A program made the position numbers and the translations under genes. Below are positions 1 to 64,000 of a stretch of DNA of 64,000 nucleotides, piece after piece. Numbering within the stretch: position 1 is the first letter of the stretch; each line of letters begins with the position of its first letter. The stretch is taken from positions 221,080 through 285,079 of the forward strand of contig NZ_JH719394.1 of NCBI RefSeq assembly GCF_000271845.1, read 5' to 3'. The DNA comes from Rhizobium leguminosarum bv. trifolii WSM2297. Lineage in GTDB: Bacteria; Pseudomonadota; Alphaproteobacteria; Rhizobiales; Rhizobiaceae. Below the pieces are notes generated by a model. It was not told the origin of the DNA, searched no databases, and was given only the letters and a program-made list of their open reading frames with translations.

Positions 1-695
1 TCGCGAATGGGATCGCGCTGAATCTGGGCCTGTCCTTCCGCCGGCGGGGCAGGCGAGGGGGCGATGGCCATCGGTTCGGCCAGTAACTGCCCTTGAGCCA
101 CCATGCCGGGAGCGGCCGGTGCAGCGCGTTTGGCCATCCCGAGGGTCGCCGCGGAATCCTCCGACTTGTTCTTAACAGCGGCGCTCTCGCCGGCATCGAA
201 TTCGGAGGGCTGCGGCGCGTCGGGCTTAGCAGCCTGCGGCTCCTCGTTCTGCAAGGCTTGCGCGCCGCCGGCGGCCGACGACTGAGCCAGCCTATTCTCT
301 TCGGTGATTGCCTCAGGAAGCTGAGGTGCGGCCGCCGGCTGATCGGCCGGCTTCGGCGCGCTATTTTGCGAAACATTGTCCGCGATCTTTTCCTGATCGA
401 TGATCGGCAATTGGTTGCGGGTCAGCTCGAAAGTGAGATAACCGGCAGCGGGGATGACGAGCAGCGTTGCAAGGGCTGAACCGGCGAGGAATTTCTTGTT
501 CACGGCAGGGCTCCATATCCAGTTGATGATGGAGCTTTGACGCCAGCTTTTCGCATTTCCTTGGGCCGCCGCTGCATTATTTTCCGCACTGTCGAAGGCC
601 TGCATCGCCGCGGCAAGCGCGCGCGCGCGCGCTTCCGGATCGGCGGCCGGCGGGGTGAGGCGGGAGAGTTTTTCCAGTTCCTTATCCACGGTCAT
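1..695 (-). CDS. Membrane-anchored vWA-domain protein (YfbK-like), N-terminal part only
   Basis: The frame runs off the left edge, so only about 231 N-terminal residues are present. It starts with an ATG that overlaps the TGA of the sigma factor gene (ATGA), so the two are translationally coupled. Seen: a charged cytoplasmic stretch (1-65), one hydrophobic segment at about 68-86, then a long Ala/Pro/Gln-rich linker. The visible part ends in a motif reading IQRDPIR, which in rhizobial vWA proteins of the YfbK type lies just before the vWA core. The vWA domain itself would be outside the window. In this family the protein is a single-pass membrane protein paired with an ECF sigma factor, and the short cytoplasmic N-terminus may act as anti-sigma. 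That role is inferred. No ORF was supplied for this strand; I translated it by hand. Confidence 0.72.
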   Translation of the reverse strand, partial: MTVDKELEKLSRLTPPAADPEARARALAAAMQAFDSAENNAAAAQGNAKSWRQSSIINWIWSPAVNKKFLAGSALATLLVIPAAGYLTFELTRNQLPIIDQEKIADNVSQNSAPKPADQPAAAPQLPEAITEENRLAQSSAAGGAQALQNEEPQAAKPDAPQPSEFDAGESAAVKNKSEDSAATLGMAKRAAPAAPGMVAQGQLLAEPMAIAPSPAPPAEGQAQIQRDPIR

Positions 696-1216
696 ACCTC
701 TTCCTTGCCGAGCATGGCCTTCAGCCTCTTGCGCGCCTCATGAACCTGCCAGGACACGGTGGTTTCCGAGCAACCCATGACATCAGCGGCGGCCGAATGG
801 CTGAGACCTTCGCCATAGACGAGCAGCACGGCATCGCATTGCCGTTCCGGCAAGGCGCGCACAGCCGCCCATAATTCGCTCGATAGCTCGTCGTCGTTTC
901 CGCTCCTAGCCTCCTGCTGCGGTTCGGCGGCGTAAGCGCGGAATGTCTGCTCTTCCCGCGCAAGCTTGCGTCGATGGTCGCGGGCGGCGTTGAGCGTCAG
1001 CGTGTAGAGCCATGTCCTGAAACGGGCGGCGCCGCGAAAGCCGCGAATGGCAACGCCGAGCTTGACGCAGACCTCCTGGGCGATGTCGTCGGCGTCGGTC
1101 GAACTGCCCGACCACCGCCACGCCGTCGCATGGACGAAATCATAGTGGCGCGAGACCAGTTGCCCGAAGGCCTCCCGGTCGCCGCCCTGCGCTCGTTCTA
1201 TGAGCTCCGCATCCAA
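692..1216 (-). CDS. ECF-type RNA polymerase sigma factor
   Basis: About 174 residues, the usual length for a group 4 (ECF) sigma-70 factor. Region 2 contains the DADDIAQEV helix that binds core polymerase and the -10 element. Region 4 near the C-terminus has a helix-turn-helix (GLSHSAAADVMGCSETTVS) for the -35 element. The frame stays open upstream to 1447, but homology begins only at LDAELIERAQGGDREAFG. I therefore choose the TTG at 1216, preceded by a GGGGTAGG ribosome-binding-like sequence; the longer ATG start would add about 77 non-homologous residues. It overlaps the downstream vWA protein gene by four bases, a typical sigma/membrane-regulator pair. The target regulon cannot be told from here. 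Confidence 0.85.
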   Translation of the reverse strand: MDAELIERAQGGDREAFGQLVSRHYDFVHATAWRWSGSSTDADDIAQEVCVKLGVAIRGFRGAARFRTWLYTLTLNAARDHRRKLAREEQTFRAYAAEPQQEARSGNDDELSSELWAAVRALPERQCDAVLLVYGEGLSHSAAADVMGCSETTVSWQVHEARKRLKAMLGKEEV

Positions 1217-1480
1217 TGCGCACCTACCCCAAGCTATCCAGCACGATGCTATTTCGAGATTGAGACGTTTCTCCGATGGCTTTCCTTGGGTCGACGATGA
1301 AAAAATTATCGAATTTTTTTGAAGAAGTGGCAAAGCCTGGAAATACAGAATCAAAATAGGCAAGCATCGCGACATCCTTGGGTCGCGGCCAGACAGATTG
1401 CTTCCATCGCAAAGGCGCATGATGAGGTCAGAATCGGCCAGGGACATTCATCCGCATGTCCCAAATCGAAAGGACCCTGC

Positions 1481-2392
1481 ATGTCCGCTCCCACGCCTGT
1501 GCCCACAGAAAAGGGCATCCTGCAGTTTCTCGAGATTTGCGACAGATTCTATCCTGCCGATGCCGTCGAAGCCTCGGTCGAGCAACAGCGGCATTGGTAC
1601 GATGCCCTTTGCGCGCGCTTCGACCGCCCGCTGCCCCCGGAGATGATCTTTGCAGACGGTATGGTCCAGCGCATACCGATCAGGCGCTACCGTCCGCGCA
1701 AGATCACCACCCGGACCGTTCTGCTCTACCTCCATGGCGGCGGCTTCGTCGTCGGTTCGCTTGAGAGCCATCATGCCATCTGCGCCGAGATCGCCGATTT
1801 CGCCGGCGCGGAACTTGTTTCCGTCGATTACCGGCTGGCCCCCGAATATCGATGGCCGGCCCAGACGGATGACGGCTTCGCAGTGTTGAAGCATCTGCTT
1901 GCCGCCGACAACAAGGTCGTGCTGATCGGCGACAGCGCCGGCGGCAATCTTGCGGCGGGCCTTGCATTGCGGGCGCGCGACGAAGAGCTATCGGGCATCG
2001 TCGGCCAGGTGCTGATCTACCCCGCGCTCGGCGGCGACCTGATGGCCGGCTCCTATGTCGAGATGGCCGCGGCGCCTGGCCTGACGACGGCTGACGTCGC
2101 CTATTATCGCAAGATCCTGCAGGCGCCTGATGGAAATGCGATCGCCGAGCCGCTGCAGGCATCGTCCGTTGCCGGACTGCCGCCGGCCTTCATCACCGTC
2201 GCGCATTTCGATCCCTTGAGAGACGACGGCCGGCAATACGCCACTCGGCTCGCCGCTGAAGGCATCGAAGTCTGGTTCCGGGAGGAGCCGCAGATGGTGC
2301 ATGCCTGGCTGCGCGCCCGTCACATGAGCGAGGGCGCACGCGACGGGTTCCACGCGGTCTGCGAGGCCGTCCGGCATTTTGCGGCAGCCTAG
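1481..2392 (+). CDS. Alpha/beta hydrolase, HSL (hormone-sensitive lipase) family esterase
   Basis: About 303 residues. Seen: the HGGGF oxyanion-hole motif near residue 90 and the nucleophile elbow GDSAGGN with Ser152. An Asp in DPLRDDG and a His in MVHAW near the C-terminus complete the Ser-Asp-His triad. These are the hallmarks of the HSL/bacterial carboxylesterase family (family IV), cytosolic esterases of short acyl chains. The ATG at 1481 is chosen because an AAAGGA ribosome-binding site lies just upstream; the frame is open back to 1319. It stands alone, divergent from the sigma factor and convergent with the CocE-type hydrolase. Its natural substrate is unknown; proximity to a carnitine operon makes an acyl ester possible but unproven. 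Confidence 0.85.
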   Translation: MSAPTPVPTEKGILQFLEICDRFYPADAVEASVEQQRHWYDALCARFDRPLPPEMIFADGMVQRIPIRRYRPRKITTRTVLLYLHGGGFVVGSLESHHAICAEIADFAGAELVSVDYRLAPEYRWPAQTDDGFAVLKHLLAADNKVVLIGDSAGGNLAAGLALRARDEELSGIVGQVLIYPALGGDLMAGSYVEMAAAPGLTTADVAYYRKILQAPDGNAIAEPLQASSVAGLPPAFITVAHFDPLRDDGRQYATRLAAEGIEVWFREEPQMVHAWLRARHMSEGARDGFHAVCEAVRHFAAA

Positions 2393-2497
2393 AGCAAATT
2401 CCAGGAAAAGTGCGAAGCGGTTTTCCCTCCGGGATTGCGCAAAAACAAAAGGTTAGAGCGGTTCGGCGCTTCCGTGAAACCTGAACCGCTTTAACGA
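2393..2497. repeat. Rhizobial intergenic repeat-like element between convergent genes
   Basis: The 105 bases between two convergent genes begin with TAGAGCAAATTCCAGGAAAA and include GCGAAGCGGTTTTCC. This wording recurs in many rhizobial intergenic spaces, recalled from general knowledge rather than searched here. The right half holds an inverted repeat, AGCGGTTC (about 2457-2464) against GAACCGCT (about 2482-2489), able to form a hairpin. It may act as a bidirectional terminator or be a remnant of a non-autonomous repeat family. Confidence 0.5.
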
Positions 2498-4507
2498 TCA
2501 CATCAGGTCACGTGCGATCCGCTTTTCCGCAAAGTCCTTTTCGAAGATCTGCACATCGTCCTCAAAAGCGGTCACCACGGCGCTGATGATCCACTCGGTC
2601 TTGGTGCAAGCAATGCGCGCGGTCGCAACGGTGCGCACGAACCAGCCGGGGCGGCGCATATCGCAGATCCAGGTCGACGTACCCGTCATTGACAGCGGAT
2701 CATCCGGTGAAATCGACCAGACTTCCTCACGCAACTGCCGGGTCGACAGGCCGGTCTCAGGATGTTCGTGGAGCCCGGTATCCTCGTGGATGCGATAGTC
2801 CGTTCGGTTGGCCGAAAGGTTGCGGACGACCTGCCGCTCCGTTACAGCTGCCGCATGTTCGACATATGTCGGCAGCGGATCGGGATTGGCCGGCTCCTTG
2901 ATTTCGATCCTCTGGTGCTCGCCAAGCACCGGCAGCGCCAGGCCGAGCGCCGCCATATCGATCTCGATCCCCTCATCCTCAGGTGGCGGCAGGATCATCG
3001 GCCAATAGGCAGTGGAAAGCGATAGGCGGATGCGATGCCCTTTGCGGAAACGATAGCCGCAGGCATCGAGCACGAGCCGGATCGACACTTTCTCGCCCGG
3101 GACGAGCGGTTTAGGCTCCGCATTGCCGTCGCGATGAGTGAGATTGACGACGCCGAAGGCGACACGCGTTGCGGTGCCATCCGGATGGACGTCGATGAGC
3201 CGGGCGCAGAGATTGCCACCCGCCGCCCGAGAGCGCAACGCCAGCGTCAGCACCGGCCGGCCGAGATAGTCACAATCGCCGGCGAGCGGTATCGTATCGA
3301 AGACCAGCGAGCCGGCATCGTCCGAGCGTTGATCGATCGCCATTTCGGCGTCCGGCTTCAGCGTGAAATATTCGCCGGATGCCGTCCCGGTATCGAGCGG
3401 GGATCTCACATAGACGGGATGTTCGGGCGCATGCGGGATCGGCATGCCTTCCGTCAGCCTGCCGAATTGCTCCACATAGAAGCATTGCATGTGCGGCGGC
3501 GACCAGACATCCCTGGCGACCCAGAAACCGGGGTCGCTGTCACGGCGGGGGGCAGGGCGGACGGCATCGAGAATATAGGCGCGGGCCTGCGGCAGCCTGT
3601 CGATGCCATTGTCCTCGCCGCGCAGCCATTTGTTCCACCAGGCGATCGCTTCGCCATGGAAATCCGCCCGCGGTTTCGGCCAGGCGAAGTGCGGATATTT
3701 GTGCACCCATGGGCCGATCAGCGCTTTCGCTTTCTCGCCCAGGCCTTCGACCGCCATCAGCGGCGTATTGCGGTAACCGTCGGCCCAGCCGGCGATCACC
3801 AGCGTCGGGATCTCGACGCTGGAAAAGTCCTCCGAGATCGAACCATGGCGCCAGAACTCGTCGCGCCGCTGGTGGGCCAGCCACTCCTCCATGAAGAAGG
3901 GTTCGCCTGCCAGCCGTTGCAGCCACATCTCTTTCCAGCGCTCACCGACAAGCGCGGGATCGGGCGAGCGCGACTGGTAGCCGAGCATAGTCGCCGCCCA
4001 TGACAGCTGGGCGGAGAGATGACAGCCGTTCTTGTAGTGGATGTCGTCATTGTAGCGATCGACGGTCGAGGCGATCGAGATGATGGCCTTCAGCGCCGGT
4101 GGGCGCAATGCCGCGACCTGAAGGCTGTTGAAGCCGCCCCACGAGATGCCCATCATGCCGACCGCGCCGTTCGACCACGGCTGTGCTGCAATCCAGGCAA
4201 TCAGCTCGCAGGCATTGGCAAGTTCGAGTTCGGTATATTCGCCATCGATAACGCCGTCGGATTCTCCCGAGCCGCGGATATCGACGCGCACCCCGGCAAT
4301 GCCTGCGGCGGCGAAGACCGGATAGGTCGACTCGTCCCTGAGGCTTGTTCCGTCGCGTTTGCGATAGGGCAGGAATTCGAAGACGGCGGGAACCGGGTCT
4401 TCCGCCGCGCCGTCGGGCATCCAGATGCGCGCAGCAAGTCGCGTTCCGTCCTGCAGCGTAATCCATTCATTCTCGATGGTGGTGAATCCGCGCGAGGTCA
4501 TGCTCAT
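2498..4507 (-). CDS. CocE/NonD family serine hydrolase (X-Pro dipeptidyl-peptidase fold)
   Basis: About 669 residues. The N-terminal alpha/beta-hydrolase domain has the nucleophile elbow GISWGGF (Ser122), an acid region AGWADGYRNT and a catalytic His in GPWVHKYPH. The C-terminal third is the jelly-roll domain typical of CocE and X-Pro dipeptidyl peptidases. The family cleaves esters or amides of small molecules (cocaine esterase, glutaryl acylases) as well as Xaa-Pro peptides. No signal peptide is visible, so it is probably cytosolic. Two in-frame ATGs (4507, 4501) follow a GAAGGA site; 4501 has the better spacing. It is the last gene of the transporter unit, 10 bases after the ATPase gene. 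From context an O-acyl-carnitine or related ester is a possible substrate; this is inference. Confidence 0.85.
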   Translation of the reverse strand: MSMTSRGFTTIENEWITLQDGTRLAARIWMPDGAAEDPVPAVFEFLPYRKRDGTSLRDESTYPVFAAAGIAGVRVDIRGSGESDGVIDGEYTELELANACELIAWIAAQPWSNGAVGMMGISWGGFNSLQVAALRPPALKAIISIASTVDRYNDDIHYKNGCHLSAQLSWAATMLGYQSRSPDPALVGERWKEMWLQRLAGEPFFMEEWLAHQRRDEFWRHGSISEDFSSVEIPTLVIAGWADGYRNTPLMAVEGLGEKAKALIGPWVHKYPHFAWPKPRADFHGEAIAWWNKWLRGEDNGIDRLPQARAYILDAVRPAPRRDSDPGFWVARDVWSPPHMQCFYVEQFGRLTEGMPIPHAPEHPVYVRSPLDTGTASGEYFTLKPDAEMAIDQRSDDAGSLVFDTIPLAGDCDYLGRPVLTLALRSRAAGGNLCARLIDVHPDGTATRVAFGVVNLTHRDGNAEPKPLVPGEKVSIRLVLDACGYRFRKGHRIRLSLSTAYWPMILPPPEDEGIEIDMAALGLALPVLGEHQRIEIKEPANPDPLPTYVEHAAAVTERQVVRNLSANRTDYRIHEDTGLHEHPETGLSTRQLREEVWSISPDDPLSMTGTSTWICDMRRPGWFVRTVATARIACTKTEWIISAVVTAFEDDVQIFEKDFAEKRIARDLM

Positions 4508-4517
4508 TCCTTCACGT

Positions 4518-6141
<1,624 letters not shown>

Positions 6142-6149
<8 letters not shown>

Positions 6150-6969
6150 CGCCGCGCCCTCCCTTGAGGCTGGATGTGCGTTTCAGGAGCCAGTCGACGA
6201 CGAGGTTGACGCAGATGGCAAGCACGGCAATCGCCGTGCCCGGCACCAGGGCGGCCGATATGCCGAAGATGATGCCGTCCTTGTTGTCCTTGACCATGCC
6301 GCCCCAATCGGCCGCAGGCGGCTGGATGCCGAGGCCGAGGAACGAAAGCGTCGAGAGAAACAGGATCGAGAAGGCAAAGCGCAGGCCGAATTCGGCCAGC
6401 AGCGGCGACAGCGTGTTCGGCAGGATCTCGCGGAAGATGATCCAGAGCTTGCCTTCGCCGCGCAGCTTGGCCGCCTCGACGAATTCCATCACCGCGACAT
6501 CGAGCGCCACGGCGCGGCCGAGACGGTAGACGCGGGTGGAATCGAGGATCGCCATGACAAGGATCAGGACGATCAGATTTTGCGGCAAGACCGCAAGCAC
6601 CACGAGCGCGAAGATCAGCGTCGGGATCGACATCATCAGATCGTTGAAACGCGAAAAGACGGTATCGATGATCCCCCGCGAGACGGCGGCGGTGAAGCTG
6701 AGGATTATGCCGAGCGAGAAGGAAATGATAGTCGCGGCAGACGCAACCAGAAGCGTCGTGCGCGCGCCGTAGATCAGGCGCGAGAGGATGTCGCGGCCGA
6801 GATTGTCGAGGCCGAAGATATATTGATTGTCAGGCAACTGCCAGACGTCGCCGACGACCTGGGTTTCGCCATAGGGGGCGAGCCAGGGTGCAAAGAGCGC
6901 GAAGATGAAGGCGACGGCGATGCCGATTATGCCGATCCAGGCGGTGATGGGGATATCTCTCATTCTCAT
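6142..6969 (-). CDS. ABC transporter permease, DppC type
   Basis: About 275 residues with an N-terminal membrane segment (GIIGIAVAFIFALFAPWLAP) and five further hydrophobic segments. The binding-protein-dependent permease signature region EAAKLRGEGKLWIIFREI is present; it contacts the ATPase. It corresponds to the second permease (DppC/OppC) of peptide/nickel-type importers. It overlaps the upstream dppB-like gene by four bases (6966-6969) and the downstream ATPase gene by eight, so the three are translated as a coupled set. An internal Met two codons in is an alternative start. Confidence 0.92.
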
Positions 6970-7973
6970 CGCGGATGCCTCAGCCGGGGATTGGCGACGA
7001 TCGCCAGGATATCGGCCACCATGTTGAGGAAGATGTAGACGGCCGCAAAGATCAGGCCGCAGGCCTGCACGACCGGCATGTCGCGCACGGTGACCGCGTC
7101 GACCATATATTGGCCCATGCCGGGATAGACGAAGACCACTTCGACGACGACGACGCCGACGACGAGATAGGCGAGATTCAAGGCGATGACATTGATGATC
7201 GGCGCGAGCGCATTGGGTGCTGCGTGTTTGACGATCGAACGGAAGGCGCTGAGGCCCTTCAGCTCTGCTGTTTCCATATAGGCAGAGGACATGACCGAGA
7301 GGATCGCGGCCCGCGTCATCCGCATCATGTGCGCGAGCACTACGAGCACCAGGGTTGCCGTCGGCAGCGCAATCGCCTTCAGCCGCTCGGCAAAGCCCAT
7401 GCTGTCATAGACGGTCGCCGGAAAGGTCGCCATGCCGAACTTCACGGCGAAGAAGAGGATCAGCAGGTAGCCGATGAAGAACTCCGGCAGCGAGATCGCC
7501 GCAAGCGAGATCACGTTGATGATCTTATCAGGCATGCGGTTGCGGAAATGCACCGACAGCATGCCGAGACCAACGGCGAGCGGCACCGATATCACCGCTG
7601 CGAAACCCGCCAGGAACAGCGAATTGCCGAGGCGTTTGCCGATCTGTTCGCTGACCGAATTCTTGCTGGCCCAGGAGGTGCCGAAGTCACCCTGAACGGC
7701 GTTGCCGAGCCACTCGACGTAGCGCGTCGTGACCGGGCGGTTCAGTCCGAGATCCTGGCGAATATTGGCGACGGCCTGCGGCGTTGCCGACTGGCCGAGA
7801 TAGGTGGTCGCAAAATCGCCCGGCAGGGCTTCCAGCCCGCCGAAGATCAGGATGGAAACGGCAAAAAGCAGGACAATGCTGAGCACGAAGCGCTCGAGGA
7901 TAAGGGCAAGCAACGGAAAACGCTGCCGGAACCTGAGCCCGGGCAAGGTGTCGCTTGGGGCAGGATTGGACAT
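6966..7973 (-). CDS. ABC transporter permease, DppB type
   Basis: About 335 residues. After a short cytoplasmic lead comes a first membrane helix at about 28-50, then a periplasmic loop with GQSATPQAVANIRQDLGL, typical of DppB/OppB. Five more membrane segments follow, with the EAA loop (YMETAELKGLSAFRSIVKHA) that docks on the ATPase. It is the first permease of the peptide-type importer; the binding protein gene lies 96 bases upstream and the second permease overlaps its 3' end. Confidence 0.92.
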   Translation of the reverse strand: MSNPAPSDTLPGLRFRQRFPLLALILERFVLSIVLLFAVSILIFGGLEALPGDFATTYLGQSATPQAVANIRQDLGLNRPVTTRYVEWLGNAVQGDFGTSWASKNSVSEQIGKRLGNSLFLAGFAAVISVPLAVGLGMLSVHFRNRMPDKIINVISLAAISLPEFFIGYLLILFFAVKFGMATFPATVYDSMGFAERLKAIALPTATLVLVVLAHMMRMTRAAILSVMSSAYMETAELKGLSAFRSIVKHAAPNALAPIINVIALNLAYLVVGVVVVEVVFVYPGMGQYMVDAVTVRDMPVVQACGLIFAAVYIFLNMVADILAIVANPRLRHPR

Positions 7974-8069
7974 GGCGAAGGCCTCTCGCTAAAACGGCGG
8001 GAGGACCGCGGGTTTCATCCCACGGTCCGTCTTCGTTGGAGATCGATGGGGCGTGCGCCCCACCTGCCA

Positions 8070-9659
8070 TCAGGCGTCCAGCCAGACGCGGGTTGCGACG
8101 TAACCGTTCGACATGTCGTTGCCGATGTCGTGAACATAGCCCTTCACCTGCTTGGTGGAGGCGTTCACGAAGTCGTTGAACATCGGCAGGATGACGCCGC
8201 CCTCGTCGCGCACCATCATTGCCATGGCGCGGTACAGGTCTTTGCGCTTGGCTTCATCAAGCTCGGAGCGGGCCTGCAACAGTAGCTTGTCGAAGTCAGG
8301 ACGCTTGAACTTGGTGTCGTTCCAGTCCGCTGTCGAGAGATAAGCGGTGGAATACATCTGGTCCTGCGTCGGCCGGCCGCCCCAGTAGGATGTCGAGAAG
8401 GGCTGGACGTTCCAGACATTGGTCCAGTAGCCGTCGCCCGGTTCACGTTTGACCTCGATCTCGATGCCGGCCTTCTTGCAGCTTTCCTGATAGAGGACAG
8501 CCGCATCGACTCCGCCGGGGAAGGCGACTTCGGAGGTGCGCAGAAGTACCGAGCCGCTGTGGCCCGACTTCTTGTAGTGAAACGCGGCCTTGTCGGGATC
8601 ATAAACGCGCTGTTCGATGCCTTCGGGGAAGAGCGCATAGGTGCTGTTAATCGGGAAGTCGTTGCCGACCTTGCCGTAGCCGCCGAGGATCTTCTGCACC
8701 ATGGTCTCCCGGTCCATGGCGTATTTGAGCGCCAGGCGCAGGTCGTTATTGTCGAACGGCGCCTTATCGCAGTGCATGATGAAGACGTAGTGACCGCGGC
8801 CGGCGGTCGAGAGGATCTCGACATTGGGTGCGCGTTTCAAGAGGTTGACTGTCTTCGGGTCGACGCGGTTGATGTAGTGCACCTGGCCGGACGAAAGTGC
8901 GGCGATGCGGGCCGTCGCATCGTTCATGCCGATGATCTCGATCGAATCGACATAACCGCGGTCGGTGCGCCAGTCGTCCTTGTTCCTTTCGAAGGTGGCG
9001 CGGACACCGGGCTCGAAGCTCGTCATCTTGTACGGGCCGGTGCCGATCGAGGCGAGGGGATCGTCGACGCCACCGTTCGGCTGGATGACCAGATGGTAGT
9101 CGGACAGCAGCAGCGGCATGTCGGCATTGCCTTCGCTGAGCGTCAGCACGAGGTTGCCGCCGTCGGCCTTGATTTCCTTGATCGAGCCGAGGACACCGAG
9201 CGCGCCGGATTCCGACTTCGCATCGGTGTGGCGCTTCAGCGTCGCAACGACGTCGTCGATCGTCATTTCCTTGCCATCGTGGAACTTGACGCCCTTGCGG
9301 ATCTTGAAGGTCCAGGTGACGGCGTCCTTCGACGGCTCCCAGGATTCGGCGAGCGACGGAACGGCTGCACCCGTCAGTGGATCGGATTCGACGAGCATGT
9401 CGCCCCAGCAGCGGCCGATGCAGAACATGACCTGTGACAGGAATTTCGCCGGATCCTTGGAATCGGTGGCAGCGCCGCCTTCAAGACCGAGCTTCAGGTG
9501 GCCGCCACGCTTCGGCTCGGCGGCTTCGGCACTTTCGGTGAAGAGCTTGTCGGCGACGGCAAGTGTGATGCCCGCCGCCATGGCGCGTCCCATGAATTCG
9601 CGGCGGCTGAGCCCGCCTGCGGTGACGCGGCTTGCGAGATATTTGCTGTAGTCGTTCAT
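8070..9659 (-). CDS. Periplasmic substrate-binding protein, DppA/SBP_bac_5 family, Tat-exported
   Basis: About 529 residues from the ATG at 9659, which has an AGGGGA ribosome-binding site directly upstream; the frame is open further, to 9704. The N-terminus carries a twin-arginine signal (LSRREFMGRAMAAG) and a cleavage region near TESAEAAEP, so the folded protein is probably exported by Tat. The rest has the length and pattern of family 5 binding proteins, for example WTFKIRKGVKFHDGKEMT. It captures the solute for the adjoining DppBCDF-like importer. Dipeptide-type binding proteins bind many non-peptide ligands; the carnitine-type enzymes upstream suggest a betaine-like ligand, which the sequence alone cannot prove. 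Confidence 0.9.
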   Translation of the reverse strand: MNDYSKYLASRVTAGGLSRREFMGRAMAAGITLAVADKLFTESAEAAEPKRGGHLKLGLEGGAATDSKDPAKFLSQVMFCIGRCWGDMLVESDPLTGAAVPSLAESWEPSKDAVTWTFKIRKGVKFHDGKEMTIDDVVATLKRHTDAKSESGALGVLGSIKEIKADGGNLVLTLSEGNADMPLLLSDYHLVIQPNGGVDDPLASIGTGPYKMTSFEPGVRATFERNKDDWRTDRGYVDSIEIIGMNDATARIAALSSGQVHYINRVDPKTVNLLKRAPNVEILSTAGRGHYVFIMHCDKAPFDNNDLRLALKYAMDRETMVQKILGGYGKVGNDFPINSTYALFPEGIEQRVYDPDKAAFHYKKSGHSGSVLLRTSEVAFPGGVDAAVLYQESCKKAGIEIEVKREPGDGYWTNVWNVQPFSTSYWGGRPTQDQMYSTAYLSTADWNDTKFKRPDFDKLLLQARSELDEAKRKDLYRAMAMMVRDEGGVILPMFNDFVNASTKQVKGYVHDIGNDMSNGYVATRVWLDA

Positions 9660-9738
9660 TCCCCTGTTCCTTCTTTGTGGTGCGTTGACAGAACTTCCGG
9701 GCATTGTCGGCAGGCGGTTTCCTCTCCCCCTTCCGGTG

Positions 9739-9753
9739 CCCGCATCATGCGGG
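9739..9753 (-). promoter_or_regulatory. Intra-operon hairpin between hydratase and transporter genes
   Basis: A perfect palindrome, CCCGCAT-N-ATGCGGG, lies in the 117-base gap between the CaiD-like gene and the binding-protein gene. As RNA it forms a short GC hairpin without a U-run. Such hairpins often mark an mRNA processing point or a partial terminator that sets transporter levels relative to enzyme levels. This is inference. Confidence 0.35.
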
Positions 9754-9776
9754 AAAATGTTGCGGTTGCCGCCGCC

Positions 9777-10559
9777 TTATTTTCCTTTCCAAACGGGGCT
9801 TCGCTTCTCGGCGAAAGCCCGCGCGCCTTCCAATTGGTCTTCGCTCGAATAGAGACTGTCGACGGTCGCAAACTGCCGCTTGGTAACCTTGTTCATGGCA
9901 GCCTGGAATGTCGAACCCTCCGCTTCGCGCACAATTTCCTTGATGGCCGCATAGACGAGCGGCGGCCCGCTTGCGAGCAGGCGGGCAAGCTCCCATGCCC
10001 TCTCCATCAGCCGGTCGGCCGGCAGAACCTCATTGACGAAACCCCAGCGATGCGCCTCGTGAACATCGAGCCAGCGTCCGGTCAAAAGCATGTCCATGGC
10101 GATGTGGTAGGGGATGCGTTTCGGCAGCTTGATCGAAGCGGCATCGGCAACGGTGCCCGAACGGATTTCCGGCAGGGCGAAAGTCGCATGCTCGGCGGCG
10201 ATGATCAGGTCGGTGGAAAGCGCGATCTCCAACCCACCGCCGCAACAGATGCCGTTGACCGCACAAATGACCGGCTTGTTGAGGTCGCGCAGCTCTTGCA
10301 GCCCGCCGAAGCCGCCGACACCGTAATCGCCGTCGACCGCATCGCCCGCGGCGGCCGCCTTGAGGTCCCATCCGGCACAGAAGAACTTCTCGCCGCTGCC
10401 CGACACGATGGCGACACGCAATTCAGGATCGTCGCGGAAGTCTCGGAAGATCAAGCCCAGGGCACGGCTGGTCTCAAGGTCGATGGCGTTCGCCTTCGGC
10501 CGGTCGATGACGACTTGGAGCACTCCGCCGTCCTGTCGTGTGCGAATGTGATCGCTCAA
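9777..10559 (-). CDS. caiD: Carnitinyl-CoA dehydratase / crotonobetainyl-CoA hydratase (CaiD-like)
   Basis: About 260 residues of the crotonase superfamily. It shares with E. coli CaiD the stretches RPKANAID, the FCAGWDLKAAA loop and the C-terminal AFAEKRSPVWKGK, a closer match than to general enoyl-CoA hydratases. The reaction is reversible hydration of crotonobetainyl-CoA to L-carnitinyl-CoA in the cytosol. The NGICCGGGLEIAL oxyanion-hole region is intact. It lies seven bases after the CoA ligase gene, in line with the acyl-CoA dehydrogenase and the carnitine dehydrogenase. That supports aerobic gamma-butyrobetaine/crotonobetaine degradation rather than the anaerobic E. coli respiration pathway. 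Assignment to CaiD is from recalled sequence similarity. Confidence 0.82.
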   Translation of the reverse strand: MSDHIRTRQDGGVLQVVIDRPKANAIDLETSRALGLIFRDFRDDPELRVAIVSGSGEKFFCAGWDLKAAAAGDAVDGDYGVGGFGGLQELRDLNKPVICAVNGICCGGGLEIALSTDLIIAAEHATFALPEIRSGTVADAASIKLPKRIPYHIAMDMLLTGRWLDVHEAHRWGFVNEVLPADRLMERAWELARLLASGPPLVYAAIKEIVREAEGSTFQAAMNKVTKRQFATVDSLYSSEDQLEGARAFAEKRSPVWKGK

Positions 10560-10565
10560 CCTATG

Positions 10566-12620
10566 CTACCTCCTCCGCCGTATCAGGGCATCGACTGCGG
10601 CAACGCCATGCCCTTCGGGAAGAACCATCAACGGATTAATGTCCAGTTCCTCCAGGCGCGCAGCGTTCATTACGACATAATCTGCCGCTGCTGCGATAGC
10701 GGCGACCGCGGCTTCGAGGTCGCCTTTCGGTCGCCCACGATAGCCATAGATCAATTTTGCCAGTCTAAGACGCGAAATCGCCACATGAATCTCGGTTTTC
10801 GTCGCCGGAAGCGGCAGGATGACGGAATCTTCAAGCAATTCAACGAAGATTCCGCCCGCGCCCAAGGTGAGCGACAATCCGAAGACAGGGTCGCGGACAG
10901 CGCCGACGATCAACTCCGCGACCGGCGGATCGATCATCTTCTCGACGAGATAACCGCCATTCGACGTCATTGCCGCAGCCGCCTTCGACACCGCCTCAAT
11001 ATCCCTGAGGTTGAGTGCGACGGCGCCGACCTCAGTCTTATGCGCGATACCGAGGCCCTTCAACACGACGGGGAAACCGAGCCGTTCCGCCTGATCTGCG
11101 GCTTCACGGGGAGAAAAAGCCTGCAGCCCCCAGGGAACGGGGAGGCCGCAGGAAGCAAGCTCGGTCTTCGCATCAGCTTCCGTCAGCGTCTCGATCTCGC
11201 CATCCATGAACGGCACGTCGAGCAGCGGCAGGGGAGGCGGGGCTTGCCAAGCTTGGCCGATGCCGGCGGCGACTTCCGCTGCGGTGATGGCTTCGTCGAT
11301 GCCCGAGAAGGCGACGATGCCATTGGCCATCAGCCGATCGGCGATCGACTCCGGCATGTTCTCAGGAAGGGTCGCGAGAAGGCCGGCCAGCGCACCGGTG
11401 GCAGAGGCCGCGGCGATGACCGCATCTGCCGTCATCGCCCATTCCGACGCATCGCAGCGGTCGCCACGCGGAAAGTCGAGGACGACGAGATTGAGGGCGC
11501 ACCCACCTTCGAACATGGCGCTGAAGGCTTCGGTCTGGCGGGCGAAATCCCCCCAGACGAAGGTGTGGTAGTCGAGCGGATTGGAGAGCGTCACCATCTC
11601 GCCGAGGACCCGCCGTAGACGCGGCAACTGTTGCGGTTGCAGCGCAGGGAATTCGACATTGCGGCCGACGGCGGCATCCGCCATCAGCGAAGCCTCGCCC
11701 CCGGAGCAGCTCATCGACGAGATCGAACGGTTTGCGAGCGGGCCGGCCACATGCAGCAGCTTCAGGGTTTCCAGCAGCGCCGGCAGGGTCTCGACACGGC
11801 CGAGGCCAAGTCGGGCAAGCACGGCGTCCGCCACGGCATCGCTGCCGGCAAGCGAGGCGGTGTGTGACACCGCCGCGCGTCTTGCCTGCTCGGATCTACC
11901 GACCTTCAGCACGACCACAGGCTTCTTCGACCGGCGGGCAGCCGTGGCAAGGCGTTCGAGTGCGGCGAGATCGCCGAACCCTTCGACATGAAGGCCAATT
12001 GCAGTGACGCGGCGGTCGTCGATCAGGGCGCAGGCGACATCGGCAAGCGATGTCTGCGCCTGGTTGCCTGCCGTGACCATATAGGCGATCGGCAGCCCGC
12101 GGGTCTGCATGGTCAGGTTGATGGCGATATTGGAGGACTGCGTGAGGATCGCGACGCCACGGTCGATACGCTCCATGCCGTGCTGGTCGGGCCACAACAG
12201 CGCGCCGTCGAGACCATTGATCAGCCCGTAGCAATTGGGGCCGAGGATCGGCATGTCGCCGGCTGCCGAAAGCAGGGCCTGCTGCAGGTCGGCGCCGTTG
12301 GCGAGTTCCGCCGTCGCCTCGCTGAAGCCCGATGCATAACAGACCGCCCCGCCGGCACCAGCCGCGGAAAGGCTGCGCACGATGTCGACGGTCAGCGTCC
12401 TGTTGACGCCGACGAAGGCGGCGTCCGGCGCCGAAGGCAGATCGGACACGGAGCGATAACACGGCCGCCCCAGCACCTCGTCGAGTTTGGGATGGACGGG
12501 CCAAATCTCGCCTGAAAAACCCATGCGGTCGCATTGCTCGATCACCCTGCGCGCCTCGCGGCCGCCGAAGACGGCGATCGTTTGCGGTCTGAGCAGGCGG
12601 TCGAGCGGGCGAGAGGTCAT
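10566..12620 (-). CDS. ADP-forming acyl-CoA synthetase (acetate-CoA ligase family), probable betaine-CoA ligase
   Basis: About 684 residues. The N-terminus is a CoA-binding Rossmann domain (about 5-130). Succinyl-CoA-ligase-like domains follow, with the phosphorylated His probably in AAVSHTASLAGSD near residue 240. The C-terminal ~220 residues are an ATP-grasp domain (FPVVLKGLGIAHKTEVGAV). The family makes acyl-CoA from acid, CoA and ATP, releasing ADP and phosphate. In this operon it would activate gamma-butyrobetaine, crotonobetaine or carnitine, the role of the AMP-forming CaiC in E. coli; no CaiB-type CoA transferase is visible. It sits four bases after the acyl-CoA dehydrogenase gene. 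Substrate is inferred from neighbours. Confidence 0.82.
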   Translation of the reverse strand: MTSRPLDRLLRPQTIAVFGGREARRVIEQCDRMGFSGEIWPVHPKLDEVLGRPCYRSVSDLPSAPDAAFVGVNRTLTVDIVRSLSAAGAGGAVCYASGFSEATAELANGADLQQALLSAAGDMPILGPNCYGLINGLDGALLWPDQHGMERIDRGVAILTQSSNIAINLTMQTRGLPIAYMVTAGNQAQTSLADVACALIDDRRVTAIGLHVEGFGDLAALERLATAARRSKKPVVVLKVGRSEQARRAAVSHTASLAGSDAVADAVLARLGLGRVETLPALLETLKLLHVAGPLANRSISSMSCSGGEASLMADAAVGRNVEFPALQPQQLPRLRRVLGEMVTLSNPLDYHTFVWGDFARQTEAFSAMFEGGCALNLVVLDFPRGDRCDASEWAMTADAVIAAASATGALAGLLATLPENMPESIADRLMANGIVAFSGIDEAITAAEVAAGIGQAWQAPPPLPLLDVPFMDGEIETLTEADAKTELASCGLPVPWGLQAFSPREAADQAERLGFPVVLKGLGIAHKTEVGAVALNLRDIEAVSKAAAAMTSNGGYLVEKMIDPPVAELIVGAVRDPVFGLSLTLGAGGIFVELLEDSVILPLPATKTEIHVAISRLRLAKLIYGYRGRPKGDLEAAVAAIAAAADYVVMNAARLEELDINPLMVLPEGHGVAAVDALIRRRR

Positions 12621-12624
12621 CGGC

Positions 12625-13785
12625 TCACGCTCCCAGAGGCCGAAGCAGGTCGCGGCTGATGATATGCCGCTGAATTTCGGAGGTGCCGTCCCAGATGCGC
12701 TCGACGCGCGCGTCGCGCCAGAAGCGGGCGAGCGGAAGGTCGTCCATCAGTCCCATGCCGCCGAAGATCTGGATCGCCTCGTCGGTGACGCGGGCGAGCA
12801 TTTCCGAGGCATAGAGCTTGGCCGAAGCGATCTGCCGGTCTGCGGGAAGGCCGGCATCGAGCCGCCAGGCGGCTGAAAGCGTCAGCCATTCGGCCGCGTC
12901 GATTTCGGTGATCATATCGGCAAGCTTGAACGATACGCCCTGATTGGCGCCGATCGGTCTGCCGAACTGCTTGCGTTCGGCGGCATAGGGCAGGGCCATC
13001 TCGAACACCCGCCGCGCCCGGCCGACGCAGGTGGCCGCAACCGTCAGCCGCGTGCCGTAGAGCCATTGATTGGCAATATCGAAGCCGCGATGCACTTCGC
13101 CCAGCACCTGGGCTTCAGGTATCCGGCAATCTTCGAAGCTCAGCGTGCAATTGTGGTAGCCACGATGCGAAACGGAATCATAGCCCTTGTGGATCTCGAA
13201 GCCCGGCGTGCCGCGATCGACGAGAAAGGCGGTGATCCTCTTCTTGATGCCTTTCGGCGTTTCCTCCTCGCCCGTCGCGGCAAAGACGATGACGAAATCG
13301 GCGACGTCGGCATGGGAGATGAAATGTTTCGTGCCGTTGAGCACGAAGTCGCCGCCATCGCGGCGGGCAGCACACTTCATGCCGCGCATGTCCGAACCTG
13401 CGTCCGGCTCAGTGATGGCAAGCGCGTCAATCTTCTCGCCGCGCACCGCCGGCAGGAGATAGCGCTCGCGCTGCTCACCCTCGCAAGCCATCAGGATGCC
13501 CGAGGGCCGGCCGAAGAAGAACGTCAGCCCGAGCGAGCCGCGTCCGAGCTCTCGTTCAACCAGCGTGAAGGTAACGTGGTCGAGGCCGGCGCCGCCGACC
13601 TCCTCGGGGAAATTGCAGGCGTAGAATCCAAGATCAATGCATTTGCGCTGGATCTCGCGTCCGAGCTCCGGCGGCACGATGCCGCTGCGCTCGACCGCAT
13701 TTTCATGCGGATAAATCTCGGTTTCGACGAAAGCGCGAACCGTCTCGACGATCATTTCCTGTTCTTGGCTGAGACCGAAATTCAT
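12625..13785 (-). CDS. Acyl-CoA dehydrogenase, probable gamma-butyrobetainyl-CoA dehydrogenase (CaiA-like)
   Basis: About 386 residues from the ATG at 13785, preceded by an AGGAGG site; the open frame continues to 14055 into the next gene, but homology starts at MNFGLSQEQEMIVETVRAFV. Features of the FAD acyl-CoA dehydrogenase fold are clear: the N-terminal helical domain, AITEPDAGSDMRGM in the flavin-binding middle domain, and the C-terminal QIFGGMGLMDDLPLARFWRD. At the position of the usual catalytic Glu in the C-terminal motif this protein reads IWDGTSEIQ, with Asp, as in some specialised subfamilies. In context it would oxidise gamma-butyrobetainyl-CoA to crotonobetainyl-CoA. Confidence 0.82.
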   Translation of the reverse strand: MNFGLSQEQEMIVETVRAFVETEIYPHENAVERSGIVPPELGREIQRKCIDLGFYACNFPEEVGGAGLDHVTFTLVERELGRGSLGLTFFFGRPSGILMACEGEQRERYLLPAVRGEKIDALAITEPDAGSDMRGMKCAARRDGGDFVLNGTKHFISHADVADFVIVFAATGEEETPKGIKKRITAFLVDRGTPGFEIHKGYDSVSHRGYHNCTLSFEDCRIPEAQVLGEVHRGFDIANQWLYGTRLTVAATCVGRARRVFEMALPYAAERKQFGRPIGANQGVSFKLADMITEIDAAEWLTLSAAWRLDAGLPADRQIASAKLYASEMLARVTDEAIQIFGGMGLMDDLPLARFWRDARVERIWDGTSEIQRHIISRDLLRPLGA

Positions 13786-13795
13786 GCCGATCCTC

Positions 13796-15286
13796 CTATC
13801 GCCTCTGACCGACGTGACGGCCGACACCTTCGGGCACGGGCAATTTTGCGTGCATTCCAGCAATCGCCGTGACCCTGTCGAGAACAGCGGCCGGCGCCGG
13901 CACGACTTTTCCCGCCTTGCTGTCGACGTGCAGCAACATATGCTCGGCGGTCGCGAGAACCTCACCCGTCGCCGTGTCGGCCAGTGTGTGGAAGACATGC
14001 AGCCGCTTCTCGTCAATGGACAGAATCTGGCAGGCCGAATGGATCGCCTGGCCAAGCTTTGCCTCGCCGAGATGGCGGATGTGGGTTTCTACCGTGTAGT
14101 AGCTTTGTCCCGCCTCGACATAGGCGAGATCGACGCCAATGAGGCGCAGCAGCGCATCTGATGTATCGCCGAAAACCTGCAGGTAGCGGTGTTCGGTCAT
14201 GTGGCCGTTATAGTCGACCCAGGCGGGACCCACCTTGGTTTCGACGAGCCTGAGCGGCTTTGACGGGTCGAACGACGTGGTCGCCCCGCCGCCCTGCGCC
14301 CAGAGCGATTGCTCGAACTCCTTCAGCAGCTTGCCAGCGCCCCAGCCCTTGCCGCTATCGCCGCCCTTCAGCGCCTGCAGGATGCCGACGAGGTTTTCGT
14401 CGCGAATGCGTTCGAGCTCCCGGATCGAGAGGCCGGCTGCCTGTTCGTCGGATTGCCCGCCGATCTTTTCGATCAGCGCGTCGTCGAGATAGACGACATC
14501 GGTGAGCTTGGTCCATGGCCAAGCGAGGCAGGGACCGAACTGGGCGAGGAAGTGGCGCATCCCGGCCTCGCCGCCGGCGATGCGGTAGGTCTGGAACAGG
14601 CCCATCTGCGCCCAACGCAGGCCGAAGGAGTAACGGATGACGTCATCGAGCGTCTCGACGGTGCAGATATCGTCATGGATCAGCCACAGCGCCTCGCGCC
14701 AGAGCGCTTCGAGCAGCCGGTCGCCGACGAAGGCCTCGATCTCCTTGGCGATGTGGACGCCCTTCATGCCGATCGGCGGCAATCTTTCCGTCGCAGCGCT
14801 GATGGTCGCCGCCGAGGTTTTTGCACCGCCGACGATTTCGACGAGCGGCAGCAGATAGACGGGATTATAGGGATGGGCGACGAAGAGCCGTTCGGGATGT
14901 CTCATGTCGCGCTGCAGATCGGTCGGCAGCAGCCCCGACGTGGAAGAGCCGATCAGGGCATCCGGGCGGGACGCGGCATCGATCTCGGTCAGCACGCGAC
15001 GCTTGAGGTCGAGCCTTTCCGGCACGCTTTCCTGGATCCAGTCGGCATCCGTGACGGCTTCTTCAAGCGTCGTGCAGAAGCGAAGCCTGCCCTGCGGTGG
15101 CAGCGGCGCGCCGGTCAGCATGGCATAGGCTTGTTGGGCATTGGCGATCACCTCGCCGACGATGCGGCCGGCTTCCGGATGCGGATCGAACACATCGACG
15201 TCGATGCCGGCGAGCAGAAAACGGGCGATCCATCCGCCGCCGATGACGCCGCCGCCGATGCAAGCCGCCTTGTTGATCTTGGTCAT
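13796..15286 (-). CDS. L-carnitine dehydrogenase fused to a hotdog thioesterase
   Basis: About 496 residues in two parts. Residues 1-320 are an NAD-dependent 3-hydroxyacyl-CoA-dehydrogenase-type enzyme with the dinucleotide motif GGGVIGGGW and the conserved AHPYNPVYLLPLVE region, as in L-carnitine 3-dehydrogenases. Residues about 345-490 are a 4HBT-type hotdog thioesterase (VDYNGHMTEHRYLQVF). The first half oxidises L-carnitine to 3-dehydrocarnitine. In rhizobia the fused domain has been associated with betainyl-CoA hydrolysis, releasing glycine betaine after the adjoining cleavage enzyme has acted; carnitinyl-CoA is another conceivable substrate. The gene is 10 bases before the acyl-CoA dehydrogenase gene and seven after the cleavage enzyme gene. 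Confidence 0.88.
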   Translation of the reverse strand: MTKINKAACIGGGVIGGGWIARFLLAGIDVDVFDPHPEAGRIVGEVIANAQQAYAMLTGAPLPPQGRLRFCTTLEEAVTDADWIQESVPERLDLKRRVLTEIDAASRPDALIGSSTSGLLPTDLQRDMRHPERLFVAHPYNPVYLLPLVEIVGGAKTSAATISAATERLPPIGMKGVHIAKEIEAFVGDRLLEALWREALWLIHDDICTVETLDDVIRYSFGLRWAQMGLFQTYRIAGGEAGMRHFLAQFGPCLAWPWTKLTDVVYLDDALIEKIGGQSDEQAAGLSIRELERIRDENLVGILQALKGGDSGKGWGAGKLLKEFEQSLWAQGGGATTSFDPSKPLRLVETKVGPAWVDYNGHMTEHRYLQVFGDTSDALLRLIGVDLAYVEAGQSYYTVETHIRHLGEAKLGQAIHSACQILSIDEKRLHVFHTLADTATGEVLATAEHMLLHVDSKAGKVVPAPAAVLDRVTAIAGMHAKLPVPEGVGRHVGQRR

Positions 15287-15293
15287 GCCAGCC

Positions 15294-16196
15294 TCAACGC
15301 TTCGTCAGTTTAAGTTTCTTGCGGACGTCTTCCGGACCGATGACCCGCGCGCCCATGCCTTCGACCACCTGCACGGCCTTTTCGACGAGCTGCGCATTGG
15401 TGGCGAGCTGGCCCTTGCCGACGAAGAGGTTGTCCTCAAGGCCGACGCGCACATTGCCGCCGCCGAGAACCGCTGCAGCCGGATAAGCCATGGCATTGCG
15501 GCCGATCGAAAAGGCCGAGAAGGTCCAGCTTTCGGGCAGGTTGTTGACCATCGCCATGAAGGTGTTGAGATCGTCGGGCGCGCCCCACGGAATACCCATG
15601 CAAAGCTGGATCAGCACCGGGTCTTCGATCAGTCCCTCTTCGGCAAGCTGCTTGGCGAACCACAGATGGCCGGTGTCGAAGGCCTCGATCTCCGGCCGCA
15701 CGCCGAGATCCGTCATCTTCTTCGCCATCGCCCGCAGCATGGCCGGCGTGTTGGTCATGACATAGTCGCCGAGGTTGAAGTTCATCGTGCCGCAGTCGAG
15801 CGTGCAGATCTCGGGCAGGCATTCGGCGACATGGCTGACGCGCTCGCTGGCGCCTGCCATGTCGGTGCCTTTCGGATTGAGGGGAAGGGGGCTTTCGACA
15901 TCACCGAAGATCAGGTCCCCGCCCATACCGGCGGTAAGATTGAGGACGACGTCGATATCCGCCGAGCGAATGCGGTCGGTGACTTCCCTGTAAAGATCGT
16001 TGCGGCGGCTGGCGGCCCCCGTTTCGGGATCGCGGACATGGCAGTGAACAACGGCCGCCCCAGCCCTGGCGGCGTCGATCGCGGAGTCCGCGATCTGCTT
16101 GGGAGTGATGGGAACATGGCTGGATTTGGAAACCGTATCGCCGGCGCCGGTAACAGCACAGGTGATGAAAACATCGCGATTCATCGCTAGAGGCAT
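15294..16196 (-). CDS. Beta-keto acid cleavage enzyme (BKACE), probable 3-dehydrocarnitine:acetyl-CoA trimethylamine transferase
   Basis: About 300 residues of the DUF849 (BKACE) family. The zinc-binding HCHVRDPETG near residue 50 and the TIM-barrel pattern are present. BKACE enzymes split a beta-keto acid with acetyl-CoA, giving acetoacetate and a new CoA ester. With 3-dehydrocarnitine, the product of the neighbouring dehydrogenase, they yield betainyl-CoA. It is the first gene of the minus-strand operon, facing the AraC-type regulator. Start ATG 16196 has a GGGGAGA site at suitable distance; an in-frame ATG at 16184 is the alternative. Confidence 0.88.
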   Translation of the reverse strand: MPLAMNRDVFITCAVTGAGDTVSKSSHVPITPKQIADSAIDAARAGAAVVHCHVRDPETGAASRRNDLYREVTDRIRSADIDVVLNLTAGMGGDLIFGDVESPLPLNPKGTDMAGASERVSHVAECLPEICTLDCGTMNFNLGDYVMTNTPAMLRAMAKKMTDLGVRPEIEAFDTGHLWFAKQLAEEGLIEDPVLIQLCMGIPWGAPDDLNTFMAMVNNLPESWTFSAFSIGRNAMAYPAAAVLGGGNVRVGLEDNLFVGKGQLATNAQLVEKAVQVVEGMGARVIGPEDVRKKLKLTKR

Positions 16197-16295
16197 GATT
16201 TTGTTCTCCCCATCTTGTCTCCCATTACGCGACAGGATTAGCGGAGATGCTTTGCATTCTCGGAAGTCATTGATACATTATCGGAACGGGAGGAG
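16197..16295. promoter_or_regulatory. Divergent promoter region of the carnitine operon and its regulator
   Basis: Ninety-nine bases separate the divergent operon and regulator starts. TTGCAT (about 16254) and TACATT (about 16276), 16 bases apart, read as a weak -35/-10 pair towards the regulator. TGTC and GACA half-sites around 16218-16239 could be part of an operator. The AraC-type regulator downstream is the obvious candidate to bind here. Confidence 0.4.
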
Positions 16296-17294
16296 GTGAC
16301 CTTGCTGCAGCGATCAACGGAACCGCTCGATATCGATCTTCTCGTCCTGCCGGAGACGAACCTGATCCTGATCGCCTCGGTCATCGAGCCGCTGCGCGGC
16401 GCCAATCGCATCGCAGGCAGCGAACTCTATCGCTGGCGGCTGCTGACGCCGGACGGGGCGCCGATCCAGACCACCAGCCAAATCGCCATTCCGGCCGACG
16501 GAACCTTCCGGGTGACGAGCGAGGAGACGCCGCTTTTCGTGCTGGCCAGTTACAACTGGCGCCGCAGCGCGACGCCGGCGCTGAAGATGCAGCTCTCGCA
16601 GACCGCCCGCCACCGCACGATCATTGCCGGCATCGAGTCCGGCACATGGCTGCTGGCCGAAGCAAGCCTGCTCGACGGACTGCCGGCGACCGTCCACTGG
16701 GAGGATTACGAGGATTTTGCGCTTGCCTATCCCGAGGTCAGGGCCGTCAAGGACCGTTTCGTCATCGATGGCAAGCGGCTGACGACCTCAGGTTCGCTTC
16801 CGACCGTGGATCTGATGCTTGAAATAATCCGGCAGCGGCAAGGCTACTCCCTGGCCCTGGAAGTCAGCCGGCTGTTCCGTTACGAGCAGCCTTCCTTCCA
16901 TGCCGATGAGCCGCTGTCGGCAGCCCCGGCGGGATTGCGCATGCATGACCCGCGCGTGACTCAGGCGGTGCGGCTGATGGAAGACCATATCGAGCAGCCT
17001 CTGGTTTTGGCGCGGATCGCTCGCAGGGTGGGCGTCAGCGCCCGGCATCTGCAGGATCTCTTCCAGCAGAGCATCGGCGCGCCGCCGCATGTGCATTATC
17101 TCGCGCTGCGTCTGAACACAGCGCGCCGCAAAGTGATCGAGACGACAGCCTCCTTCGCCGACATCGCGGCGGCAACCGGCTTCAATTCGGCCTCGGCCTT
17201 TGCGAGAAGCTACCGGGCAAGTTTCTCCGAGAGCCCTTCCGAGACCCGGCGCCGCTTGCGCCGCCGCATCACGCCATCGGCAGCGCCGACGTAG
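16296..17294 (+). CDS. GlxA/CdhR-type AraC-family regulator of carnitine catabolism
   Basis: About 332 residues. The N-terminal ~190 form a DJ-1/PfpI-like amidotransferase-fold sensor (for example IIAGIESGTWLLAEASLL). The C-terminal ~100 are an AraC DNA-binding domain with two helix-turn-helix units (LVLARIARRVGVSARHL and ASFADIAAATGFNSASAFAR). This architecture is that of GlxA-type regulators, which include CdhR, the carnitine-responsive activator in Pseudomonas. Its divergent position to the operon supports the same role. The GTG at 16296 overlaps the ribosome-binding sequence; TTG at 16302, five bases after AGGAGG, may be the true start. Its 3' end overlaps the convergent LysR gene by 26 bases. 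Confidence 0.85.
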   Translation: MTLLQRSTEPLDIDLLVLPETNLILIASVIEPLRGANRIAGSELYRWRLLTPDGAPIQTTSQIAIPADGTFRVTSEETPLFVLASYNWRRSATPALKMQLSQTARHRTIIAGIESGTWLLAEASLLDGLPATVHWEDYEDFALAYPEVRAVKDRFVIDGKRLTTSGSLPTVDLMLEIIRQRQGYSLALEVSRLFRYEQPSFHADEPLSAAPAGLRMHDPRVTQAVRLMEDHIEQPLVLARIARRVGVSARHLQDLFQQSIGAPPHVHYLALRLNTARRKVIETTASFADIAAATGFNSASAFARSYRASFSESPSETRRRLRRRITPSAAPT

Positions 17295-18144
17295 GCTGGA
17301 ACGCGTCCCGGACCATCTCGGCGAGCTCGCGGATGGCTTCGGTGGAACGGTAAGTGCTGCGGCGGAGCACGACCTTCGAGGAATCGACCGGCGGGAAACC
17401 GTCTTCGGCAGTCAGCTCCCGGCAGCCGGGCGGGATGCTGCTGCGGGAAAGCGTGGTGACGGCTAGGCCGGCGATCAGCGCGTTCTTCAGCCCCGACCCA
17501 GTGTCGGCGATGAAAGCGATCCGGTAATTGCGGCCGATCTGCTCCAGCGATCGAAGCGCAAAGTCGCGGGACCAGGTGGAGTTGCGATAGGTCGCGATCG
17601 GAAGCGGATCGAGGTCGTGCAGCCGATGGACCAACGATGTGACCCAGACTGTGGGATCGACGCAGATGACTTCGCCTTTCGTCTCGTCGCTCCAGTCGAA
17701 AACGACGGCCAGATCGAGCTCGTCCCGCTCCAGGGCGGCAAGGTTGCGTGATGTGTAATCGCAGGAGACGGTGACCTCGACCGCCGGGTGGCGTACGGCG
17801 AAAGCTGCAAGGGCAGCCGGCAGCACCGTCTGGCTATATTCCTCTGGAATGCCGATCCGCACCGGTCCGTCGAGCGGTTTGCTGCGGATCGTCGCGGCGG
17901 CTTCGTTGAGGAGGTCGATGACCCTGCGGGCGTATGGCACAAGCTGGATGCCCGGGCGCGTGAGTTGCACACCGCGGGCGCCACGCTCGAAGAGGGCTTC
18001 GCCGATCGTCTGCTCGAGCCTCTTGATCTGGGTGCTGACCGCTGATTGCGTCCGGCCAATGCGCTGGGCAGCCGCAGAGAAATTCGATGTCTCGGCGACG
18101 ACCAGGAAGGTCCTCAGCAGGTCGCTCTCGATTGGTTCATGCAT
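17269..18144 (-). CDS. LysR-family transcriptional regulator
   Basis: About 291 residues. Residues 1-65 are the winged helix-turn-helix (NFSAAAQRIGRTQSAVSTQI), followed by the linker helix and a periplasmic-binding-protein-like effector domain from about 90 (PVRIGIPEEYSQTVLP). It is divergent from the EamA-type exporter gene 113 bases away, the common layout for a LysR protein controlling an adjacent transporter. The 3' end overlaps the carnitine regulator gene tail-to-tail. The effector is unknown. Confidence 0.9.
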   Translation of the reverse strand: MHEPIESDLLRTFLVVAETSNFSAAAQRIGRTQSAVSTQIKRLEQTIGEALFERGARGVQLTRPGIQLVPYARRVIDLLNEAAATIRSKPLDGPVRIGIPEEYSQTVLPAALAAFAVRHPAVEVTVSCDYTSRNLAALERDELDLAVVFDWSDETKGEVICVDPTVWVTSLVHRLHDLDPLPIATYRNSTWSRDFALRSLEQIGRNYRIAFIADTGSGLKNALIAGLAVTTLSRSSIPPGCRELTAEDGFPPVDSSKVVLRRSTYRSTEAIRELAEMVRDAFQPTSALPMA

Positions 18145-18256
18145 GAGGCAGCCATAGAAAAAATCGATGAGAGCTATCTCTACTATTCGTTTGTCTTATG
18201 TCAATTCCCGGCGCAGAAATGGGCGGCGTTCGACTTCCTTCTTTGAGACTATCAGC
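18145..18256. promoter_or_regulatory. Divergent LysR/exporter promoter region with small dyad
   Basis: The spacer between the divergent LysR gene and the exporter gene holds the dyad GAGA-N4-TCTC at 18169-18180 in AT-rich surroundings, a plausible part of a LysR operator. No experimental support can be drawn from the sequence alone. Confidence 0.3.
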
Positions 18257-19162
18257 GTGACCATTGAAAATCCGACCACGCGCCTCGCAGGCAGCGAGCA
18301 CGAGAAGGGTGTGCTTCTCATCGTTGCCGCGACGCTTGCCTGGAGTGCGAGTGGCGTCTATTCGCGGCTGCTCACGACCGACGTATGGACGGCGATCGCC
18401 TGGCGGTCGTTGTTCGGAGGCCTGTTCCTGCTGATCCCCTGCCTTTTCCTCGAAGGGGGCATCTCGCGGCGGCAATGGCGTTCCGTCTTCCATCCGTCGG
18501 GCCTGGCGATGATCGCATGCCAGACTTTCAGTCAGGGATGCTTCATCGGCTCGCTTTACATGACCACCGTCGCCAATGTGACGATGATCTATGCGACCAC
18601 GCCGTTCATCGCGGCCCTGTTCGGCTGGATCATTCTGAAGGAAAGAGTTGCCCGGCGGACTCTGATCGCCGGCGGCGTCTCGTTCTGCGGCGTTGCGGTT
18701 ATCGTCGCCTCGTCGATCGGCGGCGGTACCGGTTGGGGCGACCTGCTGGCGCTCGGCATGACCGCCTCCTTCGCACTCGTCATCATCATTCCGCGCATCA
18801 GTCCCGGCGTGCCGAGCCTGCCGCCGACCGTCGTCAGCGCTTTTCTGACCCTCGTCATCTTCGCGCCGTTCGGTTCGGTCGGCTCGCTCGACCTGCACAA
18901 CTGGATCGTTCTTGCCGCCTTCGGCGCCACCAATTTTTCGCTGGCGCTTGTGCTCTTCCTCGCCGGGGCAAAGCGGATGCCGCCGGCCGAGGCAGCGCTG
19001 ATCGGCACGATGGAAATCGTGCTGACACCTCTGTGGGTCTGGCTGCTGTTTTCCGAGCAGCCGCCTGTCGCCACGTATTTCGGCGGCGCGATCATCCTCG
19101 GCGCCGTGTTCTGGCACACGGCAATCGACTTCAACCGCAGCCAGCGGTTACGCGACGGCTAG
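18257..19162 (+). CDS. EamA-family (DMT superfamily) transporter
   Basis: About 301 residues with ten hydrophobic segments arranged as two EamA repeats of five helices, beginning VLLIVAATLAWSASGVYSRL. DMT proteins of this type export amino acids or other small metabolites across the inner membrane. The start is uncertain: I take GTG 18257 (VTIENPTTRLAG) because the protein before it is Arg-rich and unlike the family; the frame is open from ATG 18167. It is divergent from the LysR gene, its probable regulator. The substrate is unknown. Confidence 0.85.
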   Translation: MTIENPTTRLAGSEHEKGVLLIVAATLAWSASGVYSRLLTTDVWTAIAWRSLFGGLFLLIPCLFLEGGISRRQWRSVFHPSGLAMIACQTFSQGCFIGSLYMTTVANVTMIYATTPFIAALFGWIILKERVARRTLIAGGVSFCGVAVIVASSIGGGTGWGDLLALGMTASFALVIIIPRISPGVPSLPPTVVSAFLTLVIFAPFGSVGSLDLHNWIVLAAFGATNFSLALVLFLAGAKRMPPAEAALIGTMEIVLTPLWVWLLFSEQPPVATYFGGAIILGAVFWHTAIDFNRSQRLRDG

Positions 19163-19184
19163 AGCCAACTTTCTTTAGCCTCGA

Positions 19185-19619
19185 TTAGCCAAAGAACGCG
19201 CGAAGCTGAGCGAAAAATCCGCTTGGTTTGGGATCCGCTATCTTACGCACGCGGCGAGCTACTGTTGCCGCGCTGACGCGTTCACCAAAATGGCAGAAGC
19301 AAACAAGCTCGTGCAATTGCCCGTCGCTGAGTTCGAAGAATCGTTTGGCTTCTCCGTAGCTGTCATCTTCCATTCCTGCCGCCCGCAGAATGGGATCAGC
19401 GAATGCAACAGAGATCGGAGTGTCGTCATCGCGCATGGCAAAACGATCTGCGATCGGCTGATACTCCGTTTCGTGAAGCGTCTTAAGAAACGGCTTGGGG
19501 CTGCGTTCGAGACTTTCTGCCCACCGTTCAATCCGTTCGCGCCGTGTTAATTCAAGGCGCTTGCAGGTCGTGCTGACCTTCGCAATCGTTTTCAACTGCT
19601 CCAGTGCATACTGTTCCAT
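19185..19619 (-). CDS. Hypothetical protein, 144 residues
   Basis: I do not recognise a characterised family. The protein is soluble, with no signal peptide or membrane segment. It is mostly helical in appearance, with many charged residues in the first third (LELTRRERIERWAESLER) and a Cys/His pair in VCFCHFGERVS. Codon use is somewhat less GC-biased than in neighbouring operons. It stands alone, convergent with the exporter gene and followed upstream by a long gene-free stretch. The region around VAARRVRKIADPKPSGFFAQ-like residues at the C-terminus is basic. Confidence 0.55.
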   Translation of the reverse strand: MEQYALEQLKTIAKVSTTCKRLELTRRERIERWAESLERSPKPFLKTLHETEYQPIADRFAMRDDDTPISVAFADPILRAAGMEDDSYGEAKRFFELSDGQLHELVCFCHFGERVSAATVARRVRKIADPKPSGFFAQLRAFFG

Positions 19620-20281
19620 TTCGGCCTCCTATCTTCGAGAAAAATAGATGGTCCGCTCCCAAGAATAGCGTCGCTCAGGTCGCAGCCGATGTCCAATCAC
19701 GATTGGAAACGGCATTTGGTTGGACAGATGCGATCACGGCGCGACAACCGGCGGAGGAATCCTGCCGTGCTCAAGCCATTTGATGGAGGCCTGCAATCAA
19801 ATCTTTTGAACCGATCCGGAAAACCGCCCTATTCCGGGGATCAACTCATACCTGCCGGCGGCATGCTATCGGCGTTTTCCGACTGTCGTCTTTGAGTTGC
19901 ACCCATGTCGTTTTTTCGGGCGCTGTTTTCCGCCGGGCATGGTTTGCTTATGGCGTTCAAGGTGCCCGTCACTGGCGACAGAACCGTTGGAAGGCCGACC
20001 GAAGATTCCAAGATGAATCGAAAGGAGGTTCCGGAGCCCGGAAACCAGCTCTTGCGCAGCAAATCGGCGGATTGCGACGGCGATGACGAGCGGAACGACA
20101 GGCCAGACCTATCGTCTTCACTCTTCCCCTCCATCCAATCTGTCCCCGCCTATTTGCAAAATTTGAATATCGCCGGATGCGGCGTTGTGAATACCGGGCT
20201 GCAGAGGAGGCAGGCCGGAGGGAAAGTTGCCATCGATTGCATCGGTTGCTGATCGAGGCGTTCAACGAATGGGAGGAATCC
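19620..20281. other. Gene-free stretch of about 660 bases upstream of fdhA
   Basis: Short overlapping ORFs exist on both strands but none has a convincing start, composition or recognisable family. The only structure seen is a perfect dyad TCCAATC-AC-GATTGGA at 19692-19707, which could be an operator. AT-rich sequence at about 20150-20170 (TTTGCAAAATTTGAATATC) may hold the fdhA promoter. Confidence 0.5.
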
Positions 20282-21472
20282 ATGAGCAAGAATAGAGGCG
20301 TCGTTTATCTGAGGCCGGGCAAAGTCGAAGTTCGCGACATCGACGATCCGAAGCTGGAAGCGCCCGACGGTCGCCGCATCGAGCACGGCGTCATTCTGAA
20401 GGTGATCTCGACCAATATCTGCGGCTCCGACCAGCATATGGTCCGCGGCCGCACGACGGCGATGCCGGGTCTGGTCCTCGGTCATGAAATCACCGGCGAG
20501 ATCATCGAGAAAGGCGTCGACGTCGAGATGCTCGACATCGGCGATATCGTCTCGGTGCCGTTCAATGTCGCCTGCGGCCGTTGCCGCTGCTGCAAATCCC
20601 AGGACACCGGCGTCTGCCTGACGGTAAACCCGGCCCGCGCCGGTGGCGCCTATGGCTATGTCGACATGGGCGGCTGGATCGGTGGACAGGCGCGTTACGT
20701 CACCATTCCCTATGCAGACTTCAACCTGCTGAAAATTCCCGATCGCGACAAGGCGATGGCGAAGATCCGCGATCTCACCATGCTCTCCGACATTCTGCCC
20801 ACCGGCTTCCACGGCGCGGTGCGTGCAGGCGTCGGGGTCGGATCGACCGTCTACATCGCAGGCGCCGGCCCGGTCGGGCTTGCGGCTGCCGCTTCGGCTC
20901 GTATCCTCGGCGCGGCCGTCGTCATGATCGGTGACTTCAACAAGGATCGCCTGGCGCATGCGGCCAAGGTCGGTTTCGAACCGATCGATCTCTCGAAGAG
21001 CGATCGTCTCGGCGACATGATCGCCCAGGTGGTCGGCACCAATGAGGTGGACAGCGCCATCGATGCGGTCGGCTTCGAGGCGCGTGGCCATTCCGGCGGA
21101 GAACAGCCGGCCATCGTACTCAATCAGATGATGGAAATCACCCGCGCCGCGGGCTCGATCGGTATTCCCGGCCTTTATGTCACCGAGGATCCGGGCGCCG
21201 TCGACAATGCCGCCAAACACGGCAATCTGTCACTCCGCTTCGGCCTCGGCTGGGCCAAGGCCCAGTCCTTCCACACCGGCCAGACGCCGGTGCTCAAATA
21301 CAATCGGCAGCTTATGCAGGCGATCCTGCACGACCGGCTGCCGATTGCCGATATTGTCAATGCCAAGGTCATCCCGCTCGACGATGCCGCTGCCGGCTAT
21401 GAGAGCTTCGACCATGGCGCCGCGACTAAATATGTCCTCGATCCGCATGGAGATGTCACGAAAGCCGCCTAG
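20282..21472 (+). CDS. fdhA: Glutathione-independent formaldehyde dehydrogenase
   Basis: About 396 residues, near-colinear with Pseudomonas putida FdhA: NRGVVYL at the start, NICGSDQHMVRGRTTA with a catalytic zinc Cys, GHEITGEIIEKG, and the structural-zinc cysteines in CGRCRCCKSQDTGVC. The NAD-binding motif is GAGPVGLAAAASA. It is a zinc medium-chain dehydrogenase that oxidises formaldehyde to formate with tightly bound NAD. The ATG at 20282 has a GGGAGG site. Formaldehyde arises when methyl groups are removed from dimethylglycine and sarcosine, downstream of glycine betaine, so this gene fits the nearby carnitine pathway. Confidence 0.93.
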   Translation: MSKNRGVVYLRPGKVEVRDIDDPKLEAPDGRRIEHGVILKVISTNICGSDQHMVRGRTTAMPGLVLGHEITGEIIEKGVDVEMLDIGDIVSVPFNVACGRCRCCKSQDTGVCLTVNPARAGGAYGYVDMGGWIGGQARYVTIPYADFNLLKIPDRDKAMAKIRDLTMLSDILPTGFHGAVRAGVGVGSTVYIAGAGPVGLAAAASARILGAAVVMIGDFNKDRLAHAAKVGFEPIDLSKSDRLGDMIAQVVGTNEVDSAIDAVGFEARGHSGGEQPAIVLNQMMEITRAAGSIGIPGLYVTEDPGAVDNAAKHGNLSLRFGLGWAKAQSFHTGQTPVLKYNRQLMQAILHDRLPIADIVNAKVIPLDDAAAGYESFDHGAATKYVLDPHGDVTKAA

Positions 21473-21497
21473 CGGCAAGGACTGAAGACCAGATTTG

Positions 21498-21531
21498 CAG
21501 CGCCGCGTGTCTTTTCAGACGCGCGGCGCTG
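21498..21531. terminator. Strong hairpin between convergent fdhA and binding-protein genes
   Basis: A 15-bp stem (CAGCGCCGCGTGTCT against AGACGCGCGGCGCTG, one G-U) with a TTTC loop lies just after fdhA, followed by a short T-rich stretch a few bases on. A second small dyad, TCTCTT-AATC-AAGAGA at 21544-21559, lies next to the end of the opposing gene. Together they probably stop transcription from both sides. Confidence 0.7.
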
Positions 21532-21573
21532 TAACATTTTGAATCTCTTAATCAAGAGAAGTCGCCGGCAAAA

Positions 21574-22380
21574 CTACTGGATGCTGAACGGGAAATATTT
21601 TGCGTTGATCATGTCATAGGTCCCGTCCGCCTTGATGCTCTCCAACGCTTCGTTCAAGTGCGTAAGACGCTCCTTGTCATCCAGGCGCAGCGCGATGCCG
21701 GCACCTTCACCGAAGTATGTGATATCGACCAGATCCGGTCCTTTGAACTCGCAGCAGGTTCCCGCCTTGGTGTTGGCGATCCAGTCGTATATGGCGAGTT
21801 TGTCCTCCAGGATGATATCGACGCTGCCGTCCGACAACCCCTTGTACAATTCAGGCGAAGACCGGAAGACCTTCTTTTTCATCTCCGGATAGAGATGGTT
21901 GGCGTAGGATTCCTGCGCCGTCGACGACGTAACCCCGAGTATCTTGCCGCTGAGGCCAGCGGGGCTGACATCACTGATCGGCGAATCCTTCCGAGCGATG
22001 AACACGGAGGGGCTGTTGTAGTATTTTTCGGTGAAGGCAACCTTTTGGCGGCGCTCGAGGCTCATCGACATGGAGGAGATGATCGCGTCGTATTTATCGC
22101 CGACGAGATCGGGGATCATGTCGTCCCACTTCTCGATGATGAATTGGCATTCGAATTTGCCGACTTCGCAAAGCGCATTGGCAATATCGATGTCGAAGCC
22201 CTGAAGCTTGTTGTTTGCGTCGAGATAATTGAAGGGCGGAAATGCGCCTTCGACGGCAATGCGCATCGGCGTGCGATCTTGCGCGGCCACCTGGATTGGC
22301 GAGGCCGCGGCCAATACCATACCCAAGCCCCCCGCCATCAGCACTCCGCGCAACATAGTCTGAAGGGATATGCGCAGCAT
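21574..22380 (-). CDS. Orphan amino-acid-type ABC substrate-binding protein (SBP_bac_3)
   Basis: About 268 residues with an N-terminal signal peptide (hydrophobic 10-30, cleavage near IQVAAQD). The mature part follows the lysine/arginine/ornithine/histidine-binding pattern: AVEGAFPPFNYLDANNKLQG, GFDIDIANALCE and the DAIISSMSMSLERR hinge. Such periplasmic proteins bind polar amino acids, polyamines or opines. No permease or ATPase gene adjoins it, so it probably serves a transporter encoded elsewhere. A disulphide-capable CC pair (AGTCCEF) is unusual. Confidence 0.88.
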   Translation of the reverse strand: MLRISLQTMLRGVLMAGGLGMVLAAASPIQVAAQDRTPMRIAVEGAFPPFNYLDANNKLQGFDIDIANALCEVGKFECQFIIEKWDDMIPDLVGDKYDAIISSMSMSLERRQKVAFTEKYYNSPSVFIARKDSPISDVSPAGLSGKILGVTSSTAQESYANHLYPEMKKKVFRSSPELYKGLSDGSVDIILEDKLAIYDWIANTKAGTCCEFKGPDLVDITYFGEGAGIALRLDDKERLTHLNEALESIKADGTYDMINAKYFPFSIQ

Positions 22381-22484
22381 CGTCGGGAGCTCCTTGGGCC
22401 GTATTCGATCTCGCCCATAGTGCGCCGTAGCTTTTAATTCTACGTGAACGCTTCTTTGTTAGCGTCGACGCATGCGCCCGTATC

Positions 22485-24872
22485 GTGGTGTTCAGGGGTC
22501 CAGGCTTGCACATCGTCGTTCCTTCCAGCTCCAATACGTTTCAGCAATCCTGGATCGCCTCGGGAAGAATTCTCTTTCTGATCGCCGTCAGCGGGCTTGG
22601 AGCGATTGGACTGGTCGTGCTTTCGGCGCTCTGGGCAGGAACCGAGAGCGACGCTGCCGCACTTGATCGCCAGCGCCATCTCGTGAATGCGCGCCTGCGG
22701 GAGCAGGTCGATCAAGTCGCGCATGTTATCGGCCAGTTCGGCAACGGCTACCTCACACGGGTCTATCCTGCCGCCCGGTCAACCGGCGGTTCTTCCAGCC
22801 TCGATGCCGTCCTGACGGCGGCAGCCGGCAGTGCGATCAGCCAGACCGCAATGTCCGCCTTCGGCTACGACCAGGCTTTCGTCGTCGACGAGAAGGCCCA
22901 ACTGCTCATGCTGGCGGACGCCCAGACGGAAAAGCGTTATCGCTGGATGAAGCCTCTGTTTTTGCCTCTCCTTCAGGATGCCCGCCTGGGGGGCAGACAA
23001 GGGACGACGTCAGAACGAACGCCGTCGTCGATGGAAAGCCGCCTTGCAAGCGCAGCCGGCTCCAACCGTGCGTTGGCCAATCTGATGCGGCTCGAAGGTC
23101 GCCCGACGATCGTCGGCGTCGTCGCCATCAACGACAGCGGTCAGGGACGGCGGCAGCCGATGCGGCAATTCCTGATCGTCGTTCGGTTTATCGATGGTGC
23201 GGCGCTCGACGAGCTGAGCCGACAACAGGGGCTCAACGGCGCACGCTTCGCGCGCACCGCCGATGCCGACGAGAACGAGGTTGCGTTTCAGATCGATGCG
23301 ACGGCAAACGGTGAACCGATCGGTTTCATCGTCTGGCGGCCGGACCTTCCGGGTTCGAGGGTCATCGGCCGTTTGATGCCGGCGCTGTCGATCGCGGCCC
23401 TGGTGATCGCAGTCCTGTTCTCGGTTCTGCTGGTGCGCCTCAGAAGCAGTCTCGGCGAGTTGAAGAAAAGCGAACTGCATGCACGACAGCTTGCCTTGCA
23501 CGATGTGCTGACCGACCTTCCCAATCGCGCCTTGTTCGCGATGCGGTTCGACGAGTGCCTGGCCGAGACGCGGAATTCGGCCGAGCGCTCGGCCGTTGCG
23601 CTTCTCGACCTCGACCGCTTTAAAGCCGTGAACGACACGTTCGGCCACGCAGCCGGCGATGAACTCATCAGGATGGCTGCGGAGCGGATCCGCTCCATCC
23701 TGCGCCCAGGCGACACGCTTGCCCGGCTCGGAGGGGACGAATTTGCCCTGCTTCTGAGGGACATTAAAGCTCATGATCAAGTTTTGCCGGCGATATGCGA
23801 AGCGATCGTTGCCGAACTTGGCAAGCCCTTCCCGCTTTTGCGCGGCGAGGCAGTCGCCCGCGTCGGCGGCTCGATCGGCGTGACCGTCGTCCCGGATGCC
23901 GGCCGGAATGCCGACGACATCATGCGTTACGCCGATGTCGCGCTCTACGAGGCAAAGATGGGCGGGAGAGGTCAATGGCGCCTCTATTCACCGTCCATGG
24001 ACGGCGGCAGGAACGCGCGCGACATTCTCAAGAACGAATTGCGCGAAGTTCTAGCCAAAGGCGCGGCTTCACCCGCTGGCCCACAGTCGGATCCCATTGC
24101 AGCCAGGCCGGACTTCGGATCGCTCGAGGTCTATTACCAGACGGTGCACCGCGCCGAGGGCGGATACGCCGCGTCGGGTGCGGAGGCTCTCGTGCGCTGG
24201 CGTCACAGCCAGCGCGGGTTGTTGACGCCCGCCAGCTTCATCCCTGTCGCCGAGGAAGGCGGTCTCATCGACGCTCTCGGTTTCTGGGTACTGCGCGAAG
24301 CCTGCCGAACCGCCTGCAAATGGCCTGAGCATACGTTTGTTGCGGTCAACGTGTCTCCCGCCCAGTTGAGACGGCCGAATTTTGCCGAGGAAGTCTTCGC
24401 CGTGCTTGAAGAGAGCGGACTGCCGCCATCCCGGCTCGAGCTCGAGCTTACCGAGTCCTCGCTCATCGAGGACAACTCGGACGTCTATTCGGTGCTGAAG
24501 TCGCTGCGCAGCCAAGGAGTTCAGATTTCGCTCGATGATTTCGGAACGGGCTTTTCATGCCTCAGCCACCTGATGCGCTTCGACATCGACCGCATCAAGA
24601 TTGATCGCTCGTTCGTCTCGCTGCTCGGCACAAAAGCCAACGGGGCAGCGATCATCGGCGCCATCGTCGCACTCAGCCGGAACCTCGGTATCTCGACGAC
24701 GGCGGAAGGGGTTGAAACCGAATATCAACGCGACTTCCTGGCCGCCCTCGGCTGCACCGACCTTCAAGGTTATTTCTTCTCCAAGCCGGTTCCGCTGCGC
24801 GAACTTGATTGTTTCCGCGAGCCTGAGAGCGCCGGCGGATTGCTGACGACCGCTTCAGGCGCCGTCGCCTGA
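22485..24872 (+). CDS. Membrane GGDEF-EAL protein (cyclic di-GMP turnover) with periplasmic sensor
   Basis: About 795 residues. One membrane helix near 30-50 and a second near 295-320 flank a periplasmic sensor of the CHASE4 kind. The cytoplasmic GGDEF domain has an intact active site (LGGDEFALL, GG at about 416) and an inhibitory RxxD site five residues before it (RPGDTLARL). The EAL domain has all main phosphodiesterase motifs: AEALVRWRH (EAL at about 567), ELTESSL, DDFGTGFSCLSHL and AEGVETEY. Both activities therefore look possible. The start is a GTG at 22485; a nearby TTG after AGGGG is an alternative. It is probably monocistronic. Confidence 0.9.
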   Translation: MVFRGPGLHIVVPSSSNTFQQSWIASGRILFLIAVSGLGAIGLVVLSALWAGTESDAAALDRQRHLVNARLREQVDQVAHVIGQFGNGYLTRVYPAARSTGGSSSLDAVLTAAAGSAISQTAMSAFGYDQAFVVDEKAQLLMLADAQTEKRYRWMKPLFLPLLQDARLGGRQGTTSERTPSSMESRLASAAGSNRALANLMRLEGRPTIVGVVAINDSGQGRRQPMRQFLIVVRFIDGAALDELSRQQGLNGARFARTADADENEVAFQIDATANGEPIGFIVWRPDLPGSRVIGRLMPALSIAALVIAVLFSVLLVRLRSSLGELKKSELHARQLALHDVLTDLPNRALFAMRFDECLAETRNSAERSAVALLDLDRFKAVNDTFGHAAGDELIRMAAERIRSILRPGDTLARLGGDEFALLLRDIKAHDQVLPAICEAIVAELGKPFPLLRGEAVARVGGSIGVTVVPDAGRNADDIMRYADVALYEAKMGGRGQWRLYSPSMDGGRNARDILKNELREVLAKGAASPAGPQSDPIAARPDFGSLEVYYQTVHRAEGGYAASGAEALVRWRHSQRGLLTPASFIPVAEEGGLIDALGFWVLREACRTACKWPEHTFVAVNVSPAQLRRPNFAEEVFAVLEESGLPPSRLELELTESSLIEDNSDVYSVLKSLRSQGVQISLDDFGTGFSCLSHLMRFDIDRIKIDRSFVSLLGTKANGAAIIGAIVALSRNLGISTTAEGVETEYQRDFLAALGCTDLQGYFFSKPVPLRELDCFREPESAGGLLTTASGAVA

Positions 24873-24951
24873 GGGCTTCCGATCTTCCACGGGTCACGGG
24901 AACTTTCGCCGCGGGCGGCGGTTGACGCCCGAAGACCGAACGGAGGATGTG

Positions 24952-25536
24952 ATGGGCGAGATCGGCGAGTGGCGGCACCTCTGCGTCGATATGCAGCGAA
25001 TGTTTGCCGAAGACACACCTTGGCACGTTCCCTGGATGGCGCGGATCTCTCGGCAGATCGAGGAACTGGCCGGCCGGCACCCGTCCCGAACGATCTTCAC
25101 CCGCTTCCTGCCGCCCGAACATGCCGACGACATGCCGGGCAAATGGCGTGAATATTACCGGAAATGGTGGATGATGACCGGCGAGCACCTTCCGCGCGGC
25201 TTCATCGATCTGGCCGCACCACTGGCGTCGCTGGTTCCGCCGGCAAGGCACTTCGACAAACGCACTTATTCCCCCTGGATCGACGGCCGCCTTCATCCGG
25301 TCCTTCAGTCGGAGCGGGTCGATACCCTTGTGATCACCGGCGGTGAAACCGATGTCTGCGTGCTTGCCACCACGCTCGGCGCCATTGATCTCGGCTATCG
25401 TGTCATCGTGCTGAAAGACGCCGTCTGCAGCAGCGCCGACGACACCTATGACGCCTCGATCGAACTCCTGCACGACCGCTTTTCCGTGCAGCTCGAACTT
25501 ATGCAAACCGAAGAATTTTTGCGGAGCTTTGGTTGA
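24952..25536 (+). CDS. Isochorismatase-family cysteine hydrolase
   Basis: About 194 residues. The cysteine hydrolase triad is present: Asp in LCVDMQRMF, Lys in HFDKRTYS and Cys136 in GETDVCVLATTLG. The family includes nicotinamidases, N-carbamoylsarcosine amidases and ureidoacrylate hydrolases, all cleaving small amides. ATG 24952 follows GGAGG at six bases; the frame opens slightly earlier. The VLKDAVCSSADDTYDAS segment is typical. The substrate cannot be named; neighbours give no clear pathway. Confidence 0.85.
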   Translation: MGEIGEWRHLCVDMQRMFAEDTPWHVPWMARISRQIEELAGRHPSRTIFTRFLPPEHADDMPGKWREYYRKWWMMTGEHLPRGFIDLAAPLASLVPPARHFDKRTYSPWIDGRLHPVLQSERVDTLVITGGETDVCVLATTLGAIDLGYRVIVLKDAVCSSADDTYDASIELLHDRFSVQLELMQTEEFLRSFG

Positions 25537-25749
25537 AACAGCTGCCCAGTCAGCGCATTCCCAGTTACACGCGAAACGACGAAGTTTTGCGGGGCATAGC
25601 GGGGTTGAAGATCGCCATGCCGATCGCCGGTATGGTCATCCACATGCCAATTGCCCCGTCACCCAGAATGCTTTCTCAGAGAGCACGGGAAGGTCCTGGC
25701 CGTCTGGCCGCATCCAGGGCTTTTCGGCGAGAGATCACGGCTTGTCTCG

Positions 25750-26937
25750 TCAAGTCGGAACGAGGTGGCCGCTTGAAACTTGCTCGATTGTCGTAACGCC
25801 AAGCAGAGCCATGTCGCTATGGAGTTCCGTCTTTAGGATGTCTGCCGCCCTCAATACGCCGGGCAGACCGGCTACAGCAGCCGCATAGAGAAACGGCCGG
25901 CCGACAAAGACGAAACGTGCTCCCAGCGCCAAGGCCTTGATAACATCAGTTCCGCGGCGGAAGCCGCCATCGATCATGATTGGGATCCTGTCGCCCAGAC
26001 GTTCGACGATCTCGGGAAGCGCCGCCAGGGGAGAGATGGCGCCATCGAGCTGGCGGCCACCGTGATTGGAGACGATCACGCCGTCCGCCCCTGTCTCAGC
26101 GGCCCGCGCTGCATCGTCTGGATGAAGAATACCCTTGACGATCAGCTTGCCGCTCCAACGGTTGCGGATGCGCTCGAGATGGCTCCAGTTGAGATGGTCT
26201 CTTCGGCCAAAGTCCCGCGTGACATTCGAGGCGATGATGGGTGCGCCTCTGGTTGCGTAGGAGTTTTCAAAATGCGGGATGCCGTGGCGCGCGATCGTGC
26301 GCAAAAATGTGCCGATGGTCCATTGCGGGTGCGAAACACCTTGCCAAGCCAAAGCAAGGCTGGGCCGCAAAGGCGTCGAGAAGCCAGCCCGAATATTGTT
26401 TTCCCGGTTCGGGAGAACGGCCGTATCGACGGTAAGCAACAAGGTGGTAAAGCCTGCCGCAGCAACGCGGTCTACCAGCGCATCGATGCGTTCTGGCTCT
26501 CCGGGCAGGTAGGCTTGGAACCAGGTCGCGGGCGCCGCGGCGGCAACCTCTTCGAGCCGAATGAGCGAGGATCCGCTCATGATCATCGGAATCCCGAACT
26601 GCGCTGCGCCAGCTGCAAGGACAATGTCGCCGCGATAGGCCATCAGCGCGCTGATTCCCATTGGAGCGATACCGAAGGGTGCGGCATAAGTCTGACCGAA
26701 TAAGGTGGTTTCCGTGCTTCGCGTCGAGACGTCCTGGAGAACACGCGGTCTCAACGCATAGGCCCGAAAGGCTTCGACATTGTTCCGCAACGATGTGTTG
26801 GTTTCGCTTCCACCGGCAATATAGCCGTAGAGAGGCTTTGGCAGATGCCGTTTTGCCTTAGGCTCGAAGTCATCGAGGCATAGCATAGCCTGCGCCAGCC
26901 GGGTCGACCGACGGGAGTCGAGGCTGCTTTCTTTCAT
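25750..26937 (-). CDS. FMN-dependent alpha-hydroxy acid oxidase/dehydrogenase (LldD-like)
   Basis: About 395 residues of the FMN-dependent 2-hydroxy acid dehydrogenase family (L-lactate dehydrogenase LldD, glycolate/mandelate oxidase). Seen: YIAGGSETNTSLRNN at the N-terminus, the active-site SNHGGRQLDGA with the catalytic His, and IMIDGGFRRGTDVIKALALG binding the FMN phosphate. It oxidises an L-2-hydroxy acid to the 2-oxo acid. It is on the same strand as the nucleobase-type operon but 202 bases downstream, so a link is not certain. No hydrophobic membrane loop stands out. Confidence 0.88.
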   Translation of the reverse strand: MKESSLDSRRSTRLAQAMLCLDDFEPKAKRHLPKPLYGYIAGGSETNTSLRNNVEAFRAYALRPRVLQDVSTRSTETTLFGQTYAAPFGIAPMGISALMAYRGDIVLAAGAAQFGIPMIMSGSSLIRLEEVAAAAPATWFQAYLPGEPERIDALVDRVAAAGFTTLLLTVDTAVLPNRENNIRAGFSTPLRPSLALAWQGVSHPQWTIGTFLRTIARHGIPHFENSYATRGAPIIASNVTRDFGRRDHLNWSHLERIRNRWSGKLIVKGILHPDDAARAAETGADGVIVSNHGGRQLDGAISPLAALPEIVERLGDRIPIMIDGGFRRGTDVIKALALGARFVFVGRPFLYAAAVAGLPGVLRAADILKTELHSDMALLGVTTIEQVSSGHLVPT

Positions 26938-27139
26938 GGGCTTGCTCCGTTGGATGACAGACGAATTTGTCTTCTGGGAGAGGGCGGTGGATGCCTTTGC
27001 ATCCCACCGCTGCGGACTATGTGCCTCCCCGCAGCTTCAATCTTCGCTTGCCTCGAATGCTTCCTTGCGACCCTTCCGAATGGACGGAAGTATCAAAGTT
27101 ACCAGCATACCGGCGGTAATCAACAGACCGCACGATGCT

Positions 27140-28051
27140 CTATCGCTCGAATGGTTCGCCGAGCGAAGCGACACCGTTCAGTTTCAGCAGGCGACGGTCG
27201 GCGGAGATGATACCGAGCACGATGATCGTGACGAGATAGGGCAGGCTCGACAGCAATTGCGAGGGAACGTTCAGTCCGGTTGCCTGGGCTGCAAGGCCCA
27301 TCAGCGAGACCGCACCGAAGAGGCAGGCGCCGAGGAAGATGCGACCGGTGAGCCAGGTCCCGAAGACGACGAGGGCGATAGCGATCCAGCCGCGTCCAGC
27401 GATCATCCCGTCGGCCCAGAGCGGCGTGTAGACGACCGCAGCATAGGCGCCGGCGAAGCCGGCCATTGCGCCGCCGAAGGCGATGGCGAGGATACGGACC
27501 GATATCACCGAATAGCCGATGGCGTGGGCGGCCTTCGGGTTCTCGCCGACGGCGCGGACGATGAGACCAAGCTTGGTGTAGGCAAGTATGGCCCAAAGAG
27601 CGAGGGTCGCGGCGAGCGAGATCCACACGACGATGTCCTGGACGAAAAGACCGCCGATCACCGGCAGTTCCGACAGCGCTGGAAGAGCAAGCTTCGGAAG
27701 ACCCCTGACCGTCAGGCTTTCATAGGTTTTGCCGAAGAGGGCCGAGAGGCCTTGGCCAAGAATGCCGATGGCAAGGCCGGTGGCCACCTGGTTTGCCCGG
27801 AACCCGAGCGTGACGAAGGCAAAGAGCAGCGAAAGGGCGGCGCTGCCGAGCCCCGCGACGATGAAGCCGAGAAGATGTCCGCCGCCGTGGTAAACGACGA
27901 TGAAGGCGAGCACGGCGCCAAGGGCCATCAATCCCTCGACCCCGAGATTGAGGACGCCGGCGCGCTCGGCCACCAATTCGCCGAGGGCTGCGAGAAGAAA
28001 GGGTGTCGCAGCCGCAAGCATGCCGGCAAGAATGAACTCGATGGCGTTCAT
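27140..28051 (-). CDS. ABC transporter permease, nucleoside/BMP type (second permease)
   Basis: About 303 residues from ATG 28051, which overlaps the TGA of the preceding permease gene (ATGA). The membrane protein has about eight to ten hydrophobic segments. It shows the conserved GELVAERAGVLNLGVEGLMALGA-type start (here residues about 22-44), typical of YufQ/NupQ-like permeases of BMP-family importers for nucleosides and bases. The frame is open ten codons further upstream. It is the last gene of the eight-gene operon. Confidence 0.9.
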   Translation of the reverse strand: MNAIEFILAGMLAAATPFLLAALGELVAERAGVLNLGVEGLMALGAVLAFIVVYHGGGHLLGFIVAGLGSAALSLLFAFVTLGFRANQVATGLAIGILGQGLSALFGKTYESLTVRGLPKLALPALSELPVIGGLFVQDIVVWISLAATLALWAILAYTKLGLIVRAVGENPKAAHAIGYSVISVRILAIAFGGAMAGFAGAYAAVVYTPLWADGMIAGRGWIAIALVVFGTWLTGRIFLGACLFGAVSLMGLAAQATGLNVPSQLLSSLPYLVTIIVLGIISADRRLLKLNGVASLGEPFER

Positions 28052-29148
28052 GGCAGGCTCCGCTGGGCGGTGCGGCGCCATTCAAGACGGTAACGCACGA
28101 AGGCGACGGCGATCAGGTAGGCGAGCAGCAGACTACCCTGGAAGACACGGACAGCGGCGATCGGCAGGCCGGCCGAGACCATGGCATTGTCGCCGCCGAT
28201 ATAGATGACCGCCATGACCAGCGCCGAGACCACGATGCCGATTGGATGCAGGCCGCCGAGATAGGCGACGATGATGGCCGCATAACCATAACCGCTCGCG
28301 ACCGAACGCTGCAGCTGGCCGAGCGGACCGGCAACTTCGGCGGCGCCGGCAAGACCGGCAGCAAAACCGCCGATCAGCAGCGAAAGCCAGATCGCCCAAC
28401 CTTCCCTGAAGCCGGCGTAGCCGGCAGCCCGGGGCGCCAGGCCGCCGACCTGCAGCTTATAGCCGATGAAGCTCTTCTGCATGAAGACCCACGCCGCAAC
28501 CGACAAACCGAGGGTGATGAGGAAGGAGACGTTGACGCGAGTCCCGGCAATCAGGGTCGGCACCATCGCATCGTACTGGAACATTACCGACTGGGGGAAA
28601 TTGAAGCCGTTCGGATCTTTCCAGGGCCCGAGCAGCAGATAGTTCAACAACTGCGCGGCAACGAGGCTCAGCATCAGCGAAACGAGGATCTCGTTGGCAT
28701 TGAGGCGTACGCGCCAGAAGGCGGTAAGAGAGGCCCAAATCGCGCCGCCGATGGCGCCTAAAAGCAGCATCGCCGGCCAGATCCACTGGCCCGTCGCCTG
28801 GGGAAACCAGACCGGAATGGCGGAGGCAAAGATCGCGCCAAGGATAAACTGGCCTTCGGCGCCGATATTGAAAACCTTGGCGCGAAAGCCGATTGCCAGA
28901 CCCTGGGCGATGAGGAGGAGGGGCCCAGCCTTTAACAGCACTTCCGAAAATGAGGCCCATGAGAGGAAGGGCTCGAAAAGCATTGCATGGACGACCGCGA
29001 CAGGGTCGCGGCCCATCAAAACGTAAAGGCCGAGATTGAGTGCGATCGCACCCCCCAGCGCAATAATGGGGGCGCAGAGCGCCGCGGCAAGCGAGGCATG
29101 CTCCCGGCGGACAAGGGTGGGAACGAAATCAGAAAACCAAACGCTCAT
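28048..29148 (-). CDS. ABC transporter permease, nucleoside/BMP type (first permease)
   Basis: About 366 residues from ATG 29148, whose A is the last base of the ATPase gene's TAA stop. The open frame reaches 29388, but homology begins at MSVWFSDFVPTLVRRE. A polytopic membrane protein with FNIGAEGQFILGAIF, typical of YufP/NupP-like permeases. It pairs with the permease encoded by the overlapping downstream gene to form the channel of the importer. Confidence 0.9.
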   Translation of the reverse strand: MSVWFSDFVPTLVRREHASLAAALCAPIIALGGAIALNLGLYVLMGRDPVAVVHAMLFEPFLSWASFSEVLLKAGPLLLIAQGLAIGFRAKVFNIGAEGQFILGAIFASAIPVWFPQATGQWIWPAMLLLGAIGGAIWASLTAFWRVRLNANEILVSLMLSLVAAQLLNYLLLGPWKDPNGFNFPQSVMFQYDAMVPTLIAGTRVNVSFLITLGLSVAAWVFMQKSFIGYKLQVGGLAPRAAGYAGFREGWAIWLSLLIGGFAAGLAGAAEVAGPLGQLQRSVASGYGYAAIIVAYLGGLHPIGIVVSALVMAVIYIGGDNAMVSAGLPIAAVRVFQGSLLLAYLIAVAFVRYRLEWRRTAQRSLP

Positions 29149-30668
29149 TATTGAACTTTCTCGGGCGAGACGTGTGCCCCGATCATATATCGGCCGATCT
29201 CCTCGGGCTTCGTGTCCCGCGTTGCGAGCGCCGGGCTGAGCCGGCCATGATGCAGCACCTGGATGGAATCGCAGAGCTCGAACAATTCTTCGAGCTCTTC
29301 GGAAATGACGAGAATCGCCATGCCCTGATTGCGCAATGCGATCAGGCGGCTGCGGATGGCCGAAGCTGCGCCGACATCGACGCCCCATGTCGGCTGTGCC
29401 GCGAAAAGCAATTTCGGAGACAGCATGATTTCGCGGCCGACGATGAATTTCTGCAGGTTGCCGCCCGACAGGGTGCCGGCTTCCGCTTCCGGGCCGGGCG
29501 TGCGGACATCATACTGACCGATACAATCCTTGGTGAAAGCCATCGCCCGCGCCCTTTCGATCAGACCACGCCGCAAAAGTTTGAGCGGATGAGCCGTCAG
29601 CAGGCTGTTGAGGACGAGCGACATTTCCGGTACGGCGCCGCGGCCGAGCCGGTCTTCCGGAACGAAGGCAAATCCGAGCTTGCGCCGCGCCGCGGCATCG
29701 AGCCTGCCGACATCCGCCCCCATCATATAGATCCGGTCGCGTTGTTCGCGCCCCAGCATGGTCTCGCCTGAAATCAGCGCGGCGAGCTCGCTTTGGCCGT
29801 TGCCCGAAATACCGGCGATCCCGAGGATTTCGCCGGCACGCACTTCGAGACTGAGGCTGGAGAGCGGCACCGCAAAGGGATCATCGGGCTGGTGGTCCAG
29901 ACCGATGATCTCCAGCCGCTTTTCCCCGCCGGACAGCGGCAGCGCCGAAATGGGTGCGGGCATATCGCGGCCGATCATCATCCGGGCAAGGTCATGGGCA
30001 TCATGTTCGCGCGGATCGACATCCCCGGTCACGCGTCCGCCGCGCAGGATCGTCGCCCGGTCGCAGATCGCCCGGATTTCTTCGAGCTTGTGGGAAATCA
30101 GCAGAACGGAAACGCCGCCGTCGCGCAGCCGACGCAGGGTGTCGAAAAGCTTCTCCACCAATTGCGGCGGCAGGACGGAGGTGGGCTCGTCAAGGATCAG
30201 CAGCTTCGGATTGGTCATCAGGCTTCGGATGATCTCCACGCGTTGCCGCTCGCCGACGGACAGCGCATGCACATGGGCAAGCGGATCGACCTCGAGGCCG
30301 AACTCCCGGCCAAGCGTCCGGATACGTTCCTTGAGATCAGCCTTCCGACCGGGCACCACCAGCTGAATATTCTCGATGACCGTCAGGGTCTCGAACAGCG
30401 AAAAGTGCTGGAAGACCATGCCGATGCCCTTGCGCCTCGCCTCCGCTGGGGAGGTCAGTCGCAACGGTGTTCCTTCCCAGATGACGTCTCCGTCGTCCGG
30501 TTGCTCGACGCCGTAGATCAGCTTCATCAGCGTCGATTTTCCCGCCCCGTTTTCACCGAGGATCGCATGGATCGATTGCGGAGCAACGTCCAGATCGATC
30601 GCCTGATTGGCGTGGATCTGGCCGTAGCTTTTCGAAATGCCGCGCAGCGACAGGAGCGGGGTGCTCAT
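29148..30668 (-). CDS. ABC transporter ATPase, nucleoside/BMP type, two nucleotide-binding domains
   Basis: About 506 residues. Domain 1 has Walker A GENGAGKST, signature LSVGERQRVEI and Walker B LLILDEPTSVL. Domain 2 has a degenerate Walker A (GISGNGQSELA) and the signature LSGGNLQKFIVG. This asymmetric double ATPase is typical of simple sugar and BMP/nucleoside importers (YufO/NupO, RbsA-like). It starts three bases after the binding-protein gene and shares one base with the next permease gene. Confidence 0.92.
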   Translation of the reverse strand: MSTPLLSLRGISKSYGQIHANQAIDLDVAPQSIHAILGENGAGKSTLMKLIYGVEQPDDGDVIWEGTPLRLTSPAEARRKGIGMVFQHFSLFETLTVIENIQLVVPGRKADLKERIRTLGREFGLEVDPLAHVHALSVGERQRVEIIRSLMTNPKLLILDEPTSVLPPQLVEKLFDTLRRLRDGGVSVLLISHKLEEIRAICDRATILRGGRVTGDVDPREHDAHDLARMMIGRDMPAPISALPLSGGEKRLEIIGLDHQPDDPFAVPLSSLSLEVRAGEILGIAGISGNGQSELAALISGETMLGREQRDRIYMMGADVGRLDAAARRKLGFAFVPEDRLGRGAVPEMSLVLNSLLTAHPLKLLRRGLIERARAMAFTKDCIGQYDVRTPGPEAEAGTLSGGNLQKFIVGREIMLSPKLLFAAQPTWGVDVGAASAIRSRLIALRNQGMAILVISEELEELFELCDSIQVLHHGRLSPALATRDTKPEEIGRYMIGAHVSPEKVQ

Positions 30669-30671
30669 GCG

Positions 30672-31769
30672 TTATTTCGGCAGCGGCGTCGACACGCCCT
30701 TGACGTGCCAATTCATGGCGATGATCTCGGGGTCGGCCATGGTTGCACCCGAGGCGACACCTTCGCTGCCGTCGGCCTTGGTGATCGGCCCGGTGAAGGG
30801 CGAGAAGCTGTCGTCGGCGATCTTTGCCTCGATCTCCTTGATCTTGGCCATCACGTCGGCCGGAATGGCCGGGTTCCAGTCGACCACTTCGACGACCTTG
30901 TCGGCGACGCCGAGGAACGCATTGGCCCCCTTGAACGTACCGGCGAGATGGGCATCGACCGACGCCTTGAAGAACGGCGACCAGTCAGTCGAGATGCAGC
31001 CGAGATAGGTTTTCGGCGCATATTTCTTCATCGACGAGTTGAGGTTGAAGGCGTAGACGCCGGCTTCTTCGCAGGCCGAGATGACGGACGGCGTGTCCTG
31101 GGCGTTGGAGAAGATCACGTCGCACTTCTGGGCGATCAGCGCCTTGGCTGCCTCCTGCTCCTTGGCCGGGTCGAACCAGGAATTGACCCAGACGACCGAG
31201 ACTTCAATATCGGGCTTGACGGCCTGAGCGCCGAGCGTGAAGGCGTTGATCGAGGTAATGAGCTCCGGGATCGCAAAGGCCGAGACGGAGCCGAGCTTGC
31301 CGGTCTTGCTGAGTGCTGCTGCTGCCATGCCGAGCAGATAGGTGCCCTGGAAATATTTGGCGGCGAAGGGTGAGAAATTCGGAGCCACCTGGAAGCCGGA
31401 GGCATGCAGGACCGTGACGCTCGGATCACGGCGGGCGATCTGCAGGGCGCCGTTCTGATAGCCGAAGGAGCCGGCAATCAGGAACTTGTTTCTGTCAGCG
31501 ACGGTCTTGGTCATGATGCGGTCGGCGTCCGGGCCTTCGGCGATATTCTCAAGCACGGTGACCTTCACCTTGTCGCCGTAAGCGGCCTTGATCGGCTCGA
31601 GACCTGCGGCAAGGGCATGCCCCCAGCCGACATCGCCGATCGGCGAGGGGACGACAAGCGTGATGCCGAGCGGCTGGTCGGCGGCAAAAGCAAGGCGGCT
31701 GCCGAGCGCGCCGGCAAGGCCGGTGGCGGCAACGGCCGTCATCAGGTTTCTGCGGGTCAGTCTGGTCAT
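30672..31769 (-). CDS. BMP-family (PnrA-like) periplasmic binding protein
   Basis: About 365 residues. The N-terminus has a twin-arginine-like export signal (LTRRNLMTAVAATGLAG) with cleavage near AFAADQP. The mature part is of the basic membrane protein family, whose characterised members bind nucleosides, purine bases or related heterocycles; seen are GDVGWGHALAAGLEPIK and NPAIPADVMAKI. It delivers ligand to the ATPase and two permeases downstream. With a purine-type deaminase and an oxygenase in the same operon, a purine or pteridine base is the likely ligand. Confidence 0.9.
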   Translation of the reverse strand: MTRLTRRNLMTAVAATGLAGALGSRLAFAADQPLGITLVVPSPIGDVGWGHALAAGLEPIKAAYGDKVKVTVLENIAEGPDADRIMTKTVADRNKFLIAGSFGYQNGALQIARRDPSVTVLHASGFQVAPNFSPFAAKYFQGTYLLGMAAAALSKTGKLGSVSAFAIPELITSINAFTLGAQAVKPDIEVSVVWVNSWFDPAKEQEAAKALIAQKCDVIFSNAQDTPSVISACEEAGVYAFNLNSSMKKYAPKTYLGCISTDWSPFFKASVDAHLAGTFKGANAFLGVADKVVEVVDWNPAIPADVMAKIKEIEAKIADDSFSPFTGPITKADGSEGVASGATMADPEIIAMNWHVKGVSTPLPK

Positions 31770-31794
31770 GATCTCAGTTCCCTCTTTTTGGTTC

Positions 31795-33174
31795 TTAGAA
31801 TTTCACGGCGGCGAGCACAGTCTCGGCATCGGCAGACAGCTGGGCCTCGTCGAGCCCGGGGAATTCGCCCTTCTGCCAGACGACGCGGCCATTGATCATC
31901 GTCATATCCGTTGCCATGCCGATGCCGACGCGGGCAATCAGGCCCAGCGGATCGTGCCGCGTGCCGACATAATCCATGCGGCGGGTGTCGATCGCAAACA
32001 GGTCAGCCGCCATGCCGGGCGCGAGCCGGCCGATATCGTCCCGGCCGAGCAGGCTCGCGCCGCCTGTCGTGCCAAAGCCGAGGAAATCGGCCGGCGGCGG
32101 CACGGGATGGGCGCGGTTGGAGGAGACGAGGCACTGCAGCATGTAAGCCGAATGCAGGCAGTGCATCAGGTTGGAATTGTCGTTGGAGGCAGCACCGTCG
32201 CAGCCAAGGCCGATGCGCAGGCCGAAGGCGGCCATGGCGGGAATATCGGTCACCTCTGCGCCGACCAGATAGACCGGCTCCGGGCAGTGCGCCACGCCGG
32301 TTCCGCTCGCCGCCATCGTCTTGAGCTCGTCGTGGGTCAGCTCCCAGCAATGGGCATAGAATGTGTCGGGGCCGGCAAAGCCGAGTTCTTCCAGATAATC
32401 GACGGTGCGCATGCCATAGCGGGCCTGAATGACTGGGCTTTCGCCCTCGCCGACATGGGTGTGCATCATGACGCCGCGATCACGCGCCAGTGCCACCGAT
32501 TCCGCAAAGGTCTCGCGATAACAATTCACCGGTTGGCAGGGTGCCACCACGACCTGGCGCATGCTGAAGCGGCTGGCATCGTGGTAGGTGTCGATCAGCC
32601 GGGCGCAGTCGGCGATGAATTCGTCGGTTGTTTCCAGCATCTCGTCGGGAATAGTCGAGCCTTCCGACTTCGGCAGGGTATTGCCGCCGCGGCCGGCGTG
32701 GAAGCGCATGCCGAGCAGTTCGGCTGCCTCGAACTGGCGGTCGATCAGCCGTTTTCCGGCGTGGCGGGGAAAATTGTATTGATGGTCGAAAGCCGTGGTG
32801 CAGCCATGTTTGATCAGCTCTGCCATCGCCGTGACGGAGGCGTGGTAAAAGCTTTCCTCGTTGAGCTGCGAAAAGATCGGGTAGATCCGGTCCAGCCACT
32901 CGATCACCGAGAGCTTCGTCCAGTCGAGATCGGCGCGATTGCGCACGAAGCACTGGAAAAAATGATGGTGGGTGTTGACGAGGCCCGGATAGACGAACCA
33001 ACCGGCGGCATCCTGAACGGTCGTGCCGGCGGGAAGCGCGTTCGCCGCCAGATTTTCGCCGATCGCCACAATCGCCGAACCGCTCGTGAGGAGATCGACA
33101 TTGCGACGGACGACCAGCCGCTTGCCGTCGTCGACGATCACGGCCGCGCAGTTCTTCAGGAGATAGCCGGTCAT
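31795..33174 (-). CDS. Amidohydrolase: guanine/8-oxoguanine-type deaminase (TRZ/ATZ family)
   Basis: About 459 residues. Metal-binding motifs of subtype III amidohydrolases are present: HHHFFQ in PGLVNTHHHFF, HTHVGEGE, the His of YAHCWEL, and LGCDGAASND with the catalytic Asp. The pattern resembles 8-oxoguanine deaminases (HHHF.Q, AHCPEP, SNDNSNLM) rather than chlorohydrolases. It would hydrolyse an amino group from a purine-like or pteridine base in the cytosol. The variant GEGE in place of the usual AET suggests a substrate of its own. It follows the GST-like gene by one base. Confidence 0.82.
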   Translation of the reverse strand: MTGYLLKNCAAVIVDDGKRLVVRRNVDLLTSGSAIVAIGENLAANALPAGTTVQDAAGWFVYPGLVNTHHHFFQCFVRNRADLDWTKLSVIEWLDRIYPIFSQLNEESFYHASVTAMAELIKHGCTTAFDHQYNFPRHAGKRLIDRQFEAAELLGMRFHAGRGGNTLPKSEGSTIPDEMLETTDEFIADCARLIDTYHDASRFSMRQVVVAPCQPVNCYRETFAESVALARDRGVMMHTHVGEGESPVIQARYGMRTVDYLEELGFAGPDTFYAHCWELTHDELKTMAASGTGVAHCPEPVYLVGAEVTDIPAMAAFGLRIGLGCDGAASNDNSNLMHCLHSAYMLQCLVSSNRAHPVPPPADFLGFGTTGGASLLGRDDIGRLAPGMAADLFAIDTRRMDYVGTRHDPLGLIARVGIGMATDMTMINGRVVWQKGEFPGLDEAQLSADAETVLAAVKF

Positions 33175-33175
33175 G

Positions 33176-33838
33176 TCACGCCTCGCCCGGTTCGTCGATA
33201 TGCGGTTCGGGCTTCAATTCGTGCAGCCTGTGAATACCCGGCATCTCAATAAACTTGTCAAGGGCGCGCAGCGCCCGCGACCAGAGCCGGATGGCGGGAT
33301 ACGCATCCAGCGTGACGCCCCCATCGGGCGCCAGCGCCACATAGGGAAAGCAGGCGATGTCGGCAATTGTCGGTCGGTCGGCGGCAAGGAAGCGCATGCC
33401 GCGAAGACCCTGCTCGACAAGCCCGGCCTCAAGCTCGCGAAGCGCCGCAATACCCTGGGCCTGCAGCGCGCCGATATCGCCCGGCCGCAGCAGCATTTCA
33501 TGAAGCCGCGCGCCGCCGAGGCTTGCCGTCAGCCGGCCGGAGAACGACAGCCATTGCTGCACCTTTGCCGCTTCTTCGGCCTTGCCGCTGCCAAGCCATT
33601 CGGGTGCTGCCTTGGCGGCGAGATAGACGAGGATCGCCGACGATTCGGTCAGGAGCAGATCGCCATCCTCGAGGATCGGAATGGAGCCTGCCGGATTGAG
33701 GGCAAGAAGCTCGGGGCCGCGATGCTCGACGCCGGGATGAAAATCCACCGGGCGGAGTTCAAGCTTCACGTCGGTCAGCGCCGCCATCAGGCGCACCTTG
33801 TAGCAGCTGGGGGAGAGAATATAGTCGTAGAGCTTCAT
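33176..33838 (-). CDS. Glutathione S-transferase-like protein (possible NdmE-type scaffold)
   Basis: About 220 residues. The N-terminal thioredoxin-fold domain has LSPSCYKVRLMAAL and NPAGSIPILEDGDLLLTESSAI, which carry the glutathione-binding positions. The C-terminal half is the all-helical GST domain. Its start overlaps the oxygenase gene by four bases, so it is made together with it. In caffeine degraders a GST-like protein (NdmE) is a structural part of the N7-demethylase complex; the same arrangement beside a Rieske-less oxygenase suggests a similar role here. A simple detoxifying GST cannot be excluded. Confidence 0.85.
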   Translation of the reverse strand: MKLYDYILSPSCYKVRLMAALTDVKLELRPVDFHPGVEHRGPELLALNPAGSIPILEDGDLLLTESSAILVYLAAKAAPEWLGSGKAEEAAKVQQWLSFSGRLTASLGGARLHEMLLRPGDIGALQAQGIAALRELEAGLVEQGLRGMRFLAADRPTIADIACFPYVALAPDGGVTLDAYPAIRLWSRALRALDKFIEMPGIHRLHELKPEPHIDEPGEA

Positions 33839-34680
33839 TGCGCCACCAGCTGTGCGCCATAGGTATAATTGTGACGCTTCAGCCAGCGCCGATAGGCGAT
33901 CGATGTCAGATCAGCCCGCGTCGGGATTTCCATGCCGGGATCGAGCGGCAGGAGCCGCGGGATCTGGTTTTCGAGGATCGAACGGTCCTGCAGGAAGATC
34001 GTCTGCTGGAAGTGGATGAGGTCGGTCATCGCTGTCTCGTCGTCGAAAAGCGCCATCCACGGCCAGACGTCGCACAGATCCTCGGCCAGCGGCTGCACGA
34101 AGAGCGTGATGACATCCCATTCGCTCGGGCGCGGCGGACAGGTCTTGTAGAGCACGGAACAGGTCGGCGCGGGCACGCGGTACATATATTCGGTGGTAAT
34201 GCCACCGCTTGCCGATTTGGCGGCCTGCGGCTGGTAAAACTTCACCTGCGTTGCCCAGACTTCGTCTTCCTTTTCGCGGATCTCGACCTTGTAGTTCTGA
34301 ACCTCGGTGTGCGGCTCTGCGCCGAGAATGTCGGTGTGGACGAAGGGGAAATGGGCGACGTCGAGGAAGTTCTCGACGGCACGCAGGGGCGAGCAGCGCA
34401 CCCGCACCACGCCGACGTCGACGAAACGGCGGCCGGGCTGGTCGGCCTCGGGGATCGGGAAAATATCCTTCCTCGGCTCGCCGAGGGAAGACCAGACATG
34501 GCCGTAACGTAGGCGCACCGGCAGAACACGGCCGTTGCCGTCCGTTACCCGCGCATTGCCATCGGCGTCGCTCGCCACGTCGATCGGCTCGCCCATCAGC
34601 GCCGTCTTGCGACCGGCGCTGTCGAGCTGACTGAAAAGCCCAACCGGATACCATTCGTCGATCATCGCCTGCATGGTCAT
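33835..34680 (-). CDS. Rieske-oxygenase catalytic subunit lacking the Rieske cluster site (NdmC-like)
   Basis: About 281 residues. The N-terminal ~75 still look like the edge of a Rieske domain (WYPVG, ALMGEPIDVASDADG, LRYGHVWSSLG), but the CxH...CxxH cluster loops are missing. The mononuclear-iron domain is intact: NFLDVAHFPFVH supplies His110 and His115 with the electron-bridging Asp107, and Asp232 in FLQDRSILENQ is the likely third ligand. This is the layout of VanA/Ndm-type N- or O-demethylases, shortened as in NdmC. It overlaps the upstream Rieske-protein gene by four bases, which probably supplies the electrons. Likely reaction: oxidative demethylation or hydroxylation of a heterocycle. 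Confidence 0.82.
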   Translation of the reverse strand: MTMQAMIDEWYPVGLFSQLDSAGRKTALMGEPIDVASDADGNARVTDGNGRVLPVRLRYGHVWSSLGEPRKDIFPIPEADQPGRRFVDVGVVRVRCSPLRAVENFLDVAHFPFVHTDILGAEPHTEVQNYKVEIREKEDEVWATQVKFYQPQAAKSASGGITTEYMYRVPAPTCSVLYKTCPPRPSEWDVITLFVQPLAEDLCDVWPWMALFDDETAMTDLIHFQQTIFLQDRSILENQIPRLLPLDPGMEIPTRADLTSIAYRRWLKRHNYTYGAQLVAQ

Positions 34681-35330
34681 TGCGCGATCTCCTTTTTCTG
34701 AAGACCTTCAGCCCGGCGGCGCAGACTTTCGCAAGCCCGCGAAGCGCCGATGGCCGCGGCAGGGCCGACGTCATCCCTCAGCAGCACATGGATCAGCGTC
34801 TGCCCATCCTCCTGGGCGGATAATAGCAGACAGAGGCTGCCGGTGGATGCGCCGAGCTCGATAAGACCGTCAGGATTCGCCTTCGCGCTGGCTGCCGCCT
34901 CGATCGCGGCAGTGCCTGCAAACGCCGTCAGCGAGCGCAGGGGAATGAGGCCGTCCAGCCTCGGCGGCTTCGACGCCGGCGTGCCGACCGCCACCCAGAT
35001 CACGCTGCCCGCTTCCTCAACCTCATGGGTGGCGACACGGATGCTTTCCGGCGGCGCCAGTCCCGGATGGGCGGGAATGCGCAGACAGTTTCCGGCCTGG
35101 CCATAGCTCCAGCCGTGATAGATGCAGGAAAGCGCCTCGCCGCGCACGAAGCCATGAGATAAGCGCATGCCGCGGTGCGGACAGCGATCCGCCGATGCCG
35201 ATACACGCCCCGAAGCGCTGCGCCAGAGAGCAATCGATCCAGATGCCGTCCGGGCCGGCATGACGGTTGCGGCAGGCAGATCCCGGGAAAGGGCGACTGG
35301 CGTCCAAAAGCCGGTCGGATCGGATGGCAT
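34677..35330 (-). CDS. Stand-alone Rieske [2Fe-2S] protein with short C-terminal extension
   Basis: About 217 residues. Residues 1-110 form a Rieske domain with Cys50-Pro-His52 (CPHRG) and Cys69/His72 (CIYHGW), the correct spacing for oxygenase-type clusters. Residues 115-217 do not carry the iron site of a catalytic domain and look like a shortened, degenerate remnant or a docking domain. It is the first gene of the operon and overlaps the gene for the clusterless oxygenase. The pair reads as one Rieske oxygenase split in two. No reductase gene is present nearby, so the electron donor must come from elsewhere. Confidence 0.85.
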   Translation of the reverse strand: MPSDPTGFWTPVALSRDLPAATVMPARTASGSIALWRSASGRVSASADRCPHRGMRLSHGFVRGEALSCIYHGWSYGQAGNCLRIPAHPGLAPPESIRVATHEVEEAGSVIWVAVGTPASKPPRLDGLIPLRSLTAFAGTAAIEAAASAKANPDGLIELGASTGSLCLLLSAQEDGQTLIHVLLRDDVGPAAAIGASRACESLRRRAEGLQKKEIAQ

Positions 35331-35452
35331 GACTAGACTTCCTGAACCATACTACGTTTTAGAACGAACTCAAGGCCTCACGTTTGCATAGTTATTTCGC
35401 ATTGGCAATAATGGTTAAATAATATGCACATCGCAAAAAACCGCCTTTGGCA

Positions 35453-35719
35453 TCAAGTCGTTTCGCGGGTGATCGCCGTGCGTTCTATGCTCTCCACCCA
35501 CACGTCGATAGGCCCCAGAGAGCATCCGACCTCCATCATGTCGATCAATTCCTCGGGTCCGGAAACGTCGACATCGATCCTCTTCGAGCTCGTATGAGAT
35601 ATGCTGTGCGAGAGCCCGAGCTTGGCCGCATGGCGCCGGATCCAGGGGACAAAGGAGGCAGCCTTGAGATCACCGACAATCGTCATCCGCTCCCGGAGGT
35701 GGCTTGTATCTTGTCCCAT
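35453..35719 (-). CDS. Acylphosphatase-like protein lacking catalytic residues
   Basis: About 88 residues from ATG 35719; the frame extends to 35851. The pattern IVGDLKAASFVPWIRRHAAKLG ... IDVDVSGPEELIDMM matches the small alpha/beta acylphosphatase fold (in acylphosphatases: GRVQGVGFRYW, GW-RN, EGPEE). The catalytic Arg position reads Val (SFVPW) and the Asn region reads SISHT, so it is probably not an active acylphosphatase and may have become a binding protein. It stands alone between the purine-type operon and a GNAT gene. The family call is from pattern memory. Confidence 0.6.
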   Translation of the reverse strand: MGQDTSHLRERMTIVGDLKAASFVPWIRRHAAKLGLSHSISHTSSKRIDVDVSGPEELIDMMEVGCSLGPIDVWVESIERTAITRETT

Positions 35720-35902
35720 GCTCGCCCTTGTTTTTCCAACACCATAGCGCCTGAATGACAATGCGAAAGGGCCATCGTCAAAGCGAGGATATGGCGTTTG
35801 AGTTTCCTTTGCAAAATCCTGCGGCGGCATTGCCCGACGGTTCCGTTCCACGTCAGCGGTGTCGTGCAGAGCTCGCCAACCGCCGTAAGGACGCCATGCT
35901 GC

Positions 35903-36778
35903 CTAACTTAACGCATGGCCGGCCAAGCCATACACCACCGGTTCGCCGTTTTTGCTTTGCAGGAAGGGCCGCCCCTTGGACATGGTCGTCACGGTGTCCG
36001 AGACGGCAAGCCGGCTTTGTTGAAGGAACTCGGCGAACAGACCCTTCTCCCGCGTATCGACGCGCGCGAAACGGCCTGCCAAATCCTTGAGATGCACGGC
36101 TGCGAGATGGATGGCGTCCTGATCGTTGCTTGCCACGATCGGACCGACCACGTGGCCGCGTCCGAACTCGCGGCACATGGAATAGCCGACGATTTCGTCG
36201 CCCCGCCGGAGTGTGCAAACGGCAGCACCTTCCGCAAGCAAAGCAAGCAACTTGCCGCGATCAGTGCCGAAGACGCGCGTATCGAGAGCGTTGATCTCCT
36301 CGACATTGTCATTTGACAATTCGCTCAGCTGCCCGTTCAGTTCCGGCAGGGGAGGGAGCTTGGGCGTGACATCTCCCTGGTATTGATAGACAATCGCTTC
36401 CTTGGTGAAGCCGAGAGAAACATAAAGCCTGTAAGCCGCGTGGGTTGAATTCAGGCTCAGATTGCGGTCGCCGCACTGCTCAAACACTTGCTCCATGAGC
36501 CATCGGCCAGTCCCTTGCGCCTGCGTGCGCGGCGACGTGATCACCAGCCCGATCGTGGCGAAATCGTCCCCATGCGGAAACCACATCGCGCTTCCGAAGA
36601 CGCGTCCGATCCCATCGACGGCGACGATGCCCCGGCCCGCGCGCCGCAGAAAATCCCAGTCCTTGGGCCGGTGCGGCCAGCCGACGCCTATCGACAGCGC
36701 GTGAAGCAGGCTGACATCGACGCTGTTGATATCCTGCGCAATCAATTCGAACGATTTCAGCCGCACTGATTTTTGCAT
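35903..36778 (-). CDS. Tandem-GNAT acetyltransferase (paralogue of 46485-47318)
   Basis: About 291 residues. An N-terminal GNAT domain shows the acetyl-CoA pyrophosphate loop near RTQAQGTGRWLMEQ. A C-terminal domain shares DRGKLLALLAEGA and the FGRGHVVGPIVASN stretch with the other GNAT protein in this window. The common LSIGVGWPHRPKDWDF start makes the two clear paralogues. Substrates of this family are unknown; acetylation of an amine or amino acid is likely. It is divergent from an argE-like gene 240 bases away, which removes acetyl groups from amines, a suggestive pairing. Confidence 0.82.
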   Translation of the reverse strand: MQKSVRLKSFELIAQDINSVDVSLLHALSIGVGWPHRPKDWDFLRRAGRGIVAVDGIGRVFGSAMWFPHGDDFATIGLVITSPRTQAQGTGRWLMEQVFEQCGDRNLSLNSTHAAYRLYVSLGFTKEAIVYQYQGDVTPKLPPLPELNGQLSELSNDNVEEINALDTRVFGTDRGKLLALLAEGAAVCTLRRGDEIVGYSMCREFGRGHVVGPIVASNDQDAIHLAAVHLKDLAGRFARVDTREKGLFAEFLQQSRLAVSDTVTTMSKGRPFLQSKNGEPVVYGLAGHALS

Positions 36779-37018
36779 TTTCGCGTATCCGCTCCGTTCG
36801 CCGGATCACCAAACTCCACTGGAGGTCGACAGCGTCTTTGATCCTGCGCCGATTGCAACCAAGTCACAATATCGCACACGAAGGCCGGCAGGATTGGCTT
36901 GTTCGCCGCAACAATTCGAAATCTTCAGCTGAACCGAGGCCCCACTCAGCAGGCAAAACTCCTGCCTTTGCTTAGGCTAGTTAGCATCTGGACCCCTCCA
37001 AAGGCAACTTGGTCACCC

Positions 37019-38146
37019 ATGAACGTCATCGATATTCTCGCGAGGCTGGTCGCGTTCCCCTCCGTTGTCGGAACGTCGAACGGCGCGATTGCCGACTGGA
37101 TAGGCGACTACTGCCGAAAGGCGGGAGCCGATGTCACGATCCATCCTGGCCCTGAAGGGGACCGATACAACCTTTTCGCGACCGTGGGACCGCGGGAAGA
37201 CCGCGGTTACATTCTGTCCGGGCACATGGATGTCGTGCCGGCCGGCGAACCGGAATGGAGTTCCGACCCATTCGTCCTGCGCCCTGCGGGAGACAGGCTT
37301 TATGGACGCGGCGCCAGCGATATGAAGGGTTTTCTCGCCTGCGCCCTGGCCGCATTGCCGAAGCTTGCCGCCATGAACCTGCGGCGGCCGATCCACCTTG
37401 CCTTCTCCTATGACGAGGAGGCAGGCAGCCGCGGCGTGCCGCATCTGATCGCGGCGCTGCCGAAGCTGTGCAATGCCCCGCTCGGGGCGATCATCGGCGA
37501 ACCGAGCCGAATGCAGGCGGTACGAGGGCATAAGGGCAAGGCAGCCGTCCGGCTGGAGGTGATCGGGCGGTCAGGTCATTCCTCGCGCCCCGATCTCGGG
37601 CTAAACGCCATTCATGCGATGGCCAATCTGATCACAGAGGTGGCCGTATACGGCACGTCCCTGACGAGCGGCCCCTTTCACCATGATTTCGCGCCGCCCT
37701 ACTCGTCACTGCAGGTTGGCGTCATTGCCGGCGGCCAATCGGTCAACATCATTCCGGATCGCTGCACAGCAGATATCGAGGTCCGCGCCGTGCCGGGGAT
37801 CTCACCGTCATCGCTGCTCGACCCGGTAAAAGCGAGACTCACTGCTCTCAGAGACCAGGGATTCGAGGTGGGCTGGCATGAGCTGAGCGCCTACCCCGGA
37901 CTTGCGCTCCCCGAAGACAGCCAACTCGCAACCCTGCTGAGGGAGTTGACCGGGCAGGAGCCGCTTGCCGCCGTGAGCTACGGCACAGAAGCCGGGCTCT
38001 ATCAGCAGTCCGGCATCGATTCCATCATCTGCGGGCCCGGGGATATCGGCCGTGCGCACCGACCTGACGAATATATCGAAGTTGGCGAGCTCGCAGCATG
38101 CCAGACGATGATCGAGGCGCTCGGCGCCCATCTTGCCCGAGGCTGA
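37019..38146 (+). CDS. ArgE/DapE-family deacetylase (acetylornithine deacetylase-like)
   Basis: About 375 residues. Zinc-peptidase motifs of family M20 are present: [14 protein letters not shown] with the first metal His and Asp, [10 protein letters not shown], and the DEEAGSRG catalytic Glu region. It is of ArgE type: hydrolysis of N-acetyl-ornithine or another N-acyl amino acid. ATG 37019 is chosen as the first well-aligned residue; the frame opens at 36899. It is the first gene of a three-gene operon with a GhrA-like reductase and a cupin. Because arginine synthesis in rhizobia usually uses other genes, a catabolic role for N-acyl amines is possible. Confidence 0.85.
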
Positions 38147-38162
38147 AGGAAGGCAATTTTCC

Positions 38163-39086
38163 ATGGCGTTTCTCTTCAACTCCGATGCAACCCGCGGTGC
38201 GATTTTCCGGGAGATTTTTGCGCGCGAGCTTCCGGATCTGGAATTCGTCGGGCAGGGCCAACCGGTGGATCCGGACAAGATACGCTATCTGCTGACCTGG
38301 ACAGTCCCCGACGAGATCTCTCGCTACCGGAATTTGGAAGTGCTGTTTTCTATCGGCGCCGGCGTCGATCAATTCGAACAAGACAGCGTGCCGGCGCATA
38401 TAGCCGTCGTGCGCATGGTCGAGGATGGCATCATCCGGATGATGCAGGAATACGTCACGCTTGGCGTCCTGACGCTCCACCGCGAGATGCTCGCCTACCG
38501 AGAACTGCAGAAACAGTCGGCCTGGCAGGCGCTGGCCGCACCGCAGGCCGCCCGGCGCAGAATAGGTTTCCTCGGCCTCGGCATCCTTGCGCAGGCGGCG
38601 ATCGAGCGATTGAAGCCGTTCCAATTTCCCCTCGCAGGATGGAGCCGCAGCAAAAAGCAAATCGATGGGGTCACCTGCCATCATGGCAAGGACGGACTTA
38701 CCGATTTTCTGGCAGAGACGGACATTCTGGTCTGCCTGCTGCCGCTGACCGACGAGACGCGCGGCGTTCTCAACGCCGAACTCTTCGCCCAGCTGCCGGC
38801 CGGTGCCAGGCTGTTGCATGTGGGTCGCGGGCCGCACCTCGATCAGACGGCACTGATCGAGGCACTCGATAGCGGCCGTCTCGCCGCGGCAATGCTCGAT
38901 GTCACCGATCCCGAGCCGCTGCCGGCGGACCATCCACTCTGGCATCATCCAAAAGTGGCGATCACGCCGCACATCGCCTCCGTCACCCAGCCGGAAACGG
39001 CGGCGCACGCGGTCATCGAAAATATTCGGCGCCACCGCGCCGGCAAAAATCTGATCGGCATGGTCGATCGGACACGTGGTTACTAA
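38163..39086 (+). CDS. Glyoxylate/hydroxypyruvate reductase A-like D-2-hydroxyacid dehydrogenase
   Basis: About 307 residues. The NAD(P)-binding domain has [16 protein letters not shown], and catalytic residues lie in [10 protein letters not shown] (Arg), DVTDPEPLP (Glu) and [12 protein letters not shown] (His), as in GhrA. It reduces glyoxylate and hydroxypyruvate with NAD(P)H, or works on related 2-keto acids. ATG 38163 has a GAAGGAAGG site at a good distance; the frame starts slightly upstream inside the previous gene. The gap to the argE-like gene is 16 bases, so they are cotranscribed. Confidence 0.87.
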
Positions 39087-39100
39087 ACGAGGAAAAAGAA

Positions 39101-39457
39101 ATGTCGCTTCTGTTGACCATCGATACCGATCCGAGCTTCACCCCAAAGCAGGCCGTGCCGGACGCCGAACGGCTGATTTCGGGCAGCCCGGCCTACAAGA
39201 CCTGGGCACAGGATGCCTCAAAAGGTGAGAAGGTGCTCACCGGCATTTGGGAAGCGACGCCCGGCGAACACCATTCCATCAAGGGCACCGTCTACGAATT
39301 CTGCCACATCCTTTCAGGTGTCGTCGAAATCGACGAAAAGGACGGTGAGACGAAGACCTACCGCGCCGGCGACAGCTTTGTGATGAAACCTGGTTTTGTC
39401 GGCGTCTGGCGTACCATCGAAACCGTGCGCAAGATCTATGTCTGCGTTTACGACTGA
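39101..39457 (+). CDS. Small cupin-domain protein
   Basis: About 118 residues, a single cupin barrel of the kind Cupin_3/DUF861 (EFCHILSGVVEIDEKDG ... YRAGDSFVMKPGFVGVW). Related proteins include EutQ-like and ureidoglycine aminohydrolase-like enzymes as well as non-catalytic binders. Only one His of the usual metal set is clear (CHIL), so catalysis is uncertain. Third gene of the operon, 14 bases after the reductase, followed by a strong terminator. Confidence 0.82.
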   Translation: MSLLLTIDTDPSFTPKQAVPDAERLISGSPAYKTWAQDASKGEKVLTGIWEATPGEHHSIKGTVYEFCHILSGVVEIDEKDGETKTYRAGDSFVMKPGFVGVWRTIETVRKIYVCVYD

Positions 39458-39466
39458 GTGAAACCG

Positions 39467-39496
39467 ACAGGCGCGCCCGAATGTCGGCGCGCCTGT
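39467..39496 (+). terminator. Terminator after the argE-ghrA-cupin operon
   Basis: A perfect 11-bp stem, ACAGGCGCGCC and GGCGCGCCTGT, with an eight-base loop, ten bases after the cupin stop and followed by TCTAT. The opposing cupin gene ends at 39536, so it may serve both directions. Confidence 0.75.
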
Positions 39497-39535
39497 TCTA
39501 TCATCTGCTAAAGCAGGCGAGACGGCTGATCCCGG

Positions 39536-40255
39536 TTAAGTCTCAAGGCCTTCGGCGATGACAAAGATCTTCTTGAGGTTGCCGTGAATTGACAGGCGGT
39601 TGATCGTGCCACGGTCGACGAAAATCGCGTCCCCAGGCCCGACCGATGTCTTCGTCCCGTCTGCATCGGCCACCTCAGCCTGCCCCTCCAGAATGTACAT
39701 CAATTCATGGACGGGATGAGGACGCGACAGCCGAACATGCGGCGTCGTCGCCCAGACACCAGCCCGAAAGCCGGCCGCTTCGTCGGAAAATGCCCTGAAC
39801 TGACGGCACTGCGGCGTGTCCCCTTCCACGTACTGCGCCGGAGGCGGCGCGGAGGCGGCAAGCGCCACACCGCTGTCGATCACCACGACGCCCTGCGTAC
39901 TCGATGTCGCCGCGGTCGTCGCACAGAAGATCCAGCGCGTGCCTGCTTCCGCCTCCGCCGTGATGTCCTCGCCCCGGCCGATGACCACGCTGTCGCCGGA
40001 GGTGAGATGAAACGTCGAGCCGCCCGAATAGAGGACAAGACGCCCTGCCACGACGACCAAGCATTCCGTATGGGGAAAGCGACTGATCGAGATCTTTCCG
40101 TCCCAATGGACCGATCCGGTGGAAACCCCGCCCGAGGCGGTCCAGACGATATCGCGGCCGGCCCCGAAGATGTCGTCTGGTCCCAAAGTGCTTCGCTTGC
40201 CTTCCGGAGCGGAACCGCTTTTCGCCTCGAAGAGGAGAATGGTTTTACCGGTCAT
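39536..40255 (-). CDS. Two-domain cupin protein
   Basis: About 239 residues made of two cupin barrels. The first (about 45-100) has HTECLVVVAGRLVLYSGG and a GDSVVIGRGE turn. The second (about 170-235) has PHPVHELMYILEGQAEVADADG with two His and a Glu able to bind a metal, and GPGDAIFVDRG. Similar proteins include bicupin dioxygenases and (S)-ureidoglycine aminohydrolase. Convergent with the first cupin operon and divergent from the FAD oxidase gene. Function unknown. Confidence 0.82.
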   Translation of the reverse strand: MTGKTILLFEAKSGSAPEGKRSTLGPDDIFGAGRDIVWTASGGVSTGSVHWDGKISISRFPHTECLVVVAGRLVLYSGGSTFHLTSGDSVVIGRGEDITAEAEAGTRWIFCATTAATSSTQGVVVIDSGVALAASAPPPAQYVEGDTPQCRQFRAFSDEAAGFRAGVWATTPHVRLSRPHPVHELMYILEGQAEVADADGTKTSVGPGDAIFVDRGTINRLSIHGNLKKIFVIAEGLET

Positions 40256-40528
40256 CGTGGGGCTCCCATTTTGATGAGATATTCATAAGCTTGGTGCTGG
40301 CGCCATTTGGATTGTTCCTCGAAGCACCGCGGACCGAATTCTGCTCAAATCCTAATCTGTGGCTTGCGCGGGTGGGCAGCGGAGTTGGCGCATAAACAGA
40401 ATATCCTGTGGTTTGCTGCCCCGAACACAGGCAATTGTTGCGAAACAAAGCCGCCTGCGCCGCCCCCCTCCAACCAAGCCGGCATATACTTCATGCATCG
40501 GATCAGACGAGTATAAAGGCATGCGCCA

Positions 40529-41806
40529 ATGAAATTTGCGTCCTACTGGCATGATACCTCGATCCCATTTGCCGGAGGCCTCGCCGACCCCGTCTCCGGA
40601 GATTTCGAGGCGGCGGTGATCGGAGCCGGCTTCACGGGGCTCAACGCCGCGCGCACGCTGGCGCAAGCCGGCGTGAAGGTCGCTCTGCTGGAAGCCGAAC
40701 ACGTTGGGTACGGTGCGTCCGGCCGCAATGGCGGGCACCTGAACAGCGGTCATTTCGCAAGCTTCGGCGCCGCCAAGCAGCATCTCGGGGAAGACCGGGC
40801 GCGCCGCTTGTGGCGGGCCTATGACGATTCGATCGACATGATCGAACGGATCATCGACGAAGAAAAGATCGCCTGCGACTTCCGCAGGGGCGGCAAGCTC
40901 AAGCTTGCCTCGAAGCCCTCTCATGTCGGCAAGCTGCAGGCAATGTCCGAAGAAATCCGTCGCGAGGTCGACCCGTCAGCCGAATGGCTCACACGTGAGG
41001 ACCTCCGCAAGGAGATTATATCGGATGCCTTCCATGGCGGGATTCTCTATCCGAAATCCGCGATGATGCACATGGGACGCTTCGCCAACGGCATCGCGGA
41101 TGCGGCCCGCCGCCATGGCGCGGCGATCTGGGAGCGGAACCCGGTCACCGCCCGCGAGCGCGTGGCGAATGGATGGCGGCTAATCACGCCGACCGGCTCG
41201 CTCACCGCCCGCCAGGTCATCCTGGCGACCGACGCCTATACGCCAAGCGCCTTTAACTATTTCCGCCGAAGGCTGATGCCGATCGCTTCCTTCATCATTG
41301 CGACGCGCCCACTCACCCCGCAGGAGGTCGCCGCGACGATTCCGGGCAACCGCAACTTCACCAATTCCCTCAACATCTCCAACTATTTCCGCCTGACGCC
41401 CGACAACCGCTTGCTGTTCGGGGGGAGGGCGCGGTTTTCGGCCATGTCCAACCAGAAAACCGACGTCAGCTCCGGCCAGCTTCTGCGCCAACAGATGGTC
41501 GGCATGTTTCCGCAGCTTGCTGACGTCGAGATCGACTATTGCTGGGGCGGACTCGTCGGCTGCACGCAAGACCGTTATCCGCGCGCGGGCAGCGCAGACG
41601 GTGTCATTTACAGCATGGGCTATTCCGGTCACGGGGCCCAGTTATCGACCTTCATGGGGAATGCGCTGGCCAATATGGCGATGGGGCGCAAGGACGGCAA
41701 TCCGCTGGACGGCTTCGCGTGGCCCGCCGTTCCGATGCATACGGGAAACCCATGGTTCCTGCCCATCGTCGGCGCCTATTACCGCATGAAGGATCTCGTC
41801 GGATGA
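40529..41806 (+). CDS. FAD-dependent amine oxidase (PuuB/DadA-type)
   Basis: About 425 residues of the DAO family. The dinucleotide-binding motif is AAVIGAGFTGLNAARTL near residue 30, followed by GYGASGRNGGHLNSG, typical of gamma-glutamylputrescine oxidase PuuB and its relatives. The C-terminal FAD contact lies in IYSMGYSGHGAQLSTFMG. It would oxidise an amine to an aldehyde with release of H2O2 or reduction of another acceptor. The aldehyde dehydrogenase gene overlaps it by four bases and would take the aldehyde on. No glutamate-putrescine ligase gene is nearby. Confidence 0.87.
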   Translation: MKFASYWHDTSIPFAGGLADPVSGDFEAAVIGAGFTGLNAARTLAQAGVKVALLEAEHVGYGASGRNGGHLNSGHFASFGAAKQHLGEDRARRLWRAYDDSIDMIERIIDEEKIACDFRRGGKLKLASKPSHVGKLQAMSEEIRREVDPSAEWLTREDLRKEIISDAFHGGILYPKSAMMHMGRFANGIADAARRHGAAIWERNPVTARERVANGWRLITPTGSLTARQVILATDAYTPSAFNYFRRRLMPIASFIIATRPLTPQEVAATIPGNRNFTNSLNISNYFRLTPDNRLLFGGRARFSAMSNQKTDVSSGQLLRQQMVGMFPQLADVEIDYCWGGLVGCTQDRYPRAGSADGVIYSMGYSGHGAQLSTFMGNALANMAMGRKDGNPLDGFAWPAVPMHTGNPWFLPIVGAYYRMKDLVG

Positions 41807-43257
41807 TCACGCCTCTCGAACACCTGTCCCGCAGCGATCGTCTCGAAAGGTTCTTCATCGACGGCAAGTGGCTCGAACCCAGGGGCACCGCCAAGGGCAT
41901 CGTGGTGAACCCTGCCACGGAAGAGGTGGTGACCCATTTTGCGCTCGGAAACCGTGAGGTTGTCGACGCTGCGGTTTCCGCGGCCCGGCGAGCCTTCGTC
42001 AGCTGGAGCCGTACCAAGCCGGAATACCGCGCAGGTCTGCTTAATCGCCTAGAGGTGCTGCTCGAAGCGCGCAGCGAACTGTTTGCACAATGCCTGAGCC
42101 TCGAAATGGGCGCGGCGATCGGATATGCACGTAGCGCGCAGGTGCCGCTGGCGATCGCCCATGTCAAGGTCGCTCGCGAAGTGCTGGAAGCCTTTCCCTT
42201 CGTCAAGCAGCGCGGCAACACCGCCATCGCCCACGAACCGATCGGCGTCTGCGCACTGATCACACCATGGAACTGGCCGCTATACCAGATCACCGCCAAG
42301 GTTTCGCCGGCGCTTGCTGCAGGCTGCGCGGTCGTGCTGAAGCCCAGCGAGCTTTCTCCTCTCAGCGCGCTGTTGTTTGCAGAGACGATTGAGGAGGCCG
42401 GCTTCCCCAAAGGTGTCTTCAACCTCGTCAATGGTGACGGCTCCGGCGTTGGTTCGGCTCTCGCGTGCCATCCGGATGTCGACATGATTTCGATTACCGG
42501 CTCTACCCGGGCCGGGGTGGCGGTGGCGCAGGCAGCCGCGCCGACCGTCAAGCGCGTCGCGCAGGAGCTTGGCGGCAAGTCGCCGAATGTGATCCTGCCG
42601 GACGCTGATCTCGATCGCGCCGTTTCCATGGGCGTAGCGGCTGCCTTCCGCAATCTCGGCCAGTCATGCAGCGCGCCGACGCGTATGATCGTGCCGCGCG
42701 CGCTATTGTCCGAGAGCGAGTCCATCGCCGGGAGAGCCGCAGACGAGATCGTGGTCGGTGATCCCCTCTCAACAGCCAGCACACACGGTGCGATCGCCAA
42801 CCGCGCCCAGTTCGATCGGATCCAAACCATGATCGGCGTCGGTATCGCAGAAGGCGCGACGCTCGTTACCGGCGGCGAGGGTCGCCCCGCCGGTCTGAAT
42901 GCCGGGTACTACGTAAAACCGACGATTTTTTCGGAGGTGCGAACGGACATGCGCATCGCCCAGGAGGAGATCTTCGGCCCGGTTCTCTGCCTCATCCCCT
43001 ACGACACGGTGGAGGAAGCCATCACCATCGCCAACCATACCGTCTACGGCTTGGGTGCGCATGTGCAGGGAAGGAATAGAGAGGTCGTCAAGGACGTCGC
43101 GTCACAGATCCGCTGCGGTCAAGTGCATCTCAACTATCCGGCCTGGGATCCACACGCGCCTTTCGGCGGCTTCAAACAATCTGGAAATGGACGCGAATTC
43201 GGCATTGAGGGCATGCTGGAATACCTCGAAGTCAAATCCATCCTCGGTTACTTCTAG
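41803..43257 (+). CDS. NAD(P)-dependent aldehyde dehydrogenase
   Basis: About 484 residues from ATG 41803, overlapping the oxidase stop (ATGA). The frame is open from 41539 but homology starts at MITPLEHLSRSD. The catalytic Cys289 (NLGQSCSAPTR) and base Glu255 (ELGGKSPNVIL) are present, with the GSTRAG motif of the cofactor site. It should oxidise the aldehyde produced by the coupled amine oxidase to the acid. Confidence 0.9.
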   Translation: MITPLEHLSRSDRLERFFIDGKWLEPRGTAKGIVVNPATEEVVTHFALGNREVVDAAVSAARRAFVSWSRTKPEYRAGLLNRLEVLLEARSELFAQCLSLEMGAAIGYARSAQVPLAIAHVKVAREVLEAFPFVKQRGNTAIAHEPIGVCALITPWNWPLYQITAKVSPALAAGCAVVLKPSELSPLSALLFAETIEEAGFPKGVFNLVNGDGSGVGSALACHPDVDMISITGSTRAGVAVAQAAAPTVKRVAQELGGKSPNVILPDADLDRAVSMGVAAAFRNLGQSCSAPTRMIVPRALLSESESIAGRAADEIVVGDPLSTASTHGAIANRAQFDRIQTMIGVGIAEGATLVTGGEGRPAGLNAGYYVKPTIFSEVRTDMRIAQEEIFGPVLCLIPYDTVEEAITIANHTVYGLGAHVQGRNREVVKDVASQIRCGQVHLNYPAWDPHAPFGGFKQSGNGREFGIEGMLEYLEVKSILGYF

Positions 43258-43633
43258 AGCACAACGCCGAAGGCCCGAGGCCGCGTCGGGATCCCATTGC
43301 GGCCAACTATTCGGCATGCTCGCCCCTGCTGCGCCGACCGTCGATAACACCAGTCAGAACAATCTGGCACCGTCCTGCAGACGGGCGCCGGATTTCATGG
43401 CTCCGCATAGCTTTGCCGATCGAGGTCCAAGTTACAGCCGAAGATGACTGTCGCATCGCCCAAAACGTTATTTTCCACCGCGGCAGCACTCCCAGTCGAT
43501 GCATGCTGCTTGTCCTGTTTCGGTAGACTTGGCTCAGGAACGCGTCGAAGCCGGCGATAATGGCGCAAGACGGAATTCATTTAAAACGGTGGCTCTCGCA
43601 GCCAGCGACGGATGGTCAGAGAGGAAGACGACT
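43258..43633. other. Gene-free stretch of about 375 bases upstream of the gabD-like gene
   Basis: Only short ORFs without recognisable family occur here. No clear terminator follows the aldehyde dehydrogenase gene, so read-through into the gabD-like gene is possible. An AGAGGAAG ribosome-binding site lies at the end of the stretch. No other structure seen. Confidence 0.45.
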
Positions 43634-45091
43634 ATGCCTGAGTTGAAAGACAAAGACCTTTTCCAGCAGGCCGGGTTGATCGACGGGATCTGGTCGAGGG
43701 CAGCGTCGGGCAAGACGGTGAACGTCGTCAATCCCGCCACCCAGGCAAACCTCGGCACCGTTCCGGATATGGGAACTGCCGAGACCCGCGCGGCGATCGA
43801 CGCAGCTCAGGCCGCTTTCACCCTATGGAAGAAGAGGACGCATGCCGAGCGTGCGGTTCTGCTCGAGCGCTGGTATTCGCTGATGATCGAAAATCTCGAG
43901 GATCTGGCGCTGCTCATCACGCTTGAACAGGGCAAGCCTCTCGATGAATCGCGCGCCGAAATCCGTTATGGTGCTTCCTTCGTCAAGTGGTTTGCCGAAG
44001 AAGCCCGCCGTATCGGCGGCCATACCATTCCCTCGCCGACGCCGGATCGCCGCATCGTCGTGCTCAAGGAAGCGGTCGGCGTCTGCGCAATCGTTACGCC
44101 CTGGAATTTCCCGATCGCCATGATTACCCGAAAGGTGGCGCCCGCCCTGGCGGCCGGCTGTACGGTTGTCGTCAAGCCTTCGGAGTTCACTCCCTATTCG
44201 GCGCTCGCCATGGGTATCCTTGCCGAGCGCGCCGGTATTCCGGCAGGCGTGATCAACATCGTCACCGGCATGCCCACGGAAATCGGCAACGAGTTCATGG
44301 CGAATGCGACGGTGCGTAAGATCTCCTTCACCGGCTCGACCCGGATCGGCTCGCTTCTGATGCGGGGCGCCGCCGACAGCATCAAGCGGCTCTCCCTCGA
44401 ACTCGGCGGCAATGCGCCGTTCATCGTCTTCGACGACGCCGATCTCGATCTCGCGGTCGAGGGCGCAATCCTGTCCAAGTTCCGCAACGGCGGCCAGACC
44501 TGCGTCTGCGCCAACCGCATCCTGGTGCAGGCCGGCGTCTATGATGCCTTCGCCGAAAAGCTCTGCGCCCGCGTCAACGCCATGAAGGTCGGCCCCGGCA
44601 CGGAGCCGGGCAACGTCATCGGCCCGATGATCAACATGGCGGCGATCGAGAAGATCAACCGACATGTCGACGACGCTCTGACCCGAGGCGCCAGGATCGC
44701 CGCTCGCGGCAGCTCCGTGGCGGAAGGCTCGCAATATGCCGCGCCGATGGTGCTGACCGGCGCAACGACCGACATGCTGCTTGCCAGCGAAGAAACCTTC
44801 GGTCCGGTGGCTCCGCTCTTCCGCTTCGACACGGAAGACGAGGCGATCGCAATTGCCAACGGCACGCCTTTTGGTCTGGCTGCGTATTTCTACACAGAAA
44901 ATCTGAAGCGTTCCTGGCGCGTCGGCGAAGCCCTGGAGTTCGGCATGATCGGACTTAATACCGGCGCGATCTCGACCGAAGTCGCCCCCTTTGGCGGCGT
45001 CAAGCAGTCCGGCCTGGGCCGTGAGGGAGCGCAGGTTGGCATCGAGGAATATCTCGAGATGAAGAGCTTCCACATCGGCGGGCTGAGCTGA
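43634..45091 (+). CDS. gabD: Succinate-semialdehyde dehydrogenase-like aldehyde dehydrogenase
   Basis: About 485 residues of the GabD subfamily. Catalytic Cys290 lies in NGGQTCVCANR, with the two cysteines close together as in GabD, and the base Glu256 lies in LELGGNAPFIVFD. PWNFPIAMITRK and FTGSTRIG bind the cofactor. It oxidises succinate semialdehyde (or glutarate semialdehyde) with NAD(P), completing GABA or putrescine breakdown. The frame is open to 43499, but ATG 43634 has a good ribosome-binding site. A canonical terminator follows. Confidence 0.9.
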   Translation: MPELKDKDLFQQAGLIDGIWSRAASGKTVNVVNPATQANLGTVPDMGTAETRAAIDAAQAAFTLWKKRTHAERAVLLERWYSLMIENLEDLALLITLEQGKPLDESRAEIRYGASFVKWFAEEARRIGGHTIPSPTPDRRIVVLKEAVGVCAIVTPWNFPIAMITRKVAPALAAGCTVVVKPSEFTPYSALAMGILAERAGIPAGVINIVTGMPTEIGNEFMANATVRKISFTGSTRIGSLLMRGAADSIKRLSLELGGNAPFIVFDDADLDLAVEGAILSKFRNGGQTCVCANRILVQAGVYDAFAEKLCARVNAMKVGPGTEPGNVIGPMINMAAIEKINRHVDDALTRGARIAARGSSVAEGSQYAAPMVLTGATTDMLLASEETFGPVAPLFRFDTEDEAIAIANGTPFGLAAYFYTENLKRSWRVGEALEFGMIGLNTGAISTEVAPFGGVKQSGLGREGAQVGIEEYLEMKSFHIGGLS

Positions 45092-45124
45092 GCCTGACGC
45101 CACGACGAAATGAGAACCAGCGAT

Positions 45125-45153
45125 ATGGCGCACACGCGTGCGCCATTTTTTTT
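45125..45153 (+). terminator. Canonical intrinsic terminator after the gabD-like gene
   Basis: A perfect nine-base-pair stem (ATGGCGCAC and GTGCGCCAT) with an ACGC loop, then a run of eight T. It lies 34 bases after the stop codon. Confidence 0.92.
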
Positions 45154-45360
45154 CACAGCCATCGCGGCACACGGATCTTGGCAATCTTCGCTTACGGTCG
45201 ATCCGGCTGCAGGCCGCCCCCCTCGAGCTTTACGTCTCCGGAGAGTTTGCTTGGTCAGAGACGCTCTTAGGCAGGCTTGAGGCCGACGGGGGAGGGGATT
45301 ACATTGCGGGGCGCTACGGCCACGAATTGATTTGCCGATCGCGAGCACGGCCGGCCACTT

Positions 45361-45395
45361 CAAAAAAAAAGCGCGGACGTACACGCCCGCGCTTT
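45361..45395 (-). terminator. Intrinsic terminator of the haloacid-dehalogenase gene
   Basis: Read on the minus strand, AAAGCGCGG and CCGCGCTTT form a stem around a ten-base loop, followed by a run of nine T. It starts 12 bases after the stop of the dehalogenase-type gene. Confidence 0.9.
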
Positions 45396-45406
45396 GCTCG
45401 TTCGGC

Positions 45407-46075
45407 TCAGAGACCGAAAACGCCCGGCAGGCCGGAAATGTCGGCAATCTCGACATAGCCATAGAACGGGTTGGCGGGTTCATGGCGGCGGTTCACCCAC
45501 ACCTTGTTTTTGATGCCGATATCGTTGGCCGACATAAGGTCATAGCGGAACGAGGAGGAGCAGTGCACAACATCTTCGGGGGCGCAGCCGAGCATGTCGA
45601 ACATATATTCAAAGGCCTGCAGACGCGGCTTGTAGGCCTGCGCCTGTTCGGCCGTGTAGACTGCATGGAACGGGGCGCCGAGCTTTTCGACATTCGACAT
45701 GATCTGCGAATTCATCGCGTTCGACAGGATCACCAGCGGGATCTCCTTGGCGACCTTCGCAAGGCCAGCCGGTACATCCGCATGCGGACCCCAGGTTGGC
45801 ACCCGTTCATAGACCATCCGGGCGTCTTCGTCGTTGAACTTGACGCCATTGCGCTTGCAGCTACGCTCCAGCGAATTGTGAACGACCTCGGCATAGGGCT
45901 TCCAGTCGCCCAGTACCTCGTCGAGGCGATAGGCGGCGAAGTTGCGGACGAACTCGGCCATGCGCGGCTCGTCGAGCTGGTTGCCGTAAAGGTCGCGCGC
46001 CGCCTCCGCCATCTGGAAGTTGGTCAGCGTGCCGTAGCAGTCGAAGGTGATGTATTTCGGACGCAAGAGGGTCAT
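45407..46075 (-). CDS. Haloacid dehalogenase type II-like HAD hydrolase
   Basis: About 222 residues. The Asp nucleophile motif is ITFDCYGTLTN; the second and third HAD motifs lie in LVILSNAMNS and the YKPRLQAFEYM Lys region. It resembles L-2-haloacid dehalogenases (type II) that convert L-2-halo acids to D-2-hydroxy acids, but many members act on phosphates or unknown substrates. ATG 46075 follows AAAGGA at seven bases; an ATG at 46081 and a long open frame to 46369 also exist. It stands alone with its own terminator. Confidence 0.85.
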   Translation of the reverse strand: MTLLRPKYITFDCYGTLTNFQMAEAARDLYGNQLDEPRMAEFVRNFAAYRLDEVLGDWKPYAEVVHNSLERSCKRNGVKFNDEDARMVYERVPTWGPHADVPAGLAKVAKEIPLVILSNAMNSQIMSNVEKLGAPFHAVYTAEQAQAYKPRLQAFEYMFDMLGCAPEDVVHCSSSFRYDLMSANDIGIKNKVWVNRRHEPANPFYGYVEIADISGLPGVFGL

Positions 46076-46484
46076 GGGCATATCCTTTGGAGAGTGGTCG
46101 GTGCATCGAAAATTATGATAGACGCGACCCGCCCCCCGGCTCGCCCGAATGTGGCGGCTATCGAAGCAGATTATTTCGTATCGAAAGGCGGCTTTGGCAG
46201 ATGGTTGTGGATGCCCCGCCCGCTGGCGGGTGCTGCAAGAGAGAACGAAGGCTGGGTCACCCCATGCTCTGCTCCTCTGTTTTGATCGCTCCTCACACTG
46301 CCTCAGCCGGCGTGCCCGCGTGGAGCCGTGTTGCTCGCGATCCGCCCGGTGGCGCCCACATGCCAGCATAAGATGCGGCGGGCGACAAAGGGAAAACGAT
46401 AAGATACTGCACAGGACATAGCCTTCAGACGATTAGCCAAGCCGCACTCCTTCACACTTCCACATAGGAAACGAAGGAAGTGTC
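46076..46484. other. Gene-free divergent region of about 410 bases
   Basis: Lies between the divergent dehalogenase-type and GNAT genes. It contains a GC hairpin, CCCGCC-CGCT-GGCGGG at 46215-46230, with no T-run. A good ribosome-binding site (GAAGGAAG) precedes the GNAT start. I see no gene in it. Confidence 0.45.
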
Positions 46485-47318
46485 ATGCAGACAAGCCAGA
46501 TCGACTTTGCCGCTTTCGGCAGCGAACACCTGGGTGCCGCCCTTGAGCTGTCGCGGCAGGCGGGCTGGCCCCATCGACCTGAAGACTGGGAGATGGCCCG
46601 TGCCTTGAGCGAAGGCGTCGTCGCTATCGAGGGCGACCGGGTGGTCGGCACCGTACTCGTTACCCCCTACAAGCAAGACTGCGCCACGATCAACATGGTC
46701 ATCGTCGATGAAGCCATGCGCGGCCGCGGTCTTGGGCGCAAGCTTATGCATGCCGCAATAGAGCTCGCCGGCGATCGCCCGCTCCGGCTTGTGGCGACCG
46801 CCGAGGGCCTTCCCCTCTACGAGAAGCTCGGCTTTCGCCAGACCGGCCGGATTCTGCAGCACCAGGGCATCGCAGCAAAAGTGGCCGCGCCGATGACAAC
46901 GTCAGCCGCCACCATGACCGATCTCTCCGCTGTGATCGAACTCGATCGACAGGCATTCCGCGCCGATCGCGCCGATTTGATTGCCTATCTCGCCAAGGTC
47001 GGTGAACTCGCCGTGGTCCGCAGCAACGGACGCGTCAGCGGTTTTGCGGTCCTTCGCACTTTCGGCCGGGGTGAGGTCATCGGCCCCGTCATTGCCAGCA
47101 ACCTGGAAGACGCCAAAGCGCTGATTGCGCATTTCATCGCCGTGCGGCCCGGCGTGTTCCTCAGGGTCGACACCACCGCTGCATCAGGCCTGTCCGACTG
47201 GCTGGCCGAACAGGGCTTCGCCCATGTCGGCAGCGGCATCGCGATGATGAAGCCATCAATTCCCAGCGCCGAATCCGGCACTACAATCTTCGCCCTCGCT
47301 AACCAGGCACTCGGCTGA
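46485..47318 (+). CDS. Tandem-GNAT acetyltransferase (paralogue of 35903-36778)
   Basis: About 277 residues with the same plan as its paralogue: LSRQAGWPHRPEDWE at the start, an acetyl-CoA-binding loop near RGRGLGRKLMHAA, LYEKLGFRQTGRIL closing the first domain, and a second GNAT-like domain with FGRGEVIGPVIASN. The second domain keeps the fold but not a convincing CoA loop, so only the first is likely to acetylate. It is 13 bases before a class III aminotransferase gene, suggesting an amine or amino acid as acceptor. Confidence 0.83.
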   Translation: MQTSQIDFAAFGSEHLGAALELSRQAGWPHRPEDWEMARALSEGVVAIEGDRVVGTVLVTPYKQDCATINMVIVDEAMRGRGLGRKLMHAAIELAGDRPLRLVATAEGLPLYEKLGFRQTGRILQHQGIAAKVAAPMTTSAATMTDLSAVIELDRQAFRADRADLIAYLAKVGELAVVRSNGRVSGFAVLRTFGRGEVIGPVIASNLEDAKALIAHFIAVRPGVFLRVDTTAASGLSDWLAEQGFAHVGSGIAMMKPSIPSAESGTTIFALANQALG

Positions 47319-47331
47319 TCCGGAGAGCAAC

Positions 47332-48708
47332 ATGTACAGCAATTCTCTTGTCGAACTCGACCGCGCCCACCTCGTCCACCCTGTCGCCTCCTACCGCAAT
47401 CACGAAAAGCTCGGCGTGCGTGTGCTCGCTTCCGCCAAGGGGGCGACGGTGACCGATGCTTCGGGCAAACAGCTGGTCGATGGCTTTGCCGGCCTGTGGT
47501 GCGTCAATGCCGGTTACGGCCATGATTCGATCGTCGAGGCTGCAGCCCGGCAGATGCGCGAACTGCCCTATGCGACCACCTATTTCGGCCTCGGGTCGGA
47601 ACCGGCGATTCGGCTTGCCGCGGCATTGGCCGAACGGGCGCCGGGCGATCTCAACCATGTCTACTTCACTCTCGGCGGATCAGATGCCGTCGACAGCACG
47701 ATCCGGTTCATCCGCTATTACTGGATCGCCCGCGGCCAGCCGCAGCGCGACCAGTTCATCTCCATCGAACAAGGCTATCACGGTTCATCGACCGTCGGGG
47801 CAGGACTGACGGCGCTTCCATTGTTCCACGCCGGCTTCGGCATTCCCTTCGACTGGCAGCACAAAATCCTCTCCCACTACGCCTATCGCAACCCGGTCGG
47901 TCAGGATCCGCAGGCCATCATCAACGCCTCCCTGGCAGCGCTGCGGCGCAAGGTCGAAGAGATCGGCCCCGAACGTGTCGCCGCCTTTTATGCCGAACCC
48001 ATCCAGGGTTCGGGCGGCGTGCTGGTGCCGCCGAAGGGCTGGATGAAGGCGATGCGCGCGCTCTGCAGCGAGCTCGGAATCCTCTTTGTCGCCGATGAAG
48101 TGATTACCGCCTTCGGCCGCACCGGCCCGCTCTTTGCGTGCGAAGAGGACGAGATCGTTCCGGACTTCATCACCACGGCGAAGGGCCTGACCTCCGGCTA
48201 TGTGCCGATGGGCGCGGTCTTCATGACCGACCACGTTTACGAGACCATCGCCGATGGCGCCGGTGGCGCAGCCGTCGGTCACGGCTATACCTATTCGGCC
48301 CATCCCGTCAGCGCCGCCGTCGGCCTTGAAGTGCTGAACCTTTACGAAACCGGTCTGCTGGCGAACGGCCGCAAGGCCGGCGCACGGCTGATGCAAGGGC
48401 TTGAAAGCCTCAAGGACCATCCGCTCGTCGGCGACGTGCGCGGTCGCGGCATGCTGGCCGCCGTCGAGCTGGTCGTCGACAAGGAAAAGAAGACGCCGTT
48501 GCCGGCCGTCGCCGAACCGGCGCGCCGGATTTTCGACCGCGCCTGGGAAAACGGCCTTGTCATCCGTGCCTTCGCCAACGGCGTCCTCGGCTATGCGCCG
48601 CCGCTCTGCTGCACCGACGCCGATATCGACGCCATCATCGAGCGCACGCGCAAAACGCTGGATGACACCTTGGCCGACCCCGATATACGCGCGGCCATGA
48701 AGGGCTGA
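47332..48708 (+). CDS. Class III (omega) aminotransferase, PLP-dependent
   Basis: About 458 residues. The PLP lysine is Lys284 in ITTAKGLTSGYVPMG; LFVADEVITAFGRTG holds the pyridine-nitrogen Asp, and SDAVDSTIRFIRYY and EQGYHGSSTVGAG bind the phosphate. It belongs to the group that includes putrescine/cadaverine-pyruvate, beta-alanine-pyruvate and taurine-pyruvate transaminases. It moves an amino group from a terminal amine to pyruvate or another keto acid, yielding an aldehyde for the nearby dehydrogenases. It lies directly after the GNAT gene. Confidence 0.9.
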   Translation: MYSNSLVELDRAHLVHPVASYRNHEKLGVRVLASAKGATVTDASGKQLVDGFAGLWCVNAGYGHDSIVEAAARQMRELPYATTYFGLGSEPAIRLAAALAERAPGDLNHVYFTLGGSDAVDSTIRFIRYYWIARGQPQRDQFISIEQGYHGSSTVGAGLTALPLFHAGFGIPFDWQHKILSHYAYRNPVGQDPQAIINASLAALRRKVEEIGPERVAAFYAEPIQGSGGVLVPPKGWMKAMRALCSELGILFVADEVITAFGRTGPLFACEEDEIVPDFITTAKGLTSGYVPMGAVFMTDHVYETIADGAGGAAVGHGYTYSAHPVSAAVGLEVLNLYETGLLANGRKAGARLMQGLESLKDHPLVGDVRGRGMLAAVELVVDKEKKTPLPAVAEPARRIFDRAWENGLVIRAFANGVLGYAPPLCCTDADIDAIIERTRKTLDDTLADPDIRAAMKG

Positions 48709-48915
48709 CCGCGGCCGGCTGCGGATCCTTGGCAACTCTATAACAAAGTCGTGCCCCACCACCTCGTGGAGCTGGTGCGACCCCAAGGGGGCTCAATCGA
48801 TCGCCCGGCGCAAGCAGCACCCCTGTTTTGATCGGGAGAATAACATGTGGCGCAAGGCCATTGCCACGCGGGCATTCTGGCCTAGTGCTCTCCCGCGGGC
48901 GGGTCGACAATCGGA

Positions 48916-49392
48916 CTAAAGCGGAAACAGGCTCGTCAATGGCATGTGCGATTTGACGATGGGCGACTTCAGGACGACGAAGCTGAAATATTTGTCGATG
49001 CCGATCTCCATATCGGAGAGCCGCTCCATGATCGTCTGGTATTCGCCGATCCCGGCCGTCACGAATTTCAACAGATAGTCGTAGCCGCCGGAGACCAGAT
49101 GGCATTCGATTACCTGGTCGATCTTCTCCACTGTCGTCAGGAACCGGGCGAAATCGATCTGCCGGTGGTTTTTCAGGGTGATCTCAGTAAAGACGGTCAG
49201 CGTCTGGCCGAGTTTGGCGACATTGATCTGTGCGGAATAACCCTCGATATAGCCTTCCGACTGCAGCTTCTTCACCCGCATCAGGCAGGGGCTCGGCGAC
49301 AGGTTGACGAGCTCGGCGAGCTCAACATTGGTGACACGGCCATTCTTCTGCAACTCATGCAGAATTTTTATATCGATCCGGTCGAGTTTCAT
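48916..49392 (-). CDS. Lrp/AsnC-family transcriptional regulator
   Basis: About 158 residues from ATG 49392. The N-terminal helix-turn-helix (LDRIDIKILHELQKNGRVTN ...) is followed by the RAM effector domain (about 70-150), with the GYDYLLKFVTAGIGEYQ turn that binds amino acids. Lrp/AsnC proteins sense amino acids. It is convergent with the aminotransferase gene, whose operon it may control. A possible leaderless variant starting at 49461 has no family support. Confidence 0.88.
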   Translation of the reverse strand: MKLDRIDIKILHELQKNGRVTNVELAELVNLSPSPCLMRVKKLQSEGYIEGYSAQINVAKLGQTLTVFTEITLKNHRQIDFARFLTTVEKIDQVIECHLVSGGYDYLLKFVTAGIGEYQTIMERLSDMEIGIDKYFSFVVLKSPIVKSHMPLTSLFPL

Positions 49393-49565
49393 CGCTCCAC
49401 TCCGCCTGTCGAACCTGCCAGCGTCGCAGCATATTGTGCCGCCACCTCTCAACACTAGCACATTGAAGGCGCGAGTCGATCGCGTTTCTCGGGCTCCGGG
49501 AGGGACGAACAGGATGCGATCGGACCTTCAACAGCATTTTATGCTGCCCACCGGCGACGAGTGTT

Positions 49566-50639
49566 CTAGACATTGGAGGAATGGAGCGCGTCGCAGACCG
49601 CGTCCGTGACTTCTTTGGTCGTGGCGGTGCCGCCGACGTCGGGGGTGAGGATGCCCGCGCCTGTCACCGCTTCGACGGCCCGCATGAGACGGGCCGAGGC
49701 CTCCTGCTCGCCGAGATGGTCGAGCATCTGCGCGGCGGTCCAGAAGGCCGCGACGGGATTGGCGATGCCCTTGCCGGTGATGTCGAAGGCCGAGCCATGG
49801 ATCGGTTCGAACATCGAGGGAAACCGGCGCTGCGGATCGATATTCGCGGTCGGCGCGACCCCGATGCTGCCGGCGAGCGCACCGGCAAGGTCGGAGAGGA
49901 TGTCGGCATGCAGGTTGGTCGCGACGATCGTGTCGAGGCTCTGCGGTTTCAGCGTCATCCGCACCGTCATGGCGTCGACCAGCATCTTGTCCCAGGTGAC
50001 ATCCGGGAACTCTGCGGCCACCTCGACGGCGATCTCGTCCCACATGACCATGCCGTGCCGCTGGGCATTCGATTTCGTCACCACCGTCAGCAATTTGCGC
50101 GGCCGCGCCTGCGCCAGTTTGAAGGCGTAGCGCATGATGCGGGTGACGCCGACGCGCGTGAAGATCGCGACCTCGGTTCCGACTTCTTCGGGCAGGCCAC
50201 GATGGGCGCGGCCGCCATGGCCGGAATATTCGCCTTCGGAATTCTCCCGGACGATCACCCAGTCGAGATCGCCGACGCCACAGTTGCGCAGCGGAGGGGT
50301 AATGCCCGGAAGGATTTTGGTCGGCCGAACGTTGGCATATTGGTCGAAGCCCTGGCAGATCGGCAGTCTCAGCCCCCAGAGGGTGATGTGATCGGGAACA
50401 TCCGGCGCCCCGACGGCGCCGAAATAGATTGCGTCGAATTTCTTCAACTGCTCAAGCCCGTCGGACGGCATCATCACGCCGTGCTTCTTGTAGTAGTCGG
50501 AACCCCAGTCGAAGTGTTCGATGGCAAACCTCACATCGCCGAGACGCTTCTCCAGACTGGCGAGCACCGTTCGCCCCGCGGCAATGACCTCCGGTCCGAT
50601 ACCGTCTGCAGGAATAGCCGCGATAGAGTATTCACGCAT
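49566..50639 (-). CDS. Tartrate/D-malate dehydrogenase, isocitrate dehydrogenase family
   Basis: About 357 residues. The family signature is NLHADILSDLAGALAGSIGV near residue 250, with the Mg-binding Asp residues. IPADGIGPEVI starts the protein, and YANVRPTKILPG carries the substrate Arg. It matches TtuC/DmlA (tartrate dehydrogenase / D-malate dehydrogenase, decarboxylating) better than isopropylmalate or isocitrate dehydrogenase. It oxidises tartrate or D-malate with NAD and Mn2+. The gene is alone; the Lrp gene is 170 bases downstream on the same strand. Confidence 0.88.
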   Translation of the reverse strand: MREYSIAAIPADGIGPEVIAAGRTVLASLEKRLGDVRFAIEHFDWGSDYYKKHGVMMPSDGLEQLKKFDAIYFGAVGAPDVPDHITLWGLRLPICQGFDQYANVRPTKILPGITPPLRNCGVGDLDWVIVRENSEGEYSGHGGRAHRGLPEEVGTEVAIFTRVGVTRIMRYAFKLAQARPRKLLTVVTKSNAQRHGMVMWDEIAVEVAAEFPDVTWDKMLVDAMTVRMTLKPQSLDTIVATNLHADILSDLAGALAGSIGVAPTANIDPQRRFPSMFEPIHGSAFDITGKGIANPVAAFWTAAQMLDHLGEQEASARLMRAVEAVTGAGILTPDVGGTATTKEVTDAVCDALHSSNV

Positions 50640-50945
50640 TGATCTTCTCCAGTAACGGCTTCCTCGCAGTCCGACCCGGTGGGGCCACGCGCTGCTCCTG
50701 ACGGCTGGAACTGGATGATTTAGCCCAAATCGGCAGGACAGTTCGCGCGGTCAACATTGAGATACTGCGGGCTTTGTCTGACAAAACGAGCGCTGACGCC
50801 CAGGTGGTGACGGGATCTGGCCTCTGGAACCTTATCGGGCAAGCCTGACAACTGCTAGCTAGGGTTTGTCTGCCTAAAATGGCATTCTATGGCGTTCCTC
50901 GATCGAATTTGAAACAATTCTCTTCAAAAAGGCAATCTAGTCCGG
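50640..50945. other. Gene-free stretch of about 306 bases
   Basis: Holds the promoter of the tartrate-dehydrogenase gene and the 3' flank of the fabI-like gene. The right half is AT-rich (AATTTGAAACAATTCTCTTC). I see no convincing ORF, terminator hairpin or operator. Confidence 0.4.
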
Positions 50946-51740
50946 CTAATCGATAATGTGATAGCCGCCGTCGATATAGATCGTATCGCCCGTAATTAGC
51001 CTGGCCGCGTCATGCGCCAGGAAGGCGGTTGCCATACCGACATCGTCGATCGACACGAGGCTGCGGCTCGGCGCGGTTTCCTGGGCCTTGTTCAGCAACG
51101 CGTCGAATTCCGGGATGCCGGAGGCGGCGCGTGTCGCAAGCGGGCCGGGGGAGATGGCGTGGACGCGGATCCCTTGGGGGCCGAGTTCGGCGGCGAGATA
51201 GCGGACGGTGCTTTCCAGCGCGGCCTTGGCGACGCCCATGATGTTGTAGTTCTTCACCACCATCTGGCTGCCGTAATAGGTCATGGTGAAGAGTGTGCCG
51301 CCGCGTTTCATCAGCGGTTCAGCGAGATGGGCCATGCGGATGAAGGACCAGCAGGAAATCTCCATCGTCTTCAGGAAGCCGTCGCGCGGCACGTCGACGA
51401 CGCGACCCTGCAGCGTCTCCTTGGGCGAAAAGGCGATCGAATGGACGACGAAATCGAGCTCGCCCCAATATTCCATGATGCTGTCGAACACCGCCTCCAG
51501 CTGGCCGGGGACGGAGACATCGAGGGGCAGGAAGATCGGTGCCTCCAGCGCGTCGGCAAGCGGCTCGACATGGGGTCTGGCCTTGTCGTTCAGATAGGTG
51601 ACGGCGAGTTCGGCGCCGAGCGCGCGGAAGGCTCTGGCGCAGCCCCAGGCGATCGACTGGTCGTTGGCGATGCCGACCACCAGGCCGCGCTTGCCTTCAA
51701 GAAGTTTAGCCTTCACTTCGGGGATCATCATCAGCTCCAT
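50946..51740 (-). CDS. fabI: Enoyl-[acyl-carrier-protein] reductase (NADH), FabI paralogue
   Basis: About 264 residues. The NAD-binding motif GIANDQSIAWGCARAF and the active-site Tyr-x6-Lys (YNIMGVAKAALE) are those of FabI, an NADH enoyl-ACP reductase of fatty acid synthesis; SPGPLATRAASG is also typical. Rhizobia normally have a chromosomal copy, so this is a secondary paralogue grouped with acetate kinase. Three nearby ATGs (51740, 51731, 51728) are possible starts; the last follows GGAG best. It ends the minus-strand run started by the DUF3141 protein. Confidence 0.9.
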   Translation of the reverse strand: MELMMIPEVKAKLLEGKRGLVVGIANDQSIAWGCARAFRALGAELAVTYLNDKARPHVEPLADALEAPIFLPLDVSVPGQLEAVFDSIMEYWGELDFVVHSIAFSPKETLQGRVVDVPRDGFLKTMEISCWSFIRMAHLAEPLMKRGGTLFTMTYYGSQMVVKNYNIMGVAKAALESTVRYLAAELGPQGIRVHAISPGPLATRAASGIPEFDALLNKAQETAPSRSLVSIDDVGMATAFLAHDAARLITGDTIYIDGGYHIID

Positions 51741-51762
51741 CTCTGGTCGAAAGATTTGCCCG

Positions 51763-52935
51763 TCATGGGGCGATCAGTGCGGATGTGTGCCGCGCGATCA
51801 TCAGCTCCTCGTCGGTCGGCACGCAATAGATCGCGACCTTGCTTCGGTCTGTCGAGATCAGCAATTCGCCGGCTGCGTTTCGTGTGGGATCGAGCGTGGC
51901 GGCGAGCCAAGCGAGCTTTCGGCTGATGCGTTCGCGCATGACAGGCGAATTCTCCCCGACGCCGGCAGTGAAGACAAAGGCGTCAAGCCCGCCGAGGGCG
52001 GCCGCAAGCGAGCCCGCATTAAGACCGATGCGATGAACGAAATGATCGAGAGCGAGCGCGGCACCCGGCGCTTCGCTGGTGAGCAGGTCGCGCACGTCGT
52101 TGCTGATGCCGGAGAGGCCCTTGAGGCCGGATTCCTTGTAGAGCAGGTCCTGCAATTCAGCTGCCGTCATACCCCCCTGCAGGAGCAGGTAGAGGAGCAC
52201 GCCGGGGTCGATCTGGCCGCAGCGCGTGCCCATTGGCAGGCCATCGAGAGCGGTGAAGCCCAATGTGCTCTCGATGCTTTTGCCATCCTTCAGCGCACAG
52301 AGGGAGGCGCCGCTTCCGAGATGGGCGACGATGACCCGGCCACGACCGATATCGGGGGCGATCTCGGCGAGCCGTCCCGCGATATATTCGTAGGAGAGGC
52401 CGTGAAAACCATAGCGCCGCACGCCCTCGGCGAAATAATGGGCGGGAATGGCATAGTGGTCTGTCATCGGGTCGTGGCCGCGATGGAAGGCGGTGTCGAA
52501 ACAGGCGATCTGGGCGAGCTGGGGTTGGTGTTCGAGCAGCACCCGGATGGGCGCGAGATTGTTCGGCTGGTGCAGCGGAGCGAGCGGCGTGTAGCGCTCC
52601 AGTTGGCGCAGGACGTTCTGGTCGACGCGGACCGGGTGCATATGGTCAGGGCCGCCATGGACGACGCGGTGGCCGACGGCGACCATTTCGCCCTCGTGCC
52701 GCTCGCGCAGCCATTGGCCGACGAGACGCATCGCCGCCGGCAGGTCGGGTACGGTCTCATGCGGATAGGTTTCGTCGGTCAGCCGGTCGCCGCTGGCACT
52801 CTTGATCGCCAGGTGCGGGGCAGTGCCGATGCCCTCAACCTTGCCTTTGACGAGCCGCCGCAGCCCGCCTGCTGAGGCGAAGAGTTCAAATTTCAGGCTG
52901 GAGGAGCCGGCATTGATAACGAGGATGGTGTCCAT
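51763..52935 (-). CDS. ackA: Acetate kinase
   Basis: About 390 residues. The ASKHA fold motifs are present: [13 protein letters not shown] at the start, [36 protein letters not shown] and [16 protein letters not shown]. The enzyme converts acetyl-phosphate and ADP to acetate and ATP. It lies three bases after the phosphotransacylase gene and 22 before fabI. With phosphoketolase it gives ATP from pentose or hexose phosphates without full glycolysis. Confidence 0.94.
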
Positions 52936-52938
52936 GGA

Positions 52939-53904
52939 TCAGCCCCCTTGTATCGGCGCCGTCGCGCGGCGGGCTTCGGCGAAAAGCACGCCGACTGCAC
53001 AAGAGGCGAGGCGGGCGCGCACGCTGTCGGCGCGCGATGTCAGGATGATCGGCACCCATGCACCAAGTACGAGACCGGCGGCATCGGCCCGTGCCAGGAA
53101 GGTCAGGTTTTTCGCCAGCATGTTGCCGGCCTCCAGATTGGGAACCACGAGGATCTGCGCCCGGCCTGCCACCGGCGACTGGATGCCCTTGATCCGCGCC
53201 GCTTCCGGATCGATCGCATTGTCGAAGGCGAGCGGGCCGTCGAGAATGCCGCCGGTAATCTGGCCGCGCTCGGCCATCTTGCAAAGCGCCGCCGCCTCGA
53301 TCGTCGAGGGGATTTTGGAGGTCACCGTTTCGACCGCCGAGAGGATCGCGACGCGCGGCGTGCCGAGGCCGATTGCGGTGAAAAGGTCGATGGCATTCTG
53401 GATGATATCCCGTTTGACATCGAGATCGGGAGCAATGTTGATCGCAGCATCAGTGATGAAGAGCGTTTCGGCATAATTCGGTACGTCCATGACGAAGACA
53501 TGGCTGATACGCCGCGCCGTCCGCAGGCCCGTCGCCGACGAGGTCACGGCTCGCATCAGCTCATCCGTGTGCAGGCTGCCTTTCATCAGGAGATCGGCGC
53601 GGCCTTCGCGGATGATCTCGACGGCTTTGACGGCCGCTGCATCGCTATGAGGTGAATCCACCAGCTCGAAAGGCGAGATATCGATACTATGCGCCGTTGC
53701 GACGGTGCGCATCTTTTGCGCGGGGCCAACGAGGACCGGGCGCGCCAGGCCCATTTCGGCCGCCTCGACTGCGCCGCGCAAGGATGACTCGTCGCAAGGA
53801 TGGGCAACGACCATCGTCATTTCAGGAGCCTGCCTTGCTCTTGCGATCAGCCGCTCATATTTCTGGTGCCGCCCGGTTTCCCCGGAGTTTTCCCAATCCT
53901 TCAT
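52939..53904 (-). CDS. Phosphate acetyl/butyryltransferase
   Basis: About 321 residues of the PTA/PTB family: DLLMKGSLHTDELMRAV, HVFVMDVPNYAETLFITDAA, INIAPDLDVK and VVPNLEAGNMLAKNLTFLA. It is shorter than the MaoC-fused versions and resembles their C-terminal part. The reaction exchanges CoA and phosphate on a short acyl group (acetyl-CoA with acetyl-phosphate). Together with acetate kinase and phosphoketolase it links acetyl-phosphate to acetyl-CoA. The genes abut. Confidence 0.88.
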   Translation of the reverse strand: MKDWENSGETGRHQKYERLIARARQAPEMTMVVAHPCDESSLRGAVEAAEMGLARPVLVGPAQKMRTVATAHSIDISPFELVDSPHSDAAAVKAVEIIREGRADLLMKGSLHTDELMRAVTSSATGLRTARRISHVFVMDVPNYAETLFITDAAINIAPDLDVKRDIIQNAIDLFTAIGLGTPRVAILSAVETVTSKIPSTIEAAALCKMAERGQITGGILDGPLAFDNAIDPEAARIKGIQSPVAGRAQILVVPNLEAGNMLAKNLTFLARADAAGLVLGAWVPIILTSRADSVRARLASCAVGVLFAEARRATAPIQGG

Positions 53905-53920
53905 CGGTCTGTGCTCCCTG

Positions 53921-56170
53921 TTATTTTGCGCGTCTGACGGCCTTCAGCTGCGTGGGCGCCTCCGCTGATGCCGGGCCGGCGAGCGGCGGCACTTCCGAGA
54001 CGCCGAAGAGGCCGACGATCGTCTGAAAGCGCTTCTCTGCTTCGCCTGTCAGCGCGCCGCGGGCGGTAAGCACCTGACGCAGCGAGGTTAGCGCATGACG
54101 ACGGGCGTCCTCGTCTGCGGGCAGCAGATGCGGGATCGCCTCGACGGCCGCCTTCTCGTCGATGACGAGCATCAGGAACTGGTCGCGGATCAGCGCCTTG
54201 AATTCGGCAAGCGTCATGGCCGGCATTCCGTCTTCGGCGCGGCGCATCCGGCGGATGGCAGCAAAGCCGCGTTCGTCGGCGGCCCCATGGGCCATGGCGA
54301 CATGGAGCAGGCTGCGGGCGAAACCTTCCTGCAGGCCGCCCTTGTCTATTTGGGCTCGCAACTCGCCAATCCGCGCTTTGAGCGTCTGGGCATGCAGCGC
54401 AGTCTTGCTCGCCCGCCGGTGCGGCTTCGCGCTCGATGGATCGATGCCGACGGCCGCCTGAAGGAAGGGCGAACCAAAGACGGTGAGGAAGGTCGCCTCG
54501 CTCATGGCCTCGATGCCTTCGCGCCAGGCGTCGAGCCCGGCAACGATCTGGCGCGAGACGAGCTGTTCCAGAGCCAGGAACGGATTGTCGCCGGCGACCG
54601 GACGGCGCTCTTCCTCCACCTTGACGGCAAGGTCGGCGATCGGCGCCATCAGCGGATTGAGATCGGAGACGAGTTCATATTGCAGGCGCAGCGGATGCAG
54701 CCGACGCATTCCTTCGGCCGCCTGTTCCGGCATCATGGCGCGGATGAAGGGCTGGGCGAAGGTGCGGTACAGCGAGAGGTTGATCTCGGAGACCTTGGCC
54801 GCCGCCGCAAAGCGCCTGTCATCGGCGGCATTGTTGCAGCCAAGCGCGCGTATGTCGTCCAGCGTCCTTTCCTCGCAGCGCATGATCCAGTCGCCCTCGA
54901 CGAGATCGCCGCCGACGGTCGCATCGGTCTTCGGCTCGAATGTCGCTTCGTAGAGGCCGGGCGGCAGCGCGTCGATCAGGTCGATATTGCTGGAGAATTC
55001 GCCATGCTCCTTGCGGGCGACGCTGGCGGAGACGAAAATGCCGAGATGGCCGACCTCTTCGTGCACCGTGTAGACAATCGCCTGGCCATGCGAGCGTATC
55101 TCGTTGACGCTGTCATAGAGTTCGGCAATCCAGCCGAGCGCCTGGCCAGGCGGGGTAATATTATCGCCCTTGGAGCAGAAGACCACGATCGGCGCGCGGA
55201 TGTTCCGGAGATCGATCGCTTCGCCCTTTGAGGTTTCTATGCGCCCGGCAGAGAGATTGTTGCCGACGAAAAGCTCGTCGACGATGAACTGGATCTCCTC
55301 GGCGTTCAGATTGACGTGATTTCCCCACCATTGCTCGAAGCCGAGGTAACGCGGCGCTTCCGTGTCGATCCTGGAATAGAGATTATACTGCTTGCTCCAG
55401 AGCGTATTGGCGGGGTTCTGGTTCTCGAAATTCTGCACCAGCCAGGCGCCGTCGAACTTGCCGTGGCCGAGGTCTGCGATCAGCGACGTCAGCCACGTGC
55501 CGCCAAGCAAGCCGCCCGCATAGCGCATCGGATATTTGCCGCGTTCGCCGGCCCAATAGGAAAGCGGCGCGCCGGCGATGATGATCGAGCCGAAAAGCTC
55601 GGGCCGCATGGCGGCGAGCATCATCACGGCCCAGCCGGCTTGACAATTACCGATCACGCATGGCTTGGCATCGGCTCCCGGATGCAGCGCAATCACCTTT
55701 TCCAGGAAGATCGCTTCGGCCCGCGCAATATCCTCAATCGTCTGGCCTTCCACCGGCTCCGGCAGGAAGCCGATGAAATAGCAGGGGTGGCCGGCGGCAA
55801 GCGCCACGCCGATCTCGCTATCGGCCTTGAAGCCGCCTATGCCCGGCCCGTGGCCGGCGCGTGGATCGACCACGACGAAGGGTCGGCGCGTCTCGTCGAT
55901 CTTAATGCCCGCGGGCGGGACGATGCGCACCAGCGCATAGTTGACCGGCCGCTCCAGCGTGCGCCCATCGAGCAGCACTTCCGGCGTGAAGCTCAGCACG
56001 TGTGGTGCGGGCGCTTCGGCATTGATGCGATACTGATTGCCGCGTTTTCGCATCACGTCCCAGAAGAGCACGCTGCGCTGGCCCGCATCTCTCAGATAGT
56101 CGAAGGCGAAGCCAGCAGGGCCGAACTGGCTGGCGAGATCATGCTTGGAGAAATAGGAAGGGAACCACAT
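53921..56170 (-). CDS. DUF3141 protein: PhaC-like alpha/beta hydrolase
   Basis: About 749 residues. The first ~450 form an alpha/beta-hydrolase resembling PHA synthases; the nucleophile elbow reads VIGNCQAGW with Cys176 instead of Ser, as in PHA synthases (GxCxG). FGSIIIAGAPLSYW and VVFCSKGDNITPPGQALGW (Asp region) and EVGHLGIFV (His) complete a triad. The second part is helical and of unknown function. The family recurs beside pta, ackA, fabI and phosphoketolase genes. A true polyhydroxyalkanoate synthase role is not shown; it may bind or make an acyl-CoA-derived product. Confidence 0.82.
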   Translation of the reverse strand: MWFPSYFSKHDLASQFGPAGFAFDYLRDAGQRSVLFWDVMRKRGNQYRINAEAPAPHVLSFTPEVLLDGRTLERPVNYALVRIVPPAGIKIDETRRPFVVVDPRAGHGPGIGGFKADSEIGVALAAGHPCYFIGFLPEPVEGQTIEDIARAEAIFLEKVIALHPGADAKPCVIGNCQAGWAVMMLAAMRPELFGSIIIAGAPLSYWAGERGKYPMRYAGGLLGGTWLTSLIADLGHGKFDGAWLVQNFENQNPANTLWSKQYNLYSRIDTEAPRYLGFEQWWGNHVNLNAEEIQFIVDELFVGNNLSAGRIETSKGEAIDLRNIRAPIVVFCSKGDNITPPGQALGWIAELYDSVNEIRSHGQAIVYTVHEEVGHLGIFVSASVARKEHGEFSSNIDLIDALPPGLYEATFEPKTDATVGGDLVEGDWIMRCEERTLDDIRALGCNNAADDRRFAAAAKVSEINLSLYRTFAQPFIRAMMPEQAAEGMRRLHPLRLQYELVSDLNPLMAPIADLAVKVEEERRPVAGDNPFLALEQLVSRQIVAGLDAWREGIEAMSEATFLTVFGSPFLQAAVGIDPSSAKPHRRASKTALHAQTLKARIGELRAQIDKGGLQEGFARSLLHVAMAHGAADERGFAAIRRMRRAEDGMPAMTLAEFKALIRDQFLMLVIDEKAAVEAIPHLLPADEDARRHALTSLRQVLTARGALTGEAEKRFQTIVGLFGVSEVPPLAGPASAEAPTQLKAVRRAK

Positions 56171-56493
56171 GCCAAACCTCCTGGCTCACCGCTCCTGGCG
56201 GGAGCTCTAAGACTGAATGCTGGGTGAAATTCTTGATCCTCGTGCTCTCTCGACGCATTGCGGGATTATGCCAATCGCCTTCTTAGCACTTGCAGCATAG
56301 GCGGCGTGCGCCAGCGCACCAACGTATCTTACGGTAGGTTACACAGGGTCTGTCCATCGCCGATACTTACGGATTGGCACCCGGAATGGTGCTTGACTGA
56401 GCAGTGGGGATCCGTCTTGGCACTCAGTGGCCCGGAGACGTTATCGCTGGGCATGACGATGGGCCTGTCGGGTTGCGGCAGGTTCGAGGGCTA
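56171..56493. other. Gene-free stretch of about 320 bases between two minus-strand genes
   Basis: Contains the dyad GCACC-N6-GGTGC at about 56375-56390 and scattered T-rich bases, probably the promoter of the DUF3141-pta-ackA-fabI genes and the end of the glucoamylase-like gene. I searched it by eye for FNR/FixK boxes and found none convincing. Confidence 0.4.
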
Positions 56494-57813
56494 TCATAGC
56501 CAGCCGCCCGAAAATCCCGCCCGTCTTAGTCCGACAACGACCGGTTCGCACCGGCGCATGATGTTCCACAGCAGGCCAGTTCGATAGTTTTCGATCATCA
56601 GGACCACCGGCCCCTGGTCGATGCCGAAGTGGTAGGGGCTCACCCACCACCCCTCGGCCTCGTCGTCCATCGTGTATGTTTGATTGAACGATGGTTTGAA
56701 GCCGTAAAGCCGTGTCATGCCGAGCTGCATTCGAGCAAAGTTTCGCACGGTCGGGATAACGATCTCCGGAGCGAATGGCAGCGAACCCACCACCACCCAT
56801 GGAGATACGGTCCCGTCATCCGGCCCATAGGGTGCGCCTCGCGCAACATAGTCGAAGAATTCCCTGTCCATCCCGTCTATGGTCCGCTTCATCCAACCGG
56901 GGCCGTCACTTGCCGTGAACCCCCAGCAATATTCGCCATAACCTTTGAAGTTCAGCGGATTGCGGATGGCATATTCCTGTTGGACGAACGTGGCATGCCG
57001 GCTGTTGCGAAAATAATCGCTGTCATGCTCGCGCATGAAATGATCGCGGATCTCGCGGAAATCGATCCACATATGCGAGAGCTGATGGGTAAAGAGCGGG
57101 CCTGAATAGAGCAGTTCGCGACCGAAGATATTCCGCCATTCGTAGCTCTGCGTATAGGCCGTGAAGCTTTCCGGCGGCAGCGGGTAGGTCGGTGAGCCCA
57201 ATCCGAGAATATAGAGAAGCAGGCCCTCGTCATAGCCGCGCCACCGATAGGGAATGAAGCCGCTTTCCGGCCGCCAGCCGTGAGTAAGCGTCGCGTGATT
57301 GTCGCGTGCCCAATTCCAGTCCGCACGCTCGTAGAGCGATTTGGCAAGTGCGCGAACCTTCGCCTCGTCTTCAGTGTCCGCATCGAAATAAGCCGCGACG
57401 GTCAAGGCGCCGGCGAAGAGGAAGGCAGAGTCGATCGTCGACAATTCGCACTGCCAGACCCGTCGGCCCGTCTCGATGTCCAGGAAGTGGTAGAAGAAGC
57501 CCTTGTAGCCGGATGCATCCGGTTCCGGCCCCTGGTGGCAGGACATCAGAAACTCCAATCTGCGCCGGGCGATCTTGGCGGCAAACTCGCGAATGACGAT
57601 GCCGCGCTCAACGACGACGGGAATGGTAGCAAGCGCCATGCCGACCGCAGCAATGCTCGCCGGTGCGCCCGCCTGTGTCTTGTCGCGAACCAATCCGTTG
57701 TCCGGATTCGTGCATTGCAGATAGTAGAGCAATGTCGTGAACTGAAGGCGACCGAGATCCTCTCCGGTCGGCATTCGGTTCAGTTCGGGATCGGTGGACA
57801 GTAACTCCGACAT
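56494..57813 (-). CDS. Glucoamylase-like protein (PF10091, GH144 type)
   Basis: About 439 residues. The second half has the glucoamylase-like pattern: ATLTHGWRPESGFIPYRWRGYDEG, LFTHQLSHMWIDFREIRDHF, YGEYCWGFTASDGPGW and LYGFKPSFNQTY. The fold is an (alpha/alpha)6 barrel; members include endo-beta-1,2-glucanases of GH144 and a domain of the cyclic beta-1,2-glucan synthase of rhizobia. No signal peptide is visible, so it would act inside the cell. Rhizobia make cyclic beta-1,2-glucan, a plausible substrate. It lies between phosphoketolase and DUF3141 genes on the same strand. Confidence 0.8.
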   Translation of the reverse strand: MSELLSTDPELNRMPTGEDLGRLQFTTLLYYLQCTNPDNGLVRDKTQAGAPASIAAVGMALATIPVVVERGIVIREFAAKIARRRLEFLMSCHQGPEPDASGYKGFFYHFLDIETGRRVWQCELSTIDSAFLFAGALTVAAYFDADTEDEAKVRALAKSLYERADWNWARDNHATLTHGWRPESGFIPYRWRGYDEGLLLYILGLGSPTYPLPPESFTAYTQSYEWRNIFGRELLYSGPLFTHQLSHMWIDFREIRDHFMREHDSDYFRNSRHATFVQQEYAIRNPLNFKGYGEYCWGFTASDGPGWMKRTIDGMDREFFDYVARGAPYGPDDGTVSPWVVVGSLPFAPEIVIPTVRNFARMQLGMTRLYGFKPSFNQTYTMDDEAEGWWVSPYHFGIDQGPVVLMIENYRTGLLWNIMRRCEPVVVGLRRAGFSGGWL

Positions 57814-58012
57814 GATAGGCTAACCGTGGAGATTGGTGGTTTCGTCGAGCACCCGGAGGCGGCCTTGGTCGGACGCCGGCCGGAATGAGCGTCAGCGCGC
57901 AACGCCTCGTCTCATGCATGTCGCCCGGAATAACGGCATGCATAAATACAAAGAGCCAAGGCGCGCCGCATGAATCCAAGTTTGGTGCGACGCGCTTTAG
58001 GCACTGTCCCCT

Positions 58013-60475
58013 TCAGGCATTGTCCCCCTCTGTGGAGGTCGCTGCCTTCACCTTTGCCGCGCTCTTGACGCCCCATGTCCAGCCGCTGATCTCAGGCATA
58101 TCATCACCGTGCGTTTCGATATATTGACGGTGCTCGATCAGCCTTCCCCGGATGGCCTGCTTGAAATAGGCCGCACGTGCGCCGAGCTGCGGCAGCCGAT
58201 CGATGACGTCTTCAACGAGATGAAAGCGATCGAGCTGGTTCAAAACGACCATGTCGAATGGCGTCGTGGTCGTTCCTTCTTCCTTGTAGCCGCGGACATG
58301 CAGATTTTTATGGTTGGTCCGCCGATAAGTCAGCCGGTGGATCAACCAGGGATATCCGTGGAATGCGAAGATGATCGGCTTGTCCTTGGTGAAGAGCGCG
58401 TCGAAATCTGGATCCGAAAGCCCGTGAGGATGTTCGCTCGAAGGCTGCAGCTTCATCAGATTGACGACATTGATGACGCGCACCTTCAATTCAGGAAGGT
58501 GCTCACGGATCAACTGGACGGCGGCGAGCGTCTCCAGGGTCGGCACATCGCCACAGCATGCCATGACCACATCCGGCTCCGAGCCGCGGTCATTGCTCGC
58601 CCATTCCCAGATGCCGAGACCTTCGGTGCAGTGTTTGATGGCCTCGTCCATCGTGAGCCATTGCGGTGCCGGCTGCTTGCCGGCCACCACGACGTTCACG
58701 TAGTTACGGCTGCGCAGGCAGTGATCGGTAACCGACAGGAGCGTATTGGCATCCGGCGGGAGATAGACCCGGATGACCTCCGCCTTCTTGTTGATCACAT
58801 GGTCGAGGAAGCCCGGATCCTGATGAGAAAACCCATTGTGATCCTGTCTCCAGACATGCGAACTCAGGAAGTAGTTCAGAGAGGCGATCGGCCGCCGCCA
58901 GGGAATGTGGTTACAGACTTTCAGCCACTTGGCGTGCTGATTGAACATCGAGTCGATGATGTGAATGAACGCCTCGTAGCAGGAGAAGAAACCGTGACGC
59001 CCGGTCAACAGATAACCTTCGAGCCAGCCCTGGCATTGATGCTCGCTTAGGACCTCCATGATCCGTCCGTCGGGCGAAAGGTGATCGTCCTCGGGGTAGA
59101 TCTCGGACATATAGCAGCGATCCGTCACATCCAGCACGTCCTGCCAGCGGTTGGAGTTGTTCTCGTCGGGGCTGAACAGGCGAAAGTTGCTGTTGCGGAG
59201 GTTCTGCTTCATCACGTCACGCAGGAACTTGCCCATCAGGCGGGCCGATTCTGCGTTCACCGAGCCGGGCTTTGGCACCGAGACGGCATAGTCGCGGAAA
59301 TCCGGCATCTTCAGATCGCGCAACAACAGACCGCCGTTTGCGTGCGGATTGTCGCTCATCCGGCGATGCCCCGTCGGTGCCAGCGAGGCGAGTTCAGGTC
59401 TCAACCTGCCATCGCCGTCGAAAAGCTCTTCGGGTCTGTAGGTCTTCATCCATTGTTGCAGCACCTTGATATGTTCCGGCTTGTCCATATCGCCCATCGG
59501 AACCTGGTGCGAGCGCCAATAATCCTCGCATTTCTTGCCATCGATTTCGGAAGGGCAAGTCCAGCCCTTCGGTGTGCGGAAGACGATCATCGGCCAAGCC
59601 GGACGGCGGACATTCCTCTTGTCCCGCGCCTCCGCCCAGATCTTCTTGATCGTCGCGACGGCCGTATCCATGGCTGCGGCAAGCTGTTGCTGCACCTGGT
59701 CGGGCTCATGGCCCTCGACAAAGAGGGGCGCATACCCCATGCCCTCGAAGAACTTTGCCAATTCCTCCTTGGGAATACGGGCGAGGAAGCAGGGATTGGC
59801 GATTTTGTAGCCATTGAGATGCAGGATCGGCAAAACGCATCCGTCACGGGCGGGATTGAGAAACTTGTTGCCATGCCATCCTGTGGCGAGCGGGCCAGTT
59901 TCGGCTTCCCCGTCACCGACGACACAGGCGACGATCAGATCGGAGTTGTCGAAGGCTGCGCCATAGGCGTGGCTGAGCGCATAACCGAGCTCACCACCTT
60001 CATGGATGCTTCCGGGTGTTTCGGGAGCAACGTGGCTCGGGATGCCGCCGGGAAAGCTGAACTGCTTGAACAGTCGCTTCATTCCCTCTTCATCCTGGCC
60101 GATATTCGGGTAGAACTCGCTGTAGGTTCCCTCCAGATAGGCATGCGCAACAAGCGACGGTCCGCCGTGGCCAGGGCCGATCACATAGATCATGTTGAGA
60201 TCGTCTCGCTTGATCACCCGATTGAGGTGCACATAGAGCATGTTGAGGCCAGGCGAGGTTCCCCAATGGCCGAGCAGCCGCGGCTTGATATGCGCGCGTG
60301 CGAGAGGTTTTTTGAGCAGGGGATTGTCGAGCAGATAGATCTGCCCAACCGACAGATAGTTCGATGCCCTCCAGTAGGCATCCATGAGGCGGAGTTCTTC
60401 GGACGACAGCGGTGCTTTTCCATACGACGCTGCCGGGGCGGTTCTTTTCATCACTGCCGTTTCAGGTGAAGCCAT
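58013..60475 (-). CDS. xfp: Phosphoketolase (xylulose-5-phosphate/fructose-6-phosphate)
   Basis: About 820 residues, the usual full length. ThDP- and substrate-binding motifs are intact: [55 protein letters not shown] and [12 protein letters not shown]. It splits xylulose-5-phosphate (and fructose-6-phosphate) with phosphate into acetyl-phosphate and glyceraldehyde-3-phosphate (or erythrose-4-phosphate). I choose ATG 60475 with GGAG six bases upstream; the open frame starts four codons earlier at a TTG. Acetate kinase and phosphotransacylase genes on the same strand take up its product. Confidence 0.95.
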
Positions 60476-60561
60476 CTGCGTCTCCAATCAAAATGACATT
60501 GCTCAATCGCGGCGGGCTGTTTTCATCGAGGTCGGTGCAATCGCATGCCGTTGCTGCGGCA

Positions 60562-61233
60562 CTACCGGGGAGGAGGGTCGGGAAAATGCTCAACTACGCC
60601 CAGAACACCGTGAACCCGCTCTGCCAGAACGCGCGCGGCTTTTCGGCAGGCTTCTGTCTCGACTTTTCCCCAAAAATGCACGATCCCGTCAGTGACCGTC
60701 ACCGACACATCCAAGCATTCCAGCCCCGTGTTTTCAGCGAGCCGGACAAGAATGCTACGCCGAATGGCTTCGTCGCCGGTTGCCGTGTTGTCTGGTTTGG
60801 CCAAGTAAATGACCTGCAGGAGGTCGGCGCGACTGACGATGCCGACAAGTTTGCCGGCCCGCAGAACCGGAATGCGCTTGATGCCATGCTCTTGCATGAG
60901 CCCGGCGACACGGGAGAGGGGAGCATCTTCGAAGATCGTCACCGGATTAGGTGTCATGACGTCACCCACTCTCCATGCGCATCGCTTTACAAAAGCATTC
61001 GCCCTTTCGTCAGGGCCAAGTCCCATCTCGGCCTTCAACAGGAACGCGCCGCTTGACAGTTCTGTTCGACGGATCAGATCGCCTTCGCTGATGAGACCTA
61101 TCAGGCGCCCGTCATCGTCAACGACAGGAATTCCGCTGACCTGCCGGTCGGCCATCAGCTTGGCTGCTTGCCGAACGCTATTGTCAGGCGAGACTGTGAC
61201 GATCGTTGTCGTCATTACGTCTTTGACGAGCAT
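60562..61233 (-). CDS. CBS-domain pair fused to a BON domain
   Basis: About 223 residues from ATG 61233. Two CBS domains: the first starts VKDVMTTTIVTVSPDNSV, with GIPVVDDDGRLIGLISEGDL; the second runs RVGDVMTPNPVTIFEDAPLS to IPVLRAGKLVGIVSRADLL. A C-terminal BON domain (about 160-215, VTVTDGIVHFWGKV) follows. CBS pairs bind adenine nucleotides or their derivatives; BON domains bind membranes or other ligands. The combination is common near stress and low-oxygen genes. It precedes phosphoketolase by about 85 bases on the same strand. Confidence 0.9.
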   Translation of the reverse strand: MLVKDVMTTTIVTVSPDNSVRQAAKLMADRQVSGIPVVDDDGRLIGLISEGDLIRRTELSSGAFLLKAEMGLGPDERANAFVKRCAWRVGDVMTPNPVTIFEDAPLSRVAGLMQEHGIKRIPVLRAGKLVGIVSRADLLQVIYLAKPDNTATGDEAIRRSILVRLAENTGLECLDVSVTVTDGIVHFWGKVETEACRKAARVLAERVHGVLGVVEHFPDPPPR

Positions 61234-61369
61234 GTCGATCCAACTCCGGCTATATCTGCCCGGCGGGCTGTGCCTATTGGCCAAGGCGAACTCGATTCAT
61301 CGCGTCCGCGCAGCAACCTGTTGCTCGGCCATCGTGTGCGGCTCAACGATGAAACCCTCACCTGGAACC

Positions 61370-61729
61370 CTACTTGACGTAAATGATCAAATTCCCGTTT
61401 CGTGCTTTCACCGCCCATTCGATGTCGTTGGGCGAGAGCTTCTTCTGTTTCAGTTGAGCGACGAGCGATTTGTTCGCCCGTGCGGCATCTCGAATTGCCT
61501 TTACGTGCTCCTCGCTCCCCTGCCGTGGATGGGAACCGGTCTCCGAAAATTCAGCAGTTCGATAGCTCACAACGGTGAGGCGCTTTCCCTTGTACGTCCG
61601 TATTGTCTCGGGAAGGCTTTCGTTCCAGTTCATCCTCCGGTATTCACGCCTGGTTTCCTGCGACTGGACTGGCCAGGCCGAAACGATGGTGGAGAACCCC
61701 AGTAACAACGAGATAGCTATTTTACGCAT
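61370..61729 (-). CDS. Small secreted protein of unknown function
   Basis: About 119 residues from ATG 61729, with GGAGG six bases upstream. The N-terminus is a signal peptide (MRKIAISLLLGFSTIVSA, cleavage near SQE). The mature part of about 90 residues is basic and contains ETIRTYKGKRLTVVSYR and LKQKKLSPNDIEWAVKARNG. I do not recognise a named domain. It is preceded by an FNR/FixK-type box at the right distance and followed on the same strand by the CBS-BON and phosphoketolase genes, so it may be the first gene of an oxygen-regulated run. Confidence 0.75.
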   Translation of the reverse strand: MRKIAISLLLGFSTIVSAWPVQSQETRREYRRMNWNESLPETIRTYKGKRLTVVSYRTAEFSETGSHPRQGSEEHVKAIRDAARANKSLVAQLKQKKLSPNDIEWAVKARNGNLIIYVK

Positions 61730-61784
61730 GCTGTGCCTCCCGACCAAACTTCATGAGCCTAGTCAGATCGCATCACCATTTGCA

Positions 61785-61798
61785 TTGAGTTGGATCAA
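61785..61798 (-). promoter_or_regulatory. FNR/FixK-type box (anaerobox)
   Basis: On the minus strand the site reads TTGATCCAACTCAA, nine of ten matches to TTGAT-N4-ATCAA. Its centre is about 62 bases before the start codon of the small secreted protein. A FixK/FNR activator centred at -41.5 would give a transcript beginning about 20 bases before that codon, with GGAGG included. Such boxes drive low-oxygen expression in rhizobia. Confidence 0.65.
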
Positions 61799-61962
61799 TT
61801 GAGGCGGCATTTATTGATGACTGGCACGCCGCCGTCCGGGGAGCGAGTGCCGCGAAAGCACGACCGAGGAAGGGCAGGAACCTCGCCGGCCAAGCCGAGG
61901 TGGGCGGCGCGACCCATGATAACCACTTCCAGGCCGGTGAGTTTCGCTTGCGAGCCCCCATG

Positions 61963-62011
61963 TTGCGGCACGTGTCAGCCTGGACGAGGACTTGCCGCAA
62001 TGCTGACACGT
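61963..62011. repeat. Interleaved inverted repeats (pseudoknot-like)
   Basis: Two inverted repeats are crossed over each other. TTGCGGCA (61963-61970) pairs with TGCCGCAA (61993-62000), and ACGTGTCAGC (61970-61979) pairs with GCTGACACGT (62002-62011). The order a-b-a'-b' allows either hairpin in turn, or both at once as a pseudoknot. It lies in the 404-base gene-free region (61730-62133) between the secreted-protein gene and the diguanylate cyclase gene. It could be a small RNA, a 5'-leader switch of the cyclase gene or a binding site. Confidence 0.5.
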
Positions 62012-62133
62012 AAGGCTTGTTTGGTTGCCGCGGCAAAAGAATATTGCGATAGCGGCCGAGCATCCATCATCTCTTTAGGTTTTGCTAACATAATCTGATT
62101 CTATCGTTGTTTTGAAATGCCTGGAACAGTCGG

Positions 62134-63039
62134 ATGACCAAGATATCGGAGCGACTCGCGGGTTTGAGTGAGGAGAGCGCAGTCCTGATTGCGCTTTACG
62201 ATCAGGATGATCGATTGCGCTATGCAAACGCGGCCTTTCGCTCCACCTACGTCTTGGAAGCTGAGGAAACGCCCTTATGGGGCGATCTGATGCGGCGAAA
62301 TACGAAGGCGGGAAAGGGCACGGTCATCAAGGCCGCCGACTTCGAGACATGGCTGGTCTCGGCACAGTCCCGGCGTGGCAAACTCCCGTTCCGTGCCTTC
62401 GAAACCGATGTGGCCGACGGAAGATGGTTCTGGATGACCGAGACCGTCCAAAGTGACGGATGGATGCTATGCATCGCAAGCGACATTACGCCTATGAAGA
62501 CGAGCGAGCGTGACTTGAGGCAAGATCGTGATTTTGCGTTGCGGGCTTCGCAGACGGACGAACTGACCAGCATCTCCAACCGCCGTTTCATGATGGCAGC
62601 ACTCGAGAGCATGGTTGTGCGCCAGGCATCGGCGCAATCGGTCAGCGGTTGCGCCTGCATCATGGATCTGGATTATTTCAAACGCATAAACGACGTATAC
62701 GGACACCAAGCCGGCGACGGCGTGCTCATCGATTTTGCACGCCGCGTCCAGCCGCTGGTTCGCCGCCGCGACAGTTTTGGGCGTATCGGCGGTGAAGAAT
62801 TCATGTTGATCTTGCCCGATACGACGCTCGGGCAAGGCGAACTGATCGTCGACCGGATCCTTAAGGCAGTCCGAGGCGCACGGCCCATCTGCTCAGCGCC
62901 CACTTTCTCTTATACCTGCTCGGCTGGGCTGGCCGAGTTGCACCCGGGCGAGACGGCACGCGAATTATACGCCCGGGCGGACGAGGCGCTTTACCATGCA
63001 AAACAGAGCGGTCGAGATCGGTTAAGGATCGTCGCCTAA
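62134..63039 (+). CDS. PAS-GGDEF diguanylate cyclase
   Basis: About 301 residues. Residues 10-120 are a PAS-like sensor (LIALYDQDDRLRYANAAFRSTY), and residues 135-300 a GGDEF domain with active motif RIGGEEFMLIL (about 219) and TDELTSISNRRFM at its start. An RxxD inhibitory site (RRRD) precedes it by five residues. It should make cyclic di-GMP in the cytosol in response to a signal sensed by PAS, possibly redox or a ligand; no cofactor residue can be named. The gene is monocistronic, divergent from the secreted-protein gene. Confidence 0.9.
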   Translation: MTKISERLAGLSEESAVLIALYDQDDRLRYANAAFRSTYVLEAEETPLWGDLMRRNTKAGKGTVIKAADFETWLVSAQSRRGKLPFRAFETDVADGRWFWMTETVQSDGWMLCIASDITPMKTSERDLRQDRDFALRASQTDELTSISNRRFMMAALESMVVRQASAQSVSGCACIMDLDYFKRINDVYGHQAGDGVLIDFARRVQPLVRRRDSFGRIGGEEFMLILPDTTLGQGELIVDRILKAVRGARPICSAPTFSYTCSAGLAELHPGETARELYARADEALYHAKQSGRDRLRIVA

Positions 63040-63319
63040 CTGAGAAAATATCGACCACCGAGAAAGGCGGATAGCTTGAACTGGTCGTCGTTGCAGCCAA
63101 AGAGATGCGCATCGAACGCTTCCTTCTGGTATCCGTGTTTCCGGACGCCCTGCGCGATTGCCTCAGCGACAGCTCAACAGCAAGTTCCATAATACATACT
63201 ATGCAATATGTTATAACATTACACAACTGCTTTCAGGTCTCTGGAGGCGCATCGTGACGATCGCCTCGTATGAGATTTCCTGTTCGGCCATGGTCTCCCC
63301 TTCTGTTTACTCAGAACTG

Positions 63320-64000
63320 TCAGTATGTGACGCCGCGCCCACGGCTGACCGCCCGCTGGCGCCGTTCCGCAATAATCTCCTCACTGCTTTCATGGCGAAC
63401 CGTCTGCTGCAGGACCTTCAGCCTCTCCTGCATCGCCGCAAAGGCCCCACGCTGCGCCGGCGACACGTGATTGATGAGCTCCTTGTCACCGCGGATGATG
63501 GCATTGCGCCCGAAGCGCTGGTCGAGTGCCTTGCTGACATCAGCAAACTCCCGACGGATGTTTGCATCGAGAGGTGCAGCCGAGATATTCAGCTTGCGAC
63601 CATTCTTTCGCTGCGCCACCCGTTGCGCGAGAGCTTCCTCTGCCGCTCTCGACAGGCCGGGAATGGCAACCGCCATGCGCTGCCGCTCTGCCGTAATGCT
63701 CCGTCGTTCTGCATCGACCAGATTGACATAGGACGACCCGAGCGAGCGCAGCCGGACGGCGGCTTCCGGCACCGCCTGCGCCGCCTCTTTCCGCTCCCGG
63801 CCAGAGGCCAGCATCTTATCCATCAGGCGGTCGGAACCGCGCAGTGCACCGTAAGCGGCTGGATCATTGGACACCGCGGCGGCGATGCGATCGGCAGCAA
63901 AACCTTTCAGGATCAGCTCCTCGATCATGCTGACGGCCCCGGCCGGATCGCGCCAGATCGTCCTTGCAGTATTCGCCAGTGCCGCACGCTGCTGGTGATA
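63320..64000 (-). CDS. traA: Conjugative relaxase TraA-like protein, C-terminal part (cut by window edge)
   Basis: The frame is open to the right edge, beyond the ATG at 63928 (upstream residues read YHQQRAALANTARTIW), so only about the last 226 residues are present. They are helical and charged (SAAPLDANIRREFADVSKAL, KELINHVSPAQRGAFAAMQE), like the C-terminus of the large TraA relaxase/helicase of Ti and rhizobial plasmids. TraA nicks oriT and unwinds DNA for transfer. The enzyme's relaxase and helicase domains are outside the window. The sequence downstream of it up to the cyclase gene is gene-free. Identity is from recalled similarity. Confidence 0.68.
   Translation of the reverse strand, partial: YHQQRAALANTARTIWRDPAGAVSMIEELILKGFAADRIAAAVSNDPAAYGALRGSDRLMDKMLASGRERKEAAQAVPEAAVRLRSLGSSYVNLVDAERRSITAERQRMAVAIPGLSRAAEEALAQRVAQRKNGRKLNISAAPLDANIRREFADVSKALDQRFGRNAIIRGDKELINHVSPAQRGAFAAMQERLKVLQQTVRHESSEEIIAERRQRAVSRGRGVTY

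What the first reader, a model, noticed from the sequence alone, without database searches (positions are those of the whole stretch)
33176..35330. Split Rieske oxygenase plus GST-like protein: an NdmC/NdmE-like demethylase outside caffeine degraders
The catalytic subunit (33835-34680) keeps His110, His115 and Asp232 but has lost the CxH/CxxH cluster loops. The overlapping gene upstream encodes a Rieske protein with C50-H52-C69-H72 and no iron site. A GST-like gene overlaps the other side. In caffeine-degrading Pseudomonas the N7-demethylase is built from a Rieske-less NdmC, GST-like NdmE and a separate Rieske donor (NdmD). Here the donor is a small stand-alone protein without reductase. A purine-type deaminase and a nucleobase-type importer share the operon, so the substrate may be a methylated or oxidised purine or pteridine.
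Basis: partly seen in the sequence, partly recalled or inferred. Interest (0 to 1): 0.88.

Follow-up and report, generated by a model that had tools for sequence, protein, structure and literature searches.

The report
Two-part oxygenase in methylguanine operon
Root-nodule bacteria carry a conserved gene set that probably takes up methylated guanines and strips their methyl groups with an oxygenase whose two metal centres sit on two separate, complementary proteins; it is related to the caffeine-degrading enzyme of Pseudomonas but lacks its built-in electron supplier.

Summary
Window 33176-35330(-) encodes a cluster-less oxygenase subunit (Cat), a separate Rieske protein (Rsk) and a GST in one operon, complete in 80 of 81 fetched loci (two are the same record; one is cut by a contig end). 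Cat and GST are 44% and 41% identical to NdmC and NdmE of a caffeine-type cluster. NdmCDE-like clusters in rhizobia are already published. New here: (1) Rsk matches the first part of NdmD, and no NdmD-type reductase lies nearby. (2) Models show both proteins as whole Rieske-oxygenase subunits with complementary losses. (3) The 'purine-type deaminase' carries all 13 published active-site residues of N2,N2-dimethylguanine hydrolase (NdmH) at identical numbering, with AtzB as control; NdmH's authors say its physiological context is still under study. (4) A degenerate acylphosphatase-like gene is found in 24 of 32 free-Rieske loci and 0 of 21 fused ones, but few independent events underlie this. 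Best reading: import and N-demethylation of methylated guanines or xanthines, most likely at N7, ending in xanthine. Substrate, electron donor and complex are inferred. One close relative lacks the hydrolase, and many relatives carry guanine deaminase instead.

The parts
35453..35719 (-). AcyP-like small protein (88 aa from the likely ATG; the open frame reaches to 35851)
   Evidence: weak acylphosphatase match (20.4 bits, cut-off 22.5); upstream of Rsk; HMM hit in 80 of 81 rhizobial loci
34677..35330 (-). Rsk: Rieske [2Fe-2S] protein with a shrunken oxygenase-type C-terminal domain and no iron site
33835..34680 (-). Cat: oxygenase subunit with 2-His-1-Asp iron site (H110, H115, D232), bridging D107, Rieske-domain strands without cluster loops
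33176..33838 (-). GST-like protein (NdmE-like)
   Evidence: 41% identical to the NdmE of L082
31795..33174 (-). Amidohydrolase with the complete NdmH (N2,N2-dimethylguanine hydrolase) residue signature
30672..31769 (-). BMP-family periplasmic binding protein, AtzT-like (guanine-type site)
29148..30668 (-). ABC transporter ATPase
28048..29151 (-). ABC transporter permease 1 (start taken from the annotated orthologue; the open frame is longer)
27140..28081 (-). ABC transporter permease 2

Best explanation
This is an operon for using methylated guanines. An AtzT-like ABC transporter imports the base. A Rieske oxygenase spread over two proteins removes an N-methyl group with O2, releasing formaldehyde: Rsk holds the [2Fe-2S] cluster, Cat holds the iron, and the GST-like protein holds them together. 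The NdmH-type hydrolase replaces the 2-amino or 2-dialkylamino group by oxygen. The product is xanthine. N7 is the most likely demethylation site. Two orders are possible: 7-methylguanine or 2,2,7-trimethylguanine to 7-methylxanthine to xanthine, or demethylation first. Electrons come from a reductase encoded elsewhere, perhaps docked by the acylphosphatase-like protein. Shown here: gene anatomy, conservation, metal ligands, single-chain predicted folds, the NdmH residue signature. Inferred: the complex, the substrate, the position demethylated, the electron donor, the role of AcyP.
For: Cat and GST are 44% and 41% identical to NdmC and NdmE of a caffeine-type cluster; Rsk's Rieske domain is 39% identical to that of NdmD. 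At the position of the specificity pair of NdmA (N282/F286, recalled) Cat and NdmC have the same residues, Gln and Phe. The hydrolase has 13 of 13 NdmH residues at identical numbering, and AtzB shows SSII at the CQNN columns as published. The 7 close orthologues among 297 genomes all lie 661-667 bases from Cat. The binding protein keeps five of seven guanine contacts of AtzT (counted by eye). Around other Cat relatives guanine deaminase (10 of 56 loci) and 8-oxoguanine-deaminase-type genes recur.
Against: No activity was measured. NdmH hydrolyses N2,N2-dimethylguanine to xanthine by itself, so that compound alone needs no oxygenase. Genome G091 has Cat at 88% with AcyP, Rsk and GST but no close hydrolase (best 41%, on another contig). 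An NdmH-like gene with a BMP importer also occurs without an oxygenase (L202). No formaldehyde-handling gene was seen in the 8-gene operon, unlike in L082. No NdmD-type reductase lies nearby. The binding protein differs at two of seven contacts. The Cat model has lower confidence (pLDDT 58-68) at residues 111-130, near the iron ligands.
Confidence: 0.55

Rival explanations
1. The oxygenase hydroxylates a purine ring carbon (for example C8) instead of demethylating, like the molybdenum-independent xanthine hydroxylase HpxD, and the hydrolase acts on the oxidised or unmodified base.
For: HpxD-annotated proteins are distant relatives of Cat (26-33% identity). 8-oxoguanine-deaminase-type genes lie near some Cat relatives (L133, L150, L151, L160), and xanthine-dehydrogenase-like genes lie near others (L087, L088, L141).
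Against: NdmC is far closer (44% over the whole length), with the same GST partner and the same split. The window hydrolase is not of the 8-oxoguanine type (378.7 of 532 bits; residues).
Confidence: 0.15
2. The oxygenase removes N2- or N1-methyl groups of RNA-derived guanines, and the hydrolase takes the dimethylated and unmodified forms.
For: The hydrolase signature is that of an enzyme for a N2-alkylated guanine.
Against: The known NdmC substrate is 7-methylxanthine (PMC4408171), and NdmH already removes the whole N2-dialkylamino group, which makes N2 demethylation superfluous.
Confidence: 0.15
3. The substrate is not a purine: a triazine-like, pterin-like or other heterocycle handled by promiscuous relatives of purine enzymes.
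For: AtzB-type enzymes are promiscuous, acting on triazines too (PMC13054789 section 7). AtzT also binds 2-hydroxyatrazine. Two of seven contact residues of the binding protein differ.
Against: Guanine deaminases, 8-oxoguanine-type deaminases and xanthine-dehydrogenase-like genes recur around other Cat relatives, and the hydrolase has CQNN, not AtzB's SSII.
Confidence: 0.13

Closest known systems
NdmCDE, GST-dependent 7-methylxanthine N7-demethylase of Pseudomonas putida CBB5
   Same: Cluster-less catalytic subunit, GST partner, Rieske domain on another protein; 44%, 41% and 39% identity to the proteins of the caffeine-type cluster L082
   Different: No reductase fused to or next to the Rieske protein; an AcyP-like gene, an NdmH-type hydrolase and a BMP importer in the operon; no ndmA/ndmB
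Fused NdmCDE-like clusters of Sinorhizobium and Mesorhizobium (noted in PMC4408171)
   Same: Cat, GST and BMP importer; guanine deaminase in L087
   Different: These carry an NdmD-type Rieske-reductase fusion and no AcyP was found in their fetched flanks
NdmH, N2,N2-dimethylguanine hydrolase (PMC13054789), and AtzB
   Same: 13 of 13 listed residues at identical numbering; AtzB 55% identical overall
   Different: No assay; AtzB has SSII in place of CQNN
SxtT / GxtA Rieske oxygenases
   Different: One protein with both centres
AtzT guanine-binding protein
   Same: Best PDB match; Ser97, Phe98, Glu165, Trp194, Asn218 kept
   Different: Tyr45 to Trp, Asn220 to Asp

Membership tests
Rieske non-heme iron oxygenase | [2Fe-2S] ligands C-x-H ... 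C-x-x-H and 2-His-1-carboxylate iron site | tested here: met
   Both present but on two proteins: 81 of 81 and 81 of 81 loci; folds match whole oxygenases
NdmCDE-type N7-demethylase | Catalytic subunit without Rieske cluster | tested here: met
   triad kept, cluster loops absent
NdmCDE-type N7-demethylase | NdmE-like GST encoded alongside | tested here: met
   41% identity to the NdmE of L082, 4-base overlap with Cat
NdmCDE-type N7-demethylase | Rieske domain fused to the reductase (NdmD) | tested here: not met
   No reductase part in the window or in L001-L081 by tblastn at E<=1e-5
NdmCDE-type N7-demethylase | 7-methylxanthine to xanthine activity in a three-protein complex | not testable with these tools
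   Needs protein; complexes could not be modelled
NdmH (N2,N2-dimethylguanine hydrolase) | Active-site residues Q74 W85 W93 Y98 Y133 N165 C213 Q214 N217 E243 H275 P300 D326 | tested here: met
   13 of 13 in the window; AtzB control shows SSII
NdmH (N2,N2-dimethylguanine hydrolase) | Much higher efficiency on N2,N2-dimethylguanine than on guanine | not testable with these tools
   Assay needed; the sequences of the assayed NdmH enzymes were not among those fetched
8-oxoguanine deaminase (NF006055) | Curated cut-off 532 bits | tested here: not met
   378.7 bits; CQNN in place of the C-S-S/T-M pattern of the 40%-level paralogues
AtzT-like guanine-binding protein | Seven ligand contacts of AtzT | tested here: inconclusive
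   Five of seven kept, two changed
Acylphosphatase (PF00708) | Pfam gathering score 22.5 | tested here: inconclusive
   Window 20.4, R. johnstonii 20.7, Qingshengfaniella 23.7 bits
Acylphosphatase (PF00708) | Catalytic Arg and Asn (roles recalled) | tested here: not met
   In the R. johnstonii orthologue Val and His align with them; the window protein has the same Val by eye

The most novel reading that the evidence does not exclude
Free-Rieske systems of this type are the parent form of NdmCDE: a duplicated oxygenase subunit lost its iron site in one copy and its cluster in the other, and a degenerate acylphosphatase acts as docking adaptor for a shared cellular reductase in place of a fused one. 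In rhizobia the operon feeds on eukaryotic RNA debris (7-methylguanine or 2,2,7-trimethylguanine cap bases, N2,N2-dimethylguanine) and is the missing physiological context of NdmH.
Probability: 0.2. Interest if true: 0.82.

Novelty: new variant of a known kind. Interest (0 to 1): 0.62.

Why it matters
It joins two poorly understood things: the GST-dependent split Rieske oxygenases, whose rhizobial relatives are described as of unknown function (PMC4408171), and NdmH, an activity published in 2026 whose physiological context its authors say is still under study (PMC13054789). Both become testable in genetically easy rhizobia. It also offers a natural oxygenase whose two metal centres sit on complementary degenerate subunits without a built-in reductase, so the assembly rule and the electron donor become open, checkable questions. 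If correct, it assigns a pathway for RNA-derived methylated bases to soil and plant-associated bacteria.

Tried and rejected
Frameshift or pseudogene in one genome: rejected; Rsk and Cat are full length in 81 of 81 loci. 8-oxoguanine deaminase: suggested by the best PDB hits, rejected on cut-off and residues. Pterin substrate: no support; only tested in so far as the deaminase-type entry 2paj is a weaker match than 7ww2 and 3hpa. Strict exclusion of AcyP and reductase: not upheld as an independent rule. L136 has a separate reductase and, about 4 kb away, an AcyP; eight of 32 free loci have no AcyP found in the fetched flanks (L086, L135, L159, L165, L166, L167, L169, L170; L086 is counted as free because its fused gene is split into two frames); the tree gives only 3 changes between free and fused and 3 independent pairs, too few for a test. 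Electron donor: 4 of 4 searched genomes have NdmD-reductase-like genes at 33-36% identity for the best match, none marked out as partner. Phylum-wide survey of Cat: asked five times in the same form, never answered. Class-wide search for the hydrolase at E<=1e-130: 1 of 385, the centre genome itself. Literature searches without a relevant paper: 8-oxoguanine deaminase + Rieske, 0; 7-methylguanine + demethylation + Rieske, 0; dimethylguanine + hydrolase + Rieske, 0; Rieske + GST + split + non-heme iron + Rhizobium, 0; acylphosphatase + Rieske + GST, 1 unrelated listing; 7-methylguanine + 7-methylxanthine + bacteria + catabolism, 2 urine-metabolome listings. The J Bacteriol 2013 paper on NdmCDE is not held, so I do not know whether it listed free-Rieske clusters. 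NdmA positions 282 and 286 are recalled; only the PDB title 'NdmA QL mutant' was seen. The labels NdmA and NdmB are swapped in the scripts; no conclusion depends on them.

Full report
Observation. The three genes are as described: Rieske protein (Rsk) 34677-35330(-), oxygenase subunit (Cat) 33835-34680(-), GST-like 33176-33838(-), each overlapping the next by 4 bases. Downstream on the same strand follow an amidohydrolase (31795-33174), a BMP-family binding protein (30672-31769), an ATPase (29148-30668) and two permeases.

Conservation. A scan of species genomes found 190 stretches encoding a relative of Cat and kept the best 80 (87-96% identity). With one plasmid record of R. johnstonii 3841 this gives 81 loci, of which L001 and L006 are the same record, so 80 are distinct. 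All eight operon genes are in 80 of the 81; the other, L019, is cut by its contig end after the amidohydrolase, and its permease hits (29% and 32%) lie elsewhere. The Rieske ligands are kept in 81 of 81, the iron triad plus Asp107 in 81 of 81, and Rsk and Cat are full length in 81 of 81. The window's flanking acetyltransferase, deacetylase, dehydrogenase and oxidase genes were found in only 3 of 81 loci, so the operon is its own unit.

Relation to NdmCDE. A Pseudomonas putida plasmid (L082) holds a caffeine-type cluster with two full-length oxygenases, a nucleobase symporter, NdmC, NdmD and NdmE, flanked by formaldehyde-handling genes. One of its oxygenases (1602-2657) reads, in the aligned stretch, like the PDB sequence of NdmA. 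Its NdmC is 44% identical to Cat and its NdmE 41% to the GST; residues 9-123 of its NdmD are 39% identical to Rsk. Most of the rest of Rsk aligns with the stretch between Rieske domain and reductase of NdmD-like proteins. A tblastn with four NdmD reductase parts found nothing in the window or in L001-L081 at E<=1e-5. PMC4408171 (passages seen) states that 18 further organisms, predominantly Sinorhizobium and Mesorhizobium, hold ndmCDE homologues of unknown function. The loci of these genera that I read outside the 81 (L087-L089) have the fused NdmD form, whereas the Mesorhizobium and Sinorhizobium/Ensifer loci among the 81 have the free form. So the broad claim is known; I did not find the reductase-free form described, but the 2013 paper is not held.

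The hydrolase. Its best PDB hits are 8-oxoguanine-deaminase-type enzymes, but it scores 378.7 against the cut-off of 532 for that family. PMC13054789 (outline with abstract and sections 7 and 8 read; passages elsewhere) describes N2,N2-dimethylguanine hydrolases and lists residues of the Pleomorphomonas oryzae enzyme. The window protein has thirteen of thirteen at the same numbers. As control, AtzB of Paenarthrobacter, 55% identical, shows SSII at the CQNN columns, as the paper says. The signature is in 120 of the 120 listed best homologues of the Qingshengfaniella orthologue (of 1666 found) and in 80 of 81 rhizobial loci (the other reads differently at four positions). Among 297 genomes of the order 117 have a homologue at E<=1e-60; 7 are 79-92% identical, the next best 41%, and all 7 lie 661-667 bases from Cat. 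Of the 30 loci returned, these 7 carry the signature and the other 23 an 8-oxoguanine-deaminase-like pattern. Against a fixed pairing: one of the 8 genomes with Cat at 79% or more, G091, has AcyP, Rsk, Cat and GST but no close hydrolase. A gut Clostridia plasmid has an NdmH-like gene (48%, CQNN) with a BMP importer and a purine-nucleoside phosphorylase but no oxygenase in the 13 kb read. The authors write that they are investigating the physiological context of NdmH; the words Rieske, operon and transporter do not occur in the main text.

Importer. The binding protein matches guanine-binding AtzT best. PMC6834077 (passages) gives a guanine Kd of about 110 nM and seven contacts; five are kept, Tyr45 is Trp and Asn220 is Asp (counted by eye with an offset of 5 that fits all seven letters).

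Wider context. I read 56 loci with flanks (window, L082-L089, L124-L170; L088 and L089 are near-duplicates, some contigs are short): 32 have a free Rieske gene, 21 a fused NdmD, 3 no Rieske gene nearby. Guanine deaminase is in 9, 1 and 0 of these groups, an amidohydrolase closer to the window's in 9, 1 and 3, a BMP importer in 18, 10 and 0. Of the 9 free loci with such an amidohydrolase, 4 (window, L084, L124, L142) have the NdmH signature, 3 (L133, L150, L151) the 8-oxoguanine pattern, and L131 and L140 only a looser relative. Two guanine deaminases (L125, L131) and one 8-oxoguanine deaminase (L133) were tested against NCBIfam and passed their cut-offs.

Acylphosphatase-like protein. A small protein upstream of Rsk (window 35453-35719) gave an HMM hit in 80 of 81 rhizobial loci, 24 of 32 free-Rieske loci and 0 of 21 fused ones. 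Arg and Asn of a solved acylphosphatase align with Val and His in the R. johnstonii protein. It is just under the Pfam cut-off in the window and just over it in Qingshengfaniella. On a tree of 61 Cat proteins the fused forms lie in one group of 26 rows (SH-aLRT 88) that also holds two free ones; with only 3 changes the link to AcyP is not statistically independent.

Mechanism. I commit to O2-dependent N-demethylation of a methylated guanine or xanthine by Rsk-Cat-GST (about 0.65 for demethylation, about 0.5 for N7), combined with hydrolysis at C2 by the NdmH-type enzyme, giving xanthine. Hydrolysis first would hand the oxygenase 7-methylxanthine, the known NdmC substrate. The electron donor is unknown.

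Verdict. A real, conserved new variant of a known kind; its main value is the joint context of an uncharacterised split-oxygenase lineage and NdmH.

Noticed in passing
window 35453-35719(-); L084 7969-8220; 24 of 32 free-Rieske loci: A conserved, apparently catalytically dead acylphosphatase-like protein travels with the reductase-free split oxygenase; its role is unknown.
   Followed up: partly
L088 8071-9882; also L152-L156 and L160: Several fused-NdmD loci carry two adjacent NdmC-like genes (49% identical to each other in L088), which suggests two catalytic subunits with different methyl positions sharing one NdmD.
   Followed up: no
L141, L162, L163 (also L150, L151): A Cat subgroup lies next to a distinct TRZ/ATZ-type amidohydrolase; in L141 a xanthine-dehydrogenase-like gene is adjacent and no Rsk lies nearby, although that genome holds a second Cat locus with Rsk.
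   Followed up: no
L202 277-7380 (Pusillibacter faecalis plasmid): A gut Clostridia plasmid carries a BMP importer, purine-nucleoside phosphorylase and an NdmH-like hydrolase with the CQNN residues in one strand order.
   Followed up: no
window 35903-43257: Upstream neighbourhood: acetyltransferase, acetylornithine-deacetylase-like, 2-hydroxyacid-dehydrogenase-like, cupins, FAD oxidoreductase and aldehyde-dehydrogenase-like frames (the dehydrogenase names by eye); the first-named neighbours are shared by 3 of 81 loci.
   Followed up: no
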